Positions 1 to 62,698 of a DNA stretch of 62,698 bases are shown here, piece after piece. Source of the stretch: Candidatus Atribacteria bacterium. GTDB lineage: Bacteria > Atribacterota > Atribacteria > Atribacterales > Thermatribacteraceae. The translations under genes were made by a program, and so were the position numbers. A model generated the notes under the pieces. The model had not been told where the DNA came from, did no database searches, and worked only from the letters and a program-made list of their open reading frames with translations. Location: the NCBI GenBank assembly GCA_029982245.1, contig JARRBX010000002.1, forward strand, positions 1-62,698, read 5' to 3'. Every line of letters begins with the position of its first letter. Within the stretch, counting starts at the first letter, position 1.

Positions 1-77
1 GTCTTTCCATGGTCGACATGTCCAATGGTTCCCACATTGACATGGGGCTTTTTGCGTTCAAACTTTTGCTTGGCCAT
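1..77 (-). CDS. tuf: Elongation factor Tu, N-terminal fragment (cut by window edge)
   Basis: Only the first 25 codons are inside the window. The reverse strand reads [20 protein letters not shown] followed by VDHGK, which is the canonical EF-Tu start and the beginning of its P-loop (GHVDHGKT). EF-Tu is the GTPase that delivers aminoacyl-tRNA to the ribosome. A GAGGAGG ribosome binding site lies 5-6 nt before the ATG. It sits 32 nt downstream of fusA in the same direction, the classic str-operon order. The rest of the gene lies left of the window. Confidence 0.95.
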
Positions 78-109
78 AGGAATCCTCCTCGTTTCAAGTC
101 TTTTCTAAT

Positions 110-2209
110 TTATTTGAACTTGCTAATTATTTCCTTAGCAATGTTAGGAGGCACTTCTTGATAATGAGAAAATTGCATGGTGTAGTTTGCTCGACCCTGG
201 GTGATAGAACGAAGCGCCGTTGCATAACCAAAAAGTTCGGCCAAGGGTACCTTGGCGTTAACAATCTGTAACTCACCCTTGGGTTCCACACCATCTACCC
301 GACCCCTTCGGGCGCTTAAATCACCGATTACATCACCCAGGTACTCCTTAGGCGTAACCACCTGAACCCTCATAATCGGTTCCAACAAAACTGGCTCTGC
401 TTTCTTAATGGCCTCCTTAACGCCAATCGCACCAGCTATCTTAAAAGCAATGTCTGAAGAATCAACCGGGTGATAGGAACCGTCAACCAGTCTTACCTTT
501 ATGTTAATAACCGGGAAGCCGGCAAGAACACCGTTATCGAGGGCTTCGCGAACACCAGACTCCACAGCTGGTATGTATTCCCTGGGAATTGCTCCCCCAA
601 CGATACGGTCCTCAAAAACAAAGTTCTCCTCACAGGGCTCGACCTCCAGCACCACATGACCATACTGGCCACGACCACCAGTCTGGCGAACAAACCTTCC
701 CTCAGCGCGCGCAGAAGAGCGTATGGTTTCTTTATAGGCAACCTGAGGCTGACCTATGTTAGCCTGAACCTTAAACTCTCTAAGCAATCTATCAACGATT
801 ATCTCAAGATGTAGTTCTCCCATGCCAGAAATTATAGTCTGCGCCGTTTCTTCGTCGGTTCTGACTTTAAAAGTGGGATCCTCCTCTGCCAGTTTTGCAA
901 GTGCAATGCTCAGCTTATCCTGGTCTTGGCGCGTCTTGGGCTCGATGGCCACCGAGATAACCGGCTCAGGAAAGGCAAGAGACTCAAGAACTACAGGATG
1001 TTCCTCATCACACAAAGTGTCACCAGTAGTAGCACTCCTCATTCCCACTACACCACACAAATCTCCTGCTTTCGCTTCTGCAACATCCTCCCGGTGGTTA
1101 GCATGAATAACCAGTAAACGACTAACTCTTTCTTTCACGCCTTTAGAAGCATTAAACACGTAACTACCACTCTTTATAGTGCCCGAATAAATTCGAATGA
1201 AAGAGATCTTGCCAGCATGGGGATCCATGAGAATCTTAAATACTAAAGCCGCAAAAGGTTCTTCAGGTAAAGGACGACGTTCCACTTTTTCCCCAGTAAC
1301 GGGATTCTTACCAACGACTGGTGGCAAATCAAGAGGTGAAGGTAAATACCAGGTTACTGCATCCAGCAACGGTTGAATACATTTATTCTTGAGCGCAGAA
1401 CCTCCAAGGACCGGAACGAATTCACCCGAAATGACTTTAGCTCTGATTACCTGACGAATATCCTCAGGAGTGATGGTATCCTCAAAATACCTCTCCATGA
1501 ACTGTTCATCGAGTTCCGAAAGAGCTTCCAGTAAAGCCTCTCTCCATTTTCTTGCTTCTTCTATATACTCTGAAGGGATATCAGAAACTCTATATTGTAT
1601 GCCTTCCTCATCCACGTCATACAAATAAGCTCGCATTTCAATAAGGTCAACAACCCCCACGAAATCAGCCTCTCTGCCTATGGGAATCTGGACTGGATGA
1701 GCGTTGGCGCTAAGCTTTTTACGCATAGCATCGACAACGGCATAGAAATCAGCACCAATCCGATCAAGCTTGTTAACAAAAGCAATGCGAGGCACCTTGT
1801 AGCGGTCTGCCTGATGCCAAACCGTCTCCGACTGAGGCTCCACACCTCCAACCCCGCAAAAAACAGCTATTGCTCCATCCAGAACTCTCAAACTTCTTTC
1901 GACTTCTACCGTAAAGTCCACATGCCCAGGCGTATCGATGATATTAATCCTACAATCTCTCCAAAAGCAAGTAGTTACCGCAGAACTTATAGTAATGCCT
2001 CGTTCTTGTTCCTGAGGCAAGAAATCCATGGTAGCTGTCCCTTCGTGGACCTCTCCAATGCGGTGTATTTTCCCAGTGTAATACAGTATACGTTCAGTAA
2101 CTGTAGTCTTACCAGCATCAATATGTGCCATAATTCCAATGTTTCTTACTTTAGCAATATCAAAGTCTTCGAACTTTTCAGCTTTATTGTTTGCAATCAC
2201 TTTACTCAA
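110..2209 (-). CDS. fusA: Elongation factor G
   Basis: 699 residues, normal EF-G length. EF-G is the GTPase that drives ribosomal translocation. Visible GTPase motifs are AHIDAGKT (residues 28-35), DTPGH (92-96) and NKLD (146-149), with the effector region RGITISSA (70-77). The C-terminal domain IV/V sequence, ending near QFSHYQEVP, is also typical. The start is TTG with a modest GGGATGAGGCG upstream. It lies between rpsG and tuf in the str operon, all in the same direction. Nothing in the sequence suggests a specialised mitochondrial-type or resistance paralogue. Confidence 0.97.
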
Positions 2210-2246
2210 ATCGCCTCATCCCCACTCCAACGTTGGTATTCAGTTT

Positions 2247-2726
<480 letters not shown>

Positions 2727-2737
2727 TCACTCCTTCT

Positions 2738-3112
2738 TCAGGATTTAGGTCTTTTGGCACCGTATTTGGAACGTGCCTGTTTTCTATTTTCAACTCCCGC
2801 AGCATCAAGAGCCCCTCGAATAATGTGATAGCGTACTCCGGGAAGGTCTTTAACTCTTCCACCGCGAATAAGTACAATGGAATGCTCCTGTAGGTTGTGG
2901 CCTATACCAGGTATGTAGGCAGTTACCTCAATACCATTGGTCAATCGAACCCTGGCAACCTTACGCAATGCCGAATTAGGTTTTTTAGGGGTAATAGTCC
3001 AAACTCGAGTGCATACTCCCCTTTTCTGGGGAGAACCCTTAAGAGCCGGAGCACTGCTTTTCTTTTTAGGTTTTTTTCTTCCTACTCTCACCAATTGATT
3101 AATGGTAGGCAT
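2738..3112 (-). CDS. rpsL: 30S ribosomal protein S12
   Basis: 124 residues from the chosen ATG. S12 sits at the decoding centre and is the classic site of streptomycin-resistance mutations. It begins [19 protein letters not shown] and contains the conserved [10 protein letters not shown] and [13 protein letters not shown] segments. An in-frame ATG two codons upstream abuts GGGAGG directly. The second ATG at 3112 has a proper 6-nt gap and gives the family's usual MPTINQ start, so it is preferred. It follows the L7Ae-like gene and precedes rpsG. Confidence 0.96.
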
Positions 3113-3153
3113 CTCCATCCTCCCTTATCTTAGATACTTTTGGCTCTACATTT

Positions 3154-3399
3154 TTATCTCAAAATGGCGGCACAAGAAGCGCCAACCTCAATACCACAAG
3201 CCTTGCCTAACTCTTCTGCACTATCAACATACTCCAAAGGTATGTCTTTTTCTCTCGCCAAAGATATAACTTCCTCCAGGATTTCACTATCTACGTCACT
3301 GGCAACAAAAACTTTCGACACTTTATCCCTTTGAAGAGCCTTCAAAGTTTGCCGCATTCCAACCACTTTATCTGAACTCCAGAGTTCCTGCAGAGCCAT
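3154..3399 (-). CDS. L7Ae-like RNA-binding ribosomal protein (YbxF/L7Ae family)
   Basis: 81 residues. The segment KVSKVFVASDVDSEILEEV followed by a proline-rich loop and the CGIEVGASCAAILR end matches the small bacterial L7Ae relatives, which bind kink-turn RNA. In Bacillus the equivalent gene (ybxF) sits at the same place between rpoC and rpsL. The ATG follows GGAGGAG with a good gap. It is the first gene after the promoter at 3428-3456 and so leads the str operon. The exact RNA target cannot be read from sequence. Confidence 0.85.
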   Translation of the reverse strand: MALQELWSSDKVVGMRQTLKALQRDKVSKVFVASDVDSEILEEVISLAREKDIPLEYVDSAEELGKACGIEVGASCAAILR

Positions 3400-3427
3400 T
3401 TAAACTCTCCTCCAGAGCAACGGAGCA

Positions 3428-3456
3428 ATTTTAACAACATTTATTCAGCCTGTCAA
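3428..3456 (-). promoter_or_regulatory. Sigma70-type promoter for the L7Ae-rpsL-rpsG-fusA-tuf operon
   Basis: On the minus strand, TTGACA (3456-3451) is followed after exactly 17 nt by TAAAAT (3433-3428). The -35 box starts 3 nt past the rpoC stop codon. Predicted transcription start is near 3421, giving a leader of about 22 nt that carries GGAGGAG before the L7Ae-like ATG at 3399. The near-consensus match and position suggest that the str genes have their own strong start besides read-through from rpoBC. Confidence 0.7.
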
Positions 3457-3458
3457 TA

Positions 3459-6400
3459 TTATTCAGCATCTTCTTCCTCATCAGCATCGAAAATTCCTTC
3501 TTCCAGAGAATCTTCTTCATCCATCTCTTCCATCGCTCTTTCTTCTGCTCCCATAAGTTCTTTCCAGTCAATCAACTCTTCACTCTCTGGCAAAACCGAC
3601 TGCTCTTTGGAAACATCTTCTGTGGAGAGTCTCAACTTTCGGTACTTCTCAAAACCAGTACCCGCTGGAATGATTTTGCCGATGATTACATTTTCTTTCA
3701 GGCCCACCAACTCGTCTACTTTTCCTTTTATGGCAGAATCAGCCAGAACATGAGTAGTTTGCTGGAAAGAAGCTGCTGACAGGAAACTTTCCACGGCTAA
3801 CGAAGCTTTCGTTATGCCCAGAACCACAGGACCTCCAGTAGCAACTTGTTTTAAAGAGGGAAGATATATAAACTCCTGAATAAGCGCCCGGGTTTCCTTC
3901 TCCCCTTCCACTTCTCGAAGGAAAATCACTTCCACGTTATCTTCAGCAATACGGAGCGCCGTTTCCCTGTCTATAACCTGCCCTGCTTTAACCAGAACTT
4001 CACCGTTGCTACCCATGATAATATCCTGAGCTGCTACTTTCCCAGCCACTTCTTTTTCAAGCAATTCGCTGAGTCTTCCTTCGATGGAGAAGAACTTACC
4101 ATCAACTAGAGGTATTTCCTTCACGCCCTCAGCTACCAATCTACGCGCAATGCTACGACTTATGGTTTGTCCAGCCTGAACAATTAATTCTCCAGTTCTG
4201 GGGCTGACTATATCTTGAGCCACTTCCTGACCAAGGATTTCGTCTCTGACAATCCGAATCAGATTATCCTTAATTGGGAAAAAGCGAACGTTCTTCCACA
4301 CCACTACTTTTTCAATTTCATGATCCTGCAACAAATCGAGATGGTGATCTTCCAATTTGGTATCAGCAGGGATAAGCACCTCTCCAGACTGGGGATCTTT
4401 AACATCTTCAGCAAGAATTGCGCCACGCAAACGTTTCCATATTTCCTTTTCCCTTATTTTCAGAAAAACAGGCCCCATTTCAGCGATTTTATCAATTATT
4501 GCTTCGTTAATCTCTTCACCAGCCTTGACAACGGTTTTTCCCTCTCGGTCTTTAAGCTCTTCAAAGCAAACTTTACCTCTTAACTCTGCTCTAAGGCTGC
4601 GATAGCCTCTGATGACCTTTGCCAGAGTCCCATCTTTCGTCTCGACCGAAAAGGGTTTGCATTCCACAGAAAGTATTTTTTCAAGAGCATCTCCGTTAAG
4701 TTCTTGATCTTTTTTCACCACAAGCTGATCGGAAAAATCGAAAACATCCTCGTGCAAAGTTAAGTCTTCAAAAAGCCGTTCCGCTTCTTCAAGAAGCAAA
4801 CGGTTCTCCTCTCGAATTCGGTTATTCTCTCTCTCAAAATCCTCAATATGCACCAATTCTCCAGAAAGGAGCTCAGTATCACCTGCGTCCTCAACCTTGA
4901 CCTTGTTAAGGCGAGCTATCTGACGTACTATGACCTCAATATGTTTATCGTTAATATTAACTCCCTGGGAAAGGTAAACTGACTGGATTTCTTCTACCAG
5001 ATACCTCTGTACCTCACGAATACCTTTTATCCTGAGAATATCTCGGGGATTAATGGGTCCAAAAGTGAGTCGATCCCCAGCCTTTACCTCGTCACCCTCA
5101 GTCACACATACCCTTACATCATGAGGTACCAGGTAAGTCCTAATCGTTTGGTCTTCTTCGTCTTCAAGCGGTTTCACGTATATTTTCTTTCTGTTGCCTA
5201 CGATTTCAATCTTTTCAACCACTCCATCTACATCAGAAAGTACTGCTGCCTTTTTGGGTTTACGAACTTCAAAAAGCTGTTCCACTCTTGGCAAACCCTG
5301 TGTAATATCTTCTCCGGCTATTCGTACACCACCAGTGTGGAAGGTACGCATAGTGAGCTGAGTACCTGGCTCTCCAATCGACTGCGCTGCAACAATGCCC
5401 ACCGCTTCACCGAGGTCCACTAGCTTACCGGTAGCCAAATTACGGCCATAGCATTTAGCGCAAACGCCATAACGAGTTTTACAGGTGAGAACCGAACGTA
5501 CCCAGGCTTCTCTGATGCCCTTCTCCTTCATTCTGGCGATGGCGTCTTCATTGATTTCTTCACCAGCTCTGACAATGATCTCTCCATTCTCAGGGTCTTG
5601 AATATCTCGTAATGCTGTTCTTCCCAGAACGCGCTCTTCAAAAGACTCAACCACGTTTTTATTCTCATCCAGCAAGTCTGTCAGCAGGATACCATCATCC
5701 ACACCACAGTCGTACTCTCTGACGATAACATCTTGAGCTACATCGACCAAGCGGCGGGTCAAATAGCCAGATTTTGCAGTTCTTAAGGCAGTATCAGCAA
5801 GTCCTTTCCTTGCGCCATGGGTGGAAATAAAGTACTCGAGAACACTCAAGCCTTCCCGGAAGTTAGCCTTGATGGGATAGTCAATAATTCTACCAGAGGG
5901 ATCTGCCATGAGACCTCGCATTCCCGCAAGCTGACTAACCTGGCGGATACTGCCTCTGGCTCCTGAAGTAGCCATCATGTTAACAGGGTTGAAATCGTCC
6001 AGATTGCGAAGTATAGCATCGGCAATTTTGTTTGAAGCTTCAGTCCAAACATCAATAACTTTCTGTTCTCTTTCTTCCGAAGTAATTAAACCCTCACTAT
6101 AGTGTTCATTGATTTCTGCTACCCTTCTCGTTGCCTCTTCGATAATCTCGGCCTTCTGAGAAGGCACTTCAAGGTCCAGCACTCCAATAGTTGAACCAGA
6201 ACGAGTGGCATAGTGAAAGCCGGTTTCCTTAATGCGGTCTAACATCTCTACCGTAACCTGATTGCCAAATTTCCGGTAACAAAGACTAATTATTTCTAAA
6301 AGCTTCTTTTTGGTCACTGGTTCATTATAGTAAGGCATCCCTTCGGGTAATAACTGATTAAAAATGACTCTACCTACGGTGGTAAACTCTACCTCCGGAT

Positions 6401-8429
6401 GCTTCTGGGTGACTTCTTTAATCCTGATGGGTTCATGAAGGTCCACTTTCCCAAAATCATAAGCAAGCAAGGCATCGTCAATGGTTAAAAACGCTTTTTT
6501 CTTCTCATAGTTTTTTGAAGTCAACAAAGTCATGTAGTAACAACCCAGAACCATATCCTGCCCGGGTACCGCTACCGGATTACCATTAGCAGGTGAAAGG
6601 ATATTATGCGAAGAAAGCATAATTATCTGGGCTTCAGCCTGAGCCTCAAGAGAAAGAGGTACATGAACCGCCATCTGGTCTCCATCAAAGTCTGCATTAA
6701 AGGGAGGACAGACCAAAGGATGCAATTGAATAGCATTACCTTCCACCAGAACTGGCTGGAAGGCCTGAATGCTCAAACGATGCAAAGTAGGAGCACGGTT
6801 AAGCAGCACCGGGTGTTCTGCAATAACCTCTTCCAGGGCTTCCCAAACTTCATCCCTGGCTTTGTCAACTATGCGCTTAGCGCTCTTTATATTATGAGCA
6901 TAACCCTTGTCCACCAGTTTTTTCATAACAAAGGGTTTGAAGAGCTCCAGGGCCATCTTCTTGGGAAGACCGCACTGGTCAAATCGCAAGCGCGGTCCAG
7001 AAACAATTACTGAACGTCCAGAATAGTCTACACGCTTACCCAGAAGGTTTTGGCGGAAACGACCTTTTTTACCCCTAAGCATGTCGCTTAAGGATTTAAG
7101 TGGTCGATTCCCTGTGCCCAGAACCGCTCTCCCTCGGCGTCCATTATCAAAAAGAGCGTCAACTGCTTCCTGAAGCATTCTCTTTTCATTTTTGATAATG
7201 ATTTCTGGAGCTCCCAACTGCAGTAATCGCTTTAAGCGGTTATTGCGGTTAATCACCCGACGATAAAGGTCATTGAGATCTGAAGTAGCAAAGCGACCAC
7301 CATCAAGCTGTACCATGGGCCGGAGATCTGGAGGCAGAACGGGTATAACTTCAAGAATCATCCATTCTGGCTTGTTACCCGACTTACAGAAAGCTTCAAC
7401 AACCTCCAGTCTCTTAATGATTTTCTTGGCTTTCTGCCCTGAAGCTTCTTTAAGTTCCTTGCGCAGTTCTCTCGCCAGTTGATGAACATCTATACTCTTC
7501 AAAATTTCTCGGACTGCTTCAGCTCCCACTCCAGCTTTAAAATCAGGGTCATATTTCGAAAGCAACTTGGCTTCGGTTTCCAAAATCATCTGAGCCTTTT
7601 TGAGACCTGTTTTGCCTGGGTCAATGATGATATAACAGGGTTCCTCAACTGTATCAGTAAGGGGCGTCTCTTCAAAAAGATTACCAAAGGTTTCCCTAAG
7701 CTTTTGCACTTCGGATTCAGAAAGGACTTCGTCTCTCTGGTAAGGAAAAGCTCTTACGTCAACTACTTCAAAATGCTCTTCATCTATCTCCTCTACCGAA
7801 AAACTATTCTTATACTTGGAACGGTAACGAGTGTATTCTTTAAGGTTGAGGCGGTCGCCTACCGAAAATGGCAATTCATGAACCTCGGTAATTCTGTAAG
7901 CAGGCTCAGCAACAAAATCAAAATCGTACTTGCGGTAAATGTCGTATTCAGTCTTGCGAATAATCTGCTCCTCTTTCAAATCGGTAGAACCAGGATTGAT
8001 GACTTTATAGCAATCCTCTGTCTTTCTGCCTGAAGCAAAGTAAAGTACCTTTTCCAGGTTTTTGGGCAAGATACCCAGAAGCAAGGCCATTTTACTGGGA
8101 ATACTCTTAAAATACCAGATGTGTGAAACCGGAGCCGCCAATTCAATGTGCCCCAGGCGTTCTCTGCGTACCACCGAACGAGTAATTTCAACACCACAGC
8201 GATCACAGACTACGCCTTTGTTGCGAATTCTTTTGTATTTACCACAATAGCACTCCCAGTCCTTGGTGGGTCCAAAAATTTTTTCACAGAAAAGACCATC
8301 TTTTTCTGGCTTAAGAGTTCGATAGTTTATGGTTTCCGGTTTTTTAACCTCTCCATGAGACCACTTACGGATTTGCTCTGGAGAAGCCAGAGCAATTTTC
8401 ACCGCACCCAGGTCATTAACGTCTATCAA
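3459..8429 (-). CDS. rpoC: DNA-directed RNA polymerase subunit beta'
   Basis: 1656 residues, far longer than the roughly 1200 of many Gram-positive bacteria. Visible landmarks are the zinc-ribbon cysteines C60, C62, C75 and C78, the catalytic [12 protein letters not shown] near residue 580, the second zinc site around [13 protein letters not shown], and the conserved [18 protein letters not shown] near residue 1540. The extra length is an insertion at about residues 1205-1530. It holds four repeats related to the canonical element just before the second zinc site, each with a D-x(n)-GE-x-x-V-x-AG core. The start is TTG with AAAGGAGG 8 nt upstream. It follows rpoB by 26 nt. Confidence 0.97.
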
Positions 8430-8455
8430 GAAAGTTTCCTCCTTTGTTCACTTTT

Positions 8456-11400
8456 TTACTTTTTATTAGATTTTAGATTTGCCCCCAGAGCAGGGGTATC
8501 CTCATCAGAATTTTCCATTTCTTCAAGAGAGATTTCTCTTTTCTTGGAATCATAAACTCGCACGTCCAGAGCCAGACTCTGCAATTCTTTGACCAAAACC
8601 TTAAATGATTCAGGCACCGAAGGTTTAAGCACGTTCTGCCCCTTTACAATAGCCTCGTAGGCTTTGACTCTTCCCATGATGTCGTCAGACTTAACGGTAA
8701 GCATCTCTTGAAGGGTATAAGCAGCTCCATAACCCTCAAGAGCCCACACCTCCATTTCTCCAAAGCGCTGTCCTCCAAATTGCGCTTTTCCACCCAGCGG
8801 CTGCTGGGTAACCAGCGAATAAGGACCTGTAGAACGAGCATGAATTTTGGTTTCCACCAGATGAGCAAGTTTCATCATATATATGTATCCAACGGTAACT
8901 TCGTTATCAAAAGGTTCTCCAGTCCTACCATCAAAAAGGGTAATTTTGCCATAAGGAAGGATTTCCAGATCAGGAGAAATCCTGGTATCAAACAAATGCT
9001 CCTGAGGTGTATTGGTCACAGCTTTGCTTTGATTCAGGGCTTCCAGAATTTCCCACTCCTTGGCCCCATCAAAAGGAGGACTAGCAACAAACTTTCTTTC
9101 TCGATTGGCAATCCAGCCCAAATGGGTTTCCAGAATTTGACCAATATTCATTCGCGAAGGCACACCAAGCGGATTTAACACTATATCCACCGGCGTCCCG
9201 TCAGGTAAGAAAGGCATGTCCTCTTCAGGAAGAATGCGAGCAATGACCCCTTTGTTGCCATGTCTTCCAGCCATTTTATCTCCCACGGTGATTTTTCGCT
9301 TTTGAGCAACATAAACCTTAACCAGTTTATTGACCCCAGGAGCCAGCTCGTCTCCTGCTTCCCGGGAGAACACTTTAACATCTATCACCTTGCCATATTC
9401 TCCATGCGGAACTCTCAAAGAAGTGTCGCGAACTTCACGTGCCTTCTCGCCAAAAATAGCTCGCAACAAACGCTCTTCAGGAGTTAGTTCTGTCTCTCCT
9501 TTGGGCGTAACTTTACCAACCAGAATATCGCCCGGCTTGACATTAGCTCCAATGCGGATAATTCCCTCTTTATCAAGATCTTTTAACGCTTCTTCTCCCA
9601 GGTTAGGTATGTCCCTGGTGATTTCCTCGGGACCCAGTTTGGTGTCACGCGCTTCCACTTCATACTCTTCAATGTGAATGGAAGTAAAAATATCTTCCTT
9701 AACCAAGCGCTCACTAATCAATATCGCGTCTTCAAAGTTCTCCCCTTCCCAGGGCATAAAAGCTACCAAAACATTTCTGCCCAGGGAAATTTCACCCATT
9801 GAAGTACATGGACCATCAGCAATTATCTGACCTACCTCCACCCGGTCACCAACTCGAACCAAGGGCTTGTGATTAATGCAGGTGCTTTGATTGGAACGTT
9901 GAAATTTATCCAGCCAGTAAACATCCATCAAACCTGAATCTGTTTCTATTTCTATCTTTGAAGCATCCACTTTTCTAACTATGCCGCTGTTGCGAGCCAC
10001 AACTGTAGCACCTGAATCCTGGGCAACTTTGTACTCCATACCAGTACCAACATAAGGAGGCTGAGTTCTGAGAAGAGGAACTGCCTGACGCTGCATGTTG
10101 GTGCCCATTAAGGCTCGGTTTGCATCGTTGTGTTCCAGAAAAGGAATCAAGGAGGCTGAAGCACTAATAATTTGCTGCGGCGAAACATCCATAAATTCGA
10201 CCTTTTCACGAGGAACTTCTACAATTTTGCCCCGAAAGCGAACCACAGCTTTTTCCCCAACAATGCGACCCTCAGCATCGACTTCCACATCACAAGGCGC
10301 AATATGATACCTGTCTTCCTCGTCGGCAGAAAGATATACCACTTCATCAGTAACCTTACCATTGACCACACATCGATAAGGAGTTTCCAGAAAACCAAAT
10401 TCGTTGACCTTAGCATAAACACAAAGAGAAGAAATCAACCCAATGTTGGGTCCTTCAGGAGTTTCAATGGGACACATTCTGCCATAGTGAGTATAATGCA
10501 CGTCTCTAACTTCAAAGCCCGCACGGTCTCGCTGTAATCCACCCGGTCCAAGCGCGCTCAATCTCCTTTTATGAGTTAGCTCGGAAAGTGGGTTTACCTG
10601 GTCCATAAACTGGGATAAGGGGTTACTACCAAAGAATTCCCGGATGGCAGCAACCACAGGGCGAATGTTGATAAGGCTTTGAGGAGTGATTGATTCAGAA
10701 TCAGTCTGTATAGTCATTCTCTCCCGAATAACCTTTTCAACCCTCAACAAGCCAGTGCGGAACTGGTTTTGTAAAAGCTCTCCCACTGGACGGGCTCGCC
10801 GGTTGCCCAGATGGTCAATGTCATCGTCGTATCCTATGCCGTCTATAAGGTTAAGCAGATATCTTAAGCCACCTACTACGTCCTGAGGAGTAAGTGTCCT
10901 ACCTTTCTTCACTACAACCTTTTCCACTCCAGCTCGCATAAGATAATGAATGCTTTCTATGGTGAGTTCCTCTCCGGCTTTTAAGAAGACTTCCCCCGTT
11001 TCCATATCAATGACGTCTTTGCTAAGTATTCTGCCTTCAAGCTCTTCAGAAAGCGTTTCTTCAGTAAAATCCCGCTCTATATAGACTTTAACTGGCAAAC
11101 CTTCTTCGTTGAAAATTTTTACATACTCAATGGGGTATTCAAGGTTAAGCTTCTCCAGCTTCTGGGCGAGCTCCCGATCTACACGGTCACCCACCCGAGC
11201 TACGACTTGAAAACGCTCCTTATCATAAGCGTCAGCAATGAGATTAAAATCCCGAATAACCTTGTGTTCCTCAAGGTCCAGAATTACATCTTCCGCCACT
11301 GCTAACTCTTCAACTCCAACCAGTCGTTCTTCAAGTTTCAGCTTATTATTGATTTTGTATCTTCCTACTTCTCCCAAATCATAGTGACGAGGATCAAAAA

Positions 11401-12187
11401 ACAGATATTTTATAAAGTTGCGCGTATTTTCCTCAGTAGGTGGCTCACTGGGCCGCAATCTCCTGAAAATATCTACAACTGCTTCTTTGGTATTTTCGGT
11501 GCTATCCCTCTCCAGAGTTCTGCGAATAAAGGGATGATGGTCAAAAAGAGCGAGAATTTCTTCGTCATCACTAAAGCCAAGTGCCCGCACCAAGGTAACA
11601 GCGTTTATCTTGCGGCGTTTATCAACCCTGACAAAAATTACGTCTCCAGGGTCAACACCAAACTCTAACCAGGCACCACGGTTAGGGATAATTTTAAAAC
11701 CATATTCTACCTTGCCAGTTTGGGTTATCTCCTTAGAGAAAAACATGCCCGGGGAACGTATCAACTGAGTTACCACAACTCTTTCAGCCCCGTTAACAAC
11801 AAAAGTTCCCCGTTCTGTCATGATGGGAAGGTCTCCCATATATACGTCTTGCTCTTTGATTTCGCCGGTCCTACGGTCAATAAGGCGAATTCTCACATAC
11901 AAAGGAGAAGCATAAGTCCTACCTCGTTCCTTACACTCCCTTACTGAATAAGGGGGCTCCTCCACACGGTAACCCAGGTATTCAAGAACCAGATTACCCG
12001 TGAAGTCCTGGACTGGAAAAATTTCCATAAAGACCTCGTGTAAACCCTGCTTTTTCCTTTGCTCTGGGGGCACGTCTTTTTGCAAAAACCACCGAAAAGA
12101 TTCCTTCTGAATCTCTACAAAGTCAGGCAAAGGAAAAGAAGAGGGAAGCTTGGCAAAGCTTTGCCTATCGATATATTTTGTGCTCAC
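8456..12187 (-). CDS. rpoB: DNA-directed RNA polymerase subunit beta
   Basis: 1243 residues. Family segments seen include [20 protein letters not shown], the region where rifampicin resistance mutations map, followed by ALGPGGL; the [12 protein letters not shown] motif; [13 protein letters not shown]; and the C-terminal [21 protein letters not shown] sandwich-barrel element ([16 protein letters not shown]) lies before the flap region. The start is GTG; an ATG 4 nt upstream is out of frame. A GGTGGTG lies upstream. The genes that normally precede rpoB (rplKAJL) are not next to it here: a promoter and then the ATP synthase cluster lie upstream. Confidence 0.97.
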
Positions 12188-12326
12188 CCATTACACCACC
12201 TTTGAGGGATTAGGCTTAAATCGGGTATACGCCATGCAAGATTAAAATAAGAACTTAACGGAATCTTTTAAAGAAGAAAATCCCAACACTCCCCATTTTT
12301 CACAGCACCAGAACAAGCAAGGGCTT

Positions 12327-12355
12327 ATTATAGAAGATTTGTCAATGAGTGTCAA
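12327..12355 (-). promoter_or_regulatory. Consensus sigma70 promoter for rpoBC, with duplicated -35 box
   Basis: On the minus strand, TTGACA (12355-12350), a 17-nt spacer, then TATAAT (12332-12327): a perfect match to the housekeeping consensus. A second TTGACA lies within the spacer (12345-12340), 10 bp downstream of the first. Predicted start is near 12320, leaving a leader of about 130 nt before the rpoB GTG at 12187. I see no clear riboswitch or strong hairpin in that leader. The stretch 12188-12400 holds only this promoter and the weak hairpin beside it. Confidence 0.8.
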
Positions 12356-12360
12356 TAAAT

Positions 12361-12388
12361 TTTTAAAAATTTTTTGGAACTAAAAAAT
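12361..12388 (-). terminator. Possible weak terminator after the ATP synthase/phosphoesterase operon
   Basis: On the minus strand ATTTTTT pairs with AAAAAAT around a 6-nt loop (AGTTCC), followed by a short T run. The stem is entirely A-T and therefore weak. Its place between the phosphoesterase stop at 12401 and the rpoB promoter is where a terminator would be expected. Read-through into rpoBC remains possible. Confidence 0.3.
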
Positions 12389-12400
12389 AGCAAATTGTAT

Positions 12401-13135
12401 TTATCTTCCCTGAAAAAGACGCATAGCAAGAACAGCAGGAAGCCCAGCCTCCAGAATTTTTGAAGCGGTTTCCTCGACAGGATAATCCACTCGCCTTACG
12501 TAAATTTTCCCTTCTTGAGTATCAAGTACTGCAAAGCAAGCCCTGGGATCGCCATCACGTGGTTGTCCCACGCTACCACAATTCACAAAGTACCTCTTGT
12601 CTTTTTCCAGAGCGATCACCCCTCCTTCCTTCATGGAAAACTTACGAACTACTCCCTGCTCTCCACTCCAAATATAACCTTCAGCAACGTGGGTGTGAGC
12701 AAAAAAGCAGACCTTGAACGAGAAACGTTTGAAATCTCTCAATGCCTGCCGATAATCGGTGAGGTATTCTTCAAGCGGGTCACTTAGTGTGCCATGAACC
12801 CCCAGGATTGCTTCTGTCAGAACTTCACAAAGTGGGAAGGATTGTATCAATTCCAAAGCCTTAGTGGGCAGAACTTTTTTGGTCCAGAGGAGTGCTTCAT
12901 ACGCAACAGGGTTAAACCACTCCAGAGAAAGAACACCCGTGCAGGCGGCTTCGTGGTTGCCCATCAGTATTTTTGCTTTTCTTTCCACAAGCCAGTTTAA
13001 ACATTCAGCAGGTTGTGGGCCATAGCCAATAACATCTCCCAGAACATATACCGCATCAACATCTTCAAGAAACCTGGCTATGGCCAGCAGCGCATCAAAA
13101 TTTCCATGAATATCAGCAAGTATCGCTATGCGCAA
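12401..13135 (-). CDS. Calcineurin-like metallophosphoesterase, YfcE/MJ0936-type
   Basis: 244 residues. The metal-binding motifs of the calcineurin-like phosphoesterases are all visible: D-x-H near the start (ADIHGNFDAL, residues 8-17), GDxxGYGPQP (about 34-43), GNHE, and later FFAHTHV plus NCGSVGQPRDGDPR. Such enzymes use two metals to hydrolyse phosphodiesters or phosphomonoesters; the substrate cannot be told. It starts with TTG directly after the stop codon of atpD, so it is the last gene of the ATP synthase operon. A link to the ATPase beyond co-transcription is unproven. Confidence 0.85.
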   Translation of the reverse strand: MRIAILADIHGNFDALLAIARFLEDVDAVYVLGDVIGYGPQPAECLNWLVERKAKILMGNHEAACTGVLSLEWFNPVAYEALLWTKKVLPTKALELIQSFPLCEVLTEAILGVHGTLSDPLEEYLTDYRQALRDFKRFSFKVCFFAHTHVAEGYIWSGEQGVVRKFSMKEGGVIALEKDKRYFVNCGSVGQPRDGDPRACFAVLDTQEGKIYVRRVDYPVEETASKILEAGLPAVLAMRLFQGR

Positions 13136-13750
13136 CTAACGCAACGACCCTTTTATCCTCATAATACTGGTCAGGGAGGAGCGAGCCAGCTCATCAAGCT
13201 TGAGAGTTATATACTTAATCGTTTCCTCCAAATTGGGAATTAACACGTACTCCAGAGCGTTAACTCGCCTCCGGGTTTTCTCTATCTCAACAGCCAGGAG
13301 CTCAATAGCCTTTTCAGCTTCCGCAAGGCGAATCATCAAAGGCAGAACCTTGAAGAAGGAACCAAAGGCTTCATCAACCTCGGCTGGAGTGTGAATCACG
13401 CTGTAAGTGTAGGGGTCTCCCTCCACACGCACCTCAAAATGTGGAACTCTCACTCCAGTTATAAAGCGTACTTCCATCTCCAGCTCCAGTCTCTGCTGGG
13501 GAAAAACAGTGATGAGCTCCTTATCCTCAGAACGAAGCATCAAAGCAGCTTTGTTTTGTGCCTCGAAAGCTTTCACAATCTCTGCTTCAATCTGTTGGCG
13601 AAGGGTGCTGTTTTCCCTAACTATTTTCACAAAATCCTGAATCAAGGCCTCCAGTTTATCTTTCAACAGCTTATGGCCCCTGCGCGCCATGGAAAGTCTA
13701 TTTCTCAACTTCATCAATTCCATGCGGTTCGGATTTACATTCAAGCGCAT
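13136..13750 (-). CDS. atpD: V/A-type ATP synthase subunit D (central stalk)
   Basis: 204 residues. Subunit D is the coiled-coil central rotor shaft inside the A3B3 head. The N-terminus (NVNPNRMELMKLRNRLSMARRG) and the C-terminal RRRVNALEYVLIPNLEETI are family signatures, with long helices and coiled-coil spacing between. The ATG is preceded by GAAGGTG and lies 4 nt after the atpB stop. It closes the ATP synthase series H-I-K-E-C-F-A-B-D, the gene order known from Thermus. Confidence 0.95.
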   Translation of the reverse strand: MRLNVNPNRMELMKLRNRLSMARRGHKLLKDKLEALIQDFVKIVRENSTLRQQIEAEIVKAFEAQNKAALMLRSEDKELITVFPQQRLELEMEVRFITGVRVPHFEVRVEGDPYTYSVIHTPAEVDEAFGSFFKVLPLMIRLAEAEKAIELLAVEIEKTRRRVNALEYVLIPNLEETIKYITLKLDELARSSLTSIMRIKGSLR

Positions 13751-13753
13751 CGA

Positions 13754-15148
13754 TTATGCACCTTCGCTCTCAGAAACTTTCTTTCCATAAAACTTGTCAA
13801 GATAGGCATCTCTGATACGCTTTAATTCCTCCCTTGGAAGCATCCGCAGGAGATCCCATCCAATCTCAAGAGTCTGTTCTATGCTTCTGTTCTCGTATTC
13901 CCCCTGTCGAACAAAACGGTCCTCAAAAGCATCCGCAAATTTCATATACAAACGGTCCAAGTCGGTAAGCGAGCTTTCTCCAAGAATTGCTGCCAATTCC
14001 GCAGCCTCTCTACCTCTGGCATAGGCAGCAAACAACTGGTTGGCCACATCCGCATGGTCTTCCCGGGTCTTACCAACACCGATGCCTTTGTCTCGCAAGC
14101 GAGAAAGAGAGGGTAAAACATCAATGGGCGGATAAATACCCCTACGGTGAAGTTGCCTGCTAAGAATGATTTGCCCTTCGGTAATGTATCCAGTAAGGTC
14201 AGGTATAGGATGCGTTTTATCATCTTCGGGCATGGTCAAAATCGGAATTTGGGTAATAGAACCCTTTTTACCCCTTATTCTTCCAGCCCGTTCATACATG
14301 GTGGCAAGGTCGGTGTAAAGATAACCTGGATAGCCTCTACGGCCAGGTACTTCTCTTCGTGCTGCCGAAACTTCGCGCAATGCTTCACAATAGTTAGTCA
14401 TGTCAGTAAGCACAACCAAAACCTGCATATCCATTTCAAAAGCCAGAAACTCGGCAGCAGTCAGAGCCATTCGGGGGGTGATTATCCTTTCTATAGCGGG
14501 GTCGTTAGCCAGGTTTACAAAAAGCACCGAGCGTTCTATGGCACCTGTGTTTCTCAGCTCAGATATAAAATAATTTGCCTCCTCAAAGGTGATACCCAAA
14601 GCCCCAAATACCACGGCAAACTTTTCTTCTTCTCCCAGCACTTTTGCCTGCCGAGCTATCTGTGCCGCAAGACGAGCATGAGGCAACCCTGACCCAGAAA
14701 ATATTGGTAGCTTCTGGCCTCTGACCAAGGTATTGAGACCGTCAATGGCGGAAATACCAGTCTGGATAAAATCGATGGGATAATCGCGTGCCACCGGATT
14801 AATAGGATTACCATTAATGTCCATCCGGGCATCGGGAACTACCGGAGGACCACCATCTATAGGCACGCCAGAACCACTGAAGGTTCTACCCAGAATATCC
14901 TCAGAAACTGGTAATTCCATAATCCTTCCCAGGAAACGTACCCTGGTTTGACCAACTCCAATACCCTCTGTTCCTTCAAAAACCTGCACCAGTGCTCTAC
15001 CTGCACTGGTCATTAAAACCTGACCTCTCTTAAGAGAACCATCCTGGAGCTCTATCTCCACAATTTCCATGTAACGAGCATCCTGAACTTCCTCAACCAC
15101 CAGCAAAGGCCCATGTATTTCGGAAACAGTGGTGAACTCTTTATACAT
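13754..15148 (-). CDS. atpB: V/A-type ATP synthase subunit B (regulatory)
   Basis: 464 residues from the chosen ATG. This is the non-catalytic partner of subunit A in the hexameric head. The N-terminal barrel starts [19 protein letters not shown]. The P-loop position is degenerate ([15 protein letters not shown] instead of GxxxxGKT), as is normal for B subunits. The start overlaps the atpA stop by 8 nt (ATGTATAA) and has GGGTGAGG upstream. A longer reading that begins 19 codons earlier lacks family similarity and is rejected. Confidence 0.96.
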
Positions 15149-16931
15149 TGCTTTCAACCTCACCCTGCAGTTTTTCTCGAATTTGATTCCGGATTTCCTC
15201 GGCAAGTCGTTCTATTTTTTCCAGCTCCTCTTCAGGAACATATTTCATTCTTCCAATTCTCTCACGAGCTGGGATAGCCAGCAGTTCTTTCAATGGCAGT
15301 CCCTGCTCAATTGCCTGCATCCCTTCTTGATAATAAACTAAAATGGTACTCAACATGAGGTACTGCTTCTTCAACGAAGTATAGGTATCGATTTCCTGAA
15401 AAGCATTTTGCTGGAGAAAGTCCTCGCGAATGGAGCGTGCTATTTCAAGAATAAATCTTTCCCGCGAGGACAGCGATTCCACACCAACCAGACGCACGAT
15501 TTCTTCCAGCTCGGCTTCCTGCTGCAAAATCCGCATGGCTTCCGCCCGCTTGCTCGAAAAGTCAGCAGCTACTTCTCTTTTCCAGTACTCTTCAAGGTGC
15601 TGCAAATAAAGAGAATAACTAATCAACCAGTTAATGGCCGGGAAATGACGACGATACGCCAGACGGTCTTCAAGTCCCCAGAAGACCTGCACCACTCGCA
15701 AAGTATTTTGGGTAACCGGCTCAGAAAGGTCTCCTCCCGGAGGAGAAACGGCACCAATAACGCTTAAAGAGCCAGAACGGCCCTCGCTACCCAAACATTG
15801 AACTTTACCTGCCCGCTCATAAAAGCTGGCGATTCTTGTACCTAAATAGGCCGGGAAACCTTCTTCACCAGGCATTTCCTCGAGGCGGCCGGAAATCTCA
15901 CGCATTGCTTCAGCCCAACGTGACGTGGAGTCAGCCATCAGAGCAACGCTATACCCCATATCCCGATAGTATTCAGCAATGGTTATCCCTGTATACACTG
16001 AAGCCTCTCGCGCTGCAACCGGCATGTTAGAAGTATTAGCTATTAAAACTGTTCTTTTCATAAGGGGTTCGCCGGTGTAGGGGTCAATGAGTTCGGGAAA
16101 CTCCATCAGAACGTCTGTCATTTCGTTACCCCGTTCGCCGCAACCTATAAAAACGACCAGGTCAGCGTTAGACCACTTGGCAAGCTGATGCTGCACCACC
16201 GTCTTACCACTACCGAAGGGCCCCGGAATGCAGGCTACTCCTCCCTTCGCGATGGGAAAGAAAGTATCTATAACCCGCTGGCCAGTCAACAGAGGCTCAT
16301 CAAGTGGCAACTTTTTGCGGTAAGGGCGAGGAGTCCTAACTGGCCACCTCTGCAGCATCTTAATTTCTCGACTTTTGCCGTCTTTATCCTCAACAACTGC
16401 AATAACTTCTTCAACGGTAAACGCCCCTTCTTTTATTTCTACAACTCTCCCTTCGATGCCAGGAGGAACCATAATACGATGCTTAATGGTCGTAGTTTCC
16501 TGTACTTCCCCAAGAATATCTCCAGGTTGCACTTCGCTACCCTCTTTAACCAGCGGTTTAAATTCCCACTTTCTATCCCGTCTGAGAGCAGGAAGTTCTA
16601 CACCTCGAGCAATAAAGTCTCCAGAGCTTTCTCGTATCAGCTCCAGAGGGCGTTGTGTTCCATCAAAGATACACCCCACGAGTCCCGGACCAAGTTCAAC
16701 ACTTAGTGGCTCATAAGTGCTCACCACCGGCTCTCCAGGCCGGATACCTGCAGTTTCCTCATAGACCTGAATGGTTACCCTATTCCCTTCAACTCCGATA
16801 ATTTCTCCAAAAAGGCCCTTTTCGCCAACTTTGACCATGTCGTACATTTTAGCTCCATGAAGGTCTTCAGCAATCACCACTGGCCCATTAACACTAAATA
16901 CACGTCCCGCTTTTTGATTTTTCAACTCCAT
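15141..16931 (-). CDS. atpA: V/A-type ATP synthase subunit A (catalytic)
   Basis: 596 residues. This is the catalytic subunit that makes or hydrolyses ATP. It carries the intact P-loop GPFGSGKT, the Walker-B-like [20 protein letters not shown], and the A-type-specific non-homologous region between the N-terminal barrel and the nucleotide domain. Three consecutive ATG codons are available (16937, 16934, 16931); the third has the best distance to GGGAGAGG. It overlaps atpB at its 3' end, which suggests translational coupling of A and B. Confidence 0.96.
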
Positions 16932-16933
16932 CA

Positions 16934-17263
16934 TCATTCCTCTCCCTGAAGCAGAATATTGCTTCCAATAGCAAGTTCTACCAGTTTTCTAATAGTATCC
17001 CCGCCTTTTCCAATCTCCGCCTTTTTAGTAGGAATGGGGCAAATTACTGGCAAGGCTTCAGAACGCAAATCTTCAAAAAAAGCTTTCAAAACTGGATAAA
17101 AACGCCACTCAGTAAAAATAACAGCGTAATTAGCACTTCGTATCTCTTGAAGCATCTCTCGCAACTCTGCATCTTCCTTCACTGCAAAAACATCAAAACC
17201 CATGCCTCGAAAACAGAGGGTATTTTCTTCTCCACCCACAAAAGCAAGCTTTACCTTACTCAT
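16934..17263 (-). CDS. atpF: V/A-type ATP synthase subunit F
   Basis: 109 residues from ATG 17263. Subunit F is the small Rossmann-like protein that binds the central stalk. The sequence begins [20 protein letters not shown] and includes [14 protein letters not shown] and [10 protein letters not shown], typical of the family. The start overlaps the atpC stop by 8 nt (ATGAGTAA) with GGGAGTG upstream. An upstream in-frame extension of 47 codons runs through atpC in another frame and is not supported. Confidence 0.93.
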
Positions 17264-18287
17264 AGTAGCACTCCCGAATCTTTTGACGTAATACATTCTC
17301 GGGCAGTCCAAAGTACTTCCCTTGTAAAACAATACGTAAATTTTTGATATCCAGAGCTTTAGCAAAGAGAAACCCGAGAATGGGTTCAGGCCCAGTAGCA
17401 ACAATACGGTATGGCTTTAAATGTTGCAAAAGATAGTTATCTATGTTCCTTTCTATGTCTGCTAAAAACGCGGGATCCTCGCGGTATGAACCCTCTTCAG
17501 GTAGGAGAAAAGCTAAACCCAAAGAAGCAAAAACTTCCAGAACTTTTTCAGCAGAACCAGTTATCAGTATCGTGAAATCAGAACTTTTCAAAAATGGGTT
17601 CTCCAGAAAAATTTTCATCGCCAAATCAAGCTTTCTCTGTTGGAGGCGCAACCGTAAGGCAGCCTGCAGAAGGCTCAACACCACGTAAGCCAGATACCAG
17701 TTACGAATAGCCCGACTGCTGGATTCGCTGTACAGCTTCAACAATTCAGCCAGGTAAAATCTATCCATAACCAGCTCGACAGCCTGGATGTTAGAATGCT
17801 CTTCATAGGCAGCCATCGCTTCCTGAATGGCTAAACGGTAAGGTTCTGGAACAAACTCTCCGCTTTCACCACTCATAAAACGCAGAATCCTTGACCATTG
17901 GAGTGTACCTATTGGAGGTTTTTCCAGGTTTTTTCTGGCCAAAAAAGCCTTGAGCTGCAACTTCAAACCCAGAAAATTGAATTGCATCACGAAAAACTGT
18001 GCCAGGTCTTTACCAAGCTTGTGAGATGCTATTTCGTTCACTACCCAAAGATGATGCTCATTAAGTGCTTGATTGAGATCCTCCAATTTATAGCTCAATG
18101 CCTGGAATTTTTCCCCAAGATAAGGTACTTCCTGAACTGCTCTGATTGCTTGTTCCAAAGATTCTGCCTTAAGCATAGAATCCAGCACTCTGTAGTTCAA
18201 AAGGCTCCTTTCAAGAACCCGAACTCTACCTATCAAATATCCATACTTGCTACTTCTTTCAGGATGCACTTGCAGAAAGGTCTTCAT
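17256..18287 (-). CDS. atpC: V/A-type ATP synthase subunit C (rotor-stalk adaptor)
   Basis: 343 residues. Subunit C (V-ATPase d-like) is the funnel-shaped adaptor joining the central stalk to the membrane ring. The N-terminal YGYLIGRVRVLERSLL and the helical repeats, including LRIVLQGKYFGLPENVLR near the C-terminus, fit the family. The start ATG overlaps the atpE stop as ATGA (18287-18284). It lies between E and F, as expected from the conserved order. Confidence 0.92.
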   Translation of the reverse strand: MKTFLQVHPERSSKYGYLIGRVRVLERSLLNYRVLDSMLKAESLEQAIRAVQEVPYLGEKFQALSYKLEDLNQALNEHHLWVVNEIASHKLGKDLAQFFVMQFNFLGLKLQLKAFLARKNLEKPPIGTLQWSRILRFMSGESGEFVPEPYRLAIQEAMAAYEEHSNIQAVELVMDRFYLAELLKLYSESSSRAIRNWYLAYVVLSLLQAALRLRLQQRKLDLAMKIFLENPFLKSSDFTILITGSAEKVLEVFASLGLAFLLPEEGSYREDPAFLADIERNIDNYLLQHLKPYRIVATGPEPILGFLFAKALDIKNLRIVLQGKYFGLPENVLRQKIRECYYE

Positions 18288-18874
18288 TGAGCAACACCTT
18301 GAGCCAGCAATTGAGCAACCAATTGTTCATTGCGACGCAAAAAATCCTCGATAATACTCTCAAAACTTAAATTTACAAAACAACCACCACGTCGAATTAG
18401 AAAACCTCTTTCCACCTTTTCCGTTGTGCCACCAAAACTCAGCTTCAAAGATTTTTCAGTGCTCAATGCTTCAACAAAGTCACGACCAAGCCGATTAGCT
18501 TCTTCGGGTGCCATGAAAATCTCATCGCCTTCCTGAACATTCTCAAGTAAAAGCTTCTTGCACCATTGAGAGTATACTTCTTCGATTTTCTCAAAAAAGG
18601 CCTTTTTCAAAGCCTTCCTTAATTCTTCCAATAATCTATATTTAGCTTCACTAAGCAAGGTTTTGCCTTGCAAACGGGCTTCAGCAAGATAGCGCTGGCT
18701 TTCAAGCTCGATCTTTGATTTTGCCTCCTCACGGAGCAATTGCATTCTCTTCCTGACTTCCCTTTCAGCATTCTCTACTCTACGTTCCGCCTCAAGATGC
18801 GCTTCCTCAATAATAGATTTTTTTCTTATCTCTGCATCTTCCTCTATTTTACGTAGGATATCCTCAATAGGCAT
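18284..18874 (-). CDS. atpE: V/A-type ATP synthase subunit E (peripheral stalk)
   Basis: 196 residues. The N-terminal half (about residues 5-100) is a long charged helix rich in E, K and R with coiled-coil character. The C-terminal half is globular and contains GGFLIRRGG-like family sequence (here RGFLIRRGGCFVN). Subunit E forms the peripheral stalk with the H/G coiled-coil protein. The ATG follows AGGAGCG by about 10 nt. It overlaps atpC by 4 nt and lies 14 nt after atpK. Confidence 0.92.
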   Translation of the reverse strand: MPIEDILRKIEEDAEIRKKSIIEEAHLEAERRVENAEREVRKRMQLLREEAKSKIELESQRYLAEARLQGKTLLSEAKYRLLEELRKALKKAFFEKIEEVYSQWCKKLLLENVQEGDEIFMAPEEANRLGRDFVEALSTEKSLKLSFGGTTEKVERGFLIRRGGCFVNLSFESIIEDFLRRNEQLVAQLLAQGVAQ

Positions 18875-18888
18875 GAAAAAACACGCTC

Positions 18889-21350
<2,462 letters not shown>

Positions 21351-21364
<14 letters not shown>

Positions 21365-21677
21365 ATTCCGTCCACACCTTCTCCAGTAAAAAGTTAACCA
21401 TCTCTGGAAGCCGACCCGCAAAATGGCGCTCAAAATTCATTGCCTGCTCCTCATACTCCTTCCGTATACGAGTTGCTTCTTTCTGAATATCTTCGATTCG
21501 GCTTTTTCTCATCAATTCTATTTCTTCCTGAGTTTCCTGGATAAGCTTTTCTTCCATTTCCCGAATCCTGACTTCGGCTTCCTGGAGAATCCTTGCAGCT
21601 TCTCTCTCTGCTTCTCGAATTTCCTGCTCTTTCTTTCTTTCAAGCTCCCTTATTCTCCCAACCACATCGACAACCAT
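21351..21677 (-). CDS. atpH: V/A-type ATP synthase subunit H/G (peripheral stalk coiled coil)
   Basis: 108 residues, nearly all one highly charged helix (VVGRIRELERKKEQEIREAE onward) with heptad-like spacing, ending in a short hydrophobic tail. This fits the small peripheral-stalk subunit that pairs with E (called G in Thermus, H in some archaea). It is the first gene of the ATP synthase operon and starts with ATG 9 nt after GGAGGG. Sequence similarity alone is weak for coiled coils; position in the operon carries most of the assignment. Confidence 0.85.
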
Positions 21678-21713
21678 GTAAGTTAACCCTCCGACTTATT
21701 GATAACCGTCGTA

Positions 21714-21742
21714 ATCTTATCAAATCCCCGTTTCAATTGCAA
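21714..21742 (-). promoter_or_regulatory. Candidate promoter for the ATP synthase operon
   Basis: On the minus strand TTGCAA (21742-21737), 17 nt, TAAGAT (21719-21714). Predicted start is near 21707, about 30 nt before atpH. The -35 box lies in the spacer of the candidate divergent promoter for the flavodoxin gene, so the two may compete. The match is moderate. Confidence 0.45.
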
Positions 21743-21758
21743 TAAATCGTGATAAAAT
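21731..21758 (+). promoter_or_regulatory. Candidate promoter for the flavodoxin gene
   Basis: TTTCAA (21731-21736), 16 nt, TAAAAT (21753-21758), 31 nt before the flavodoxin ATG. TAGGAGG at 21775-21781 is the ribosome binding site. The match is moderate and overlaps the divergent ATP synthase promoter. Confidence 0.4.
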
Positions 21759-21789
21759 TATCAAAAAAATGGGTTAGGAGGTGGCAAGT

Positions 21790-22272
21790 ATGAAAGCGCT
21801 CGTACTTTACTACACCAGGACCGGCACAACTCAAAAAATGGCTGAAACCATCAGTCAAACACTTGAGCAAGAGGGCATTGTAACTGATCTTGTGGAAGCA
21901 AATAATTTCTCAGTTGATAAATTGCCTGAATACCAAATCATCGTAATAGGCTCACCCACCTATTACGGAACCATGGCAGCAGAGATAAAACAAATCCTTG
22001 ATGAAAGTGTTCGCCTGCACGGAAAACTCGATGGAAAAATCGGTGGTGCATTCACGTCATCAGGGAACGTAGCAGGAGGTAACGAGACCACCATCTGGTC
22101 AATACTCTCTGCGCTATTAATCCATGGAATGATTATAAAAGGAGTCCATTCGGGAAACCACTATGGCCCTGTTGCCGTGGATTCATTTGGAGAGGAAGCT
22201 CGAAGAGAATGCGTGGAGTACGCTAAGGAATTAGCCAGGCTGGGGAAAACTTTGATAAAGGAACAACAATAA
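21790..22272 (+). CDS. Flavodoxin-like FMN protein (WrbA/flavodoxin family)
   Basis: 160 residues from ATG 21790. TAGGAGG lies 8 nt upstream and overlaps an in-frame GTG at 21781, which rules the GTG out. The phosphate-binding loop YYTRTGTTQKMA (about residues 7-18), the GSPTYYGTMAAEIK loop, and the third-loop GGNETT and HSGNHYGP segments mark a flavodoxin domain. It is close to NAD(P)H:quinone oxidoreductase (WrbA-type) and multimeric flavodoxin proteins. It is probably a small soluble electron carrier or quinone reductase; the partner is unknown. Its 3' end overlaps the opposing DUF429 gene by 50 nt. Confidence 0.85.
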   Translation: MKALVLYYTRTGTTQKMAETISQTLEQEGIVTDLVEANNFSVDKLPEYQIIVIGSPTYYGTMAAEIKQILDESVRLHGKLDGKIGGAFTSSGNVAGGNETTIWSILSALLIHGMIIKGVHSGNHYGPVAVDSFGEEARRECVEYAKELARLGKTLIKEQQ

Positions 22273-22948
22273 ATCCCTCTTCAGGATTGCCAAAAATTCT
22301 TATCCGCTCGGGACACACTGTTGCAACCCAGGCAGTATAAAGACACAAAAGTGCATCTACCACGTCCCTACCTTTCTGTCTTTCCAAAAGCAGGGGCCGC
22401 ATATATGTTTCCAGGTTTTTCGCAAAAAAAGAACCAGTTTCTTCTTTGAGACAGGGAAGTAATTCTTCTATAAACACCTCGCCTCTTTGGCGAACAATTT
22501 TTAGGTCAGCGCACAAAGCTATAGCGCTCAAGGACGCAAAAACTTCTATCGCTACCCGCGCTTTAGAAGGCTCCGGAATGGGTACCACCTGAAAGTAGTG
22601 TTTTTCCAAAAGTTTATGAAACTCAAAAAGTAAAGGAAACCTACCAAGGATAAAAGAACGACTAATGGGCAGGATACCCCATCCTGCTTTCCTTAAAAGC
22701 GGGGCAAGTTCTCTTTCCGGTTTTCGATTGCCATCGGAATTAGGAATACGCAACGGGGCATCAATAGCCAAAAGCAGAGAAGGGTGAGCAGCAAAAAAGT
22801 GCTCAAAATCCAGAAAGTCCTTTAGGGCAAAAAGATCGCAAAACTCATAAAGAAAACCTTTTCGCTTTGCAAGGGCAACCCAGGAATCCTTCCTGAAGCT
22901 CCAGGAAAGGTCTACACCCGCAATAAATTCATACTTTTTCCAGAGCAT
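22223..22948 (-). CDS. DUF429 family protein (predicted RNase H-like fold)
   Basis: 241 residues from ATG 22948, which overlaps the purF stop by 20 nt. The pattern GVDLSW at the N-terminus, LLAIDAPLRIPN in the middle, VAIEVFASLSAI, and DVVDALLCLYTAW near the C-terminus, followed by GNPEEGFIVVPL, fits the DUF429 family; several acidic positions resemble an RNase H-like active site. The biochemical role is unknown. It is the last gene of the purine cluster and converges on the flavodoxin gene with a 50-nt overlap. No trans-membrane segment or signal peptide is seen. Confidence 0.7.
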   Translation of the reverse strand: MLWKKYEFIAGVDLSWSFRKDSWVALAKRKGFLYEFCDLFALKDFLDFEHFFAAHPSLLLAIDAPLRIPNSDGNRKPERELAPLLRKAGWGILPISRSFILGRFPLLFEFHKLLEKHYFQVVPIPEPSKARVAIEVFASLSAIALCADLKIVRQRGEVFIEELLPCLKEETGSFFAKNLETYMRPLLLERQKGRDVVDALLCLYTAWVATVCPERIRIFGNPEEGFIVVPLSKFSPAWLIP

Positions 22949-24320
22949 TCTTTGCAAATTCTTTCTCTATGCGAACCGGATAATCGCCGTTAAAACAAGC
23001 AAAACAAAAATCTTTACCTGCGTTTCCAACTATCTCTTTCAAATCCTCAATATCGAGATATTGCAAACTATCAAGACCCAGATACTGCCTTATCTCTTCA
23101 ACACTTTTTCCAAAAGCAACGAGTTCGGAAGAACTTGGAAAATCCACTCCATAAAAACATGGAAAACGATGAGGAGGAGAACTAACCCGCATGTGAACTT
23201 CTTTGACTCCTGCCCTCTTCAGGGTAGTTATCCTTCTCCTTGAGGTATTCCCCCTGACAATCGAGTCTTCAATTATAATCACCCGCTTGTTCTGTAGGAG
23301 ACTCTTGAGAGGGTTCAACTTTATATCTATCGCCAGTTCCCTTTCATCCTGACGAGGACGAATAAAAGTGCGACCGACATAGGGATTACGGATAAAACCC
23401 AGCTCCAAAGGTATGCCAGAAAATTCTGCAAAGCCCAGAGCTGCACACATCCCGGAGTCAGGTACGGGAATTACCATATCAGCAACAGCAAACTCTCTGA
23501 CAGCCAGCTTCTGCCCCATCTTTTTGCGTGCCTCGTAAACACTGTTTCCAAAAACCAGGCTGTCTGGACGAGCAAAATATATTAACTCAAAAACACAAAA
23601 GGCTTTTCTTGAGGAATAAGCATAGAAAAACGAGCGAACTCCATTTTGATCAATAACCACCATTTCCCCCGGAGCGATTTCTCTTAGGAACTCAGCTCCC
23701 AGCACATCAAAAGCACAGCTCTCCGAACTTATCACATAACCTCCGTCCAGTTTGCCCAGAGCGAGCGGCCTGAAACCCCAGGGATCCCTAACCGCAATTA
23801 GGCGGTCAGGAGCAATGATTCCCAACGAAAAGGCACCCCTCATCTGCCACAAAGCTTCTTTAATGGAGTCCTCGAGATTGTCAAACTGGCTGCGAGCAAT
23901 GAGATGCAAAATCAACTCGGTATCCATAGAAGACCGGAATACAGAACCCAGACGAGTGAGTTGCTTACGAAGCTGCAAAGTATTGGTCAAGTTACCGTTG
24001 TGAGCTATGCCCAGCTCTCCAAAACGACAATCCCCCAAAAAGGGTTGCGCGTTCTTGATGGAAGAAGAGCCAGTAGTCGAATAACGGACGTGGCCCAGAG
24101 CAACGTGGCCTTTAAGTCTTTCAAAGTCTGAAGGATGAAAGACCTCACTAACCAGCCCCATGCCCTTCTTTTCCTGCAGGCTCTTCCCGTCCCAAACAAC
24201 AATGCCTGCACTCTCCTGGCCACGGTGCTGGAGCGAGAAAAGCCCTAAATAAGTTAGCTCTACAGCATTAGGCAAACCAAAAACTCCAAAAACGCCACAG
24301 CTCTCTTTTAAACCCAGCAA
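22929..24320 (-). CDS. purF: Amidophosphoribosyltransferase (glutamine PRPP amidotransferase)
   Basis: 463 residues. It catalyses the first committed step of purine synthesis, PRPP plus glutamine to phosphoribosylamine. The nucleophile is C8 after a 7-residue propeptide (MLGLKES). The PRPP loop VIIIEDSIVRGNTSRR is present. Cysteines matching the 4Fe-4S ligands of the Bacillus enzyme are visible: FCVFELIYFARPD, RFPCFYGVD and FCFACFNGDYP. It therefore belongs to the iron-sulfur, propeptide-processed class. The start is TTG after AGGAGAGG. It lies 38 nt downstream of purL. Confidence 0.95.
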   Translation of the reverse strand: MLGLKESCGVFGVFGLPNAVELTYLGLFSLQHRGQESAGIVVWDGKSLQEKKGMGLVSEVFHPSDFERLKGHVALGHVRYSTTGSSSIKNAQPFLGDCRFGELGIAHNGNLTNTLQLRKQLTRLGSVFRSSMDTELILHLIARSQFDNLEDSIKEALWQMRGAFSLGIIAPDRLIAVRDPWGFRPLALGKLDGGYVISSESCAFDVLGAEFLREIAPGEMVVIDQNGVRSFFYAYSSRKAFCVFELIYFARPDSLVFGNSVYEARKKMGQKLAVREFAVADMVIPVPDSGMCAALGFAEFSGIPLELGFIRNPYVGRTFIRPRQDERELAIDIKLNPLKSLLQNKRVIIIEDSIVRGNTSRRRITTLKRAGVKEVHMRVSSPPHRFPCFYGVDFPSSSELVAFGKSVEEIRQYLGLDSLQYLDIEDLKEIVGNAGKDFCFACFNGDYPVRIEKEFAKNALEKV

Positions 24321-24358
24321 AAACCTCTCCTGCCTTTCTTAAAAAATTGTGTCAGAAA

Positions 24359-26557
24359 TTAAAACGTCATTTCCCAGTGTTTTCTGGCAACCTCTACGCT
24401 AACTCTAATCAGTTCTCTTTTTCCCTTGCGGAAAACCAGATGCTTACCCCCACTTCTCCCCAGAACTTGGAAAGGAAAACCCCTTTCAAGAAGAATCTTT
24501 TCAAATTTTGGAAAGTCTTTCTCCTCAACTGTAACCACTGCTCTGCCTCCTGCTTCCCCAAACAGAATTACATCCTCTCTCAAATCACCACAACTACCGA
24601 TATCAATGTCAAATCCAACTGCCACTTCTGCACTCAACGAAGCTTCGGCAAGGGCTATAGCCAAACCACCCTCGCTAACGTCAATCGCTGAACAAAGGCA
24701 TCTTTCTTTGACAAGCTCGATTAAAACTTCCTGAAGGCGCTTTTCTACCTCCATATCAAAATGGGGAAGAGGGCCAACCTCCAGATTATGAACTACTCTT
24801 AAATACTCACTACCACCGAGCCCATCACTACATTCGCCAAGTAACACAATCAACAAGTTTTCTTGACTGAAACAGGAGGGAATCACTCTGGAAATATCTT
24901 CTACAATCCCTATCATCCCGACAGTAGGCGTAGGATAGATCGAACCCTCTGGACTTTCATTGTAAAAAGATACATTGCCACTCACTACGGGAATATTGAA
25001 ATATTGAGCAGCCTCACTCAGGCCTCTCACGGCTTCCACAAACTGCCAGTAACGGTCTGGTTTGTCGGGATTACCAAAATTCAAACAATCAGTGATACCA
25101 GCAGGAGTAGCTCCACAACAGGCAAGATTCCTTGCAGCTTCAGCGACTGCCATCTGAGCACCCTGGTAAGGATTCAAGAAGCAATAAAGGGGGTTGCAGT
25201 CAGTGGTCACCGCTATACCCCAGTTTTTACCTTTTACCCGAAGTACCACGGTTCCCGAACCCGGGTAAATTACTGTGTTGGTTTGAACCATGTGGTCGTA
25301 CTGCTCGTAAACAAAGCGACGAGAGCACAGGTTTGGTGAGGCAAGCAGGGATAGAAAAGTTTGATTAAGGTCTTCAGGAACAGGCAACGTGTCAAAAGCA
25401 AAGCTGTTGAGCTCCTTAAAGTAAGGGGGTTCGTGGAACGGTGGCACACAAGAAGGTGGAGCAGTTAAGGCTTTGGCTGGAACATCAGCCACAATTTCAC
25501 CTCGGTAACGTATGGTGACCCTTCCTGAGTCAACAACCCGACCAATAACTTCTGCCTCAAGACCCCACTTTCTGAAAATACTGCATATTGTTTCTTCATA
25601 GCCCTTTTCAACACAGAGAAGCATGCGCTCCTGCGATTCAGACATCATAATCTCCCAGGCTCCCATGCCTTCCTCGCGCACCGGCACTCGATCCAAGTCA
25701 ACTTCCATTCCGGAATCACCAGCTGCAGCCATTTCGCTCGTGGAACAGGTAAGACCTGCTGCACCCATGTCTTTTATTCCAACCACTCTACCAGTCTCTA
25801 TGGCTTCCAAGGTAGCCTCGATAAGGCACTTTTCAGTGAAAGGATCACCAATCTGAACACTGGGCCTCTTTTCCTCATTCTCTGCAAACTCCTGAGAGGC
25901 CAGAATACTACAGCCACCTATACCATCTCTTCCTGTCTTGTTACCTACATAGATTATGGCATTACCTTCACCCCTGGCTACGGCTCGCATTAAACCGCTC
26001 TCAGGCACCAGACCAATACACATCACGTTTACCAAACAATTGCCTCGAAAGGAAGGATGGAAGTAAAGTTCCCCTGCAACCGTTGGCACACCAACACAGT
26101 TTCCATAAAAAGCAATCCCGTCAACAACACCCCTAAAAACATACCTGGAACGATTTTCATCAGGAGGAGCAAAGCGGAGGGAATCCAGGCATGCAATGGG
26201 GCGAGCCCCACTACCCAGGATATCACGGATTATGCCTCCCACACCTGTTGCTGCACCCTGCTTTGGCTCCACCTGGGAAGGATGATTATGACTTTCCATT
26301 TTGAAAACCAAAGCTAATCCATCATAGACTATGCCTCCAGCATCTTCTCCAACCAGAGCTTGGAACCTTCCCCGGCGGGGCAAAAGCCGGAACCAACTCC
26401 TGGAATGGGTGTAACCACAATGTTCTGACCATTCCACAGAGAACATAGCTATCTCGGTAGAAGTCGGAACTCTACCCAAAATTTCCAGAATCCTGTTGTA
26501 GTCTTCCTCTCGCAAGCCAAGACTCAAAGCTATTTCTTTATTACCACTTTGTTGCAC
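24359..26557 (-). CDS. purL: Phosphoribosylformylglycinamidine synthase subunit PurL
   Basis: 732 residues, the small-PurL type that works with PurQ and PurS. It converts FGAR, ATP and ammonia to FGAM. Signatures are [59 protein letters not shown] and [18 protein letters not shown]. The start is taken as GTG 26557, 7 nt after GGAGG; an in-frame ATG six codons upstream lies before that ribosome binding site and has none of its own. It overlaps purQ by 28 nt. Confidence 0.95.
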
Positions 26558-27252
26558 TTTCTCTCCTCCAACCATTGAATAATAGATTGAAAAAGTTTTT
26601 TCCCGTCTTCCGAACCCAAAATTGACTCTGCACAGCGCTCAGGGTGTGGCATCATGCCCAGAACATTCCCTAAAGGCGAAATTATTCCGGCAACATTTCC
26701 CACCGAACCATTAGGATTGGCATCCGGGCTAATTCTACCCTGCGCATCACAGTATCTGAAGGCAATCAAATTGTTCCTTTCCAGTTCCTCAAATACTGAG
26801 GGGGGAACAAAAAAATTGCCCTGCTGATGCGCAATAGGCATTTTAACCACTTCTCCCTGCGCGTATCGCATGGTAAAAGGCGTACCGCTGTTCTCTACTC
26901 TAAGATACACCCAGCGACATATGAAATGACCGCCAATGTTGGGCAAAAGCACTCCAGGCAGTAAACCAGCCTCAACAAGGATTTGAAAGCCGTTGCAAAT
27001 ACCTAAAACCAGCCCTCCCTTCTCAGCGAATTCCCGAATACTGAGCATGATAGGAGCATACGCAGCTATGGCTCCAGCTCGCAAATAATCACCATAACTA
27101 AATCCGCCTGGCAACACAATACAATCACAATCTTTCAAATCTCTTGCTGCATGCCAGAGATATACAGTCTCCACACCCAGCACATCGTGCAAAACATGGA
27201 AACAGTCTCGATCACAATTAGAACCAGGAAAAACAACAACTCCAAAACGCAT
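26530..27252 (-). CDS. purQ: Phosphoribosylformylglycinamidine synthase subunit PurQ (glutaminase)
   Basis: 240 residues. A class I glutamine amidotransferase supplying ammonia to PurL. Visible are FPGSNCDRD near the N-terminus, [19 protein letters not shown], the nucleophile in [10 protein letters not shown], the interface VENSGTPF, and the catalytic MPHPER. The ATG is preceded by GAGGAG. It lies 10 nt after purS and overlaps purL, so the three FGAM synthase subunits are translationally linked. Confidence 0.95.
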
Positions 27253-27262
27253 GGTCCACTCC

Positions 27263-27517
27263 TCATTTTACTTTTTCTAAGGAAAAATCGAAATCCTCAA
27301 TAATGGGGTTAGCCAGAAGTTGATGACACATCGCCTCAAGCAGCTTTTCAGCCTCCGTATCGCTTTCAGCATTAAACAAAACCTCAAAAAATTTACCCGT
27401 CTTGACTTCTTCTACGCTTTCAAAGGAAAGGGAATGTAAAGCATTTTTAATGGTAACTCCTTGAGGGTCAAAAACACCACTTTTTAAAGTAACGACCACT
27501 CTACCACGGTATTTCAT
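27263..27517 (-). CDS. purS: Phosphoribosylformylglycinamidine synthase subunit PurS
   Basis: 84 residues, usual size. PurS is the small subunit that bridges PurL and PurQ and helps channel ammonia. The pattern [24 protein letters not shown], then VKTGKFFEV and NPIIEDFDF, is diagnostic. It has GAAGGAGG upstream of the ATG. It is the first gene of the purine set in the transcribed direction, directly downstream of a stable hairpin (27534-27560). Confidence 0.93.
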
Positions 27518-27533
27518 GCTATTCCTCCTTCAA

Positions 27534-27560
27534 AAGGCACGGAGAAAACCCCCGTGCCTT
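27534..27560 (-). terminator. Hairpin between the oxidoreductase gene and purS
   Basis: A perfect 9-bp stem, AAGGCACGG pairing with CCGTGCCTT, around a 9-nt loop. On the minus strand it begins 7 nt after the oxidoreductase stop and is followed by only a short T run (TTTTG when the end of the stem is included), then the purS ribosome binding site. It could be a weak intrinsic terminator, a processing or stability element, or an attenuator for the purine genes. Confidence 0.5.
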
Positions 27561-27567
27561 CTGGTTT

Positions 27568-28767
27568 CTAATACTGTATCAACTCTTTTTTTCCAGTTTC
27601 TGCAGATTTCAAAATAGTATCACAAACCAAAGCACAGCGGTACCCATCTTCGAAAGTAGCTCCATAAGGAGCAATAGAGCGGTTGTTCACTACAGCATCC
27701 AGGAAATGCGCTATGGCGTGCACAAAAGTGTGTTCCCAACCAATAATGTGGCCATGGGGCCACCACTTATCATAAAAAGGATGATAGCTTTCGGTAACCA
27801 GCACATCGTGAAAACCACGTAAAACCTTTGGTTCTTCATCAGTTAGATACACTTCAAGCTCGTTCAATCTTTCCAGGTTGAAACGCAAACTCCCTTTAGA
27901 ACCATTAATCTCGATTACCTGATAATTCTTGCGTCCACCGCAAAACCGAGAAGCTTCCAGGGTGCCAATGGCGCCTCCCTCAAACTCTACGATGGCAACG
28001 AACGCATCGTCCACGTCCACAGGAACTTTTTTCTGAGGGTCTTCGAGAGAGGGACGCTCTTTAATAAAAGTACGAGTTAGAGCACTCACGGAAGTAATTT
28101 CTCCCACCAGAAAACGTGCTAAATCGACAATGTGGGAACCAAGGTCTCCAAGAGCTCCAGAACCGGAAACTCCCTTTTGCAATCTCCATACGGCTGGAAA
28201 ATTGGGGTCCATAATCCACTCCTGCAAATATTGAGCACGAAAGTGGTATATTTCTCCCAATTTTCCTTCTTCTATTAGCTCCTTGGCCAGGCGTAACGCG
28301 GGAACGAAACGATAGTTAAAACAGACCATCGCTTTAGCTGGAGAAGTCTTTGCCGCTTCCCACATTTTCCGAGCTTCCTCAGAAGTAGCAGCAAGTGGTT
28401 TTTCGCAGAAAACATGTTTTCCCAGTTTTAGAGCTTCAATGCAGGGCTCAGCGTGTAAGTTGTTAGGGCCACTATTATCAAATATCTGTACTTCACTATC
28501 CTGGAGCATTGCCCTCCAGTCAGTATAATACTTCTCATACCCATAGCGAACTTTTGCTTCTTTAACAGCTTCCTCATTGCGCCCACATATTGCAACCAGG
28601 CGAGGAAAGGCAACTGGAGGCCAGAAAATGTAAGAATACTTTTTGTAAGCGTTGGTATGTGCTTTGCCCATAAAAGCGTAACCCAGCATACCAATACCCA
28701 GCTCCGGTATGTCCTTTACCACACCCTTTTTCTCACCCATAGTCACAAATCCAACCTTTTCAGCCAT
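27568..28767 (-). CDS. Gfo/Idh/MocA family NAD(P)-dependent oxidoreductase
   Basis: 399 residues. The N-terminal Rossmann fold shows GIGMLGYAFMGKAHTNAY (about residues 24-41) and the family motif HVFCEKPLA. The middle DLGSHIVDLARFL carries the usual G-x-x-x-H-x-x-D pattern of these sugar or inositol dehydrogenases. It probably oxidises a sugar, inositol or related polyol; the substrate cannot be assigned. The ATG follows AAAGGGGG. It stands between a small hypothetical gene and the purine genes, with no obvious pathway partners nearby. Confidence 0.85.
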   Translation of the reverse strand: MAEKVGFVTMGEKKGVVKDIPELGIGMLGYAFMGKAHTNAYKKYSYIFWPPVAFPRLVAICGRNEEAVKEAKVRYGYEKYYTDWRAMLQDSEVQIFDNSGPNNLHAEPCIEALKLGKHVFCEKPLAATSEEARKMWEAAKTSPAKAMVCFNYRFVPALRLAKELIEEGKLGEIYHFRAQYLQEWIMDPNFPAVWRLQKGVSGSGALGDLGSHIVDLARFLVGEITSVSALTRTFIKERPSLEDPQKKVPVDVDDAFVAIVEFEGGAIGTLEASRFCGGRKNYQVIEINGSKGSLRFNLERLNELEVYLTDEEPKVLRGFHDVLVTESYHPFYDKWWPHGHIIGWEHTFVHAIAHFLDAVVNNRSIAPYGATFEDGYRCALVCDTILKSAETGKKELIQY

Positions 28768-28810
28768 CCAAAATGCCCCCTTTCAGAATATAATTACCCC
28801 CCAGCCCCAA

Positions 28811-29170
28811 CTAATAAGGATTGACTTCCTGTAACAAGCTCATTATTTTTCTTGCCAGAGCAAAAATTTCCTCTCTTTCCATCCCTTCCAGATTTACCAT
28901 TATCGATACCGTGAAAAAATCCAAGTCCTTACCTACTCCCGCAACTGCTACTTTTGAAAGTCCTTCTTCTTTGATTCTTTGCATCAAATGTCTGGCCATA
29001 TCCAGGGTCTGTTTCTGAAGAAGTGACCACTTAGAAATGTCTTCTTCGGCAAGCACAAAGCCAACTTCTGCTCTGTCTCCACGAACCCTGACAAGGGCGA
29101 ACTCGCCAAAAGAATAATTTTCTTCCACATAATTACGGAATATCCTTCCTCTGGGAATTTCCTCTGTCAA
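28811..29170 (-). CDS. Small uncharacterised protein
   Basis: 119 residues; I do not recognise a family. It has no signal peptide or membrane segment, is mixed alpha/beta in character and is rich in acidic residues. It contains KVAVAGVGKDLDFFTVSIMVNL and an EIFALARKIMSLLQEVNPY tail that looks helical. The start is TTG, 4-5 nt after the purine-rich GGGAGGGGAG, which supports it being a real gene. It is divergent from aspA across a palindromic AT box and lies 43 nt before the oxidoreductase gene, with which it may be co-transcribed. Confidence 0.6.
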   Translation of the reverse strand: MTEEIPRGRIFRNYVEENYSFGEFALVRVRGDRAEVGFVLAEEDISKWSLLQKQTLDMARHLMQRIKEEGLSKVAVAGVGKDLDFFTVSIMVNLEGMEREEIFALARKIMSLLQEVNPY

Positions 29171-29190
29171 AGCACTCCCCTCCCTGGAAT

Positions 29191-29200
29191 ATTATAATAT
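29191..29200. promoter_or_regulatory. Palindromic -10 box shared by divergent genes
   Basis: ATTATAATAT reads TATAAT on both strands (29193-29198 plus; 29196-29191 minus). It lies between the hypothetical gene (start 29170, minus) and the aspA-hydF unit (plus). No convincing -35 box was found on either side, so the promoter call is tentative. Confidence 0.4.
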
Positions 29201-29292
29201 TTTCGCTTTCTTATACCAGGTCTGAAATGAAAAGAAGCCTGGATGGTTTTTCTAAAATAGGAGTGAATACACAGAGAAAAGAGGGTAAAGCA

Positions 29293-30720
29293 TTGAAAAA
29301 GGATTTTTTCCGGAAAGAAAGGGATCTTCTGGGCGAAGAAATAATACCTGAAAATGCTTACTGGGGTGTGCATTCCAAAAGAGCCAGAGATAATTTTCCT
29401 TTCTCAAAAAAGGTTCCCCCATCTCTGGTCAAAGCCTATTTTGCCGTAAAATGGGCCTGCACCAGGGCAAACCTGGAAGTGGGCCTTCTAGAAGCAAAGA
29501 TAGGCAACGCCATATTGAAAGCCTGTGAAGAAGGCATGGAGGGCAAATTTAATGAGGAAGTCATTGTACCCATTTTTCAGGGCGGGGCTGGAACCTCTCT
29601 CAATATGAATATTAACGAAATACTTGCTAACCGAGCCCTGGAAATACTTGGCTATTCTAAAGGCAACTATCAAAAAATCAACCCCTTCGATCATGTAAAC
29701 CTGAGCCAATCTACCAATGACACCTTCATGACTGCAGTTAAGGTAGCCACACTCTGGCAACTCGACGAGCTGGAAAAAGAAATCATTAACCTCCAGGAAA
29801 CGCTGCAGCAAAAAGAGAAAGAGTTTGCTTCTGTGCTAAAGGTAGGAAGGACCGAGCTTCAGGACGCCGTTCCTATAACTTTGGGAATGGAATTTGGTGC
29901 CTTTGCTGAAGCCATCGCCCGCGACCGTTGGAGACTCTGGAAAAGCAGGGAACGAATAAAAGAAGTTAACCTTGGCGGAACTGCAGTAGGAACAGGGTTA
30001 AATGCTCACCCTGAATACATTGCCAGGGCAATCGTCCACTTGAACGAGATAAGTGGTTTGCCGCTGGCCAAAGCCATGAATCTTTTCGAAAATACTCAGA
30101 ATCTGGATGTTTTCTCTGAAGTATCGGGTCTTTTGCGTTCATTAGCCGTGAACCTGCGCAAAATAGCCAACGACCTGCGTCTACTCTCCATGGGACCACG
30201 AGCTGGTATTAGCGAAATCAGCCTGCCTGCCCTGCAAGAGGGTTCCTCGATAATGCCTGGGAAAGTCAATCCCGTCATGTGCGAATACATAGAAGGTATC
30301 GCTATCGACGTAATGGGTAAAGACCAGGCTATAGCTTTTTCCTGCTCCAGTGGACAGTTGGAATTGAATCATCTCGGACCTTTTATTGCCGCTCACATAC
30401 TGGAAATGATAGAAGAACTCAAATTAGGCATTAACGCTTTCACAGAAAAATGCTTGCGGGGAATAAGGGCCAACCAGGAACGCTGCAACGAATTACTGGA
30501 AAAAAGCTTCGCTCTGGCAACCTGTATAGTTCCCTATCTGGGCCATGAACGTACTTCAGAATTAGTCCAGAAGTGCCTCCGGGAAGGCAAAAACTTTAGG
30601 GATTTTCTCATCGAGCAAAAAATCTTTTCTGAGGAAGAATTAAAAAACATCTTGAACCCCCTGGAAATCTCGAGACCCGGTATTCCAGGTTTTGGAAAAG
30701 TAGAGGTGAAAAGGTTGTGA
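29293..30720 (+). CDS. aspA: Aspartate ammonia-lyase
   Basis: 475 residues from TTG 29293. This start has GAGGG 7 nt upstream and gives the family's usual N-terminus before RDLLGEE; an ATG at 29227 would add 22 residues behind a weaker site. The enzyme interconverts aspartate and fumarate plus ammonia. Signatures are NLSQSTNDTFMTA, GRTELQDAVPITLG (aspartase-type rather than the GRTHL of fumarase) and the catalytic loop GSSIMPGKVNPV at about residue 317. The downstream hydF overlaps its stop codon. Fumarase remains a less likely alternative. Confidence 0.85.
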   Translation: MKKDFFRKERDLLGEEIIPENAYWGVHSKRARDNFPFSKKVPPSLVKAYFAVKWACTRANLEVGLLEAKIGNAILKACEEGMEGKFNEEVIVPIFQGGAGTSLNMNINEILANRALEILGYSKGNYQKINPFDHVNLSQSTNDTFMTAVKVATLWQLDELEKEIINLQETLQQKEKEFASVLKVGRTELQDAVPITLGMEFGAFAEAIARDRWRLWKSRERIKEVNLGGTAVGTGLNAHPEYIARAIVHLNEISGLPLAKAMNLFENTQNLDVFSEVSGLLRSLAVNLRKIANDLRLLSMGPRAGISEISLPALQEGSSIMPGKVNPVMCEYIEGIAIDVMGKDQAIAFSCSSGQLELNHLGPFIAAHILEMIEELKLGINAFTEKCLRGIRANQERCNELLEKSFALATCIVPYLGHERTSELVQKCLREGKNFRDFLIEQKIFSEEELKNILNPLEISRPGIPGFGKVEVKRL

Positions 30721-31976
30721 AACAAACAACGCCCCGTGGCCTGAGGCCCCACATAGGCATTTTTGGCAGAAGAAACGCTGGTAAGTCCTCTCTGATTAAC
30801 GCTCTTACGCATCAGGAAGTAGCCATCGTATCAGAAATTCCCGGTACCACTACCGACCCGGTATTTAAGGCTGTTGAATTGCTTCCCTTTGGACCCGTGA
30901 CGCTTATCGACACAGCAGGCCTGGATGACGAAGGTTTTCTGGGAGAATTGCGCAAGAAAAAAACCTTGGAAATACTCAGGCGCTGTGACCTGGCGCTTGT
31001 GGTGTGGGACCACAACTCAGACTTGACCTTTGAAAAGCAACTAATCGAGCTTTTGCGAGAAAACGGTATAACCACCATTGGAGTACAGAATAAAATTGAC
31101 TTGGTCGCAACCACCAACACCCTGGCTGACCACCAGATACCCACTTTCAGGGTAAGCGCCAGAACTGGAGAAGGTATAGAAGAGCTGAAGAAAGCCCTTA
31201 TATCAATACTACAACGCTCCTACCAGGAAAAACCGCTAATTAAAGACCTCGTCACCATTGGGGACACCGTAGTGCTGGTGGTCCCCATAGACCTCGGCGC
31301 ACCTAAGGGCAGGTTAATCCTTCCCCAGGTACAAACCATTCGAGAACTGCTCGATGCAGAAGCAGTAGTGGTAATTACTAAAGAAAGAGAATTGGTTGAA
31401 ACTTTGCAGGGACTGAAAAATCCACCGCGAATGGTGATTACCGATTCTCAGGTGTTTCATAAAGTAGCAGGAGCAGTGCCTCCTGGAATACCTCTTACCA
31501 GTTTTTCAATCCTCTTTGCTCGCTACAAAGGAGACCTCCTGACCTTCGTGGAAGGCGTAGAAGCTATTGAAAAGCTCAAACCTGGAGACAAAGTCTTAAT
31601 TTCGGAAGCTTGTACCCACCATCCCATGCCTGATGATATCGGACGAATAAAAATACCACGCTGGCTCAGGCAAAGACTGGGTTTTGAGGTAGATATCGAT
31701 GTTAATGTGGGAGCCAGCTTCCCAGACAATCTTTCTCAGTACCAGCTGATAATCCACTGTGGAGCCTGCATGTTAAACCCTAAGGAAATGTATTACCGCA
31801 TACTTACTGCAAAAAGAGAGAACGTGCCCATTACCAATTACGGGATAACCATTGCCTATTTACAGGGACTCTTCCCCCGGGTACTTGAAGTTTTTCCTGA
31901 AATGCAAGCCAAGCTGCAAGCCAGAACTTTTTCAGCCAGTCTCTTTCATCGCATCGGTGGGAAATGGTCACTGTAA
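30717..31976 (+). CDS. hydF: FeFe-hydrogenase maturation GTPase HydF
   Basis: 419 residues. HydF is the scaffold on which the 2Fe subcluster of FeFe-hydrogenase is finished and then delivered to the enzyme. The N-terminal GTPase domain has GRRNAGKSS (17-25), GTTTDP and DTAGLDD. The C-terminal cluster site is present as C299-T-H and H-C348-G-A-C351, the CxH plus HCxxC pattern of HydF. The GTG start overlaps the aspA stop (GTGA). It implies an FeFe-hydrogenase and HydE/HydG elsewhere in the genome; none is in this window. Confidence 0.95.
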   Translation: MKQTTPRGLRPHIGIFGRRNAGKSSLINALTHQEVAIVSEIPGTTTDPVFKAVELLPFGPVTLIDTAGLDDEGFLGELRKKKTLEILRRCDLALVVWDHNSDLTFEKQLIELLRENGITTIGVQNKIDLVATTNTLADHQIPTFRVSARTGEGIEELKKALISILQRSYQEKPLIKDLVTIGDTVVLVVPIDLGAPKGRLILPQVQTIRELLDAEAVVVITKERELVETLQGLKNPPRMVITDSQVFHKVAGAVPPGIPLTSFSILFARYKGDLLTFVEGVEAIEKLKPGDKVLISEACTHHPMPDDIGRIKIPRWLRQRLGFEVDIDVNVGASFPDNLSQYQLIIHCGACMLNPKEMYYRILTAKRENVPITNYGITIAYLQGLFPRVLEVFPEMQAKLQARTFSASLFHRIGGKWSL

Positions 31977-32792
31977 TCAGTTTTGCAGAAAGCGAAATAT
32001 ATCATACTTTCTAAAGTGGAGATAACGGTCAGTCATAACGTTGAGAGGCTTCTTGACTGCTTCAAAGTGGGCAGCAAGAAAGTCGAGTATGGTATCCAGA
32101 CGGTTTTCCTGGGCAACTTTGCTCTGCCCAGCAAGGCGGTAAACTTCTTTGCCCTTTCTTTCCAGCTCTTCACTGCTGCTCACCGAAACAGGCAAAAAGG
32201 GTTTACGACGAACGTTAAAAGGACTACCAAACAGCTGCTCTGGAAAAACCCCACTCAGGAAGAGTGCTATATCTCCAGCTCTTTTCAGAAAGACAAAGCG
32301 ATAAGGCTCTTCCACTCTCTCGCTTATCTCAAGCATCAGGTCAAAGTCCATATCGCTTATAGACTTTTTAAGGTATATGCCTCTCCCTTTACGAATATAA
32401 AGAGTGATGTTGTTCACCTTCACAAAAGAGACAAGCAGTTCAACCAGGTAGTCCCTCACGTCTTCCCTCGAAACAGCTTCTATGACCTTGGGTCCATCAA
32501 ATACGGGTACCCGCTCTCTATAGCCTATACGCTCCAGAGTATAATTCTCCCGTTTGATATCCCTTATTGCCTGCCTCAGAAGAAGCTCAAAGTAAAAATA
32601 GGGACTTACTTTCAAAAAGAGATGCTCATCGAGGACCAGCTTTTTAAAGACATTTTCATCGTCTAAAACTACGTCCAGTACCCGGTAATCGTCTCTGACC
32701 AGCTCTGCAAAGTGGGACGTTCCCTGTTCGGCAAAAGCCCTTGCCAGGTATTGAAAGTCTTCAGGAATAAACCTTTTAAAAACCTGGCGCAT
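31977..32792 (-). CDS. Uncharacterised cytosolic protein
   Basis: 271 residues; no family recognised. No signal peptide or trans-membrane helix is visible. It is helical and rich in aromatic and charged residues, with GDIALFLSGVFPEQLFG near residue 180. Its stop codon abuts the hydF stop in a convergent arrangement with no spacer and no terminator. It follows the secreted-protein gene by 6 nt with no clear ribosome binding site near its ATG, so it may be translated by reinitiation. Function unknown. Confidence 0.65.
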   Translation of the reverse strand: MRQVFKRFIPEDFQYLARAFAEQGTSHFAELVRDDYRVLDVVLDDENVFKKLVLDEHLFLKVSPYFYFELLLRQAIRDIKRENYTLERIGYRERVPVFDGPKVIEAVSREDVRDYLVELLVSFVKVNNITLYIRKGRGIYLKKSISDMDFDLMLEISERVEEPYRFVFLKRAGDIALFLSGVFPEQLFGSPFNVRRKPFLPVSVSSSEELERKGKEVYRLAGQSKVAQENRLDTILDFLAAHFEAVKKPLNVMTDRYLHFRKYDIFRFLQN

Positions 32793-32798
32793 AAGGTA

Positions 32799-33659
32799 TC
32801 AATACACCACTCCAAACTTCTCAAAGTAAAAACGAGAAACATCTTCAATCTCTTTCTTTTCTCTAATATTATAAACGTAACGGATTACTTTTTTCTTCCA
32901 AAATTCATCCTTGCTCAGTTTACCTTCACGCCACAGCAAAAAATCAAGAGCTCTAACCTGAAAACTCAAGGCATATTCCCCATCTAAGACGAGCTGAACC
33001 AGAAACCAGGAAGCTCCTGGAAAAAGGCGACGCAAACTCTCAAAACCAAAACCAATTTGATTCCATACCGCTTGGGAAAGGTCTTTACTCACCATTTGCA
33101 TCTGGACGAAAGCCTGGTTATCCTCTGAAAGCCCGATATTCAAAACCTTGTAACCAAATTCCTCGAGAAGAGCAATGGTCCGCTGAATCGCTTCATCAAT
33201 GTCCTTGCTACCCAACACATTGCTCTCAATCAGCACAAAGCCATCTTCAAAAACCAAACGGTCATTGACATAAAACCTGACTTTCCACTCCCCGGGAACA
33301 ATTTTCGAAGCGTTCGATAAAAGATCCAGTATGCCCTGTGCACCTACGTACTTTTTAGTTTCCTCAATCACTAAGATACTTTCAAAAACCGCTCCCTCCG
33401 GAGAAATGAACTCCCACCGAAGCGTTTCGCCTTCCAAAACCTCCTCCAGAAAGACCCAGCAGATTATTTTTCCATCCTCCGTGGAAAATTGTTCAATACG
33501 TTCCAAGGGAAGACCGTCCTGGTCAAGCCCTCTACAGAGCGCATAATCCAAAACTCTTGAAACAGAGGGTAACTCAGCAGCTCTGACCAGAGGAAGAAAC
33601 ATACCAAAAACAACCATTAATGTTACATAAAACCAAATCTTGCGCATTAAGCGATACAC
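32799..33659 (-). CDS. Uncharacterised secreted protein
   Basis: 286 residues. The N-terminus MYRLMRKIWFYVTLMVVFGM followed by FLPLVRAAELP is a clear signal peptide with a likely cut after VRA or RAA. The mature part has a beta-rich first half (residues about 40-150, including GEWKVRFYVNDRLVFEDGF, reminiscent of an immunoglobulin-like domain) and a mixed second half. The GTG start lies 6 nt after AAAAAGGGG. I do not recognise a named family. It probably forms a two-gene unit with the downstream cytosolic protein. Confidence 0.65.
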   Translation of the reverse strand: MYRLMRKIWFYVTLMVVFGMFLPLVRAAELPSVSRVLDYALCRGLDQDGLPLERIEQFSTEDGKIICWVFLEEVLEGETLRWEFISPEGAVFESILVIEETKKYVGAQGILDLLSNASKIVPGEWKVRFYVNDRLVFEDGFVLIESNVLGSKDIDEAIQRTIALLEEFGYKVLNIGLSEDNQAFVQMQMVSKDLSQAVWNQIGFGFESLRRLFPGASWFLVQLVLDGEYALSFQVRALDFLLWREGKLSKDEFWKKKVIRYVYNIREKKEIEDVSRFYFEKFGVVY

Positions 33660-33684
33660 CGAAAGCCCCTTTTTCGTTTTCTCT

Positions 33685-33714
33685 ATAATAACACAGTACT
33701 TCTTTAAGTGTTAA
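33685..33714 (-). promoter_or_regulatory. Candidate promoter for the secreted-protein gene
   Basis: On the minus strand TTAACA (33714-33709), 18 nt, TATTAT (33690-33685), both 5 of 6 to consensus. It begins inside the last codons of the methyltransferase gene. Predicted start is near 33678, about 20 nt before the GTG start. Confidence 0.4.
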
Positions 33715-34507
33715 GTCTGCCTTCCCTAAAAGCGGAAAGGTACTTCATACAAAATTCGTCAATTCCTAAAAGTGCCTCTGCCGCATAGATGGAAGCCATC
33801 AGTTCTCTGTCCAGAGGGTCAATAATTGCTGCGTCCAGGCCAAATCCGAGACAGAGCACCACAAAAGTCCGGTTCAAAAGCCTTCTGTTTGGCAAACCAA
33901 AAGAAACGTTTGACAAACCACAAACTGTCTTCACCTTGGGAAACTTATCTTTAATACTTCTTAAGGTCTCCAGAAAAACTTTCCCTTGAGTAGAATCCGT
34001 ACCCACGGGAATAACCAGAGGATCAATAAAAAGCCGTTCTTCAGGGATGTCATAGCGGTGCACAGCTTCCAGCAATCTATCCACCAGTTTCATGCGCTCC
34101 TGACCAGTCTGGGGTATTCCGGCTTCGCCCATAGCCAGACCAACTATGGAAGCGTTCCACTCTTTAGCCAGAGGAAGCAACGCTTTTATTTTTGCTTCCT
34201 CAGCCGTAAAGGAATTAATGATTAACTCTTTCTTTTTGTAAACCTTCAAAGCTTTTTCCAGCGCCTTTTCATTAGCAGAATCAAAACAAAGAGGTACGCT
34301 CACCTCATCCTGAATAATTTCCACCAACCAAGGAAGGTTTTCCATCTCCGAGTTAGCGTCAGTGCCTGCATTCACATCGATGAAATGCGCTCCTGCCTGC
34401 TCCTGTTTTCTGGCTTCTTCAATAAAAAACTGAGCGTCTCTTCTTTCCAGAGCCTCTCGTATAGGTTTACGTGTGGCATTAATCCGTTCTCCAATAATAA
34501 TCAACAC
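33704..34507 (-). CDS. Methyltetrahydrofolate:corrinoid methyltransferase (AcsE/MtgA-like)
   Basis: 267 residues, a single pterin-binding TIM barrel. The N-terminus IIIGERINATRKPIREALE, the FIDVNAG strand, LCFDSANEKALE, LIINSFTAEEAK, FIDPLVIPVGTDS and CGLSNVSFGLPNRRLLNRTF follow the acetogen methyltransferase AcsE closely. These enzymes pass the methyl group of CH3-THF to or from a corrinoid protein. It ends the C1/electron-transfer cluster and overlaps folC (GTG start within the folC end). Whether its partner is a CoFeSP or the small corrinoid protein at 50251-50892 cannot be told. Confidence 0.85.
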   Translation of the reverse strand: MLIIIGERINATRKPIREALERRDAQFFIEEARKQEQAGAHFIDVNAGTDANSEMENLPWLVEIIQDEVSVPLCFDSANEKALEKALKVYKKKELIINSFTAEEAKIKALLPLAKEWNASIVGLAMGEAGIPQTGQERMKLVDRLLEAVHRYDIPEERLFIDPLVIPVGTDSTQGKVFLETLRSIKDKFPKVKTVCGLSNVSFGLPNRRLLNRTFVVLCLGFGLDAAIIDPLDRELMASIYAAEALLGIDEFCMKYLSAFREGRLNT

Positions 34508-35835
34508 AGCTCGACCTCCTCGCTAATATTAAAAATACGATTAATTTCTCCCTCAAAAAGACGGGCCAGATAAAAGGAACCAGCGACCACCAGAGGCAAT
34601 CCGTTCTTTACCGCTAAATCTTTTGCAAAAGTGTAGGCCATCGCCGGGTCTTTGACAACCAGGGTGGGTGCAACTCTCTCAAACAGGGAAACCAGATTGC
34701 CAGGCATTATGGCCCGAGGGGTGTAAGGTTGGGTAACGACTATCGAATCTGCAAAGCCACCCAGAACTTCCGCAATAGAGTTGATATCCTTTCCTTTCAC
34801 AAAACCCAAAAGGAAAGTGCTTTTTTCAATACCCAGATAATTACGGAGAGCGTTACGCAAAGCCAGAAAGGAGTCGCGATTATGGGCCACATCGAAGATT
34901 ACCAAAGGGCGATCCGAAATTACTTGAATCCTTCCCGGCCAGCTTACCCTTGTAAGCGCGGTTTCTATCGCGTGTTCTCGAAAGTCCAAACCCCATTCCC
35001 GCAATATAAGTAAAGCCATCAAAAAATTAGCAACCTGATGGTCGCCAAGAAGGGGGAATAATGATGCGCTCCTGCCCCAGCTTTTCACCTCCCACTGCAG
35101 TTGAGACCCCAAAGAATCTCTGGACAGAATTTCAAAGAAACACTCTTCTTCAAACCGGGTTACTGGAGCACTTTTCAGGCGGGCAACTTCCAAAATCACT
35201 TTCTCAGCTTCCGGACATTGAGAAGCCAGAACGAGAGGAATCCCAGAACGAATGATGCCAGCCTTTTCTTTGGCGATCTCCCCTACAGAATTCCCCAAAA
35301 CATCCATGTGGTCCATTCCGATAGGAGTTATCGCTGTTAAATCCGGACAGGAAACATTGGTCGCATCAAGGCGCCCACCCAAACCAACCTCAAAAACAGC
35401 CAAATCAACCTTTCTTTCGAGAAAATAAAGAAAAGCAAGAGCCACCGAAACCTCAAAATAAGTAGGCTTGCCCAAAGGAGAACTGCGACCCATTTCCTCA
35501 ACAACGGGCCGAATACGCCGTACCAGCAATCCCAGCTCATCTCCACCGATGAAAGTATCGTTAATCCGTATCCGCTCTCGATAAGTTACAAGATGGGGCT
35601 TGGAATAAAGGCCGCAACTGAAACCGTAAGCCATCAAAAACCTATGCAAAAGGTAAGAAGTGGAACCCTTGCCTTTGGTGCCAGCAATCAAGATAGTGGG
35701 TACTCTGAACTGGGGATTACCCAAGCGGTCCATCAACTCCTGCATACGCTCCAGTTTTAAATCCGAATACGAAAAACCAATCTTCTCGTAGTTAATCAAA
35801 CCGTAAAGGTAGCGCAAGGCTTCTTGATACAACAT
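34501..35835 (-). CDS. folC: Folylpolyglutamate synthase / dihydrofolate synthase
   Basis: 444 residues. FolC adds glutamates to folates, the form used by C1 enzymes. Present are GTKGKGSTSYLLHRFL (P-loop, about residues 51-66), the EVGLGGRLDATN motif, ITPIGMDHMDVLG, and DVAHNRDSF of the C-terminal domain. The ATG follows GAGG by 7 nt and lies 9 nt after the FAD/NAD(P) oxidoreductase gene. Its place inside the methyl-branch cluster fits a role in making the polyglutamylated THF those enzymes use. Confidence 0.93.
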   Translation of the reverse strand: MLYQEALRYLYGLINYEKIGFSYSDLKLERMQELMDRLGNPQFRVPTILIAGTKGKGSTSYLLHRFLMAYGFSCGLYSKPHLVTYRERIRINDTFIGGDELGLLVRRIRPVVEEMGRSSPLGKPTYFEVSVALAFLYFLERKVDLAVFEVGLGGRLDATNVSCPDLTAITPIGMDHMDVLGNSVGEIAKEKAGIIRSGIPLVLASQCPEAEKVILEVARLKSAPVTRFEEECFFEILSRDSLGSQLQWEVKSWGRSASLFPLLGDHQVANFLMALLILREWGLDFREHAIETALTRVSWPGRIQVISDRPLVIFDVAHNRDSFLALRNALRNYLGIEKSTFLLGFVKGKDINSIAEVLGGFADSIVVTQPYTPRAIMPGNLVSLFERVAPTLVVKDPAMAYTFAKDLAVKNGLPLVVAGSFYLARLFEGEINRIFNISEEVELC

Positions 35836-35844
35836 GACTCGACC

Positions 35845-36684
35845 TCAATATTCCTCCGGAAGGTTACGCAAAAAGTCATATCTGAAAACCGGTCCTTCTT
35901 TACATACATAATAAGGACCAATGTTACAGCGACCACATTTCCCCAGACCACATTTCATCTTCATCTCCAAAGTAGTTATGATATCTTGAGGACGACATCC
36001 CATCTCAAGCAACGTCTTAATGGTAAATTTAATCATTATCGGAGGACCACAAACAATAGCAGTAGGTGGTCTATTCCTATCCAGCGGGACAGATGCCTGC
36101 AATATCTGAGGCACCAAACCTACTCTTCCTCCCCAGGATTCGTCTCCTTTATCCACCGTGACGATGAGTTCCACATCCTCTCTCTCCGACCACCTCTTAA
36201 GCTCCCACTTAAAAACCAGGTCTTGAGGGGTTCTGGCTCCATAGAGAATGGTAATCACGCCAAAACGAGAGCGATATTCAGGGTCAAGAACATAGTTTAT
36301 AAGTGACCTCAAAGGGGCCAAACCAATGCCGCCTCCAATAAAAAGCAGATTTTTCCCTTCCAACTCATTCACGGGGAAACCATTCCCATAAGGACCCCGG
36401 ATACCTATCTGACTCCCCGGAACCTGCTGGTGAAGAGCCTCGGTAACCAACCCGATTCTCTTAATACTAAACTCGATGACCCCCTTTTGAGTGGGGGAAG
36501 AAGTTATCGAAAAGGGTGCCTCACCTTTGCCAGGAAGAAAAACCTCTGCAAACTGACCCGGGAGGTATTCAAAGTGAAAATCATCTGGAATCTCCACTCG
36601 AAAGGTTTTAATATCAGGAGTTTCTGGAATAACCTCCCGTATAACACAGAGCCGAGGAAGATAAATATTTTGAAGTTTACTCAC
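35845..36684 (-). CDS. FAD/NAD(P)-binding oxidoreductase subunit (FlxA/AsrB/PyrK-like)
   Basis: 279 residues from GTG 36684, which overlaps the previous stop by 8 nt (GTGAGTAA); another GTG four codons earlier is crowded against GAGGTGG. The ferredoxin-NADP reductase fold shows the flavin motif APFSITSSP and the nucleotide motif GGGIGLAPLRSLI. A C-terminal cysteine set (CGLGKCGRCNIGPYYVC) probably binds a 2Fe-2S cluster. Such subunits move electrons between NAD(P)H and iron-sulfur partners in sulfhydrogenase, sulfite reductase AsrABC and FlxABCD-Hdr complexes. Here it is the likely NAD(P)H entry or exit point of the Hdr-like system. Confidence 0.8.
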   Translation of the reverse strand: MSKLQNIYLPRLCVIREVIPETPDIKTFRVEIPDDFHFEYLPGQFAEVFLPGKGEAPFSITSSPTQKGVIEFSIKRIGLVTEALHQQVPGSQIGIRGPYGNGFPVNELEGKNLLFIGGGIGLAPLRSLINYVLDPEYRSRFGVITILYGARTPQDLVFKWELKRWSEREDVELIVTVDKGDESWGGRVGLVPQILQASVPLDRNRPPTAIVCGPPIMIKFTIKTLLEMGCRPQDIITTLEMKMKCGLGKCGRCNIGPYYVCKEGPVFRYDFLRNLPEEY

Positions 36685-37675
36685 GCTTTTTGTCACCCAC
36701 CTCTTGCAACATTCCCCTAACCACTTCTCTGATGTCCCAGTTAACCGGACAAGCGGTCACACAAACCCCACAACCAACACACCCAAAACTACCCTCACGC
36801 ATTGGAAAATAGGAAAACTTATGGAGAACCCTCTGGCGCACTCTCTCGGTATAACCGGGACGTGGATTATGACCCGAAGCATGCAAGGTAAATTTAGGAA
36901 ACATACAGCTGTCCCAGCTACAAAGCTGATAACCCTTCAGCGCCCCATCCATCACAAGATCAAAACAATAACAGGTAGGGCATAGAAAAGTACAAGCTCC
37001 GCAGTTAAAGCACTTCCGAGCCAGTTTTTCCCATTTTTCGCTGTAAAAATTATCGTAAAGTCTCTCTGGAAAGTCCTCATTTATAACAAAAGGCTCTAAA
37101 AAAGATTCACTTCTTTTTCTTAACTTCTCAACCTCTTTCGATAACCCAGCACTTATCCCTTCATAAGTGAGTGGGAAAACATCAGCAGGATCCTCCAAAT
37201 ATAACCCTTCCTCCAGAGGCACCAGAAAGGGAGAATCATCAGTATGCCAAAAGGGTCCACCACCCACCCAGTTACAGAAACAGGTTACCTCGGGAGCAAG
37301 ACAGGCCACAATCACCAAACGAAGAGAACGACGATGTGAAAAATAGAGACCATCTGGAGGTTCTTTTCCAATAAAAATTCTGTCCAGAACATCCAAAACC
37401 GCTTTTGCCTCGCAAGGCAAGGCAAAAACCAAAGAGGGTAGCGATTCCTCCTCAACCGGCAAATCCTCCACAGACCATCCTTTTCTATTCCATAAGAAGC
37501 GACAAACTTTGCGCCATTGAGGATAAAAGGCTTCCTTCACAGTACGTATTTCTCTGTCCAGGCTTTTAAAGAGATCCGGATATTTGTTTTTCAGCCGCTG
37601 GGTAACCCATACCCTGTCCCTTTCATTCACAATCCATTCTCGAAACTTTTCCTGGTTCCAGTAACCCTTTCTCAT
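36677..37675 (-). CDS. 4Fe-4S dicluster protein (FlxB/AsrA/sulfhydrogenase beta-like)
   Basis: 332 residues. Two cysteine motifs are in the C-terminal third: CFNCGACTFLCPTCYCFD and CVGCGVCVTACPV. The CPTCYCFD form is typical of the sulfhydrogenase beta/AsrA group. The N-terminal half carries LVFALPCEAKAVLDVLDRIF, also found in that group. It has SD-like AAGGATA before its ATG and overlaps the FAD subunit gene. It is probably the electron relay between the FAD subunit and the MvhD/HdrA proteins. Confidence 0.8.
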   Translation of the reverse strand: MRKGYWNQEKFREWIVNERDRVWVTQRLKNKYPDLFKSLDREIRTVKEAFYPQWRKVCRFLWNRKGWSVEDLPVEEESLPSLVFALPCEAKAVLDVLDRIFIGKEPPDGLYFSHRRSLRLVIVACLAPEVTCFCNWVGGGPFWHTDDSPFLVPLEEGLYLEDPADVFPLTYEGISAGLSKEVEKLRKRSESFLEPFVINEDFPERLYDNFYSEKWEKLARKCFNCGACTFLCPTCYCFDLVMDGALKGYQLCSWDSCMFPKFTLHASGHNPRPGYTERVRQRVLHKFSYFPMREGSFGCVGCGVCVTACPVNWDIREVVRGMLQEVGDKKRE

Positions 37676-37688
37676 TATCCTTAACCCC

Positions 37689-38633
37689 TCACTTTATAAA
37701 TTCGTTAGGGTCATTTTCTTTGTAAGTAAGCAAGGGTGCTTTTTCTTCAAGGCTTAACCCTGCTTCAAAACCAAAATACTCCTTAACAATGCTCTCCACC
37801 TTAATAGTGAGAAGCGCAATGGGGATTCCTACCGGACAGGCTCGCTCGCAAGCTCCACACTCTACGCAACGACCAGCAAGGTGCATGGCACGGCCCATGT
37901 GGAAAACAAAATTGTCAGAGAAAGTTGGACAGGGAGTTGTCCAGCGAGGGTGGGTGCTTTCCACAAAACATTCGTTGCAGTAGCAAAGAGGGCAGGCTTC
38001 ACGACAAGCATAGCAGCGAATACAGGAGCTAAGCTCTCTGTAAAGCTCGTCAAAACGCTTTTCAGGACTTTTTGAATCCATTTCTTGCACATAATCCAAA
38101 CCAAATTTCTCCCAATTACTCTTGTCAAGAGGCTCGCCGACCAAGAAATCATAAAGAGGAGGGTTGGGATATCGGCAACGAAGACAGGTGTTTTCCATAA
38201 AATCCTGATAGTGATATTCCTTTCCCTCGATAACAAAACCCTCTTCCTTCCAAAAAACTGCATCATGGGAAAAGTTTCCCAGAGAATCCCACATCTTTCT
38301 CCAGTCCAAAATACCTCTGCATGGGACGCCAATGATTTTCAAGCGCTCACGCTCAAATTGCTCTTCCTGAAGAAGAACTATTAGCGACCGTGCATCACAG
38401 CCCTTAGCAACGATGCCCAATCTTTTATCACTTTTTTTATAACGCTGAAGATACCTGGAAAGGTTGACCGAACACAACGGATTAAAAATCATTTTTTCAA
38501 CATCCTGCAGCTCTTCAGCAAACAAAGGCGAAGTTCGGAAAGGAAGAGAACCCCACTGGTAACCGATAATCATATCCACTTCTTTCTCCGCAAGCAACCT
38601 GCGGGCAATTTCCCTTACCTCTTCAGAAAACAT
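37689..38633 (-). CDS. FrhB-like 4Fe-4S protein (FlxC-like)
   Basis: 314 residues. The N-terminal part has GIVAKGCDARSLIVLLQEEQ, a motif of the FrhB/FdhB-like iron-sulfur flavoproteins and their relatives. The C-terminal part has two cluster motifs, CIRCYACREACPLCYCNECF and CVECGACERACPVGIPI. The ATG follows AAAGGAG. It lies 3 nt after mvhD and 13 nt before the next iron-sulfur gene. The set mvhD, this gene, AsrA-like and AsrB-like parallels the four proteins of FlxABCD. Confidence 0.75.
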   Translation of the reverse strand: MFSEEVREIARRLLAEKEVDMIIGYQWGSLPFRTSPLFAEELQDVEKMIFNPLCSVNLSRYLQRYKKSDKRLGIVAKGCDARSLIVLLQEEQFERERLKIIGVPCRGILDWRKMWDSLGNFSHDAVFWKEEGFVIEGKEYHYQDFMENTCLRCRYPNPPLYDFLVGEPLDKSNWEKFGLDYVQEMDSKSPEKRFDELYRELSSCIRCYACREACPLCYCNECFVESTHPRWTTPCPTFSDNFVFHMGRAMHLAGRCVECGACERACPVGIPIALLTIKVESIVKEYFGFEAGLSLEEKAPLLTYKENDPNEFIK

Positions 38634-38636
38634 TGC

Positions 38637-39059
38637 TCAAAACTCCTTTACCAATCGGGATGCAGGACCAACCTTCTTAACGCTTTCCACCACTTCCTCT
38701 ACCACCTTAGAGAATTTCTGACCTTCAGAGGCTGAAACCCAGGAAAATTGCACTCTTTCCTCCTCGATGCCAAACCATTTGAGCATCTCCTTAAGAACCA
38801 GAAATTTCCTGCGTGCAAAATAATTGCCCCCAATATAGTGACAATCTCCTGGATGACAACCAGAAACCAGCACCCCATCTGCTCCTTCTCGTAAAGCCTT
38901 AAGAATATAAAGTGGATTAACTGCCCCCGAACAGGGAACTCTGATAACTCTAATATTGGGAGGATACTGAAAACGACTCACTCCCGCTAAATCAGCACCT
39001 GCATAGCTACACCAGTGGCAGAGAAAGGCCACTATTTTGGGTTCCCATCCTTCACTCAT
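38637..39059 (-). CDS. mvhD: MvhD/FlxD-type hydrogenase-associated iron-sulfur subunit
   Basis: 140 residues from ATG 39059, overlapping the giant HdrA stop by 8 nt (ATGAGTGA). MvhD carries a 2Fe-2S cluster and docks an electron donor onto HdrA. All family cysteines are present: FLCHWCSYAGADLAG (C14, C17), VPCSG (C43) and VSGCHPGDCHY (C68, C73). A longer reading that starts 41 codons upstream runs inside the HdrA gene in another frame. Directly next to HdrA, it is the expected bridge to the Flx-like module. Confidence 0.9.
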   Translation of the reverse strand: MSEGWEPKIVAFLCHWCSYAGADLAGVSRFQYPPNIRVIRVPCSGAVNPLYILKALREGADGVLVSGCHPGDCHYIGGNYFARRKFLVLKEMLKWFGIEEERVQFSWVSASEGQKFSKVVEEVVESVKKVGPASRLVKEF

Positions 39060-42000
39060 AAAGATATTCCACCTCCGCCATGACCTGCTCAGGAGCAAAG
39101 CCCTGAACTTTAATCGCACTGCTTTTGCAGGAAGCACTGCACAAACCACAACCTTTACAAAGAGCCAGGTTAACTTCGGCAACTTTTTTCTCAGGATTTA
39201 CTTTTACAGCACCAAACTGGCACAGCTTCTCACAGTCACCACAACCAGTACATTTCCGCTCCTCTACAAAAGCCACCTCAGCTTCAGAAGTAATTTGTTC
39301 TTTGCTCAACACAGTCATCATGCGAGAAACGGCTGCTTTAGCTTGCAGAACACATTCATGAGCAAACTTCGGGCTATGAGCCAGGCCACAAACAAAGATA
39401 CCATCAGTAGCGAAATCAACCGGTCGCAATTTCACATGGGCTTCCAGGAAAAACCCATCTTGGTTTAAAGGCACTTTCAGTTTTTTGGCAAGTTCCTGGT
39501 TTCCAACCTGGGGAACAACACCATTGGAGAGCACCACCAGGTCCGGAGCGAAAAGTACCTCCTCACCCAAAAGCGGAAGAAAAGCCTTAACAACAATTTT
39601 TTCTCCATCTACCAAAACCTGAGGAGGCTTATCGTCCTCAAAACGAGCAAAAACAATGCCCATTTCACGGGCTCTGCGGTAAAGCTCTTCCAGAAAACCA
39701 AAAGTCCGGATGTCCCGGTAAAGAATGAAAATCTCTATCTCGGGGTTCATTTCTTTCAATCGCAAAGCATTGCGAATAGCCCTCGAACAGCAGGTTCGGC
39801 TACACCAGGGGTGATCTGCGTTTCTGGAACCCACGCACTGGATCATCACTACCCTTGCAGGAGAGAAAGAACCCTTTTCAAGACTCTGCTCAAGTTCGGA
39901 TTGAAGTATAACCCGCGGGCTCAAGCCATAGCCAAATTCACCTTCTTGAGGAAGATACTCAAGACCCCCTGTGGCAACTATCACGGCACCATGCTTGATC
40001 CTTCTCTCGGTATCCTTGACCATAACCAGAGATTCAAAATTACCCACAAAACCATTCACTTCTACAACCCGGGTGTTTAGCAGCACTTCTATCTCTGGAT
40101 CTTCCAAAACCTTATTTTTGAGCTCATGAATCCTCTCAGTAATTTCTTCACCAAAGGGCGTCAACCAGCGTTCAAACCGGGCAACATAACCACCCAGTTC
40201 CGGCTCTTTTTCCACCAGAAAAACTTTTATTCCCTGCTTACGAGCCTCTAAAGCCGCAGTCATCCCGCTCAAGCCACCACCTATAATCAAAACCGCTTTT
40301 TCAACCGGAAGCAGAGCTGGTTGTAGGGGCCGTTTCAGAGAAACTTTGGCCACTGCCATAGAAACCAGTTCCTTGGCTTTCTCAGTAGCCATTTGAGGTG
40401 TCCTCTGATGCACCCAGGAACACTGGTCCCGAATGTTAGCCATTTCAAAAAGATAGGGGTTAAGACCTGCTTCTCGTAAGGTTTCCCTGAAAAGAGATTC
40501 GTGTGTTCTCGGAGAGCAGGAAGCTACCACTACTCGATTGATACCCAGTTCCATAATTTTTTGCTTCATTCGTTCCTGGGTATCCTGCGAGCATGTGTAT
40601 AGGTTCTCTTCAGCATAAACCACTCCGGGTAAATCTTTAGCCCAGTCAACCACTTCTTTTACGTTCACTACACCTCCAATATTAATGCCACAATGGCAAA
40701 CGAAAACTCCTATTCTCAGCGGCTCAATCTCTACGTTGCGCTCCGGGGGATATTGCTTGTAAGTAATTTCCGAAAAACGTGCTTCACTTAACAAAGAAGA
40801 AACATTACAACTTGCCGCACTTGCCTCAACCACAGTTTCAGGTATATCCTTAGGGCCTCCTGCTGTACCACAAACGAAAATGCCATCTCGCGCAGTTAGC
40901 GTTTTATCAAGTGGGTCAGTATATGGAAACCCGTTCTCTTGCAACGCTATCCCTGCTCTACGAAACATTTCCTGATTTAAAGGTGAGGCCTCAAAACCCA
41001 CCGAAAGAATTACCAAGTTAAAGATTTCCTCCTGAAGATGACCACTTTCGTCAACAAAGTAAACCCTCAAATCCCCGTTGTCGAGCTCCTCTACCTTGCC
41101 CACTTTGCTCCTTACAAAACGGATGCCTTCCTCTTTGGCACGTTCAAAGTAACGTTCAAAATCTTTTCCCGGCGAACGCATATCAATCATAAAAATGGTT
41201 ACATCCAGCTGTGAACCCTCAGCATCAGGTCTCTTTTCGGAGCCATGGACAACGGTGTTTACTCCACACCCACACACTGCTGCTTCTTCTCTTGCTTCAA
41301 TAAGCAGGTGTTCTCTGGCCACCAAAGCTTCCTTAATGGCATACATACAGCAAACAGCAGAGCAATAAGGTTTACCACGCTCCACGTCTCTCGAACCCAC
41401 GCACTGCACAAAAGCAATCTTGCGAGGTACCTTACCGTCTGAAGGACGAACCACCTTGCCCTGAGTGGGACCAGAAGCACTCAATATCCGCTCAAAGTCT
41501 AAACTGGTGATGACGTTAGCGAATTTTCGATATCCAAGCTCTCTATAGCGCTTTACAGGATCAAAAACCGAAGCACCGCTTGCGAAAACAACTGCACCAA
41601 CCGGAATCTCTAAAAGCTCTTCAGAGTCTTCATGTATAATTGCTTCCCGCTGGCAGGCAGCGACACATTGCATACACTCTGAACAACCACCGCAGGAAAG
41701 ACAGCGTCGAGCTTCTTCTTTGGCCTCTTCTTCGGTGTAACCCTTGACCACTTCATAAAATCCCCGGATTCTCTCCTGGGGACTCAGCTTTCTCATCCTG
41801 ACTCGAGGCTTCTTCGGCTCCCGCCAGGGTATGGTAATGGGAGCTTTGCGTTTTTCAAAACTTTGAAGTCCCCTTCCCTGAAGATAAGCATCAATGGCCT
41901 GAGCAGCTCTTTTTCCATGAGCAATGGCTTCAACCAGCGTAGCTGGACCAAGCACTGCATCACCTCCGGCAAAAACACCTTCAACGGAGGTTTGCATAGT

Positions 42001-43536
42001 TTCATCAACTTTGATAGTCCCCCAATTGGTGCGCTCTAAGCTCTTCTCGGGTATATCTACTCGCTGGCCAATGGCTACCAGGAAAAGGTCTGCTGTCACC
42101 TCATATACTACATCGGGCATGATTTCTGGTTTTCTTCTTCCTGAAGCGTCGGGAGCACACAAACGAACTGCATTGAACTCCAGCACCACTTTCCCGTTTC
42201 GTTTCACAAATCTCTTGGGTGCTGCGCAGAAGTAAAACTCTATTCCCTCTTCTATCGCTTCCTCTATTTCCTCCGCCCTCGCTGGCATTTCTTCTCGGGA
42301 ACGTCGGTAATAAATGGAAACTTTCTTAGCACCCTTACGCAAAGCAGAACGTGCGCAATCGATAGCCACGTTACCCCCACCAATAACCACGACCTCCTCA
42401 ACCAAAGGCACTTTTTGAGTGCTGTTGACTCTAACCAGATAATCAAGACCATCCATGACCTCAGGATAGTCTTCTCCATCGATACCCAGCTTCATAGTTT
42501 GCCAGGCTCCGCAGGCAATGTACAGGGCAGCATAATCCTCTTTGAAAAGGTCTTCAATCGTAAAATCTCTACCCCAGGCCTTGCCAAAAATAAACTGGAC
42601 TCCCAAGTCTTTTAAGATTTCAATTTCATATTGCACAACTTCGCGTGGTAAGCGATAGGGAGGTATACCGTAATGCATCATCCCCCCAGGCTGCTCTTTA
42701 GCTTCGTAAACACAGACTTGATAGCCCTCTCTGGCCAAAAAGTAAGCACAGCTGAGCCCGCTGGGACCAGCTCCAACAATCGCTACCTTTTTACCTTTGT
42801 TCTCTTTTTGGTTCGAAACAGGCTTTAAACCATTTTTAACCTCATAATCTGCTAAAAATCTCTTTAAGTAAGGAATGCCAATTGCTTCATCAAGCACGCT
42901 ACGCTGGCAGTCCTCCATACAGGGGTGATGGCAAGCTCGTCCGCAAATTCCAGGAAAAGGATTATCCATTCGCACTGTTTGCAAGGCATCTTCAAACCTT
43001 CCTTCTCGAATCAGTGCTACATAACCCTGGGCTTTCTGTTCCAGAGGACAAGCTGCCTGACAGTTGGGCAAACCTCGTTTTTCAATTGCAAAAGCACTGG
43101 GAAAAGCCTGAGGGAAAAGACGGTAAATGGCTTTTTTCTCACTCAAACCACCCTCAAATTCGTTCGGCAAATTCACCGGACAAACTCTTGCACAATCACC
43201 ACATCCAGTGCACTTTAAAGGGTCAATATAGCGAGGCTTGCGCCTGACCTTGACCCGAAAATCACCGGGTACCCCTTCAACGGACTCAAGGTTGGCACAG
43301 GAAATAACCTCTATGTTCAGGTGCCTACCGCAGTCAACGAGCTTTGGGGAGAGAATGCACATTGCACAGTCATTGGTTGGAAAGGTTTTATCTAACCTTG
43401 CCATAAGGCCTCCAATAGCGGTTGAATCCTCGACCAGATAAACCTTAAAGCCTGCATTAGCCAGGTCCAGTGCACTCTGAATGCCTGCTATGCCTCCTCC
43501 AACCACCATCACACTGCCTCGGCTTTTACCGTGCAT
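39052..43536 (-). CDS. Giant HdrA-GltD-HdrA fusion flavoprotein
   Basis: 1494 residues from ATG 43536 (GAGAGGG upstream; overlaps the hdrC-like stop by 11 nt). Order: HdrA-type FAD fold (GGGIAGIQ, 13-20; C57, C60, C69) with a ferredoxin motif (C109, C112, C115, C119); then a GltD/NfnB-like unit at about 155-560 with N-terminal cysteines (C159, C163, C198, C202, C206, C210), FAD loop GAGPSG (255-260) and NAD(P) loop GGGNVAIDCAR (386-396); six cysteines at 612-628; the rest of the first HdrA (to about 925); and a second HdrA unit (CHCGINIGG at 947-955, GGGLSG at 1086-1091, two 4Fe-4S sites C1429-C1439 and C1460-C1470). It could hold three flavins and several clusters. Probably the electron-splitting core of the neighbouring complex. 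Confidence 0.9.
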   Translation of the reverse strand: MHGKSRGSVMVVGGGIAGIQSALDLANAGFKVYLVEDSTAIGGLMARLDKTFPTNDCAMCILSPKLVDCGRHLNIEVISCANLESVEGVPGDFRVKVRRKPRYIDPLKCTGCGDCARVCPVNLPNEFEGGLSEKKAIYRLFPQAFPSAFAIEKRGLPNCQAACPLEQKAQGYVALIREGRFEDALQTVRMDNPFPGICGRACHHPCMEDCQRSVLDEAIGIPYLKRFLADYEVKNGLKPVSNQKENKGKKVAIVGAGPSGLSCAYFLAREGYQVCVYEAKEQPGGMMHYGIPPYRLPREVVQYEIEILKDLGVQFIFGKAWGRDFTIEDLFKEDYAALYIACGAWQTMKLGIDGEDYPEVMDGLDYLVRVNSTQKVPLVEEVVVIGGGNVAIDCARSALRKGAKKVSIYYRRSREEMPARAEEIEEAIEEGIEFYFCAAPKRFVKRNGKVVLEFNAVRLCAPDASGRRKPEIMPDVVYEVTADLFLVAIGQRVDIPEKSLERTNWGTIKVDETMQTSVEGVFAGGDAVLGPATLVEAIAHGKRAAQAIDAYLQGRGLQSFEKRKAPITIPWREPKKPRVRMRKLSPQERIRGFYEVVKGYTEEEAKEEARRCLSCGGCSECMQCVAACQREAIIHEDSEELLEIPVGAVVFASGASVFDPVKRYRELGYRKFANVITSLDFERILSASGPTQGKVVRPSDGKVPRKIAFVQCVGSRDVERGKPYCSAVCCMYAIKEALVAREHLLIEAREEAAVCGCGVNTVVHGSEKRPDAEGSQLDVTIFMIDMRSPGKDFERYFERAKEEGIRFVRSKVGKVEELDNGDLRVYFVDESGHLQEEIFNLVILSVGFEASPLNQEMFRRAGIALQENGFPYTDPLDKTLTARDGIFVCGTAGGPKDIPETVVEASAASCNVSSLLSEARFSEITYKQYPPERNVEIEPLRIGVFVCHCGINIGGVVNVKEVVDWAKDLPGVVYAEENLYTCSQDTQERMKQKIMELGINRVVVASCSPRTHESLFRETLREAGLNPYLFEMANIRDQCSWVHQRTPQMATEKAKELVSMAVAKVSLKRPLQPALLPVEKAVLIIGGGLSGMTAALEARKQGIKVFLVEKEPELGGYVARFERWLTPFGEEITERIHELKNKVLEDPEIEVLLNTRVVEVNGFVGNFESLVMVKDTERRIKHGAVIVATGGLEYLPQEGEFGYGLSPRVILQSELEQSLEKGSFSPARVVMIQCVGSRNADHPWCSRTCCSRAIRNALRLKEMNPEIEIFILYRDIRTFGFLEELYRRAREMGIVFARFEDDKPPQVLVDGEKIVVKAFLPLLGEEVLFAPDLVVLSNGVVPQVGNQELAKKLKVPLNQDGFFLEAHVKLRPVDFATDGIFVCGLAHSPKFAHECVLQAKAAVSRMMTVLSKEQITSEAEVAFVEERKCTGCGDCEKLCQFGAVKVNPEKKVAEVNLALCKGCGLCSASCKSSAIKVQGFAPEQVMAEVEYLYE

Positions 43537-44020
43537 TGCTACCCTCTCCTTCAACCCAACCCAGCTTGGCAATTTCTTCTCGATAAAACCTCTCGAACTC
43601 TTCCAGAGAATTGATGCCTTTGTTCCACAGATATTTGATAAGCGCTCGTCGCAGCTCTTGAGTCCTGCGGTCGACCTCGTCAACCACTTTTTTCCATTCT
43701 GCAGAAACGGTGCCCTCCTCTACAGCAAGCTCCCGCAGAACCTTCAAAAGATTGGTAAATTCAACATCCTGCGGGCAGTGGGCAGTGCAACGATAACAGC
43801 CTACACACAGCCATATGTATTCCGACTGCAAAAGCTCTTCCTGTTCACCAAGCAAAATCTGATGAATGATGCGGCGCGGATTGAAATCCCCCTCAACCTC
43901 GCTCACCGGACAACCCGCTGTACAAACTCCACAGGCAAAACAGGAAAGCAAACCTTCGCCCCCAGGGCGAGAAGCAACCCGATACTTGAACTGATAATCA
44001 AAAACTTTTGCCTCACTCAT
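43526..44020 (-). CDS. HdrC-like dicluster ferredoxin
   Basis: 164 residues. Two 4Fe-4S motifs: C27-x2-C30-x2-C33-x3-C37 and C72-x2-C75-x2-C78-x3-C82, in the LLSCFACGVCTAGCPV and YIWLCVGCYRCTAHCPQDVEF contexts typical of HdrC. The C-terminal 70 residues are charged and helical. It overlaps metF by 8 nt (ATGAGTGA) and the HdrA fusion by 11 nt. In methanogens and in the Moorella MetFV complex HdrC pairs with HdrB; no HdrB gene is found here, so its electron partner is open, with MetV-MetF the nearest candidate. Confidence 0.85.
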   Translation of the reverse strand: MSEAKVFDYQFKYRVASRPGGEGLLSCFACGVCTAGCPVSEVEGDFNPRRIIHQILLGEQEELLQSEYIWLCVGCYRCTAHCPQDVEFTNLLKVLRELAVEEGTVSAEWKKVVDEVDRRTQELRRALIKYLWNKGINSLEEFERFYREEIAKLGWVEGEGSNAR

Positions 44021-44939
44021 TTTCTCTTACCTCTCTTGGGGGTCTTGGATAGAGACCACACCTTTTTACAATTTCAGGAACAATGCTTTCCCAGGCAATA
44101 GCCATAATATGCACACCACTTACTCCCTCTATCTTTCGTACTTCGTTGATGATTTCCACACAAATCTTTATGCCTTCCTCCTTGGGGTCTCTGGCCTGGC
44201 GCATTCTTTCCAGGTAATAATCGGGTATTTCAAGCCCAGGTACTTCCTTTTTCATGTATTCCAGAGCCCGAACAGACTTAACGGGAATCACCCCAGCCAT
44301 AATAAAAGCCTTCTCATGTAAGCCCCACTCCCTCACTTCCTCCATCCATTTTGCAAACCTTTCCAGGTCAAAAATCGCTTGTGTTTGGATAAACTGAGCT
44401 CCAGCCTGAATCTTTTTGGCCAAACGCAACACCCTCAACTCAAGAGGGTCAGCGAAGGGGTTTGCCCCTGCTCCCAGAAAAGCTCTGATTTCTCCTTTGA
44501 TAGGTTCACCATTTTGAAAAACTTTCTGGTCACGCATGTTTTTCAAAATTTGCAAAAGCTGTATTGAATCCACATCAAAAACGTTTTTCGCTTGAGGGTG
44601 ATTTCCCATGCTCTGATGGTCTCCGCTTAAACAGAGAAAATTCTCTATCCCCAGCGCACAAGCCCCCAGGAAATCACTTTGTAAAGCAATCCGGTTCCTG
44701 TCTCGACACACCATCTGCATGACCGGCTCCACTTTCTGGCGGGAAACAATCAGGCAACTGGCAAAGCTTGACATCCGCACAATGGCAGTTTGATTATCAG
44801 TTACATTCACCGCGTCAACAAAGTCCCTTACCTGTTCACATTTCCTGGTAATTACCGAGGAATCATTGCTTTTGGGCGGTCCAATTTCACAGGTAACCGC
44901 AAAATGACCCTCCTGAAGCACTCTCTGTAACCAGCTCAC
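44013..44939 (-). CDS. metF: Methylenetetrahydrofolate reductase MetF
   Basis: 308 residues from GTG 44939, overlapping the metV stop as GTGA. MetF reduces 5,10-methylene-THF to 5-methyl-THF using FAD. Family features: TCEIGPPKSND (position of the catalytic glutamate), VNVTDNQTAIVRMS, FLCLSGDH, GAQFIQTQAIFDLERF and IMAGVIPV. It is the MetV-dependent kind, as in Moorella, where the enzyme does not use NADH alone but works with Hdr-type subunits. It lies between metV and the hdrC-like gene. A longer reading that starts at 44996 runs inside metV and is rejected. Confidence 0.93.
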   Translation of the reverse strand: MSWLQRVLQEGHFAVTCEIGPPKSNDSSVITRKCEQVRDFVDAVNVTDNQTAIVRMSSFASCLIVSRQKVEPVMQMVCRDRNRIALQSDFLGACALGIENFLCLSGDHQSMGNHPQAKNVFDVDSIQLLQILKNMRDQKVFQNGEPIKGEIRAFLGAGANPFADPLELRVLRLAKKIQAGAQFIQTQAIFDLERFAKWMEEVREWGLHEKAFIMAGVIPVKSVRALEYMKKEVPGLEIPDYYLERMRQARDPKEEGIKICVEIINEVRKIEGVSGVHIMAIAWESIVPEIVKRCGLYPRPPREVRENE

Positions 44940-45586
44940 AGTCTGACATCCTCTCTTACCATTTTGCGATGTCCACCATACCTCGAATATGACCAATCCT
45001 TGGGGGGCTCAATCCGCAAAAGCTCTTCCACCCTGCCCAAAGACTTAAATTTCTCAAAAATAAGCTGCCAGGCACAATCGCGTTCCGGTCTTACTTCGCA
45101 CTTTCCACCCTTGGAACCACCACAGGGACCATTTAAAAGGCTTTTTGCACAGCGCGTCACCGGACAGATACCTCCAAAAAGGTGGAGCAGACAATCACCA
45201 CAACCGGCACAACGTTCCTCCCACAAACCTTGTTCGACGGGCAAACCCATGAATGTGGTGTTTAAAGCAGGATAAACCATTTTCTGGGAATAGAGCTCTG
45301 CCAGAGCTTGTACTCCCACTCCACAGGCCAGAGAAAGAACTGCTTCTGCCTTTTCGACTTCCTCTCCAACCAGTCTGTTGAACTCTACCTCGCACTGTCT
45401 CTCCACCGTAGCACTCCAGGCCTCAAAGCCTTTAAGTCTCAGCAGGGCAGCAAGTTCTTTAGCCTCTTTTTCGCCACCCGACATACAAACAGCAACACAG
45501 GTCCCACAACCCAGAACCAGAACTCTCTTAAAGCCATCTAAAAGCTTCAATATCTCAGGAAGGGGTTTTCTTTCACCAACAATCAT
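44936..45586 (-). CDS. metV: MetV, zinc-binding partner of MetF
   Basis: 216 residues. The C-terminal cysteine-rich block (about residues 125-175: [20 protein letters not shown], then NGPCGGSKGGKCEV and DCAWQ) is the methylene-THF reductase C-terminal domain signature. The N-terminal half (VLVLGCGTCVAVC, CGVGVQALAE) has further cysteines. In acetogens MetV forms a tight complex with MetF and passes electrons to its FAD. ATGA overlap with the upstream MvhD-like gene and GTGA overlap with metF imply coupled translation. Confidence 0.92.
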   Translation of the reverse strand: MIVGERKPLPEILKLLDGFKRVLVLGCGTCVAVCMSGGEKEAKELAALLRLKGFEAWSATVERQCEVEFNRLVGEEVEKAEAVLSLACGVGVQALAELYSQKMVYPALNTTFMGLPVEQGLWEERCAGCGDCLLHLFGGICPVTRCAKSLLNGPCGGSKGGKCEVRPERDCAWQLIFEKFKSLGRVEELLRIEPPKDWSYSRYGGHRKMVREDVRL

Positions 45587-45969
45587 TGTTTGTCTGACCC
45601 TCCAAAAAAGGTAGATATCTCGGTAAGCGCCCGCCGCACTTCACCGATCTTATCAGGAGTGACTAAAGCCAGAACCACCTTCTTGTAAATCTGCGCTTCC
45701 TCAAGCAGGGCATTGGCTCTTAATGTCCTGCGCAAGGCTATATCACTGCCCCGTATGTTCTTACAAGCATCCAGCGGACAACCAGCGAGCAACAAAGCAT
45801 CGACGTCCTCTCCCAGGATAGTAAAAAGTGTCTCCTCCTTGATAAAACCCAAACAGGGAATTGTAGAAAGCTCCTTCAACTCCCAGCCTGATGGCAAGGA
45901 AGCGTTCTCGAAATAGCGCAAAAGCGCTGGATACCCGTTCCTTTCGCAACCAAGAGCTACCAGCTTCAT
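45583..45969 (-). CDS. Short MvhD-like protein with one missing cysteine
   Basis: 128 residues from ATG 45969 (GAGG upstream). It keeps the MvhD layout: LVALGCERNGYPALL, STIPCLGF, LLLAGCPLDACKN. Cysteines C8, C39, C64 and C69 match C14, C43, C68 and C73 of the neighbouring MvhD. The second cysteine of the N-terminal CxxC is replaced by N11. Four cysteines could still hold a 2Fe-2S cluster. It lies directly before metV with a 4-nt overlap, so it probably links MetVF to the HdrA-like proteins encoded just upstream. Confidence 0.7.
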   Translation of the reverse strand: MKLVALGCERNGYPALLRYFENASLPSGWELKELSTIPCLGFIKEETLFTILGEDVDALLLAGCPLDACKNIRGSDIALRRTLRANALLEEAQIYKKVVLALVTPDKIGEVRRALTEISTFFGGSDKQ

Positions 45970-45974
45970 ATCAA

Positions 45975-47390
45975 TCAACCTCGCCAACGAGGACCAAAGA
46001 TATACTGGCCGTTTTTGCAATCCAAGATTTCTATAGCACCGGCAGGACACAGAGAAGCACAAACACCGCATCCCTGACAGAGAGCCCAATCTATCATGGC
46101 TTTTTTGCGTTTACTTCTTCCTTCTATTTTCACGGCTCCAAACGGGCAGGAACGCAAACAGGTTAAACAAAGCACACATTTCTCTTCATCAACAGAACCA
46201 CGTTCTTTGAGTTTCAGTTGTGCTTTCTCCAGATATTGAGCCACCGAATGTGCCAGATATCTCCACTCTTTACCCGTCTCCTCCAAAGGAGCACAAAAAA
46301 CCCCTCTCCAGCAAGTGGAATACTTGTCGATCACCGGGTTAGGAGGCGAAACAACCCTTAAGCTTGCATAGTCAGTGATATATTCATCTAATGCCACAGG
46401 CTGAACCTCAAAAGAAGGCACAACAATAAGCCAGTCCACCACGCAAGAAACTTCACGTCGGTCCTTTTCTGCAATAAAGTTTAGAATAATTTGTTGCATG
46501 CTCTCGGTAGCCCGACAGGAAAGGTTCTCAAATCGAACTTTTTCAAAGCGGACTCCACTTTGCCTCGCTTCCCGATAAGCAAGCTCTGAATTCTCCAGTG
46601 CAACACCAACCTGTTCGCACAGAAAGAGCACTTCCGAACAAAAATCCCGGCGAATGCGAGTAGCCCAGGAAAAAGCCTCCCTCCACTGCTGGGGAGAAGC
46701 AAGTTCGTGCACCAGAAAGGCAACGTTCTTTTTCCAGAAATGACGATGGCTATACCTCTTCGATAATTCTTCTAAGAAGAATGCTCTTCCCGTATCCTCT
46801 ACCTCTTGGGGAAATGCAAAGGAAAGCGTTTTCCTTTCCGGCAAAAAAATTATCGCTCCGAAGCACGTCTCGCTATACGGAGAGTGGAGAAGCTTAAAAT
46901 TAATTCCCTCCCGATAAAGAGTTACCTTTTCTCTGCTCACAAAAAAGGGTATCCCTTTTTCGCGAAGGGCTCTTTCCACTCCTTCCGTGTTCTTATTTCC
47001 TTCAGCAACAATTAAAACTTTTTTCTCTGGCTTCAAAAGAACAGCCTTAACCGGAAAGGGGTATTCCAAAGCCAGTTCTTCCTGGAAATAATCTTTCCAG
47101 CGGGCAACCAACCGAGGTGAAGCCGCATCTTTCGGAATCCCAAAAATCCTAAACTGGCTAAGGTCTTCTGTTACCTCACAAAATTCGGACAATAGCTCAA
47201 GGTTGGATTCAATGTCGTCAACCAGCAAAAACACTTTTTCAAAGTTTTTAACATCAATCTTCCTCCCGGTTGACCACTCCGTCCAGGAAGAAATCCGTAA
47301 ATCTAACTCTTCTGAGAAAACACTGATAGCGTCCAGCAAAGGCTTCACGCGCTCGTATTCAGGACGAAATAATACAAGTATCTTTTTCAA
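45975..47390 (-). CDS. Degenerate HdrA-like protein retaining only its 4Fe-4S domain
   Basis: 471 residues, TTG start. The C-terminus has two intact cluster motifs (C405, C408, C411, C415; C438, C441, C444, C448). Residues 122-155 align with the FAD fold of the second HdrA unit in the giant fusion without gaps, but GGGLSG has become AEGNKN. The segment around 223-290 matches the HdrA stretch that normally contains QCVGSR and WCSRTCC, with all those cysteines lost. It appears to be an HdrA half whose flavin and active cysteines decayed while the ferredoxin part stayed. Likely a structural electron wire. Confidence 0.65.
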   Translation of the reverse strand: MKKILVLFRPEYERVKPLLDAISVFSEELDLRISSWTEWSTGRKIDVKNFEKVFLLVDDIESNLELLSEFCEVTEDLSQFRIFGIPKDAASPRLVARWKDYFQEELALEYPFPVKAVLLKPEKKVLIVAEGNKNTEGVERALREKGIPFFVSREKVTLYREGINFKLLHSPYSETCFGAIIFLPERKTLSFAFPQEVEDTGRAFFLEELSKRYSHRHFWKKNVAFLVHELASPQQWREAFSWATRIRRDFCSEVLFLCEQVGVALENSELAYREARQSGVRFEKVRFENLSCRATESMQQIILNFIAEKDRREVSCVVDWLIVVPSFEVQPVALDEYITDYASLRVVSPPNPVIDKYSTCWRGVFCAPLEETGKEWRYLAHSVAQYLEKAQLKLKERGSVDEEKCVLCLTCLRSCPFGAVKIEGRSKRKKAMIDWALCQGCGVCASLCPAGAIEILDCKNGQYIFGPRWRG

Positions 47391-47396
47391 TTCCCA

Positions 47397-48386
47397 TCAT
47401 CCCGCTATCTCAAGTATATTTTCCGCCACCTGACAAGCTTCAAAAATGGTAGTTTCCACATCTTTGGGGCCTCCCGCAGTGCCACATACAAAAACACCCG
47501 GGTTGCTGGTTCTACCTCCTCCAAAATTTCTAATAAACCCCCATTCATCGAGTTCAAGACCAAAAATCCGCGCCAAATTTTTGGTTGAACTCCCCGGAGA
47601 TAGACCTATGGAAAGGACCACCCGGTCAAATTTTTCCTTAATTACCTTGGCACGCTCGTTTTCGTAGAAAACCTCCAAACTTCCATTTTCACCTTCCACC
47701 CTGAAAGGTATGGAGCGTATCAACGACACCTTATTACGTGCTACTTCCCAGAGATAATCACTTTTGGCGCCAAAAATCTGGAGGTCCATATAAAACATTG
47801 TGAACTCAAGACCTGGCAAAAAGTAACGCAAAAAATCAAGGGCCCTCAGAGCATAACGGCAACAAATCTGCGAACAGTAACCTCGTTTTTCTTTAAAATT
47901 GCGCGAACCAACACACTGTATAAAGGCCACTCTACCCTGTGGTGGAAAGAGTTCAAATACCCTGCCATCATTCATACTGCGTTCAACATCCAGACCGGAA
48001 AGAACACCTTCCAACCTACCATAACCCAGGCTGGGTACCTTTCGGGCATCAAAAGGTTCCGCCCCCGAAGCGATAACGACATATTTAGCCCTTATCTCTT
48101 CGCAATTGGTGGCAACCTGAAACCCTGCATCAAAGCGGGTCACTTTTAAGATATCCCTGGGGTAGAGCACCAGAGACCGCAAATCCCCAATCTGTCTGCT
48201 CAAATCTACATTTCTGCAAATACCACAGTAAAGACATTGCTGGTGCGCTTTGCATCCCAGAGTAGCAGCCAGGCCTCCCACCGTGTCGTTTTTTTCAAGA
48301 AGCCGCACCCTGCCATAAGCACTGAGTTTTTTTCCTACAGCAAGACCTGCTGGTCCAGCGCCAACTATTAAAAAATCACACTCCAA
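47397..48386 (-). CDS. HdrA-like FAD protein, short form
   Basis: 329 residues, TTG start with TAGGAG upstream. It has the FAD loop VGAGPAG (8-14), an HdrA-type cysteine set (C45, C51, C54, C57), the FIQCVGSRN segment with C158, then GYCSQICCRYAL (C171, C175, C176), and the C-terminal GVFVCGTAGGPKDVETTIFEA flavin-closing motif. Unlike complete HdrA it has no ferredoxin domain; the next gene, separated by 6 nt, supplies one. The two probably form a split two-subunit HdrA equivalent that serves MetVF. Confidence 0.8.
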   Translation of the reverse strand: MECDFLIVGAGPAGLAVGKKLSAYGRVRLLEKNDTVGGLAATLGCKAHQQCLYCGICRNVDLSRQIGDLRSLVLYPRDILKVTRFDAGFQVATNCEEIRAKYVVIASGAEPFDARKVPSLGYGRLEGVLSGLDVERSMNDGRVFELFPPQGRVAFIQCVGSRNFKEKRGYCSQICCRYALRALDFLRYFLPGLEFTMFYMDLQIFGAKSDYLWEVARNKVSLIRSIPFRVEGENGSLEVFYENERAKVIKEKFDRVVLSIGLSPGSSTKNLARIFGLELDEWGFIRNFGGGRTSNPGVFVCGTAGGPKDVETTIFEACQVAENILEIAG

Positions 48387-48434
48387 GTTCTCCTACCACC
48401 CATCCCCAAATAGTGAAATTCGGTTGCTTCACAA

Positions 48435-48463
48435 AATATAACATCGCTAAAATAAACCGACAA
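48435..48463 (-). promoter_or_regulatory. Candidate promoter for the HdrA-MetVF cluster
   Basis: On the minus strand TTGTCG (48463-48458), 17 nt, TATATT (48440-48435). It overlaps the fhs stop codon. Predicted start is near 48428, giving a leader of about 42 nt before the TTG start at 48386. The match is 4 and 5 of 6 to consensus. It would allow separate control of the electron-transfer cluster from fhs. Confidence 0.4.
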
Positions 48464-50141
48464 CTCTGCCTTCAGAGTCAATATCTACATTCATGCCTGC
48501 TGGTCGAGAAGGCAGTCCGGGCATGGTACGCATCTCACCACAAAGAGGATAAAGAAAACCTGCTCCAATGGAAGGCCGGATATCCTTGATGGGAAGTTTA
48601 AAACCACGCGGACGACCTTTAAGCTTTGGATCATGCGAGAGAGAAAGATGGGTCTTGGCCATGCAGATAGGCAATTTATCCCAACCCAATTCCGTATACC
48701 GAGCTATCTTTTTCTCGGCTTCCGGTTCATAAACCACACCATCTGCACCGTATATCTTGGTAGCTATGATTTCAATTTTATCTTTGATTGGTATATCCAG
48801 AGGATAAAGAAAATCGAAGTTACTCGGTACATCACAGGCTTCTACTACTGCCTCGGCAAGTTCCTTGCCCCCTTCTCCACCTTTGGCCCAAACTTCGGAA
48901 ACACAGGCTCTGAAGGCTCCGTTATCAAGGGCTATCTTCTTAACCGTCTCTATCTCGCGTTCAGTATCTGTTGAAAAGACGTTGATGGCCACTACAACCG
49001 GGACGCCAAATAGCCTTGCATTTTCAATTTGTTTGATAAGGTTCTCCGATCCTTTCACCAGGGCATCGATGTCTTCTTCCAGAATTCCTGGATCCAGAGG
49101 TTTTCCAGGAATCACTTTGTATTTGCCGCTGTGCATCTTGAGGGCACGAATGGAACACACCATAACTACGCAATCAGGGCGCAGACCACTGTAGCGACAC
49201 TTGATATTCATGAACTTTTCCATTCCACAATCCGCACCAAAGCCACTCTCGGTAACTACATAATCAGCAAGACGCAGAGCAATCTGATCAGCAACGATAG
49301 AGCTGTTGCCATGGGCTATGTTGGCAAAAGGCCCTGCATGGACAAAACAGGGAGTATTTTCCAGAGTTTGCAAAAGATTTGGCTTGATAGCGTCTCTCAT
49401 CAAGACCGTCATAGCACCAGCACATCTGAGATCTTCGGCAGTAACTGGCTCCTTGCGTTCGTTATAGGCTACTACAATTCTGCCCAGGCGCTTGCGCAAA
49501 TCAAAAATATCAGTAGTCAGGGCCAGAATGGCCATTACCTCAGAAGCCACTGCAATATCAAAGCTACTTTCTCGCGGTATCCCATTCGTTTTGCCACCCA
49601 AACCTACAATAATCTTACGGAGCGCCCGATCGCTTATATCCACTACCCGGGGCCAGCTTATAGTGAAAGGATCAATGTTCAGCTCATTCCCGTGAAGCAA
49701 ATGATTGTCAATAAAAGCAGCCAGCAAATTGTGTGCCGCGGCAACGGCGTGGGTATCCCCAGTTAGATGAAGGTTGAAATCCTCCATAGGCACAACCTGG
49801 GAATAACCACCGCCAGCAGCGCCTCCCTTGATGCCAAAGACTGGACCCAGTGAAGGTTGCCGGATGCAGACGATGCTTTTTTTGCCAATTTTATTCAGGG
49901 CCATGGAAAGGCCTATGGTGGTAACTGTCTTTCCCTCACCGAGAGGTGTGGGTGTTATGGCAGTTACATCAATATATTTGCCAAGCGGCCTATCTTTAAG
50001 TTTTTTAAGCACTTCCAGAGATACCTTTGCTTTGTATTTGCCATAAAGCTCAATGTCATCCTCTTCAATCCCCGCTTCCCTGGCAATTTCAACGATGGGT
50101 TTCATCGAAGCCTGCTGGGCAATTTCCAAGTCACTTAACAT
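48447..50141 (-). CDS. fhs: Formate--tetrahydrofolate ligase
   Basis: 564 residues. It activates formate with ATP to 10-formyl-THF, the first folate step of the Wood-Ljungdahl methyl branch; it can also run in reverse. Visible are the P-loop [47 protein letters not shown] (shown by its two halves) and [16 protein letters not shown]. The ATG follows GGGAGGG. It lies between the corrinoid protein gene and the HdrA-MetVF cluster. The 109-nt gap to the corrinoid gene is AT-rich; I see no clear promoter in it. Confidence 0.96.
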
Positions 50142-50213
50142 CTGTTACCCTCCCTTACATAAATTATTAAAGATAGCTTTTAATAAATCACTTAATTATT
50201 ACCTGACGAAAGG

Positions 50214-50239
50214 AAAGGGAGAGAACGCGCCCTCCCTCT
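50214..50239 (-). terminator. Possible terminator after the corrinoid protein gene
   Basis: On the minus strand AGAGGGAG can pair with CTCCCTTT (one G-U pair) around a 10-nt loop, followed by a pyrimidine-rich TTTCCTTT-like stretch. It is 11 nt after the stop of the corrinoid protein gene. The stem is short and the T run interrupted. Confidence 0.3.
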
Positions 50240-50250
50240 TTGTTGGCAAT

Positions 50251-50892
50251 TCAGTTTAAACCTAAAAGTTCCTTCGCTTTGTCAACTGCCGATGCAGCAT
50301 CCGGTGCATACCCATCAGCACCAACCTCGTCAGCAAATTTCTGGGTAACCGGTGCACCACCAACCATAACCTTAACCTGGTCCCTTACTCCGGCTTCCTG
50401 AAAGGCTTTCAGATTTTCTCGAATTTGAATCATAGTGGTGGTGAGTAGAGCTGACATACCAACCAGTTGAGGTTTGTGCTCTTTGATAGCCTGGATGAAC
50501 TTTTCAGCGGGAACATCGATGCCCAGATCGATAACCTCAAATCCTGCACCTTCCATCATCATAGCTACCAGGTTCTTGCCGATATCATGTAAGTCTCCTT
50601 TGACGGTGCCAATCACAAATCTGGCTACTGGCTCAACGCCGGTCTCTGCAAGTTTGGGCTTCAAAACTTCCATGCCTGCTTTCATGGCTCGAGCAGCAAT
50701 TAACACTTCTGGAACATAAATCTCGTTGGCTTTGAACTTTTCTCCTACCTGGTTCATGCCCTTTATTAAGCCACCATTGAGAACCTCTTGAGGAGAAAAA
50801 CCTTCATCAAGCGCTTTCTGGGTTAGTTCGCTCACTGCCTTCGCATTACCTGCAAACAATTCCTTGGCAATTTGGTCAAGAATGTCACTCAT
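50251..50892 (-). CDS. Corrinoid (B12-binding) methyltransferase protein, MtbC/MtgC-like
   Basis: 213 residues. A helical cap (about residues 1-85, GLIKGMNQVGEKFKANEIYV and VPEVLIAARAMKAG) precedes the Rossmann B12 domain with the lower-ligand motif GDLHDIGKN, LLTTTM and VMVGGAPVTQ, the latter two typical of this group. Such proteins shuttle a methyl group between a substrate-specific methyltransferase and a THF- or CoM-dependent one. The ATG follows GGGAGGGCAAAAGAGG. The likely methyl partner in this window is the methyltransferase at 33704-34507; no substrate-side MttB- or MtmB-type gene is here. Confidence 0.92.
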   Translation of the reverse strand: MSDILDQIAKELFAGNAKAVSELTQKALDEGFSPQEVLNGGLIKGMNQVGEKFKANEIYVPEVLIAARAMKAGMEVLKPKLAETGVEPVARFVIGTVKGDLHDIGKNLVAMMMEGAGFEVIDLGIDVPAEKFIQAIKEHKPQLVGMSALLTTTMIQIRENLKAFQEAGVRDQVKVMVGGAPVTQKFADEVGADGYAPDAASAVDKAKELLGLN

Positions 50893-50971
50893 CCTCTTTT
50901 GCCCTCCCTCTCTAAAATATTAGCCCTCTAAATTTAATTGTAGCAAATTACCAATTAAAAAACCATAATTT

Positions 50972-50999
50972 TTTAGATTTTATAAAAAAATTATATTAT
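50972..50999 (+). promoter_or_regulatory. Candidate promoter for the formate channel gene
   Basis: TTTAGA (50972-50977), 16 nt, TATTAT (50994-50999). The whole 153-nt divergent region 50893-51045 is very AT-rich, so chance matches are likely. AAGGAGG lies 8 nt before the ATG at 51046. I could not pick a convincing opposite promoter for the corrinoid gene. Confidence 0.3.
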
Positions 51000-51045
51000 C
51001 ATTTAATAAATTGTAACCAGAATCAACAGTAAGGAGGTTTGAGTA

Positions 51046-51801
51046 ATGGATGTTCTCCACAGTTGGTGCGAAAACAAATTTCAGAAAAACTACCTGTCTC
51101 TTCTTGTTGGAGCTATTCTGGCAGGCGCCTACATAGGCTTTGCTTCCCAACTATTCACCCTGGTTACTACTGCTGACCTTGCGACCGGGATCAAACAGCT
51201 TTTAGGAGGGATAGTTTTTTCGGTAGGACTGATTCTGGTTGTACTGGGAAGAGCAGAACTGTTTACCGGACATTCCTTGCTGAGCTATTCTTGCTTCACC
51301 TTCAAGAATTACGTCATACAAACCCTTAAAATCTGGGGACTGGTATATCTGGGCAATTTTGCAGGATCCGTCTTTCTGGCCATTCTTTATGCTTCAACCG
51401 GCCTCTTCAACACAGGCGGAGGAGTGATAGCGCAGCGCGCATACCAAATAGCACTCACTAAAACCCAGATTCCCTTCACCCAAGCTTTCGCAAGAGGTAT
51501 ACTCTGCAACTGGCTGGTATGTCTTGCAGTATTGTTATGCATTTATGCAGAAAACAATCTTACCCGTTTACTGGTTATTCCTGGACCAATTGCTACCTTC
51601 GTAGCGCTCGGCTATGAACACAGCGTGGCCAACATGTATTTTCTCTCAGCAGGTGCGTTCGCCCAGAACTATTTACATAAAAGCAGTACACCAGTTACCC
51701 TCTCAGGTATCGCACATAATTTAGTACCGGTAACCTTGGGCAACATAGTGGGCGGAGTGGTAATGGTAAGCCTTTTGTACTGGCTCAAAGAAAGGGGCTG
51801 A
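51046..51801 (+). CDS. Formate/nitrite transporter family channel (FocA/NirC)
   Basis: 251 residues with six hydrophobic segments. Family motifs: GRAELFTGHSLL, CNWLVCLAVLL and GYEHSVANMYF (with the channel-lining histidine), and GNIVGGVVM near the C-terminus. The family passes formate, nitrite or hydrosulfide. Formate is favoured because fhs lies two genes away, but that is inference. It is the only plus-strand gene between the C1 cluster and nadE and ends inside a bidirectional hairpin. Confidence 0.9.
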   Translation: MDVLHSWCENKFQKNYLSLLVGAILAGAYIGFASQLFTLVTTADLATGIKQLLGGIVFSVGLILVVLGRAELFTGHSLLSYSCFTFKNYVIQTLKIWGLVYLGNFAGSVFLAILYASTGLFNTGGGVIAQRAYQIALTKTQIPFTQAFARGILCNWLVCLAVLLCIYAENNLTRLLVIPGPIATFVALGYEHSVANMYFLSAGAFAQNYLHKSSTPVTLSGIAHNLVPVTLGNIVGGVVMVSLLYWLKERG

Positions 51802-51821
51802 AATGCTCACAGCCCCTTTCT
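51789..51821. terminator. Bidirectional hairpin terminator between focA-like and nifU-like genes
   Basis: A perfect 12-bp stem, AGAAAGGGGCTG pairing with CAGCCCCTTTCT, and a 9-nt loop. The transporter stop codon lies in the stem and loop. It separates two converging genes. T runs on either side are short, so termination strength is uncertain. Confidence 0.65.
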
Positions 51822-51830
51822 ATAAAGACT

Positions 51831-52049
51831 CTAAACCGCTTCAACCGATTTTACTTCGGGAACTTCTTCTTTCACAACCCGTTCAATGCCATCCTTCAAG
51901 GTTATATAGGACATGGGGCAGGAACTGCACATTCCCTTAAGGCGCACCTTTACTACGCCATCTTCAATATCCACCAATTCCACGTCTCCACCTTCAAAGC
52001 GAAGATACTGCCTCACCTTTTCCAGTGCTTTCTCAACACGTTCTTTCAT
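51831..52049 (-). CDS. NifU C-terminal domain (Nfu-type) iron-sulfur carrier
   Basis: 72 residues, the size of a stand-alone Nfu domain. The motif GMCSSCPMSYITLKDGIE holds the CxxC pair that binds a 4Fe-4S cluster between two monomers, and RFEGGDVELVDIEDGVVKVRL is the preceding conserved sheet. It transfers clusters to apo-proteins, which fits the iron-sulfur-rich neighbourhood. The ATG follows AAGGGGG. It lies 51 nt after glyA. Confidence 0.9.
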   Translation of the reverse strand: MKERVEKALEKVRQYLRFEGGDVELVDIEDGVVKVRLKGMCSSCPMSYITLKDGIERVVKEEVPEVKSVEAV

Positions 52050-52100
52050 GAAACGAACCCCCTTTTACATTCTGTCAAGTAAAACCAGAAGCCTCAACTT

Positions 52101-53357
52101 CTATTCCTCAACACTTAGCTCCGGATAAAGTGGAAAACGACTACACAAGTTAAGCACTTCTTTCCTCACTTTCTGCAGGGTTGTCTCGGAACTCCTTCCT
52201 CGTAGCGCCCGGTCTATAAGCTCAGCAATAAGCTGCATCTCCTCCTCTTTCATGCCCCGAGAAGTACAGGCAGGAGTACCCAACCTGATGCCGCTGGTCA
52301 CCGTAGGTTTCTGGGGATCAAAAGGAATAGCATTTTTATTTACTGTAATGCCCACCTGGTCCAGGATAATTTCCGCCTCTCTACCGGTAAGACCAATATT
52401 TCTCAAGTCCACCAGCAAAAGATGATTATCGGTGCCCCCAGAAACCAAACGATAACCCTTCTCTTGAAGAGCTTGAGCAAGTGATTTTGCATTTTTGACA
52501 ACCTGAGCCTGATAGGCCACAAATTCAGGTGTTGCTGCTTCTTTAAGCGCCACCGCCTTGGCAGCAATGATATGCATTAAAGGTCCACCCTGAGTCCCGG
52601 GAAACACAGCCTTGTCAACCGCTCTCGCAAATTCTTCTTTGCAGAGTATCATACCTCCTCGGGGACCACGAAGCGTCTTGTGAGTAGTGGTGGTAACCAG
52701 ATGAGCATAAGGACAGGGATTAGGGTGGAAAGAAGCAGCTACCAGGCCCGCGATATGGGCCATGTCTACCATCAAAAGAGCACCCACCTCATCACAAATG
52801 GAACGCAAACGCTCAAAGTCTATAAAGCGTGGATAAGCACTTGCCCCAGCTACTATCATTCGAGGTTTTACTTCTCTTGCTTGCTCTTCCAGCTGGTCAT
52901 AATCTATGGTCTCGGTGTCAGGAGAAACCCCGTAAGGAACAAAGCGATACCACTTTCCGGAAAAGTTAACCGGGCTACCATGAGTGAGATGTCCTCCATG
53001 AGCGAGATCCATGCCCATAACCACATCGCCATACCTGAGAGTAGCCAAGTAAACCGCCATATTGGCCTGCGATCCGGAGTGAGGTTGGACGTTGACATGC
53101 TCGGCTTTAAAGAGAGCCTTAGCCCGGTCTATAGCCAATTGCTCAATCTGGTCTACAAACTCACAACCTCCATAGTAACGTCTCGCTGGATAGCCTTCGG
53201 CATACTTGTTGGTTAACACACTTCCTTGAGCCTCCAGGACTGCAATACTGGTAAAGTTCTCAGAAGCTATGAGCTCCAGTTTGTTGCGTTGCCTCTCCAG
53301 TTCCTTAACGACCCACCCGTACACCTCGGGATCTGTAGTCTTGAGCTTTGTCCACAT
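52101..53357 (-). CDS. glyA: Serine hydroxymethyltransferase
   Basis: 418 residues. A PLP enzyme that interconverts serine plus THF with glycine plus 5,10-methylene-THF. Present: [39 protein letters not shown] and the PLP lysine in [15 protein letters not shown]. It supplies the substrate of MetVF, so it complements the C1 cluster. It lies 9 nt after leuD with no strong ribosome binding site near its ATG. A short GAAG/CTTC hairpin lies after its stop. Confidence 0.96.
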
Positions 53358-53366
53358 AAGTCGTTC

Positions 53367-53867
53367 TCAAACCCCCTGAAAAGAGCCGTACTTCTTAAAA
53401 TAGGGCACCAATCCGCCCTCCTCCAGAATTTGAATCATAACTTCCGGAAGGGGTTGTGCTCTTACCTCCAGATTGCGACTGAGGTCCACCACCAGACCCT
53501 GTTTTAAATCTACCTCTAACTCATCCCCGCTTTCGATAGGAGAAGTATCGCACTCTAAGACCAGCAAACCGCAGTTAATAGCGTTACGGAAAAATATACG
53601 AGCAAACGATTTAGCCAGCACCCCTTTTATGCCACTGGCCAGAAGAGCTCGGGGCGCCTGCTCTCGGGAAGAACCACAACCAAAATTCTTGCCCGCAACG
53701 ATAAAATCCCCGGGAGAAACTTTCTTGTAAAAATCCGGGTCGATGTCCTCCATAACATGCTTGGCCAGTTCCTGCATATCCAAGGTTTTAAACTTGTATT
53801 TCCCAGAAATAATATAGTCAGTATTGATATCGTCTCCAAATTTATGAGCCTTACCTCTTAACTTCAT
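53367..53867 (-). CDS. leuD: 3-isopropylmalate dehydratase small subunit (LeuD-type)
   Basis: 166 residues from ATG 53867, 8 nt after GAGG; an in-frame GTG three codons upstream overlaps the leuC stop. The swivel-domain motifs GDDINTDYIISGKYKF, NFGCGSSREQAP and FFRNAINCGLLVLE are those of the archaeal-type LeuD/HacB group. With LeuC it would isomerise 2- and 3-isopropylmalate. Relatives act on homoaconitate or dimethylmalate, and no other leucine gene is nearby, so the substrate is not certain. Confidence 0.85.
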   Translation of the reverse strand: MKLRGKAHKFGDDINTDYIISGKYKFKTLDMQELAKHVMEDIDPDFYKKVSPGDFIVAGKNFGCGSSREQAPRALLASGIKGVLAKSFARIFFRNAINCGLLVLECDTSPIESGDELEVDLKQGLVVDLSRNLEVRAQPLPEVMIQILEEGGLVPYFKKYGSFQGV

Positions 53868-53872
53868 TGCAA

Positions 53873-55129
53873 TCACCTCAAATACTTTCTGGGGTCAGTA
53901 ATTTTACCTTCAATTGCCGAAGCCGCACAAGTAGCAGGAGAAGCCAGGTAGATAAACGCCTTGTTATTACCCATCCTGCCCTTAAAGTTCCTGTTTGCCG
54001 TGGAGATAACATTCCAGCCATCACCAGGTACTCCCTGATGCGTTCCCACACAAGGCCCGCAACCTGGAGTAACCAGGGTGCCTCCAGCCTCAACTATAGT
54101 TTCGGCCCATCCTTCACGAATTGCCTGCATTAGGATTTCCCTTGAAGCAGGTGCCACAATAAGCCGAACCTCAGGATGCACCTTTCGTCCTTTTAAAATG
54201 GAAGCAGCAACCTGAATATCCACCGCTCGCCCATTGGTGCAGGTACCAATAAATACTTCTTGAACAGGTAAACCTTCCACCTCATTCACTGGTTTCACGT
54301 TGTCTACTCTGTGTGGCAATGCCACTTGGGGAACGAGCTGTGAGCAATCAATTTCAATAGTTTCAGCGTACTTAGCTGAATCATCCGGGTACACAGGCTC
54401 AAAGGGCCTCTGTGCTCGTTGCTTAACCCAGGCCAAAGCTTTTTCATCGGGTGGCATAAGACCGGCTTTGGCGCCCACTTCCACTGCCATGTTGGATATG
54501 GTAAAGCGTTCTTCCACCTCGAGCTGCTCAATTACTGGACCATGGAATTCAAGAGCCTTATAGGTTGCACCATCAGCTCCCATCTTTCCAGCCAGATAAA
54601 GAATCAGGTCCTTGGAATAAACACCTTTCGGTAAGTGACCGGTGAAAATCACCTTAATGGTCTCGGGAACCTTAAACCAGAGCTTTCCTGAAATCATTAC
54701 CGCAGCCAGTTCTGTACTGCCAATTCCAGTGGAAAAGGCCCCTATGGCACCATAGGTGCAAGTGTGAGAATCGGCACCCACCACCAGGTCGCCAGGTACT
54801 ACCAGTCCCTGTGCAACCATAAGTTCGTGACAAACCCCCCAACCCACGTCAAAAACTCGAATACCAAAAGTACGGGCAAATTCACGCATCAAATCATGAA
54901 GACGTGATACAGACTCCAGAGGGCTGGGAGCATTGTGGTCTATAACGAAAGCGATTCTTTGCGGATCAAAAACTTTTTTGCCCTCCATTTCCTGAAAGGA
55001 ACGAATTGCCAGTGGAGTAGTGCCATCCTGCCCCATTGCAAAATCAATTGACGCAATGACCAGGTCTCCAGCCTGCACCGCTTTACCACTCTTTAATTCA
55101 AAAATTTTTTCAGCCATCGTTTTGCCCAT
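53873..55129 (-). CDS. leuC: 3-isopropylmalate dehydratase large subunit (LeuC-type)
   Basis: 418 residues from ATG 55129. This start lies 8 nt after GGAG and gives the usual MGKTMAEKI; a GTG ten codons upstream would leave almost no leader after the predicted promoter. An aconitase-family enzyme with a labile 4Fe-4S cluster: GADSHTCTYGAIGAFSTGIG, FIGTCTNGR and TPGCGPCVGTHQG carry the ligands. It overlaps leuD closely. As with LeuD, the exact substrate (isopropylmalate or a homologue) is inferred from the family. Confidence 0.88.
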   Translation of the reverse strand: MGKTMAEKIFELKSGKAVQAGDLVIASIDFAMGQDGTTPLAIRSFQEMEGKKVFDPQRIAFVIDHNAPSPLESVSRLHDLMREFARTFGIRVFDVGWGVCHELMVAQGLVVPGDLVVGADSHTCTYGAIGAFSTGIGSTELAAVMISGKLWFKVPETIKVIFTGHLPKGVYSKDLILYLAGKMGADGATYKALEFHGPVIEQLEVEERFTISNMAVEVGAKAGLMPPDEKALAWVKQRAQRPFEPVYPDDSAKYAETIEIDCSQLVPQVALPHRVDNVKPVNEVEGLPVQEVFIGTCTNGRAVDIQVAASILKGRKVHPEVRLIVAPASREILMQAIREGWAETIVEAGGTLVTPGCGPCVGTHQGVPGDGWNVISTANRNFKGRMGNNKAFIYLASPATCAASAIEGKITDPRKYLR

Positions 55130-55173
55130 TTTCATCGCTCCTTGCTTCCAATCCTCCACTCAACGTTTCCCAA

Positions 55174-55203
55174 ATAATACCCCAAGCCTGAGAAGAAAGT
55201 CAA
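55174..55203 (-). promoter_or_regulatory. Candidate promoter for leuCD-glyA
   Basis: On the minus strand TTGACT (55203-55198), 18 nt, TATTAT (55179-55174). Predicted start is near 55167, a leader of about 38 nt before the leuC ATG. Both boxes match 5 of 6 positions. No T-box or leader peptide was apparent. Confidence 0.5.
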
Positions 55204-55250
55204 TTTCAAAACAACAACCTCTATCAACTCCGAAAATTGCTAACCTCAAA

Positions 55251-55278
55251 TTGCCAGAAACGCAAAATGGTGTATAAT
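55251..55278 (+). promoter_or_regulatory. Promoter for nadE
   Basis: TTGCCA (55251-55256), 16 nt, TATAAT (55273-55278). Predicted start is near 55285, about 27 nt before the TTG start of nadE. The region 55130-55311 holds only this and the divergent leuC promoter. Confidence 0.6.
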
Positions 55279-55311
55279 TTCTTGAAGTAAAGCACAAAGG
55301 GGTTATGAAGC

Positions 55312-57084
55312 TTGAAAAAACTACGAGTAACTCTCGCACAGCTAAACCCAACTCTGGGGGACTTTAGGGGTAATCTTGAAAAAGCCAGGGAGGCTTTGGA
55401 AATAGCAGAACAAAGGGAGAGCGACCTTTTGCTTTTTCCCGAACTTTTCCTATCAGGATATCCACCCGAAGACCTCATGCTCAAGCTCTCTTTCCTCAAA
55501 GAAAATCAGGCCACACTGGAAAAGCTTGTCTACTACAGCAAGGGAAAGCAAGTAGCTATGGTGGTTGGTTTCATAGACTGTCAGGAAGACGCCCATAATT
55601 CAGCAGCCGTAATCCAGAACGGCAAAGTTCTGGGTATTTACCATAAGATTTCCCTTCCTAATTACGGAGTTTTCGACGAACATCGATACTTTAAACCCGG
55701 CCAGGAAATGCTGGTCCTGAAGATGGGAGAAATTAAGATAGGTGTCACCATCTGCGAAGACATATGGAATCCTGTGGAGCCATTGGCTTCATTGACTTTG
55801 GGTTGCGGTGTGCACCTTGTAGCCAACATTTCGGCTTCACCTTACCACGTTGGTAAACCCTTGCTCAGGGAAAAATACCTTTCCATGAAAGCTTACGACT
55901 ATCATGTAGCCATTGCTTATTGTAATATGGTAGGGGGGCAGGACGAATTACTCTTTGATGGAACCAGTCTGGTGAGCAACCCTAACGGCAAAGTGGTGCT
56001 CAAGGGGGGCACTTTTGAGGAAGAGATAACCACTATTGACATCGACCTTGATGAAAACCTCAGAATAAATCTTCTGGATCCCCGACGAAGGTACATGTCT
56101 ACTCAGAATCTGCCCTTTAAGCTTCTGGAATTGCCACCACCAAAACCCAAAAAAGAGAGATATCCGGAGAAACCCGGTTCTTATATGGAAAGAGAAGAAG
56201 AAATCTTTAAGGCTCTGGTTACTGGAGTTCAGGATTACGTAAAGAAAAACGGCTTTAAAAAAGTGGTGGTGGGATTGAGTGGAGGAATGGATTCTTCTTT
56301 AGTAGCTACTATAGCCACGGAGGCCTTGGGCAGCGAAAACGTTAAGGGAGTCCTTATGCCTTCCCTTTATACGTCGCGAGAAAGCCTTGAAGATGCTTAC
56401 CAGTTAGCGCAAAACCTGAACATAGAGGCGCTAACTATTCCCATAAACAAAGTTTTCGAATCCTACCTGAAAGCTCTGGAAGAAGTTTTTCAGCAGACAA
56501 ATCCCGATATCACAGAAGAAAACCTGCAAGCCAGAATCAGAGGTAATTATCTAATGGCTCTATCCAACAAGTTCGGGTGGCTGGTGCTGACCACCGGCAA
56601 CAAAAGCGAAATGGCAACCGGGTATGCAACTCTTTACGGCGATATGGCGGGAGGACTCGCTGTTATCAAAGATGTTTACAAAACAGATGTTTACCGTATA
56701 GGTAGATGGTACAACCAGAAAAAAGGAGCCCCAATTATCCCTCAAAGAGTGTTTGAAAAAGCGCCCTCAGCCGAACTAAGGCCAAACCAAACTGACCAGG
56801 AAAAACTTCCTCCTTACGAAATACTTGATGAAATTTTGAGATACTACATCGAAGAAAATCTTGACCCCGAAGAAATAGCAGACAAAGGCTTTGCAATGGA
56901 AACCATATTACAAACCATCGACATGCTTAGAAAAAACGAATACAAAAGAAAACAGGCTCCAGTGGGCATAAAAATATCGACTCGCGCTTTCGGCAAAGAT
57001 TGGAGAATGCCTATAACCAACCGCTTCAAAGAACCTTGGTTAATCAGGAATGCTTCCCGCCCTGGTTTTCCTCTTTCGAGATAG
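55312..57084 (+). CDS. nadE: Glutamine-dependent NAD+ synthetase
   Basis: 590 residues, two domains. The N-terminal nitrilase-type glutaminase has its triad: E44 (PELFLSGY), K112 (YHKISLPNYG) and C148 (VTICEDIWNP). The C-terminal synthetase has the pyrophosphate loop GLSGGMDSSLVATIA and TTGNKSEMATGYATLYGDMAGG. It amidates deamido-NAD to NAD. The TTG start follows AAAGGGG by about 9 nt; a nearby ATG at 55305 is out of frame. Its 3' end overlaps the opposing polX gene by 45 nt. Confidence 0.95.
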   Translation: MKKLRVTLAQLNPTLGDFRGNLEKAREALEIAEQRESDLLLFPELFLSGYPPEDLMLKLSFLKENQATLEKLVYYSKGKQVAMVVGFIDCQEDAHNSAAVIQNGKVLGIYHKISLPNYGVFDEHRYFKPGQEMLVLKMGEIKIGVTICEDIWNPVEPLASLTLGCGVHLVANISASPYHVGKPLLREKYLSMKAYDYHVAIAYCNMVGGQDELLFDGTSLVSNPNGKVVLKGGTFEEEITTIDIDLDENLRINLLDPRRRYMSTQNLPFKLLELPPPKPKKERYPEKPGSYMEREEEIFKALVTGVQDYVKKNGFKKVVVGLSGGMDSSLVATIATEALGSENVKGVLMPSLYTSRESLEDAYQLAQNLNIEALTIPINKVFESYLKALEEVFQQTNPDITEENLQARIRGNYLMALSNKFGWLVLTTGNKSEMATGYATLYGDMAGGLAVIKDVYKTDVYRIGRWYNQKKGAPIIPQRVFEKAPSAELRPNQTDQEKLPPYEILDEILRYYIEENLDPEEIADKGFAMETILQTIDMLRKNEYKRKQAPVGIKISTRAFGKDWRMPITNRFKEPWLIRNASRPGFPLSR

Positions 57085-58791
57085 ATAGTCCAAGAGCTTC
57101 TCCAGATCATAGGTGTTTAAAACATCGCGAGCAGTAAGCCAGGCTCTTCTGGCTTGCGCTACCCCAAGACGCATGTAATCAAGAGACTTAGGTTCATGAG
57201 CATCAGTAGAGATAATCATCTTCAAACCAAAACTTTCTTTGGCCTTGCGAGCATCAATGTCGCGCAAATCCAGACGTTCTGGCTGGGCGTTGATTTCCAG
57301 GAAGGTGCCTGTCCGAGATGCCAGTTCCAGCAAGCTGTCCAGCTCCGCGCTGTAGGCTTCCCTTTTGTTGATAAGTCTACCCGTAGGATGGCTGATTGCC
57401 TGGACATAAGGATTGTGCATAGCTTTTTCAAGGCGCATCATAATTTTTTCTCTCGATTGGTTCAAACCCGAATGCAAGCCTCCTATCACTACATCGAGTT
57501 TTGCCAGATCTTCATCTGCAAGGTCCAGAGAACCATCGCTCAATATGTTCACTTCCACACCTGAAAGGAGCAAAAGTTCTTTCCTTTTGCTGTTCCATTC
57601 CCGAATTTCTCTACTTCGTTTTTGCAATTCCTCAGGACCAAGGCCGGAAGCGACTGCGAGAGATTGAGTGTGATCACAGATAGCCAGATACTGATACCCT
57701 CTTTTCAGAGCTGCTTCAGCCATTTCTTCGATAGGACTCAACCCGTCACTCCAGCGAGAATGCACGTGCAAGTCTCCCTTGATGTCTGCAAGCTCTATCA
57801 AAACAGGAAGTCTCTTTTCAAGCGCAGCCTCGATTTCCCCCTGATCTTCGCGCAACTCAGGAGGAATCCACTCCATACCCAGAATCTCGTAAATCTCCTC
57901 TTCTCTTTCGCCACCTACCCGCTGGCCATTATCTATCCTGAAAATTCCGTACTCATTGACTTTCAAGCCTTTCTTGATTGCGATCTCTCGCAATCTGATA
58001 TTATGAGCCTTCGAACCAGTAAAATACTGGAGCGCTGCTCCAAAAGAAACTGGCTCTACCACCCTCAGGTCCACCTGTAAACCATCGTGAAGCACAACGC
58101 TTGATTTGGTAGCCCCTTTGGCAAGAATCTCTTTCACCACAGGTAGAGCAACGAACACATCCATTATTTTCTCTGCTTGAGAACTGGCCACCAGAATGTC
58201 TATGTCTCCTATGGTTTCCTTCATACGGCGCACGCTTCCTGCGGGACTTATTTGTTCAACACCGGTTTTTTCTTTAAGTAGGGCCACGATTTCTTCAACT
58301 ACTGGCAATACCTGCCCAAGGAGCATCCTCCCCTTTTGACGCTTTAGCATCTCGAGGCCTTTTTTAATCTTTTCTTCACTCTTGGCACCCAAGCGAGGAA
58401 GATTACGAAGCTTCCGTTCAGCGATTGCCTTCTCAAGCTCTTCCAGGCTCTTTATACCCAGCTCCTCATACAGTAACTTGGCAAGCTTGGGGCCAAGCCC
58501 TGGAACTCTGGTAAGCTCGATGAGTTCAGGAGGAACTTCCCGGGTCAACTCCTCAAGGTATTGCATCTTTCCCGTCTGCAGGTATTCTGAAATCTTTGCA
58601 GCAATACTCGCTCCAATACCCGGTATTTTGGTAAGTTCACCCCTTCGCCACACCTCCTCAATTGGTTCCGGCCAGGATTCTATACGTCGCGCAGCTTCCT
58701 CGTGGGCAACCACCCTGAAGCGATTTTCGCCTTTAATCTCGAGCAAAGTAGCAATGTCCCGGAGTATCTTGGCCACTTCCTGGTTCCTCAT
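57040..58791 (-). CDS. polX: DNA polymerase X family protein with PHP domain
   Basis: 583 residues from ATG 58791, which follows GGAGGGTT; an upstream in-frame TTG is less well placed. Order: helix-hairpin-helix N-terminus (KIPGIGASIAAKI, RVPGLGPKLAKLLYEELG, NLPRLGAKSEEKI), the nucleotidyltransferase with GSVRRMKETIGDIDILVAS, and a C-terminal PHP domain (GDLHVHSRWSDG, AICDHTQ, GGLHSG, STDAHEP). Bacterial PolX fills gaps in base-excision repair, and its PHP domain gives 3'-5' exonuclease activity. It overlaps nadE convergently. Confidence 0.94.
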   Translation of the reverse strand: MRNQEVAKILRDIATLLEIKGENRFRVVAHEEAARRIESWPEPIEEVWRRGELTKIPGIGASIAAKISEYLQTGKMQYLEELTREVPPELIELTRVPGLGPKLAKLLYEELGIKSLEELEKAIAERKLRNLPRLGAKSEEKIKKGLEMLKRQKGRMLLGQVLPVVEEIVALLKEKTGVEQISPAGSVRRMKETIGDIDILVASSQAEKIMDVFVALPVVKEILAKGATKSSVVLHDGLQVDLRVVEPVSFGAALQYFTGSKAHNIRLREIAIKKGLKVNEYGIFRIDNGQRVGGEREEEIYEILGMEWIPPELREDQGEIEAALEKRLPVLIELADIKGDLHVHSRWSDGLSPIEEMAEAALKRGYQYLAICDHTQSLAVASGLGPEELQKRSREIREWNSKRKELLLLSGVEVNILSDGSLDLADEDLAKLDVVIGGLHSGLNQSREKIMMRLEKAMHNPYVQAISHPTGRLINKREAYSAELDSLLELASRTGTFLEINAQPERLDLRDIDARKAKESFGLKMIISTDAHEPKSLDYMRLGVAQARRAWLTARDVLNTYDLEKLLDYLSRKRKTRAGSIPD

Positions 58792-58806
58792 AACCCTCCA
58801 TCCCCT

Positions 58807-58835
58807 TTGCAACCTTCACCTAACAATGGTATCAT
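58807..58835 (+). promoter_or_regulatory. Candidate promoter for the lytic transglycosylase
   Basis: TTGCAA (58807-58812), 17 nt, TATCAT (58830-58835). The predicted start, about 58842, is only 2-4 nt before the ATG at 58845, and no ribosome binding site lies upstream, so the mRNA may be leaderless. Confidence 0.45.
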
Positions 58836-58844
58836 AACTCACAA

Positions 58845-60953
58845 ATGAAAAACAAAAAGAGAACGAAAACGCTCTCACTATATTCATCCCCGCAAAAAAC
58901 TGCCAGCATTGCTTTCTCACTCTTAATTTTAATGGTTCTTCTCTTTTTCTGGAAACCATCCTGTGAAGCAGAGAACCAGGAAAACTTCTTGCAAATCGCT
59001 GCTTTGGTCGAAAGAGGAAAAATGGACGAGGCCGAAATACGAATCCTACAAAGCCTCGGAGAAAGCGAATTATTTTGCATCGACCACGCCTTATACCTTT
59101 GGCTTTCTGCTCTTCCCGACACCTCGTTCCTGCAAAAAGCTCCTCTCTGGTTATCGCTTGCTGAAAAGCTTTTCCCAGACTCCCCCCTCCTTTTTTCAAT
59201 CTACCACCAGAGCGCAGAACGCTACCTCAAAAATGGTTATTCTCAACAAGCCTTGACTTACACCATAAAAGCCCTGCAACATGCATTTCTGGCTGAGCAG
59301 CGCCAGCAATCCCTGGCCTTGATGGTGGAAACGCTTGCCCAAAAGGGCAAATATAACGAAGCAGGATTGCTTTTAAAAACGGTCTTCAAGCAATACTCTA
59401 CCCAGAAATATGTTCCAACCAAGGAATTATTTTCACAAATCTTCCCTGAACTAAAATTGGAAAGCCTCTCTGTAAGTTCACTCCTGGACCTGGCTTCGTT
59501 TGCACTTTCTCTGAATCTTTTCGAGGAAACCAAAAGCATGCTCCAAGAAGTGGAAAAACGCTCTCTCAACCTCTTGCAAAAAGAAAACCTTCTCAACTTG
59601 CAAATACGATACCTGCTCACTGTTAACGATCTATCCCAACTGCAAAAACTCCTTGAAAAGTACGGCAGAGAAACCTATTTCCAGGAAACATTACTCTTTT
59701 ACCAGGGGGTCTTAAGTCAGCGCTCCGCGAATTACTCCAAAGCTATAAACCACTATCAGAAACTGCTCCAGACCTATCCCCATTCTTCCTATCTTTTCAG
59801 TGTTTACCTCAATCTTCTTGCCTGCTACCAGAGCCTGGGAGATGATACAAATTATTCACTCGTTCTCCATAAGGCGCTGGAGCTTTTTCCCCAGAAAGAT
59901 ACCTTCTATCTTGTATGGTTTCAAAAAGCATTGAGAGAGGGCAACTCCGAACAAATCCAAGCAGCTCTGGAAGGCTTACAAAAGTTTCCGCAGCACAAAA
60001 ACCGGGCCCTCTTCTGGTCTTATAAACTGGGCAAAAACAGCGAGCCAGAGCTCCTCTGGGAAATTCTCGCAGACGAAAACATCGACTACTACTTCGTGCG
60101 CAGCTGGCAGGAGCTAATCCAAAAAGGCTATAATCCGCAGGAACACTTTCACATCGAGAACCGACCACTTCCGGTAATAGAAAACTATCCGCAAAACTTG
60201 TCAACCCAGCTTGAAAAAGCTGGAGAACACTGGAAGAGCTATCTTTTTTTGAAAGAAAAGGGATTTTACCAGAATGCAGAGATAGAACTGCTCTTTCTTT
60301 ACCACAAAAATCCCTCTGCAAAGCTCCTACACCTTGAGTTCGTAAGGCTTTACATCAGTATGGGTGAATATCGCAAGGCTATTCTCCATACCCTCTACTT
60401 ACAACAAAACTTTTCCCAAGCCAACCAGAATTTGCTTTTACTCTCTAACCTTTATCCCCTCTTTTTTAAGCAAGAAGTTGAAAAGGCTACCCGTCTCTTT
60501 CCGGAAGTAGACCCTTATTTAGTGTTTTCAGTGATTCGTGCCGAAAGTCTCTTCGAGGTTACCAGTCAATCCCGGGCAGGAGCTCTGGGACTTGCACAGC
60601 TCATGCCCCAAACAGCACAGTGGATGTTAGAAACCGGTAAGGCAAAACTTAAGCTCGAAACCATTGATGAAGAAACCCTACTGCAACCTGAAATTAACAT
60701 TCACATCGGTGTTGCCTATCTCGATTACCTTCTAAAGCAGTTTGAAGGAAAACTAATTCCCACCATTTGCTCTTACAATGCTGGACCAGGCAGGGTAAAA
60801 CAATGGCTACAAAATTATTCAGAAGATCCCGATTTCTTTTTCGAAAATATCCCCTTTCCCGAAACCAAAGGATACCTTGAAAAAGTGCTTGTCAACTACT
60901 TCTATTACTCGCTGATATGGAAGGGTTCCTTTGCAATCGAAAAGCTTTTTTAG
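58845..60953 (+). CDS. Membrane-anchored soluble lytic transglycosylase with TPR-like repeats
   Basis: 702 residues. A basic N-terminus and hydrophobic segment (about 22-38) act as signal or anchor, with a cysteine at CEAEN. Residues about 45-540 are helical TPR-like repeats. The C-terminal SLT domain has VDPYLVFSVIRAESLFE (catalytic E567), SRAGALGLAQLMPQTA and ICSYNAGPGRVKQWL. Such enzymes cut peptidoglycan glycan strands, so a peptidoglycan wall is implied. There is no visible ribosome binding site. It converges on the DUF4432 gene with a 1-nt gap. Confidence 0.88.
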   Translation: MKNKKRTKTLSLYSSPQKTASIAFSLLILMVLLFFWKPSCEAENQENFLQIAALVERGKMDEAEIRILQSLGESELFCIDHALYLWLSALPDTSFLQKAPLWLSLAEKLFPDSPLLFSIYHQSAERYLKNGYSQQALTYTIKALQHAFLAEQRQQSLALMVETLAQKGKYNEAGLLLKTVFKQYSTQKYVPTKELFSQIFPELKLESLSVSSLLDLASFALSLNLFEETKSMLQEVEKRSLNLLQKENLLNLQIRYLLTVNDLSQLQKLLEKYGRETYFQETLLFYQGVLSQRSANYSKAINHYQKLLQTYPHSSYLFSVYLNLLACYQSLGDDTNYSLVLHKALELFPQKDTFYLVWFQKALREGNSEQIQAALEGLQKFPQHKNRALFWSYKLGKNSEPELLWEILADENIDYYFVRSWQELIQKGYNPQEHFHIENRPLPVIENYPQNLSTQLEKAGEHWKSYLFLKEKGFYQNAEIELLFLYHKNPSAKLLHLEFVRLYISMGEYRKAILHTLYLQQNFSQANQNLLLLSNLYPLFFKQEVEKATRLFPEVDPYLVFSVIRAESLFEVTSQSRAGALGLAQLMPQTAQWMLETGKAKLKLETIDEETLLQPEINIHIGVAYLDYLLKQFEGKLIPTICSYNAGPGRVKQWLQNYSEDPDFFFENIPFPETKGYLEKVLVNYFYYSLIWKGSFAIEKLF

Positions 60954-60954
60954 A

Positions 60955-62043
60955 TTAAACCCCCAAATATTCACGAAATCTCTTTATCTGGTCCGCGGTA
61001 TCAAGCACACCTATCTCAAGAGTAATGCGCTTTTCCTCACCAGGCTTCAGGAATTGGAGCCTCCCTTCGCTGCGCTCTTTGTTCCTTCCCAGTGGAAAAG
61101 CATTTCCAGGCTCCATACCCAGCACATATTCTCCCTCACCCAGCATCTTCCACTCTGTAAAGTAAGGCAAAGCCTGAACATCAAACTTAAGGTAAATTCC
61201 AAGTTGTATTTTTTCGTTCAAAAGCAGAGAAGCCGATTTGCCATCCTCAAGAGTTTTCGGGTAGTGGAGATACACCTTTTCAAAGTACCCTTTTTGAGGA
61301 GCCGTGAAGCGGTCCCAGTCTTCCTTGCCTTCTTCAGCATGTTCATCCCGGGGAATGGTTTTGGTCACTGGCAAAAGCAAACGGCTACCTTCGTCAAGAA
61401 CCGGATAACCAACATTAACGTGGTACAGAATCATAAAGGGACTATCCTGAGAACCCTCGTTGCGCACTCTATCCTCAATGTAAATAACGTTTTCTCCCAA
61501 GCGGCCCCAGATTTTGCGGTGCAAGACCAGCTTGTCGCCGAATACAATGGCTTCGCGAACTTTGCCTTGAACCCAGAAAATATACTGGTCCCCCTGCCAT
61601 TCTCCATCAGCCCAAACACAGCTTGCAGGAGTAAAGGAAGCTCTTCCGTGAAGGCCCAGTTCCTCTTCCTCGAGAAAGGGGTGAGTACTTTCATCTTTGC
61701 AGGGAGCTCCGTGATAGGTAAGACCACAAGTATTCATCAATCCTCCGTGGAAACCACGCAGCCACCCCAAACCTTCCGGTTCGAAGAAAAAGGGTGAAAG
61801 ATTGCCGGTTGCCGAACGCCAGGCTATGCTTATTCCTTTATAAGCAGTCCAGGCAATGTCCATACCTCGGTCCAGCAAGACGGTATAGTAGAGTCCGCCT
61901 CCAGTATTTACCTCCGCTATACGAACTCCCCGCTCCACGCCATCAGCAAGGCAGGCTAACCTCACTCCACCTATCTGAGAAATATCACCTACTCTTTTCA
62001 GTATTTCTTCTCTGGTTAACTCTTTACCAAAAAGAAAAGCCAT
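60955..62043 (-). CDS. DUF4432 / aldose-1-epimerase-like protein
   Basis: 362 residues. The pattern RGMDIAWTAYKGISIAWRS, then FHGGLMNTCGLTYHGAP, LHGRASF, and ILYHVNVGYPVLDEGSRLLLP is that of the DUF4432 branch of the aldose epimerase superfamily. Members probably bind a sugar or sugar acid; the substrate is unknown. There is no signal peptide. The ATG follows AAGGAGGG. It lies 6 nt after the ftsZ stop, so it is probably co-transcribed with ftsZ. Confidence 0.8.
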   Translation of the reverse strand: MAFLFGKELTREEILKRVGDISQIGGVRLACLADGVERGVRIAEVNTGGGLYYTVLLDRGMDIAWTAYKGISIAWRSATGNLSPFFFEPEGLGWLRGFHGGLMNTCGLTYHGAPCKDESTHPFLEEEELGLHGRASFTPASCVWADGEWQGDQYIFWVQGKVREAIVFGDKLVLHRKIWGRLGENVIYIEDRVRNEGSQDSPFMILYHVNVGYPVLDEGSRLLLPVTKTIPRDEHAEEGKEDWDRFTAPQKGYFEKVYLHYPKTLEDGKSASLLLNEKIQLGIYLKFDVQALPYFTEWKMLGEGEYVLGMEPGNAFPLGRNKERSEGRLQFLKPGEEKRITLEIGVLDTADQIKRFREYLGV

Positions 62044-62049
62044 AACTGC

Positions 62050-62698
62050 TTATTCCCTCCTTGATCGCTTAAAAATCCCCAGCACTTCATCAAGACGTGC
62101 TTTCCCTTCTGAACCTTTCTTTTGCTCCTCCCTCAAAAAAGCAGGAACATCAAGGTCGTCTTCAATGATGAGCTTGTCATCAATATCCTGCTCAAGTGCA
62201 TCAACAGCAATATTCTCAACCAGGGGAGGAACTTCTTCTGTTTTTTCCTCGGGTGCAGATTCAAAACGGGTTGCTACCAGGGTTACCAGTATCTCGTTGC
62301 TGAACTCAGGATCTATCTTATTGCCAAAAAGAAGGTCAGTTTCTGTACCTGCAGCCTTATTAATAATGTCAACAATTTGCTTAACCTCGTGAATCCCTGT
62401 ATCCGGACCACCAGTAATGCTTAAAAGGATAGACCGGGCGCCTCTAATGGAAACCTCCAGCAACGGGCTGGAAATAGCCATTTCTGCAGCTTGCTTAGCT
62501 TTGTCTTTACCCCGACCATGACCGATACCGATAAGAACCGTTCCCGCTCCAGTAAGGACTGTTCGCAAATCGGCAAGGTCCAGGTTGATGTCCTGAGGTG
62601 AAGTAATGAGGTCAGCAATGCCTCTCACTGCCTGGTAGAGAACAAAATCTGCCTTTTTAAACGCTTCTCTCAATGAAGTGTCCCGGTCCGCTATCTCC
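62050..62698 (-). CDS. ftsZ: Cell division protein FtsZ, C-terminal part (cut by window edge)
   Basis: About 216 codons are visible; the reading frame continues through the right edge, so the N-terminal GTPase domain is missing. The sequence DTSLREAFKKADFVL, QAVRGIADLITSPQDINLDL, DLRTVLTGAGTVLIGIGHG, GARSILLSITGG and EILVTLVATRFE matches FtsZ from helix 7 onward. An acidic linker and a short C-terminal motif (VPAFLREEQ, the FtsA/SepF-binding type) follow, then a basic tail. FtsZ polymerises to form the division ring. Confidence 0.95.
   Translation of the reverse strand, partial: EIADRDTSLREAFKKADFVLYQAVRGIADLITSPQDINLDLADLRTVLTGAGTVLIGIGHGRGKDKAKQAAEMAISSPLLEVSIRGARSILLSITGGPDTGIHEVKQIVDIINKAAGTETDLLFGNKIDPEFSNEILVTLVATRFESAPEEKTEEVPPLVENIAVDALEQDIDDKLIIEDDLDVPAFLREEQKKGSEGKARLDEVLGIFKRSRRE

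Follow-up and report, generated by a model that had tools for sequence, protein, structure and literature searches.

Methionine synthases assembled from separate polypeptides have been demonstrated genetically in two bacteria, as a three-part enzyme in Phaeobacter (PMC5764234) and as a split enzyme in Ruegeria (PMC12478193), according to the accessible excerpts of both papers. In Phaeobacter inhibens, an aerobically grown alphaproteobacterium, the PF02574, PF00809 and PF02607+PF02310 proteins are separate and are served by a RamA/RACo-like activator; a DUF1638 protein is also required (PMC5764234). The corrinoid protein of Ruegeria pomeroyi MtgC/MtgD/MtgE is common to methionine synthesis and MttB-type demethylation, a dual use shown by mutants, and MetF is linked (PMC12478193).

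We compared with these systems a 62,698-nucleotide stretch (the window) from a Candidatus Atribacteria bacterium. As its genome comprises 109 contigs and is 79% complete, claims of absence are limited accordingly and lean on relatives; 61 genomes were searched, of which 49 are Atribacterota and 24, the source genome included, belong to the same order. The parts that were observed, together with their domain composition, motifs, synteny and phylogeny, suggest that a methyl-THF:corrinoid protein methyltransferase (MeTr), a small corrinoid protein and a separate homocysteine methyltransferase probably form a three-part cobalamin-dependent methionine synthase that ends the methyl branch. The separate domains and the RACo-type activator recall P. 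inhibens, and the linked MetF recalls R. pomeroyi. A feature seen here that sets the design apart from P. inhibens is its linkage to an Hdr-MetVF gene run; there the case was made by genetics, here from gene content.

MeTr lies in a run of 15 minus-strand genes that also holds FolC, Fhs, MetVF and the small corrinoid protein. Profile matches bear out an earlier note on this DNA, which had listed Fhs, MetVF, a MeTr-family methyltransferase and a small corrinoid protein. The MeTr gene (33704-34507; PRK07535 335.6 bits, cut-off 259) is adjoined by that for FolC, a folylpolyglutamate/dihydrofolate synthase (34501-35835; TIGR01499 333.8 bits, cut-off 162.65), which the note left unnamed and which makes up the remainder of the interval it discussed (33704-35835). 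The following genes encode a FAD/NAD(P)-binding, HydG/AsrB-like electron-transfer subunit (35845-36696; PRK08345 231 and AsrB model 216.7, both below cut-off), an AsrA/HydB-like 4Fe-4S subunit (36677-37675; TIGR02910 104.9 bits, below cut-off; Fer4_22 98.3), a 4Fe-4S protein matching Fer4 families with two CxxCxxCxxxCP motifs (37689-38633), a FlpD/MvhD-like subunit (38637-39182; PF02662 185.4 bits), a giant flavoprotein of HdrA type into which a GltD-like NAD(P)-binding part is inserted (39052-43683; HdrA2 model 942.5, cut-off 1100; PRK12771 557.5, cut-off 516) and an HdrC-like 4Fe-4S protein (43526-44020; Fer4_8 46.8 bits). These are succeeded by the methylene-THF reductase MetF (44013-44996; PF02219 139.3 bits), MetV, matched through the C-terminal MTHFR partner domain (44936-45586; PF12225 126.7 bits), a second FlpD-like protein (45583-46089; PF02662 40.1 bits), a 4Fe-4S ferredoxin-domain protein (45975-47390; Fer4 50.3 bits), an HdrA-like flavoprotein half (47397-48386; Pyr_redox_2; HdrA2 model 140.3 bits), the formate-THF ligase Fhs (48447-50141; PF01268 886.5 bits) and the MtgC-like corrinoid protein (50251-50892; PF02310 106.5, PF02607 85.2). 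A formate/nitrite-family transporter is the divergent neighbor (51046-51801, plus strand; PF01226 221.3 bits), and SHMT, a predicted source of methylene-THF, is encoded on the minus strand at 52101-53357 (PF00464 589 bits). FolD is encoded elsewhere in the genome. The window had no Rfam match at gathering threshold. Promoter and terminator scans of positions 33000-52500 gave 26 hits versus 19.8 in shuffles (sd 4.1) and 23 versus 22.3 (sd 4.8), respectively, and were not used because the counts are close to the shuffles.

MeTr is a separate protein of 267 aa with a Pterin_bind domain (PF00809, 83.8 bits), and we predict it to be the pterin-binding module of a split MetH. With acetogen AcsE (2e7f, which we take to be the MeTr of Moorella) it shares the family, conserved pterin-site residues and the presumed methyl-THF:corrinoid chemistry; D76, N98, D162 and N200 align with D75, N96, D160 and N199 of 2e7f, presumably the catalytic residues. 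It differs from AcsE in its separate clade, and neither an acs operon nor CoFeSP was found in the source genome (79% complete). For the phylogeny, a cut at 85% identity left 67 of 120 MeTr-like rows, to which the window sequence and three PDB rows were added; two fused MetH rows and L213, which were long or otherwise odd, were removed before the tree was built. The AcsE clade comprises six rows with a support of 100/100, MeTr not among them, and the score against the curated AcsE model NF040758 was 163.5 bits (cut-off 370); together, score and tree position rule out an AcsE identity. The best solved match is 4o0q (218.9 bits), which we take to be an O-demethylase methyltransferase of D. hafniense, but it falls in a different starred clade, and the 27-row group common to both is weakly supported (85/84). 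The row nearest 4o0q is the second MeTr of another genome (G018, L099), near URO-D-type and corrinoid genes. The database listing of 4o0q names it a dihydropteroate synthase. The label 'AcsE/MtgA-like' in the earlier note holds only at the family level: MeTr belongs to neither the AcsE nor the 4o0q starred clade.

The corrinoid protein carries both B12 domains, PF02607 and PF02310, on a separate polypeptide, with a DLHDIG motif at residue 100. It passes TIGR02370 (217.5 versus 215.3) and fails the NCBIfam MtgC models (MtgC_2, 250.3 versus 370; the other, 207 versus 310). The closest solved structure is 1y80 (235.1 bits), presumably the 25-kDa corrinoid protein of Moorella, which we assume to be linked to methanol metabolism; the window, by contrast, shows no recognisable methanol methyltransferase. 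The database listing of 1y80 reads predicted cobalamin binding protein. A corrinoid-protein tree made by a quick method (SH-aLRT only) grouped the window protein with its own order (99) but separated methionine-linked from catabolic types poorly, and therefore no conclusion rests on it. We predict that this protein is the B12 module of a split MetH and that it may serve as a hub for MttB.

The source genome encodes a stand-alone PF02574 homocysteine methyltransferase of 297 aa (contig C60, L133, 5934-6827) with GxNC and GGCCG motifs, the cysteines of which presumably form the zinc site. Its closest solved match is MetH (1q7m, 203.2 bits), compared with 63.1 bits for BHMT, which disfavours a BHMT-type identity, and 38.9 for Hcy S-methyltransferase. 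Its gene adjoins a sugar-kinase-like gene, apart from the MeTr/corrinoid pair, as might be expected if the enzyme used betaine or S-methylmethionine directly and the pair served another acceptor. We consider this very unlikely given the MetH-like scores, and given that in four genomes of the other class relatives of the enzyme are encoded next to RACo and MetH-activation-like genes (homocysteine methyltransferase-RACo-(activation-like) runs, L135-L138).

A RACo-type corrinoid activator is present as a 402-aa fragment at the edge of contig C67, and RACo was found in 21 of the 24 order genomes. On contig C31, HcyBio forms one run with a NIL-Fer4-like gene and with another conserved gene that matches no family. 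The MetH-activation-like family, whose match to 1j6r (a methionine synthase according to its deposition) has an E of 4e-14, was not detected in the source genome and was detected weakly in 10/24 order genomes. No fused MetH was found in the source genome (79% complete), in which the single MeTr and the single PF02574 match are both unfused. MeTr matches across the 24 order genomes lie in frames of at most 309 aa, and thus no fused MetH was seen there; within the phylum, one occurs in G025 only (781 aa), a genome that lacks any further MeTr match and any close corrinoid match. PF01717 (MetE/core-MetE) was found in 0/49 Atribacterota genomes, and on this count we rejected a core-MetE that draws its methyl from the corrinoid protein.

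Methionine, which the earlier note had listed among possible fates, is the best-supported destination of the methyl group, as all split-synthase parts are in the source genome (the activator as a fragment). Formate (via Fhs, then FolD) or serine (via SHMT) would give rise to methylene-THF, which a MetVF-Hdr-FlpD complex would reduce to methyl-THF. MeTr would move the methyl onto the MtgC-like corrinoid protein, from which the homocysteine methyltransferase would take it to form methionine. The ATP-dependent RACo-type activator would rescue oxidised cobalt, and the HcyBio/NIL-ferredoxin-like run would supply homocysteine. We infer from the gene content the function of this set, the joint action of its three proteins, the assembly of the redox proteins into a single complex, and the direction in which the methyl branch runs.

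Within the order, MeTr was found in 23/24 genomes, the corrinoid protein in 21/24, a PF02574 protein in 21/24 and all three in 19/24; when only full-length stand-alone PF02574 proteins are counted, the last two figures are 18/24 and 17/24. Genome contigs were also searched for related loci, taking the best 80 of 462 confirmed loci. In the Atribacterota loci examined outside the order, split-synthase pieces sit among methionine genes, including runs of HcyBio-NIL/Fer4-x-corrinoid-MeTr-MetF-(MetH-activation-like) in the other class. In an Aminicenantes genome (L171), a homocysteine methyltransferase-like gene immediately precedes that of MeTr, a long branch in the tree. Against a split synthase, the homocysteine methyltransferase gene lies outside the MeTr/corrinoid cluster in the source genome and order. 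Two genomes (G026, 100% complete; G031, 94%) have PF02574 without MeTr or a close corrinoid protein, and three (G017, 75%; G018, 92%; G021, 92%) have MeTr without PF02574, G018 also without a close corrinoid protein. Seven order genomes of family f2 have a PF02574 match in a 493-642-aa frame, which in G012 is the only PF02574 match; the one frame scanned, from G001, is a homocysteine methyltransferase/MTHFR fusion, which could provide an alternative methionine route.

The absence of acetyl-CoA synthase and CoFeSP genes from the window, reported previously, stands: tblastn with the AcsB, AcsC, AcsD and CODH sequences of a relative gave no match in it (E<=1e-3). In the whole source genome (79% complete), PF03598 (AcsB/CdhC) had 0 matches and the sole PF03599 (CoFeSP) match was MeTr itself, at a weak 25 bits; we rejected a hidden acs operon on these searches. 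PF03598 occurs in 2/61 genomes, that is 2/49 Atribacterota, both of one genus (G009 and G015), and full-length PF03599 is found in the same two of 49, with short C-terminal matches in G003, G045 and also G009. In G009, AcsB-AcsC are divergent from the corrinoid gene, where the window has the transporter, and another contig carries an operon of RACo, a CooC-like P-loop protein, AcsD, AcsE and CODH; G015 has corresponding matches. These genes, and the 21% by which the source genome is incomplete, favour a flow of the methyl to acetyl-CoA through a CODH/ACS not yet seen. We regard this as extremely improbable given the rarity of both families, the position of MeTr outside the AcsE clade and the presence of AcsE besides the cluster MeTr in G009 and G015. 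Acetyl-CoA, also proposed in the earlier note, is unsupported as a fate. An acs operon with its own acsE, which was expected to weaken the link to the small corrinoid protein, was seen only in G009 and G015, and there the cluster MeTr is retained.

Alternatively, the branch might run mainly oxidatively. An MttB-family enzyme would demethylate a quaternary amine or similar compound, the methyl would pass through the corrinoid protein and MeTr to THF, and MetVF-Hdr, FolD and Fhs would yield formate and ATP, with exit via the divergent transporter. MttB (PF06253) was found in 15/24 order genomes (18/61 searched), all 15 of which have one corrinoid protein at least 79% identical to that of the window, other matches being at most 28%. 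As this protein is the only close candidate partner of MttB there, oxidation of methylated substrates is plausible in these relatives. The big redox set, the transporter adjoining the corrinoid gene and the MttB-corrinoid-MeTr neighbours in Desulfosporosinus (L201) and Dehalococcoidia (L202) are consistent with such a flow, as is a JS1 single-cell study in which mtgB lies close to electron-transfer flavoprotein genes and to one labelled metH (PMC10826368, in the excerpt available). However, we judge a mainly oxidative branch rather unlikely. MttB was not found in the source genome (79% complete), and three genomes without it (G002, 92%; G004, 97%; G014, 90%) nevertheless keep MeTr, the corrinoid protein and the homocysteine methyltransferase. 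Across the 15 genomes MttB is never on the contig of the cluster, save in the one-contig G007, where they are >0.4 Mb apart. Oxidation from a methylated substrate, as had been suggested, is therefore possible in MttB-bearing relatives, but no MttB was found in the source genome; the dual use shown in R. pomeroyi would here apply to relatives. The Hdr/FlpD/HydG-like set seems to exceed the needs of methionine supply, and some members thus likely use it for catabolism as well.

More tentatively, and with some doubt, the phylum as a whole may use the MtgC-like protein as a methyl-B12 hub, on a THF methyl branch that lacks CODH/ACS. The hub would be charged by MeTr, with methyl groups coming from the Hdr-linked MetVF complex, and interchangeable terminal enzymes would either take methyl groups from it or deliver them: in most members the homocysteine methyltransferase, in the greater part of the order MttB enzymes, and in one genus the adjoining AcsB-AcsC.

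Such a branch has been counted in genome surveys as half of a Wood-Ljungdahl pathway. In the parts examined, Jiao et al. (2024; PMC11227167) described fhs, folD and metF in nearly all Atribacterota genomes and CODH/ACS in two only; the words 'methionine' and 'methyltransferase' have 0 occurrences in its main text, and the purpose of methyl-THF is unstated in those parts. Expression of an Atribacteria H4F:B12 methyltransferase was interpreted as directly indicating that acetogenesis operates (mBio 2020; PMC7542362, in the passages available). Since Atribacterota MeTrs, except those of the acs operon in one genus, are not AcsE in our tree, MeTr expression alone is no indication of acetogenesis, and the split synthase matters because such methyltransferases have been read in print as its sign. 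The titles, abstract openings and passages of the open PMC literature that we searched did not report that any Atribacterota have a split methionine synthase. If correct, the split-synthase reading predicts how this uncultured lineage makes its methionine.

The interval 33704-35835 holds two minus-strand genes, encoding a methyl-THF:corrinoid methyltransferase (MeTr, 33704-34507) and FolC (34501-35835). They close a 15-gene minus-strand run at its downstream end; the run starts with a small MtgC-like corrinoid protein at 50892, intergenic gaps are at most 109 bases and many longest-frame ORFs overlap. In transcription order, the corrinoid protein is followed by Fhs, an HdrA-like half, a ferredoxin-domain protein, a FlpD-like protein, MetV and MetF, then by an HdrC-like protein, a 1543-aa HdrA with a GltD-like insert, FlpD and two more 4Fe-4S proteins, and finally by a HydG/AsrB-like FAD-NAD(P) subunit, FolC and MeTr. 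Given this content and order, the earlier note was right to list Fhs, MetVF, a methyltransferase and a small corrinoid protein. Its statement that acetyl-CoA synthase and CoFeSP genes are absent also holds, as queries with AcsB, AcsC, AcsD and CODH gave no match within the window. A formate/nitrite-family transporter gene is divergent from the corrinoid gene, with SHMT past it. Within the 1543-aa HdrA (39052-43683), the GltD-like NAD(P)-binding part is inserted between HdrA-like stretches. Beyond the run, with other genes in between, the minus strand carries purF, purL and purQ (22929-27252), which fits a use of 10-formyl-THF for making purines. On the plus strand, what we take to be an aspartase-like gene overlaps a presumably HydF-like GTPase gene (29227-31976), which would put the maturation of an [FeFe]-hydrogenase close to the C1 genes.

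The relatives searched comprised 24 genomes of the order (window genome included), which we place in class Atribacteria (OP9), and 25 others of the phylum, by inference mostly JS1/Phoenicimicrobiia. The closest MeTrs in named records are those of Candidatus Atribacteria and Caldatribacterium (among the matches listed, best 80 of 462). In a 68-row MeTr tree, one AcsE clade (100/100) holds six rows (two PDB entries, two Omnitrophota acs loci and two from genus g8), and the MeTrs of the order form a separate clade (100/100). The AcsE identity that the earlier note had considered for the window MeTr is thus rejected. Each of the two Omnitrophota loci (L199, L229) carries AcsE plus a second MeTr. 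PF03598 was found in 2 of the 61 genomes searched, both of g8, and full-length CoFeSP (PF03599) in the same two of the 49 phylum genomes. These appear to be the two Nitricultor genomes with CODH/ACS described in the available text of Jiao et al. 2024 (PMC11227167). In genome G009, AcsB and AcsC are divergent and adjoin the corrinoid gene (L084 11701-16588; L085 1028-4600 is listed for the same arrangement), and a separate contig carries an operon of RACo, CooC-like, AcsD, AcsE and CODH genes (L084 and L100 are both G009 loci). In this sole genus with ACS matches, AcsB-AcsC occupy the site of the formate-family transporter in G000, G001 and G007. An acs operon with its own AcsE, taken beforehand as weakening the link to the small corrinoid protein, was seen only in G009 and G015, and both retain the cluster-type MeTr beside AcsE; the window has no such match.

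The best solved-structure match of the window MeTr is 4o0q (218.9 bits), which we take to be the D. hafniense O-demethylase methyltransferase; AcsE entries score lower (2yci, 199.6; 2e7f, 186.2). In the tree, 4o0q groups with the second MeTr of G018 (L099) and with MeTrs adjoining URO-D-type genes. The window MeTr clade is separate; a weakly supported 27-row group (85/84) contains both. L099 (8266-13636) encodes RACo, a URO-D-family protein, a second corrinoid-protein type and the MeTr grouping with 4o0q, and is probably an O-demethylase-like cluster.

We regard the system as real and coherent, best read as an Hdr-linked THF methyl branch ending in a split methionine synthase. Four functions are combined in MetH: the binding of homocysteine, of folate and of B12, and reactivation. 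In the window genome (1.44 Mb, 109 contigs, 79% complete), the first is represented by a 297-aa protein encoded on contig C60 that stands alone and has the cysteines of the GxNC and GGCCG motifs; its nearest solved structure is MetH 1q7m (presumably from Thermotoga; 203.2 bits), with BHMT at most 63.1 and Hcy S-methyltransferase 38.9. The folate and B12 functions would be supplied by the window MeTr and corrinoid protein, and reactivation is represented by a fragment of RACo, an ATP-dependent corrinoid activator type, at the edge of contig C67. On contig C31 (L233), the homocysteine-synthesis gene HcyBio shares its run with a NIL-ferredoxin-like gene and one further conserved gene, at a guess COG2122; PF01837 is presumably DUF39. 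FolD lies on contig C20. None of the 49 genomes gave a match to MetE/core-MetE (PF01717), and the 24 of the order showed no fused MetH. Split synthases have been demonstrated in alphaproteobacteria, and the putative one here would be a variant of them; we found no report of one from Atribacterota in the open PMC literature searched.

Across the 24 order genomes, MeTr occurs in 23, the corrinoid protein (at least 79% identity) in 21, any homocysteine methyltransferase (PF02574) match in 21 and all three in 19; RACo occurs in 21 and HcyBio in 22. The PF02574 match is a piece in G003 and G020 and lies only in a 620-aa frame in G012; counting full-length stand-alone proteins alone gives 18/24, and 17/24 for all three parts. 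Eleven order genomes reach 90% completeness with no more than 5% contamination; of these, MeTr is present in 11, the corrinoid protein in 10, PF02574 in 10, all three in 10 and RACo in 11. Within the 24, PF02574 is absent from G017, G018 and G021, MeTr from G020, and a close corrinoid protein from G018, G020 and G023, gaps that count against a split synthase. Of the 25 phylum genomes outside the order, 19 encode a stand-alone MeTr, the sole MeTr of G025 lies inside a fused MetH, and five have none (G026, G028, G031, G033, G048). PF02574 is present in G026 and G031 despite the absent MeTr, which a split synthase leaves unaccounted for. Genome G001, of family f2, encodes a 636-aa homocysteine methyltransferase/MTHFR fusion (L142 3191-5101; PRK08645 725 bits, cut-off 453), possibly a second methionine route; PF02574 matches lie in 493-637 aa frames in six further f2 genomes.

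Within the order, the MeTr and corrinoid genes share a contig in 8 of the 21 genomes with both, always 15.3-15.9 kb apart, and lie on separate contigs in the other 13. The run between them is kept in G001, G007 and largely in G009, where our ORF picking did not yield MetV or the second FlpD-like gene. Elsewhere in the phylum, the pair lies within 3 kb on one contig in 17 of 18 genomes with both, and within about 100 bases in 12 of those 17. Its neighbours at the examined loci are HcyBio, NIL-Fer4, MetF and a MetH-activation-like gene (L091 scanned; L093, L094, L098 by similarity), as also at L175, L181 and L184, or varied sets of HcyBio, ETF, a MetF-like gene and RACo (L090 scanned; L095, L097). 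Homocysteine methyltransferase lies together with RACo and the MetH-activation-like gene at L135-L138, the latter precedes the fused MetH of G025 (L148), and at Aminicenantes L171 the gene immediately upstream of MeTr is homocysteine methyltransferase-like. The MetH-activation-like family has a match (E 4e-14) in 1j6r, a structure deposited as methionine synthase; only a weaker match occurs in 10/24 order genomes (E 1e-16 to 3e-9), and none in the window genome (79% complete). At six Firestonebacteria loci (L195, L214, L216, L220, L227, L232), the gene immediately after MeTr clusters with Atribacterota FolC, and a conserved gene set lies upstream of the two. In G049, which lies outside the phylum, an MttB gene shares a row with a MetH-activation-like gene and a fragment resembling homocysteine methyltransferase (L014 1462-4404).

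MttB (PF06253) is encoded in 15/24 order genomes, with one in-frame TGA in the G006 gene (L020). In a scan of five MttB proteins, four of them from the order, the model for trimethylamine methyltransferase was the only one matched at E<=1e-8, with scores under its cut-off. All 15 genomes have one corrinoid protein of at least 79% identity, every other match being at most 28%. If MttB requires a small corrinoid partner of the MtgC-like family, that partner must be this protein, because there is no second close candidate; it would then serve both methionine synthesis and MttB, as in Ruegeria. There, according to the available text of PMC12478193, mutants demonstrated the dual use, whereas in the order gene content suggests it. 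Genomes G002, G004 and G014 lack MttB yet retain MeTr, the corrinoid protein and homocysteine methyltransferase, pointing to methionine synthesis as the likely common denominator.

The embedding of the MetVF genes among Hdr, FlpD and HydG/AsrB-like genes suggests that methylene-THF reduction is coupled to the pools of NAD(P)H and ferredoxin; the MetVF-Hdr flow could also run in reverse. A split methionine synthase would speak against the inference of acetogenic operation drawn from MeTr expression in the available text of PMC7542362.

Follow-up and report, generated by a model that had tools for sequence, protein, structure and literature searches.

The window analysed here, a stretch of 62,698 nucleotides from a Candidatus Atribacteria bacterium, contains a tightly packed, divergently flanked operon whose genes all lie on the reverse strand. 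The formate-THF ligase gene fhs (48447..50141; assigned from sequence and context, and a conserved neighbour) is directly upstream of a gene for a short HdrA-like flavoprotein of 329 aa (FP1; 47397..48386). Then follow the target of this study, designated HdrA' (45975..47390), an MvhD1/FlpD-like subunit (45583..45969; Pfam PF02662), MetV (44936..45586; PF12225), the methylene-THF reductase MetF (44013..44996) and a 164-aa HdrC-like 2x[4Fe-4S] subunit (43526..44020), the last two identified by Pfam/NCBIfam. The ATG at 45969 appears more likely to be the start of MvhD1 than the listed TTG at 46089. Downstream lie a 1543-aa HdrA fusion (39052..43683), in which HdrA unit 1, split by a GltD/NfnB-like insert, precedes a complete HdrA unit 2, and a second MvhD-like ORF (38637..39182, listed ORF bounds). 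Beyond these are two iron-sulfur proteins, a [4Fe-4S] protein (37689..38633) and an AsrA/HydB-like [4Fe-4S] protein (36677..37675), and then a HydG/AsrB-like FAD/NAD(P)H subunit (35845..36696), the likely entry point of NAD(P)H. Five genes of the Hdr-type methylene-THF reductase cluster, metV, metF, hdrA, hdrC and mvhD, lie together in one operon; none of the operon genes scanned gave an HdrB-type match. Atribacterota have a Moorella-type HdrA with a GltD/NfnB-like insert (39052-43683) beside both MetVF and a HydG/AsrB-like NAD(P)H subunit. An MtgC-like corrinoid protein, encoded directly upstream of fhs (50251-50892) and conserved across the order, suggests that methylated compounds enter the pathway.

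HdrA' (471 aa, TTG start, no internal stops) consists of an N-terminal domain without conserved cysteines, a degenerate TrxR-like domain and a C-terminal 2x[4Fe-4S] ferredoxin; Pfam/NCBIfam recognise only the dicluster ferredoxin. An earlier note had read the protein as an HdrA half stripped of its FAD loop and other cysteine stretches but not of its C-terminal clusters, and the motifs agree. Residues 122-155 align without gaps with HdrA unit 2 of the fusion (EKKVLIVAEGNKNTEGVERALREKGIPFFVSRE versus EKAVLIIGGGLSGMTAALEARKQGIKVFLVEKE), placing AEGNKN (residues 129-134; 46989..47006, reverse strand) at the position of the FAD loop GGGLSG, and the QCVGSR and WCSRTCC (CxxxCC) stretches of HdrA are replaced. 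The ferredoxin (residues 400-455; 46026..46193, reverse strand) has all eight cysteines (C405, C408, C411, C415, C438, C441, C444 and C448), which are invariant in 18 sequences. Its first cluster carries the typical CxLCLTC, found only in HdrA' among the inspected loci, part of which were fetched by a scan that used this same stretch as its pattern. No cysteine before C405 is conserved in the alignment of 18 orthologues; therefore, the N-terminal cluster of HdrA has been lost in these proteins.

The flavin motifs GxGxxG, ATG and GxFxxG are absent from all 17 near-full-length Atribacterota orthologues, as are QCVGSR and CxxxCC (17/17). The position of the ATG motif is occupied by LPE or VPE, an apparent ATG motif in one sequence (L040) being a spurious SVG match, and the spacing from the loop to this position is 48 to 57 residues versus approximately 103 in the HdrA fusion, a deletion of about 50 residues. 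HdrA' also has no conserved residues equivalent to the bifurcating E/K pair near flavin N5. Judging by these motifs, no recognisable flavin site is left in Atribacterota HdrA', which probably binds no FAD. Use of a non-canonical site for FAD or another nucleotide might be read from the strand-helix-strand frame that AlphaFold2 predicts for residues 125-152 and from R160, G162, G178, E308 and D310, which are among the invariant non-cysteine residues of the family; however, with all three motifs and the intervening residues gone, such binding is very improbable.

In a BLASTP comparison with the fusion, the ferredoxin of the target matches with an E-value of 3e-11, and the non-ferredoxin segment reaches a non-significant 18.5 bits. 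Homology of this segment is established by profiles: the alignment of 18 orthologues, with the ferredoxin cut off, was compared by hhalign with a profile made from the HdrA units of the window and 29 diverse others, giving a score of 58.8, an E-value of 1e-6 and a probability of 91% (E 1e-4 with an earlier, shallow HdrA profile, improved by the 29 diverse units). The match is colinear over HdrA 62-454: it begins in the N-terminal domain, crosses the site of the former FAD loop and extends as far as the last TrxR-like strand. Forty column-shuffled target profiles scored 16.8 on average (SD 2.3, maximum 22), the reversed profile 16.6, and FP1 together with eight other families of the cluster 10.9 to 26. 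Taken by itself, the N-terminal domain gives no significant match (E 0.08), and its homology to HdrA stands only as part of the full-length alignment. An AlphaFold2 model built from the alignment has moderate confidence (pLDDT 75.7, pTM 0.61), and its best seven PDB matches are all methanogen HdrA (7bkd_A, E 5.7e-19, approximately 665 columns aligned), followed by sHdrA and thioredoxin reductases; an unrelated fold was not seen. Because the profile match and the PDB matches of the model coincide in HdrA, the whole target, and not just its ferredoxin, is HdrA-derived. The target is thus a former flavoprotein, as had been proposed; the proposal that it kept only its ferredoxin is correct for the ferredoxin and not for the word only, since the rest is retained in the model as an HdrA-type fold.

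The adjacent FP1 contains the FAD loop and flavin motifs, QCVGSR and CxxxCC, as well as a CKAx5-6CxxCxxC motif of its own. It lacks the N-terminal domain and exactly the C-terminal ferredoxin that HdrA' keeps, such that the two proteins have complementary parts. The CKAx5-6CxxCxxC motif lies near the FAD site and is invariant in all lineages seen; it may form a self-contained cluster that replaces the N-terminal cluster of HdrA. In the bifurcation signature of FP1, the Glu is kept and the Lys is replaced by Arg in all 14 Atribacterota members (14/14). Bifurcation at FP1 is therefore doubtful and is not claimed here.

The target lies between the intact HdrA-like FP1 and the MvhD-like subunit followed by MetV, the gene order on which the earlier note had based a linking role, and this arrangement is conserved. 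Among 24 genomes of the window's order, 20 encode MetV, and the target adjoins the MvhD1-MetV genes in 19 of these 20, with FP1 on its far side wherever the contig extends that far (the loci of G023 and G017 run into contig ends). The twentieth genome (G016) has MetV and no visible HdrA'; because its contig ends approximately 0.5 kb beyond MetV, it is no counterexample to the linkage. In another genome (G015) the target is present and the contig stops before MetV. Both MetV and the target are absent from all 25 genomes examined from other Atribacterota orders. Outside the phylum, MetV occurs in 81 surveyed genomes, and FP1 together with HdrA' in only two of 80 loci inspected (L163 and L196; their kin occur in G386-G388, G394, G396 and G123).

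Orthologues of the target share 26 to 36% identity across the order and evolve faster than MetV and MetF, as might be expected of a dying pseudogene. Nevertheless, all 17 near-full-length orthologues have intact open frames, and pairs from one genus or otherwise close give a dN/dS of 0.13 to 0.22, versus 0.03 to 0.10 for MetV, MetF and Fhs and 0.09 to 0.20 for FP1. Within the target, dN/dS is 0.06 to 0.09 for the ferredoxin (where dS is estimable), 0.12 to 0.18 for the FAD remnant and 0.19 to 0.28 for the N-terminal domain. By these ratios the gene is evolving fast and yet is constrained in every part by purifying selection; neither relaxed selection nor frameshifts were met in relatives. Together with the invariant cluster cysteines and the conserved synteny, this refutes the pseudogene explanation.

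A scan of 85,000 species identified HdrA' in Fibrobacterota (L096), Verrucomicrobiota (L097), Spirochaetota (L098), Kiritimatiellota (L099 and L103) and Syntrophomonadaceae (L100), and also in L095. FP1 is near every one of them, as are metV and metF where contigs reach. L095-L099, L103, L163 and L196 have kept GxGxxG and GxFxxG and have lost QCVGSR and CxxxCC; all of them except L098 also keep the ATG motif, and L163 retains an N-terminal domain with cysteines. The Syntrophomonadaceae sequence has lost both the flavin motifs and QCVGSR, like Atribacterota. In the two Kiritimatiellota loci, FP1, HdrA' and an MvhD part form a single ORF of 917/918 aa; in L103, MetF comes next. One further HdrA' (G150) emerged from a survey of 386 genomes; G183, a candidate in the same survey, is an ordinary HdrA. 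The G150 gene encodes an HdrA'-MvhD fusion (L279 5681-7147) beside a Moorella-type HdrA fusion, and the genome has no PF12225 (MetV) match at the threshold used. In the G313 group (L163, L280-L282), FP1-HdrA'-MvhD-metV-metF has another metV-metF pair, distinct from its own, immediately upstream. The fused HdrA proteins of L173, L180 and L195 were rejected as ancestors of FP1-HdrA', their N-terminal parts being the cut-off end of Moorella-type fusions.

In a first tree, HdrA', including that of Atribacterota, is split from HdrA and fusion unit 2 with a support of 100/100; in a second, with QmoB added and trait columns removed, the split sets it apart from these two and from QmoB as well (100/99). 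Atribacterota HdrA' form one clade in the two trees (100/99 and 100/100). Their grouping with L100 drops from 97/94 in the first tree to 48/77 in the second, and the L100 branch is very long, so that the flavin site may have been lost either once or twice. QmoB groups with HdrA and not with HdrA' (94/87), and thus is not the closest relative of HdrA'; its loss of QCVGSR is accordingly parallel. Two QmoB sequences (L276 3496-5736; L277 2907-5192) lack QCVGSR and CxxxCC and keep the FAD loop. The target is therefore not a decayed half of the fusion, as first suggested, because HdrA' is a separate lineage, and its representatives in other phyla occupy an equivalent place in the operon with their flavin motifs retained. 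By its sequence relationships, the target represents the flavin-less extreme of this HdrA lineage, which is paired with FP1 in the gene cluster of an Hdr-type methylene-THF reductase.

The reading we prefer, to which we assign a probability of roughly 0.65, is that the target, an HdrA paralogue without flavin, is functional and pairs with FP1 in an asymmetric heterodimer of the HdrA type, acting as an electron wire to MvhD1/MetVF and as a scaffold. We infer the heterodimer, its stoichiometry, the path and direction of electrons, the composition of the complex and the presence or absence of bifurcation at FP1 from the sequences; the wire or scaffold role put forward in the earlier note is plausible. 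FP1 would contribute the sole flavin of the pair and its own cluster cysteines, and HdrA' two C-terminal [4Fe-4S] clusters, while the dead TrxR-like domain of HdrA' would serve as the dimer scaffold. Because FP1 has no C-terminal ferredoxin and HdrA' no flavin site, electrons would most naturally use the HdrA' clusters to travel between the flavin of FP1 and MvhD1, which would connect them to MetV/MetF. HdrC and the Moorella-type HdrA fusion would belong with the pair to one larger complex, a methylene-THF reductase of the Hdr type. According to the published description of HdrA, FAD receives electrons from MvhD by way of the C-terminal ferredoxin, and HdrA proteins that occur in tandem with complementary losses have been proposed to form heterodimers (PMC9012536). 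Pull-downs in Sporomusa found contacts of HdrA with MetV and with MvhD (PMC9430772).

HdrA' might instead be a pure scaffold that only completes the dimer or docks MvhD/MetVF, its clusters being structural or off the electron path. Retention of the N-terminal and TrxR-like parts despite fast evolution and the lack of conserved cysteines outside the ferredoxin would fit this role; however, the ferredoxin, with its eight invariant cysteines, is by far the most constrained part of HdrA', and the pair has no other C-terminal dicluster domain, which makes a pure scaffold rather unlikely. It is unlikely, too, that HdrA' dimerises with or feeds the downstream HdrA fusion rather than FP1. The two genes do share an operon at every locus reaching far enough, and in L279, a short contig, HdrA' adjoins the fusion gene, but the fusion already contains two HdrA units, and in most loci the gene right next to HdrA' is that of FP1, with the two fused in Kiritimatiellota. 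Tentatively, the FP1-HdrA' heterodimer may be part of a methylene-THF reductase supercomplex built from two HdrA modules, in which the Moorella-type fusion would face NAD(P)H and a permanently asymmetric FP1-HdrA' with a single flavin would face MetVF. The pseudo-flavoprotein half might have arisen by stepwise loss, of QCVGSR/CC first and then of all flavin motifs, and could enforce one-way electron flow.

The MetVF-HdrABC-MvhD systems of Moorella thermoacetica and Sporomusa ovata (PMC9430772) share metV, metF, hdrC and mvhD with the window, along with a Moorella-type double HdrA that contains GltD; the Moorella HdrA is described as a 162.8-kDa protein with a GltD insert, which the downstream fusion matches. 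In contrast to them, the window has an extra FP1-HdrA'-MvhD1 module before metV, with an HdrA' devoid of flavin motifs, and no recognised HdrB among the operon genes scanned. The tandem or fused heterodimeric HdrA of ANME (PMC9012536) likewise combine two HdrA-type partners with complementary domain loss, but all are reported with FAD-interaction residues, unlike HdrA' of Atribacterota. QmoA/QmoB resemble the pair in comprising a short flavoprotein and a longer HdrA-like protein, after which comes an MvhD part, and QmoB also lacks QCVGSR; however, QmoB has no CxLCLTC and occurs with the membrane subunit QmoC, whereas the target neighbours MvhD, MetV, MetF and the HdrC-like subunit and is not beside QmoC. 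Methanogen HdrA (5odc, 7bkd, 8rvu) has the fold and C-terminal ferredoxin in common with the target, which differs in lacking a canonical FAD site, the N-terminal cluster cysteines and the inserted ferredoxin. A survey of 1,152 archaeal HdrA sequences defined classes by cluster and domain variation, with K409 or E356 missing in 15 to 22% of representatives. No earlier report of an HdrA-type subunit without a flavin site was found in the open-access literature searched.

In published surveys, HdrA paralogues vary in clusters and domains yet keep their FAD residues (the ANME set, PMC9012536), a pattern from which HdrA' departs. A flavin-site-less HdrA' under selection and relatives that are flavin-competent and take the same place in the operon together constitute a natural series. 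This series lets one ask which of its two flavins an HdrA dimer requires, and it bears on how electrons reach MetVF in the Hdr-type methylene-THF reductases of acetogens.
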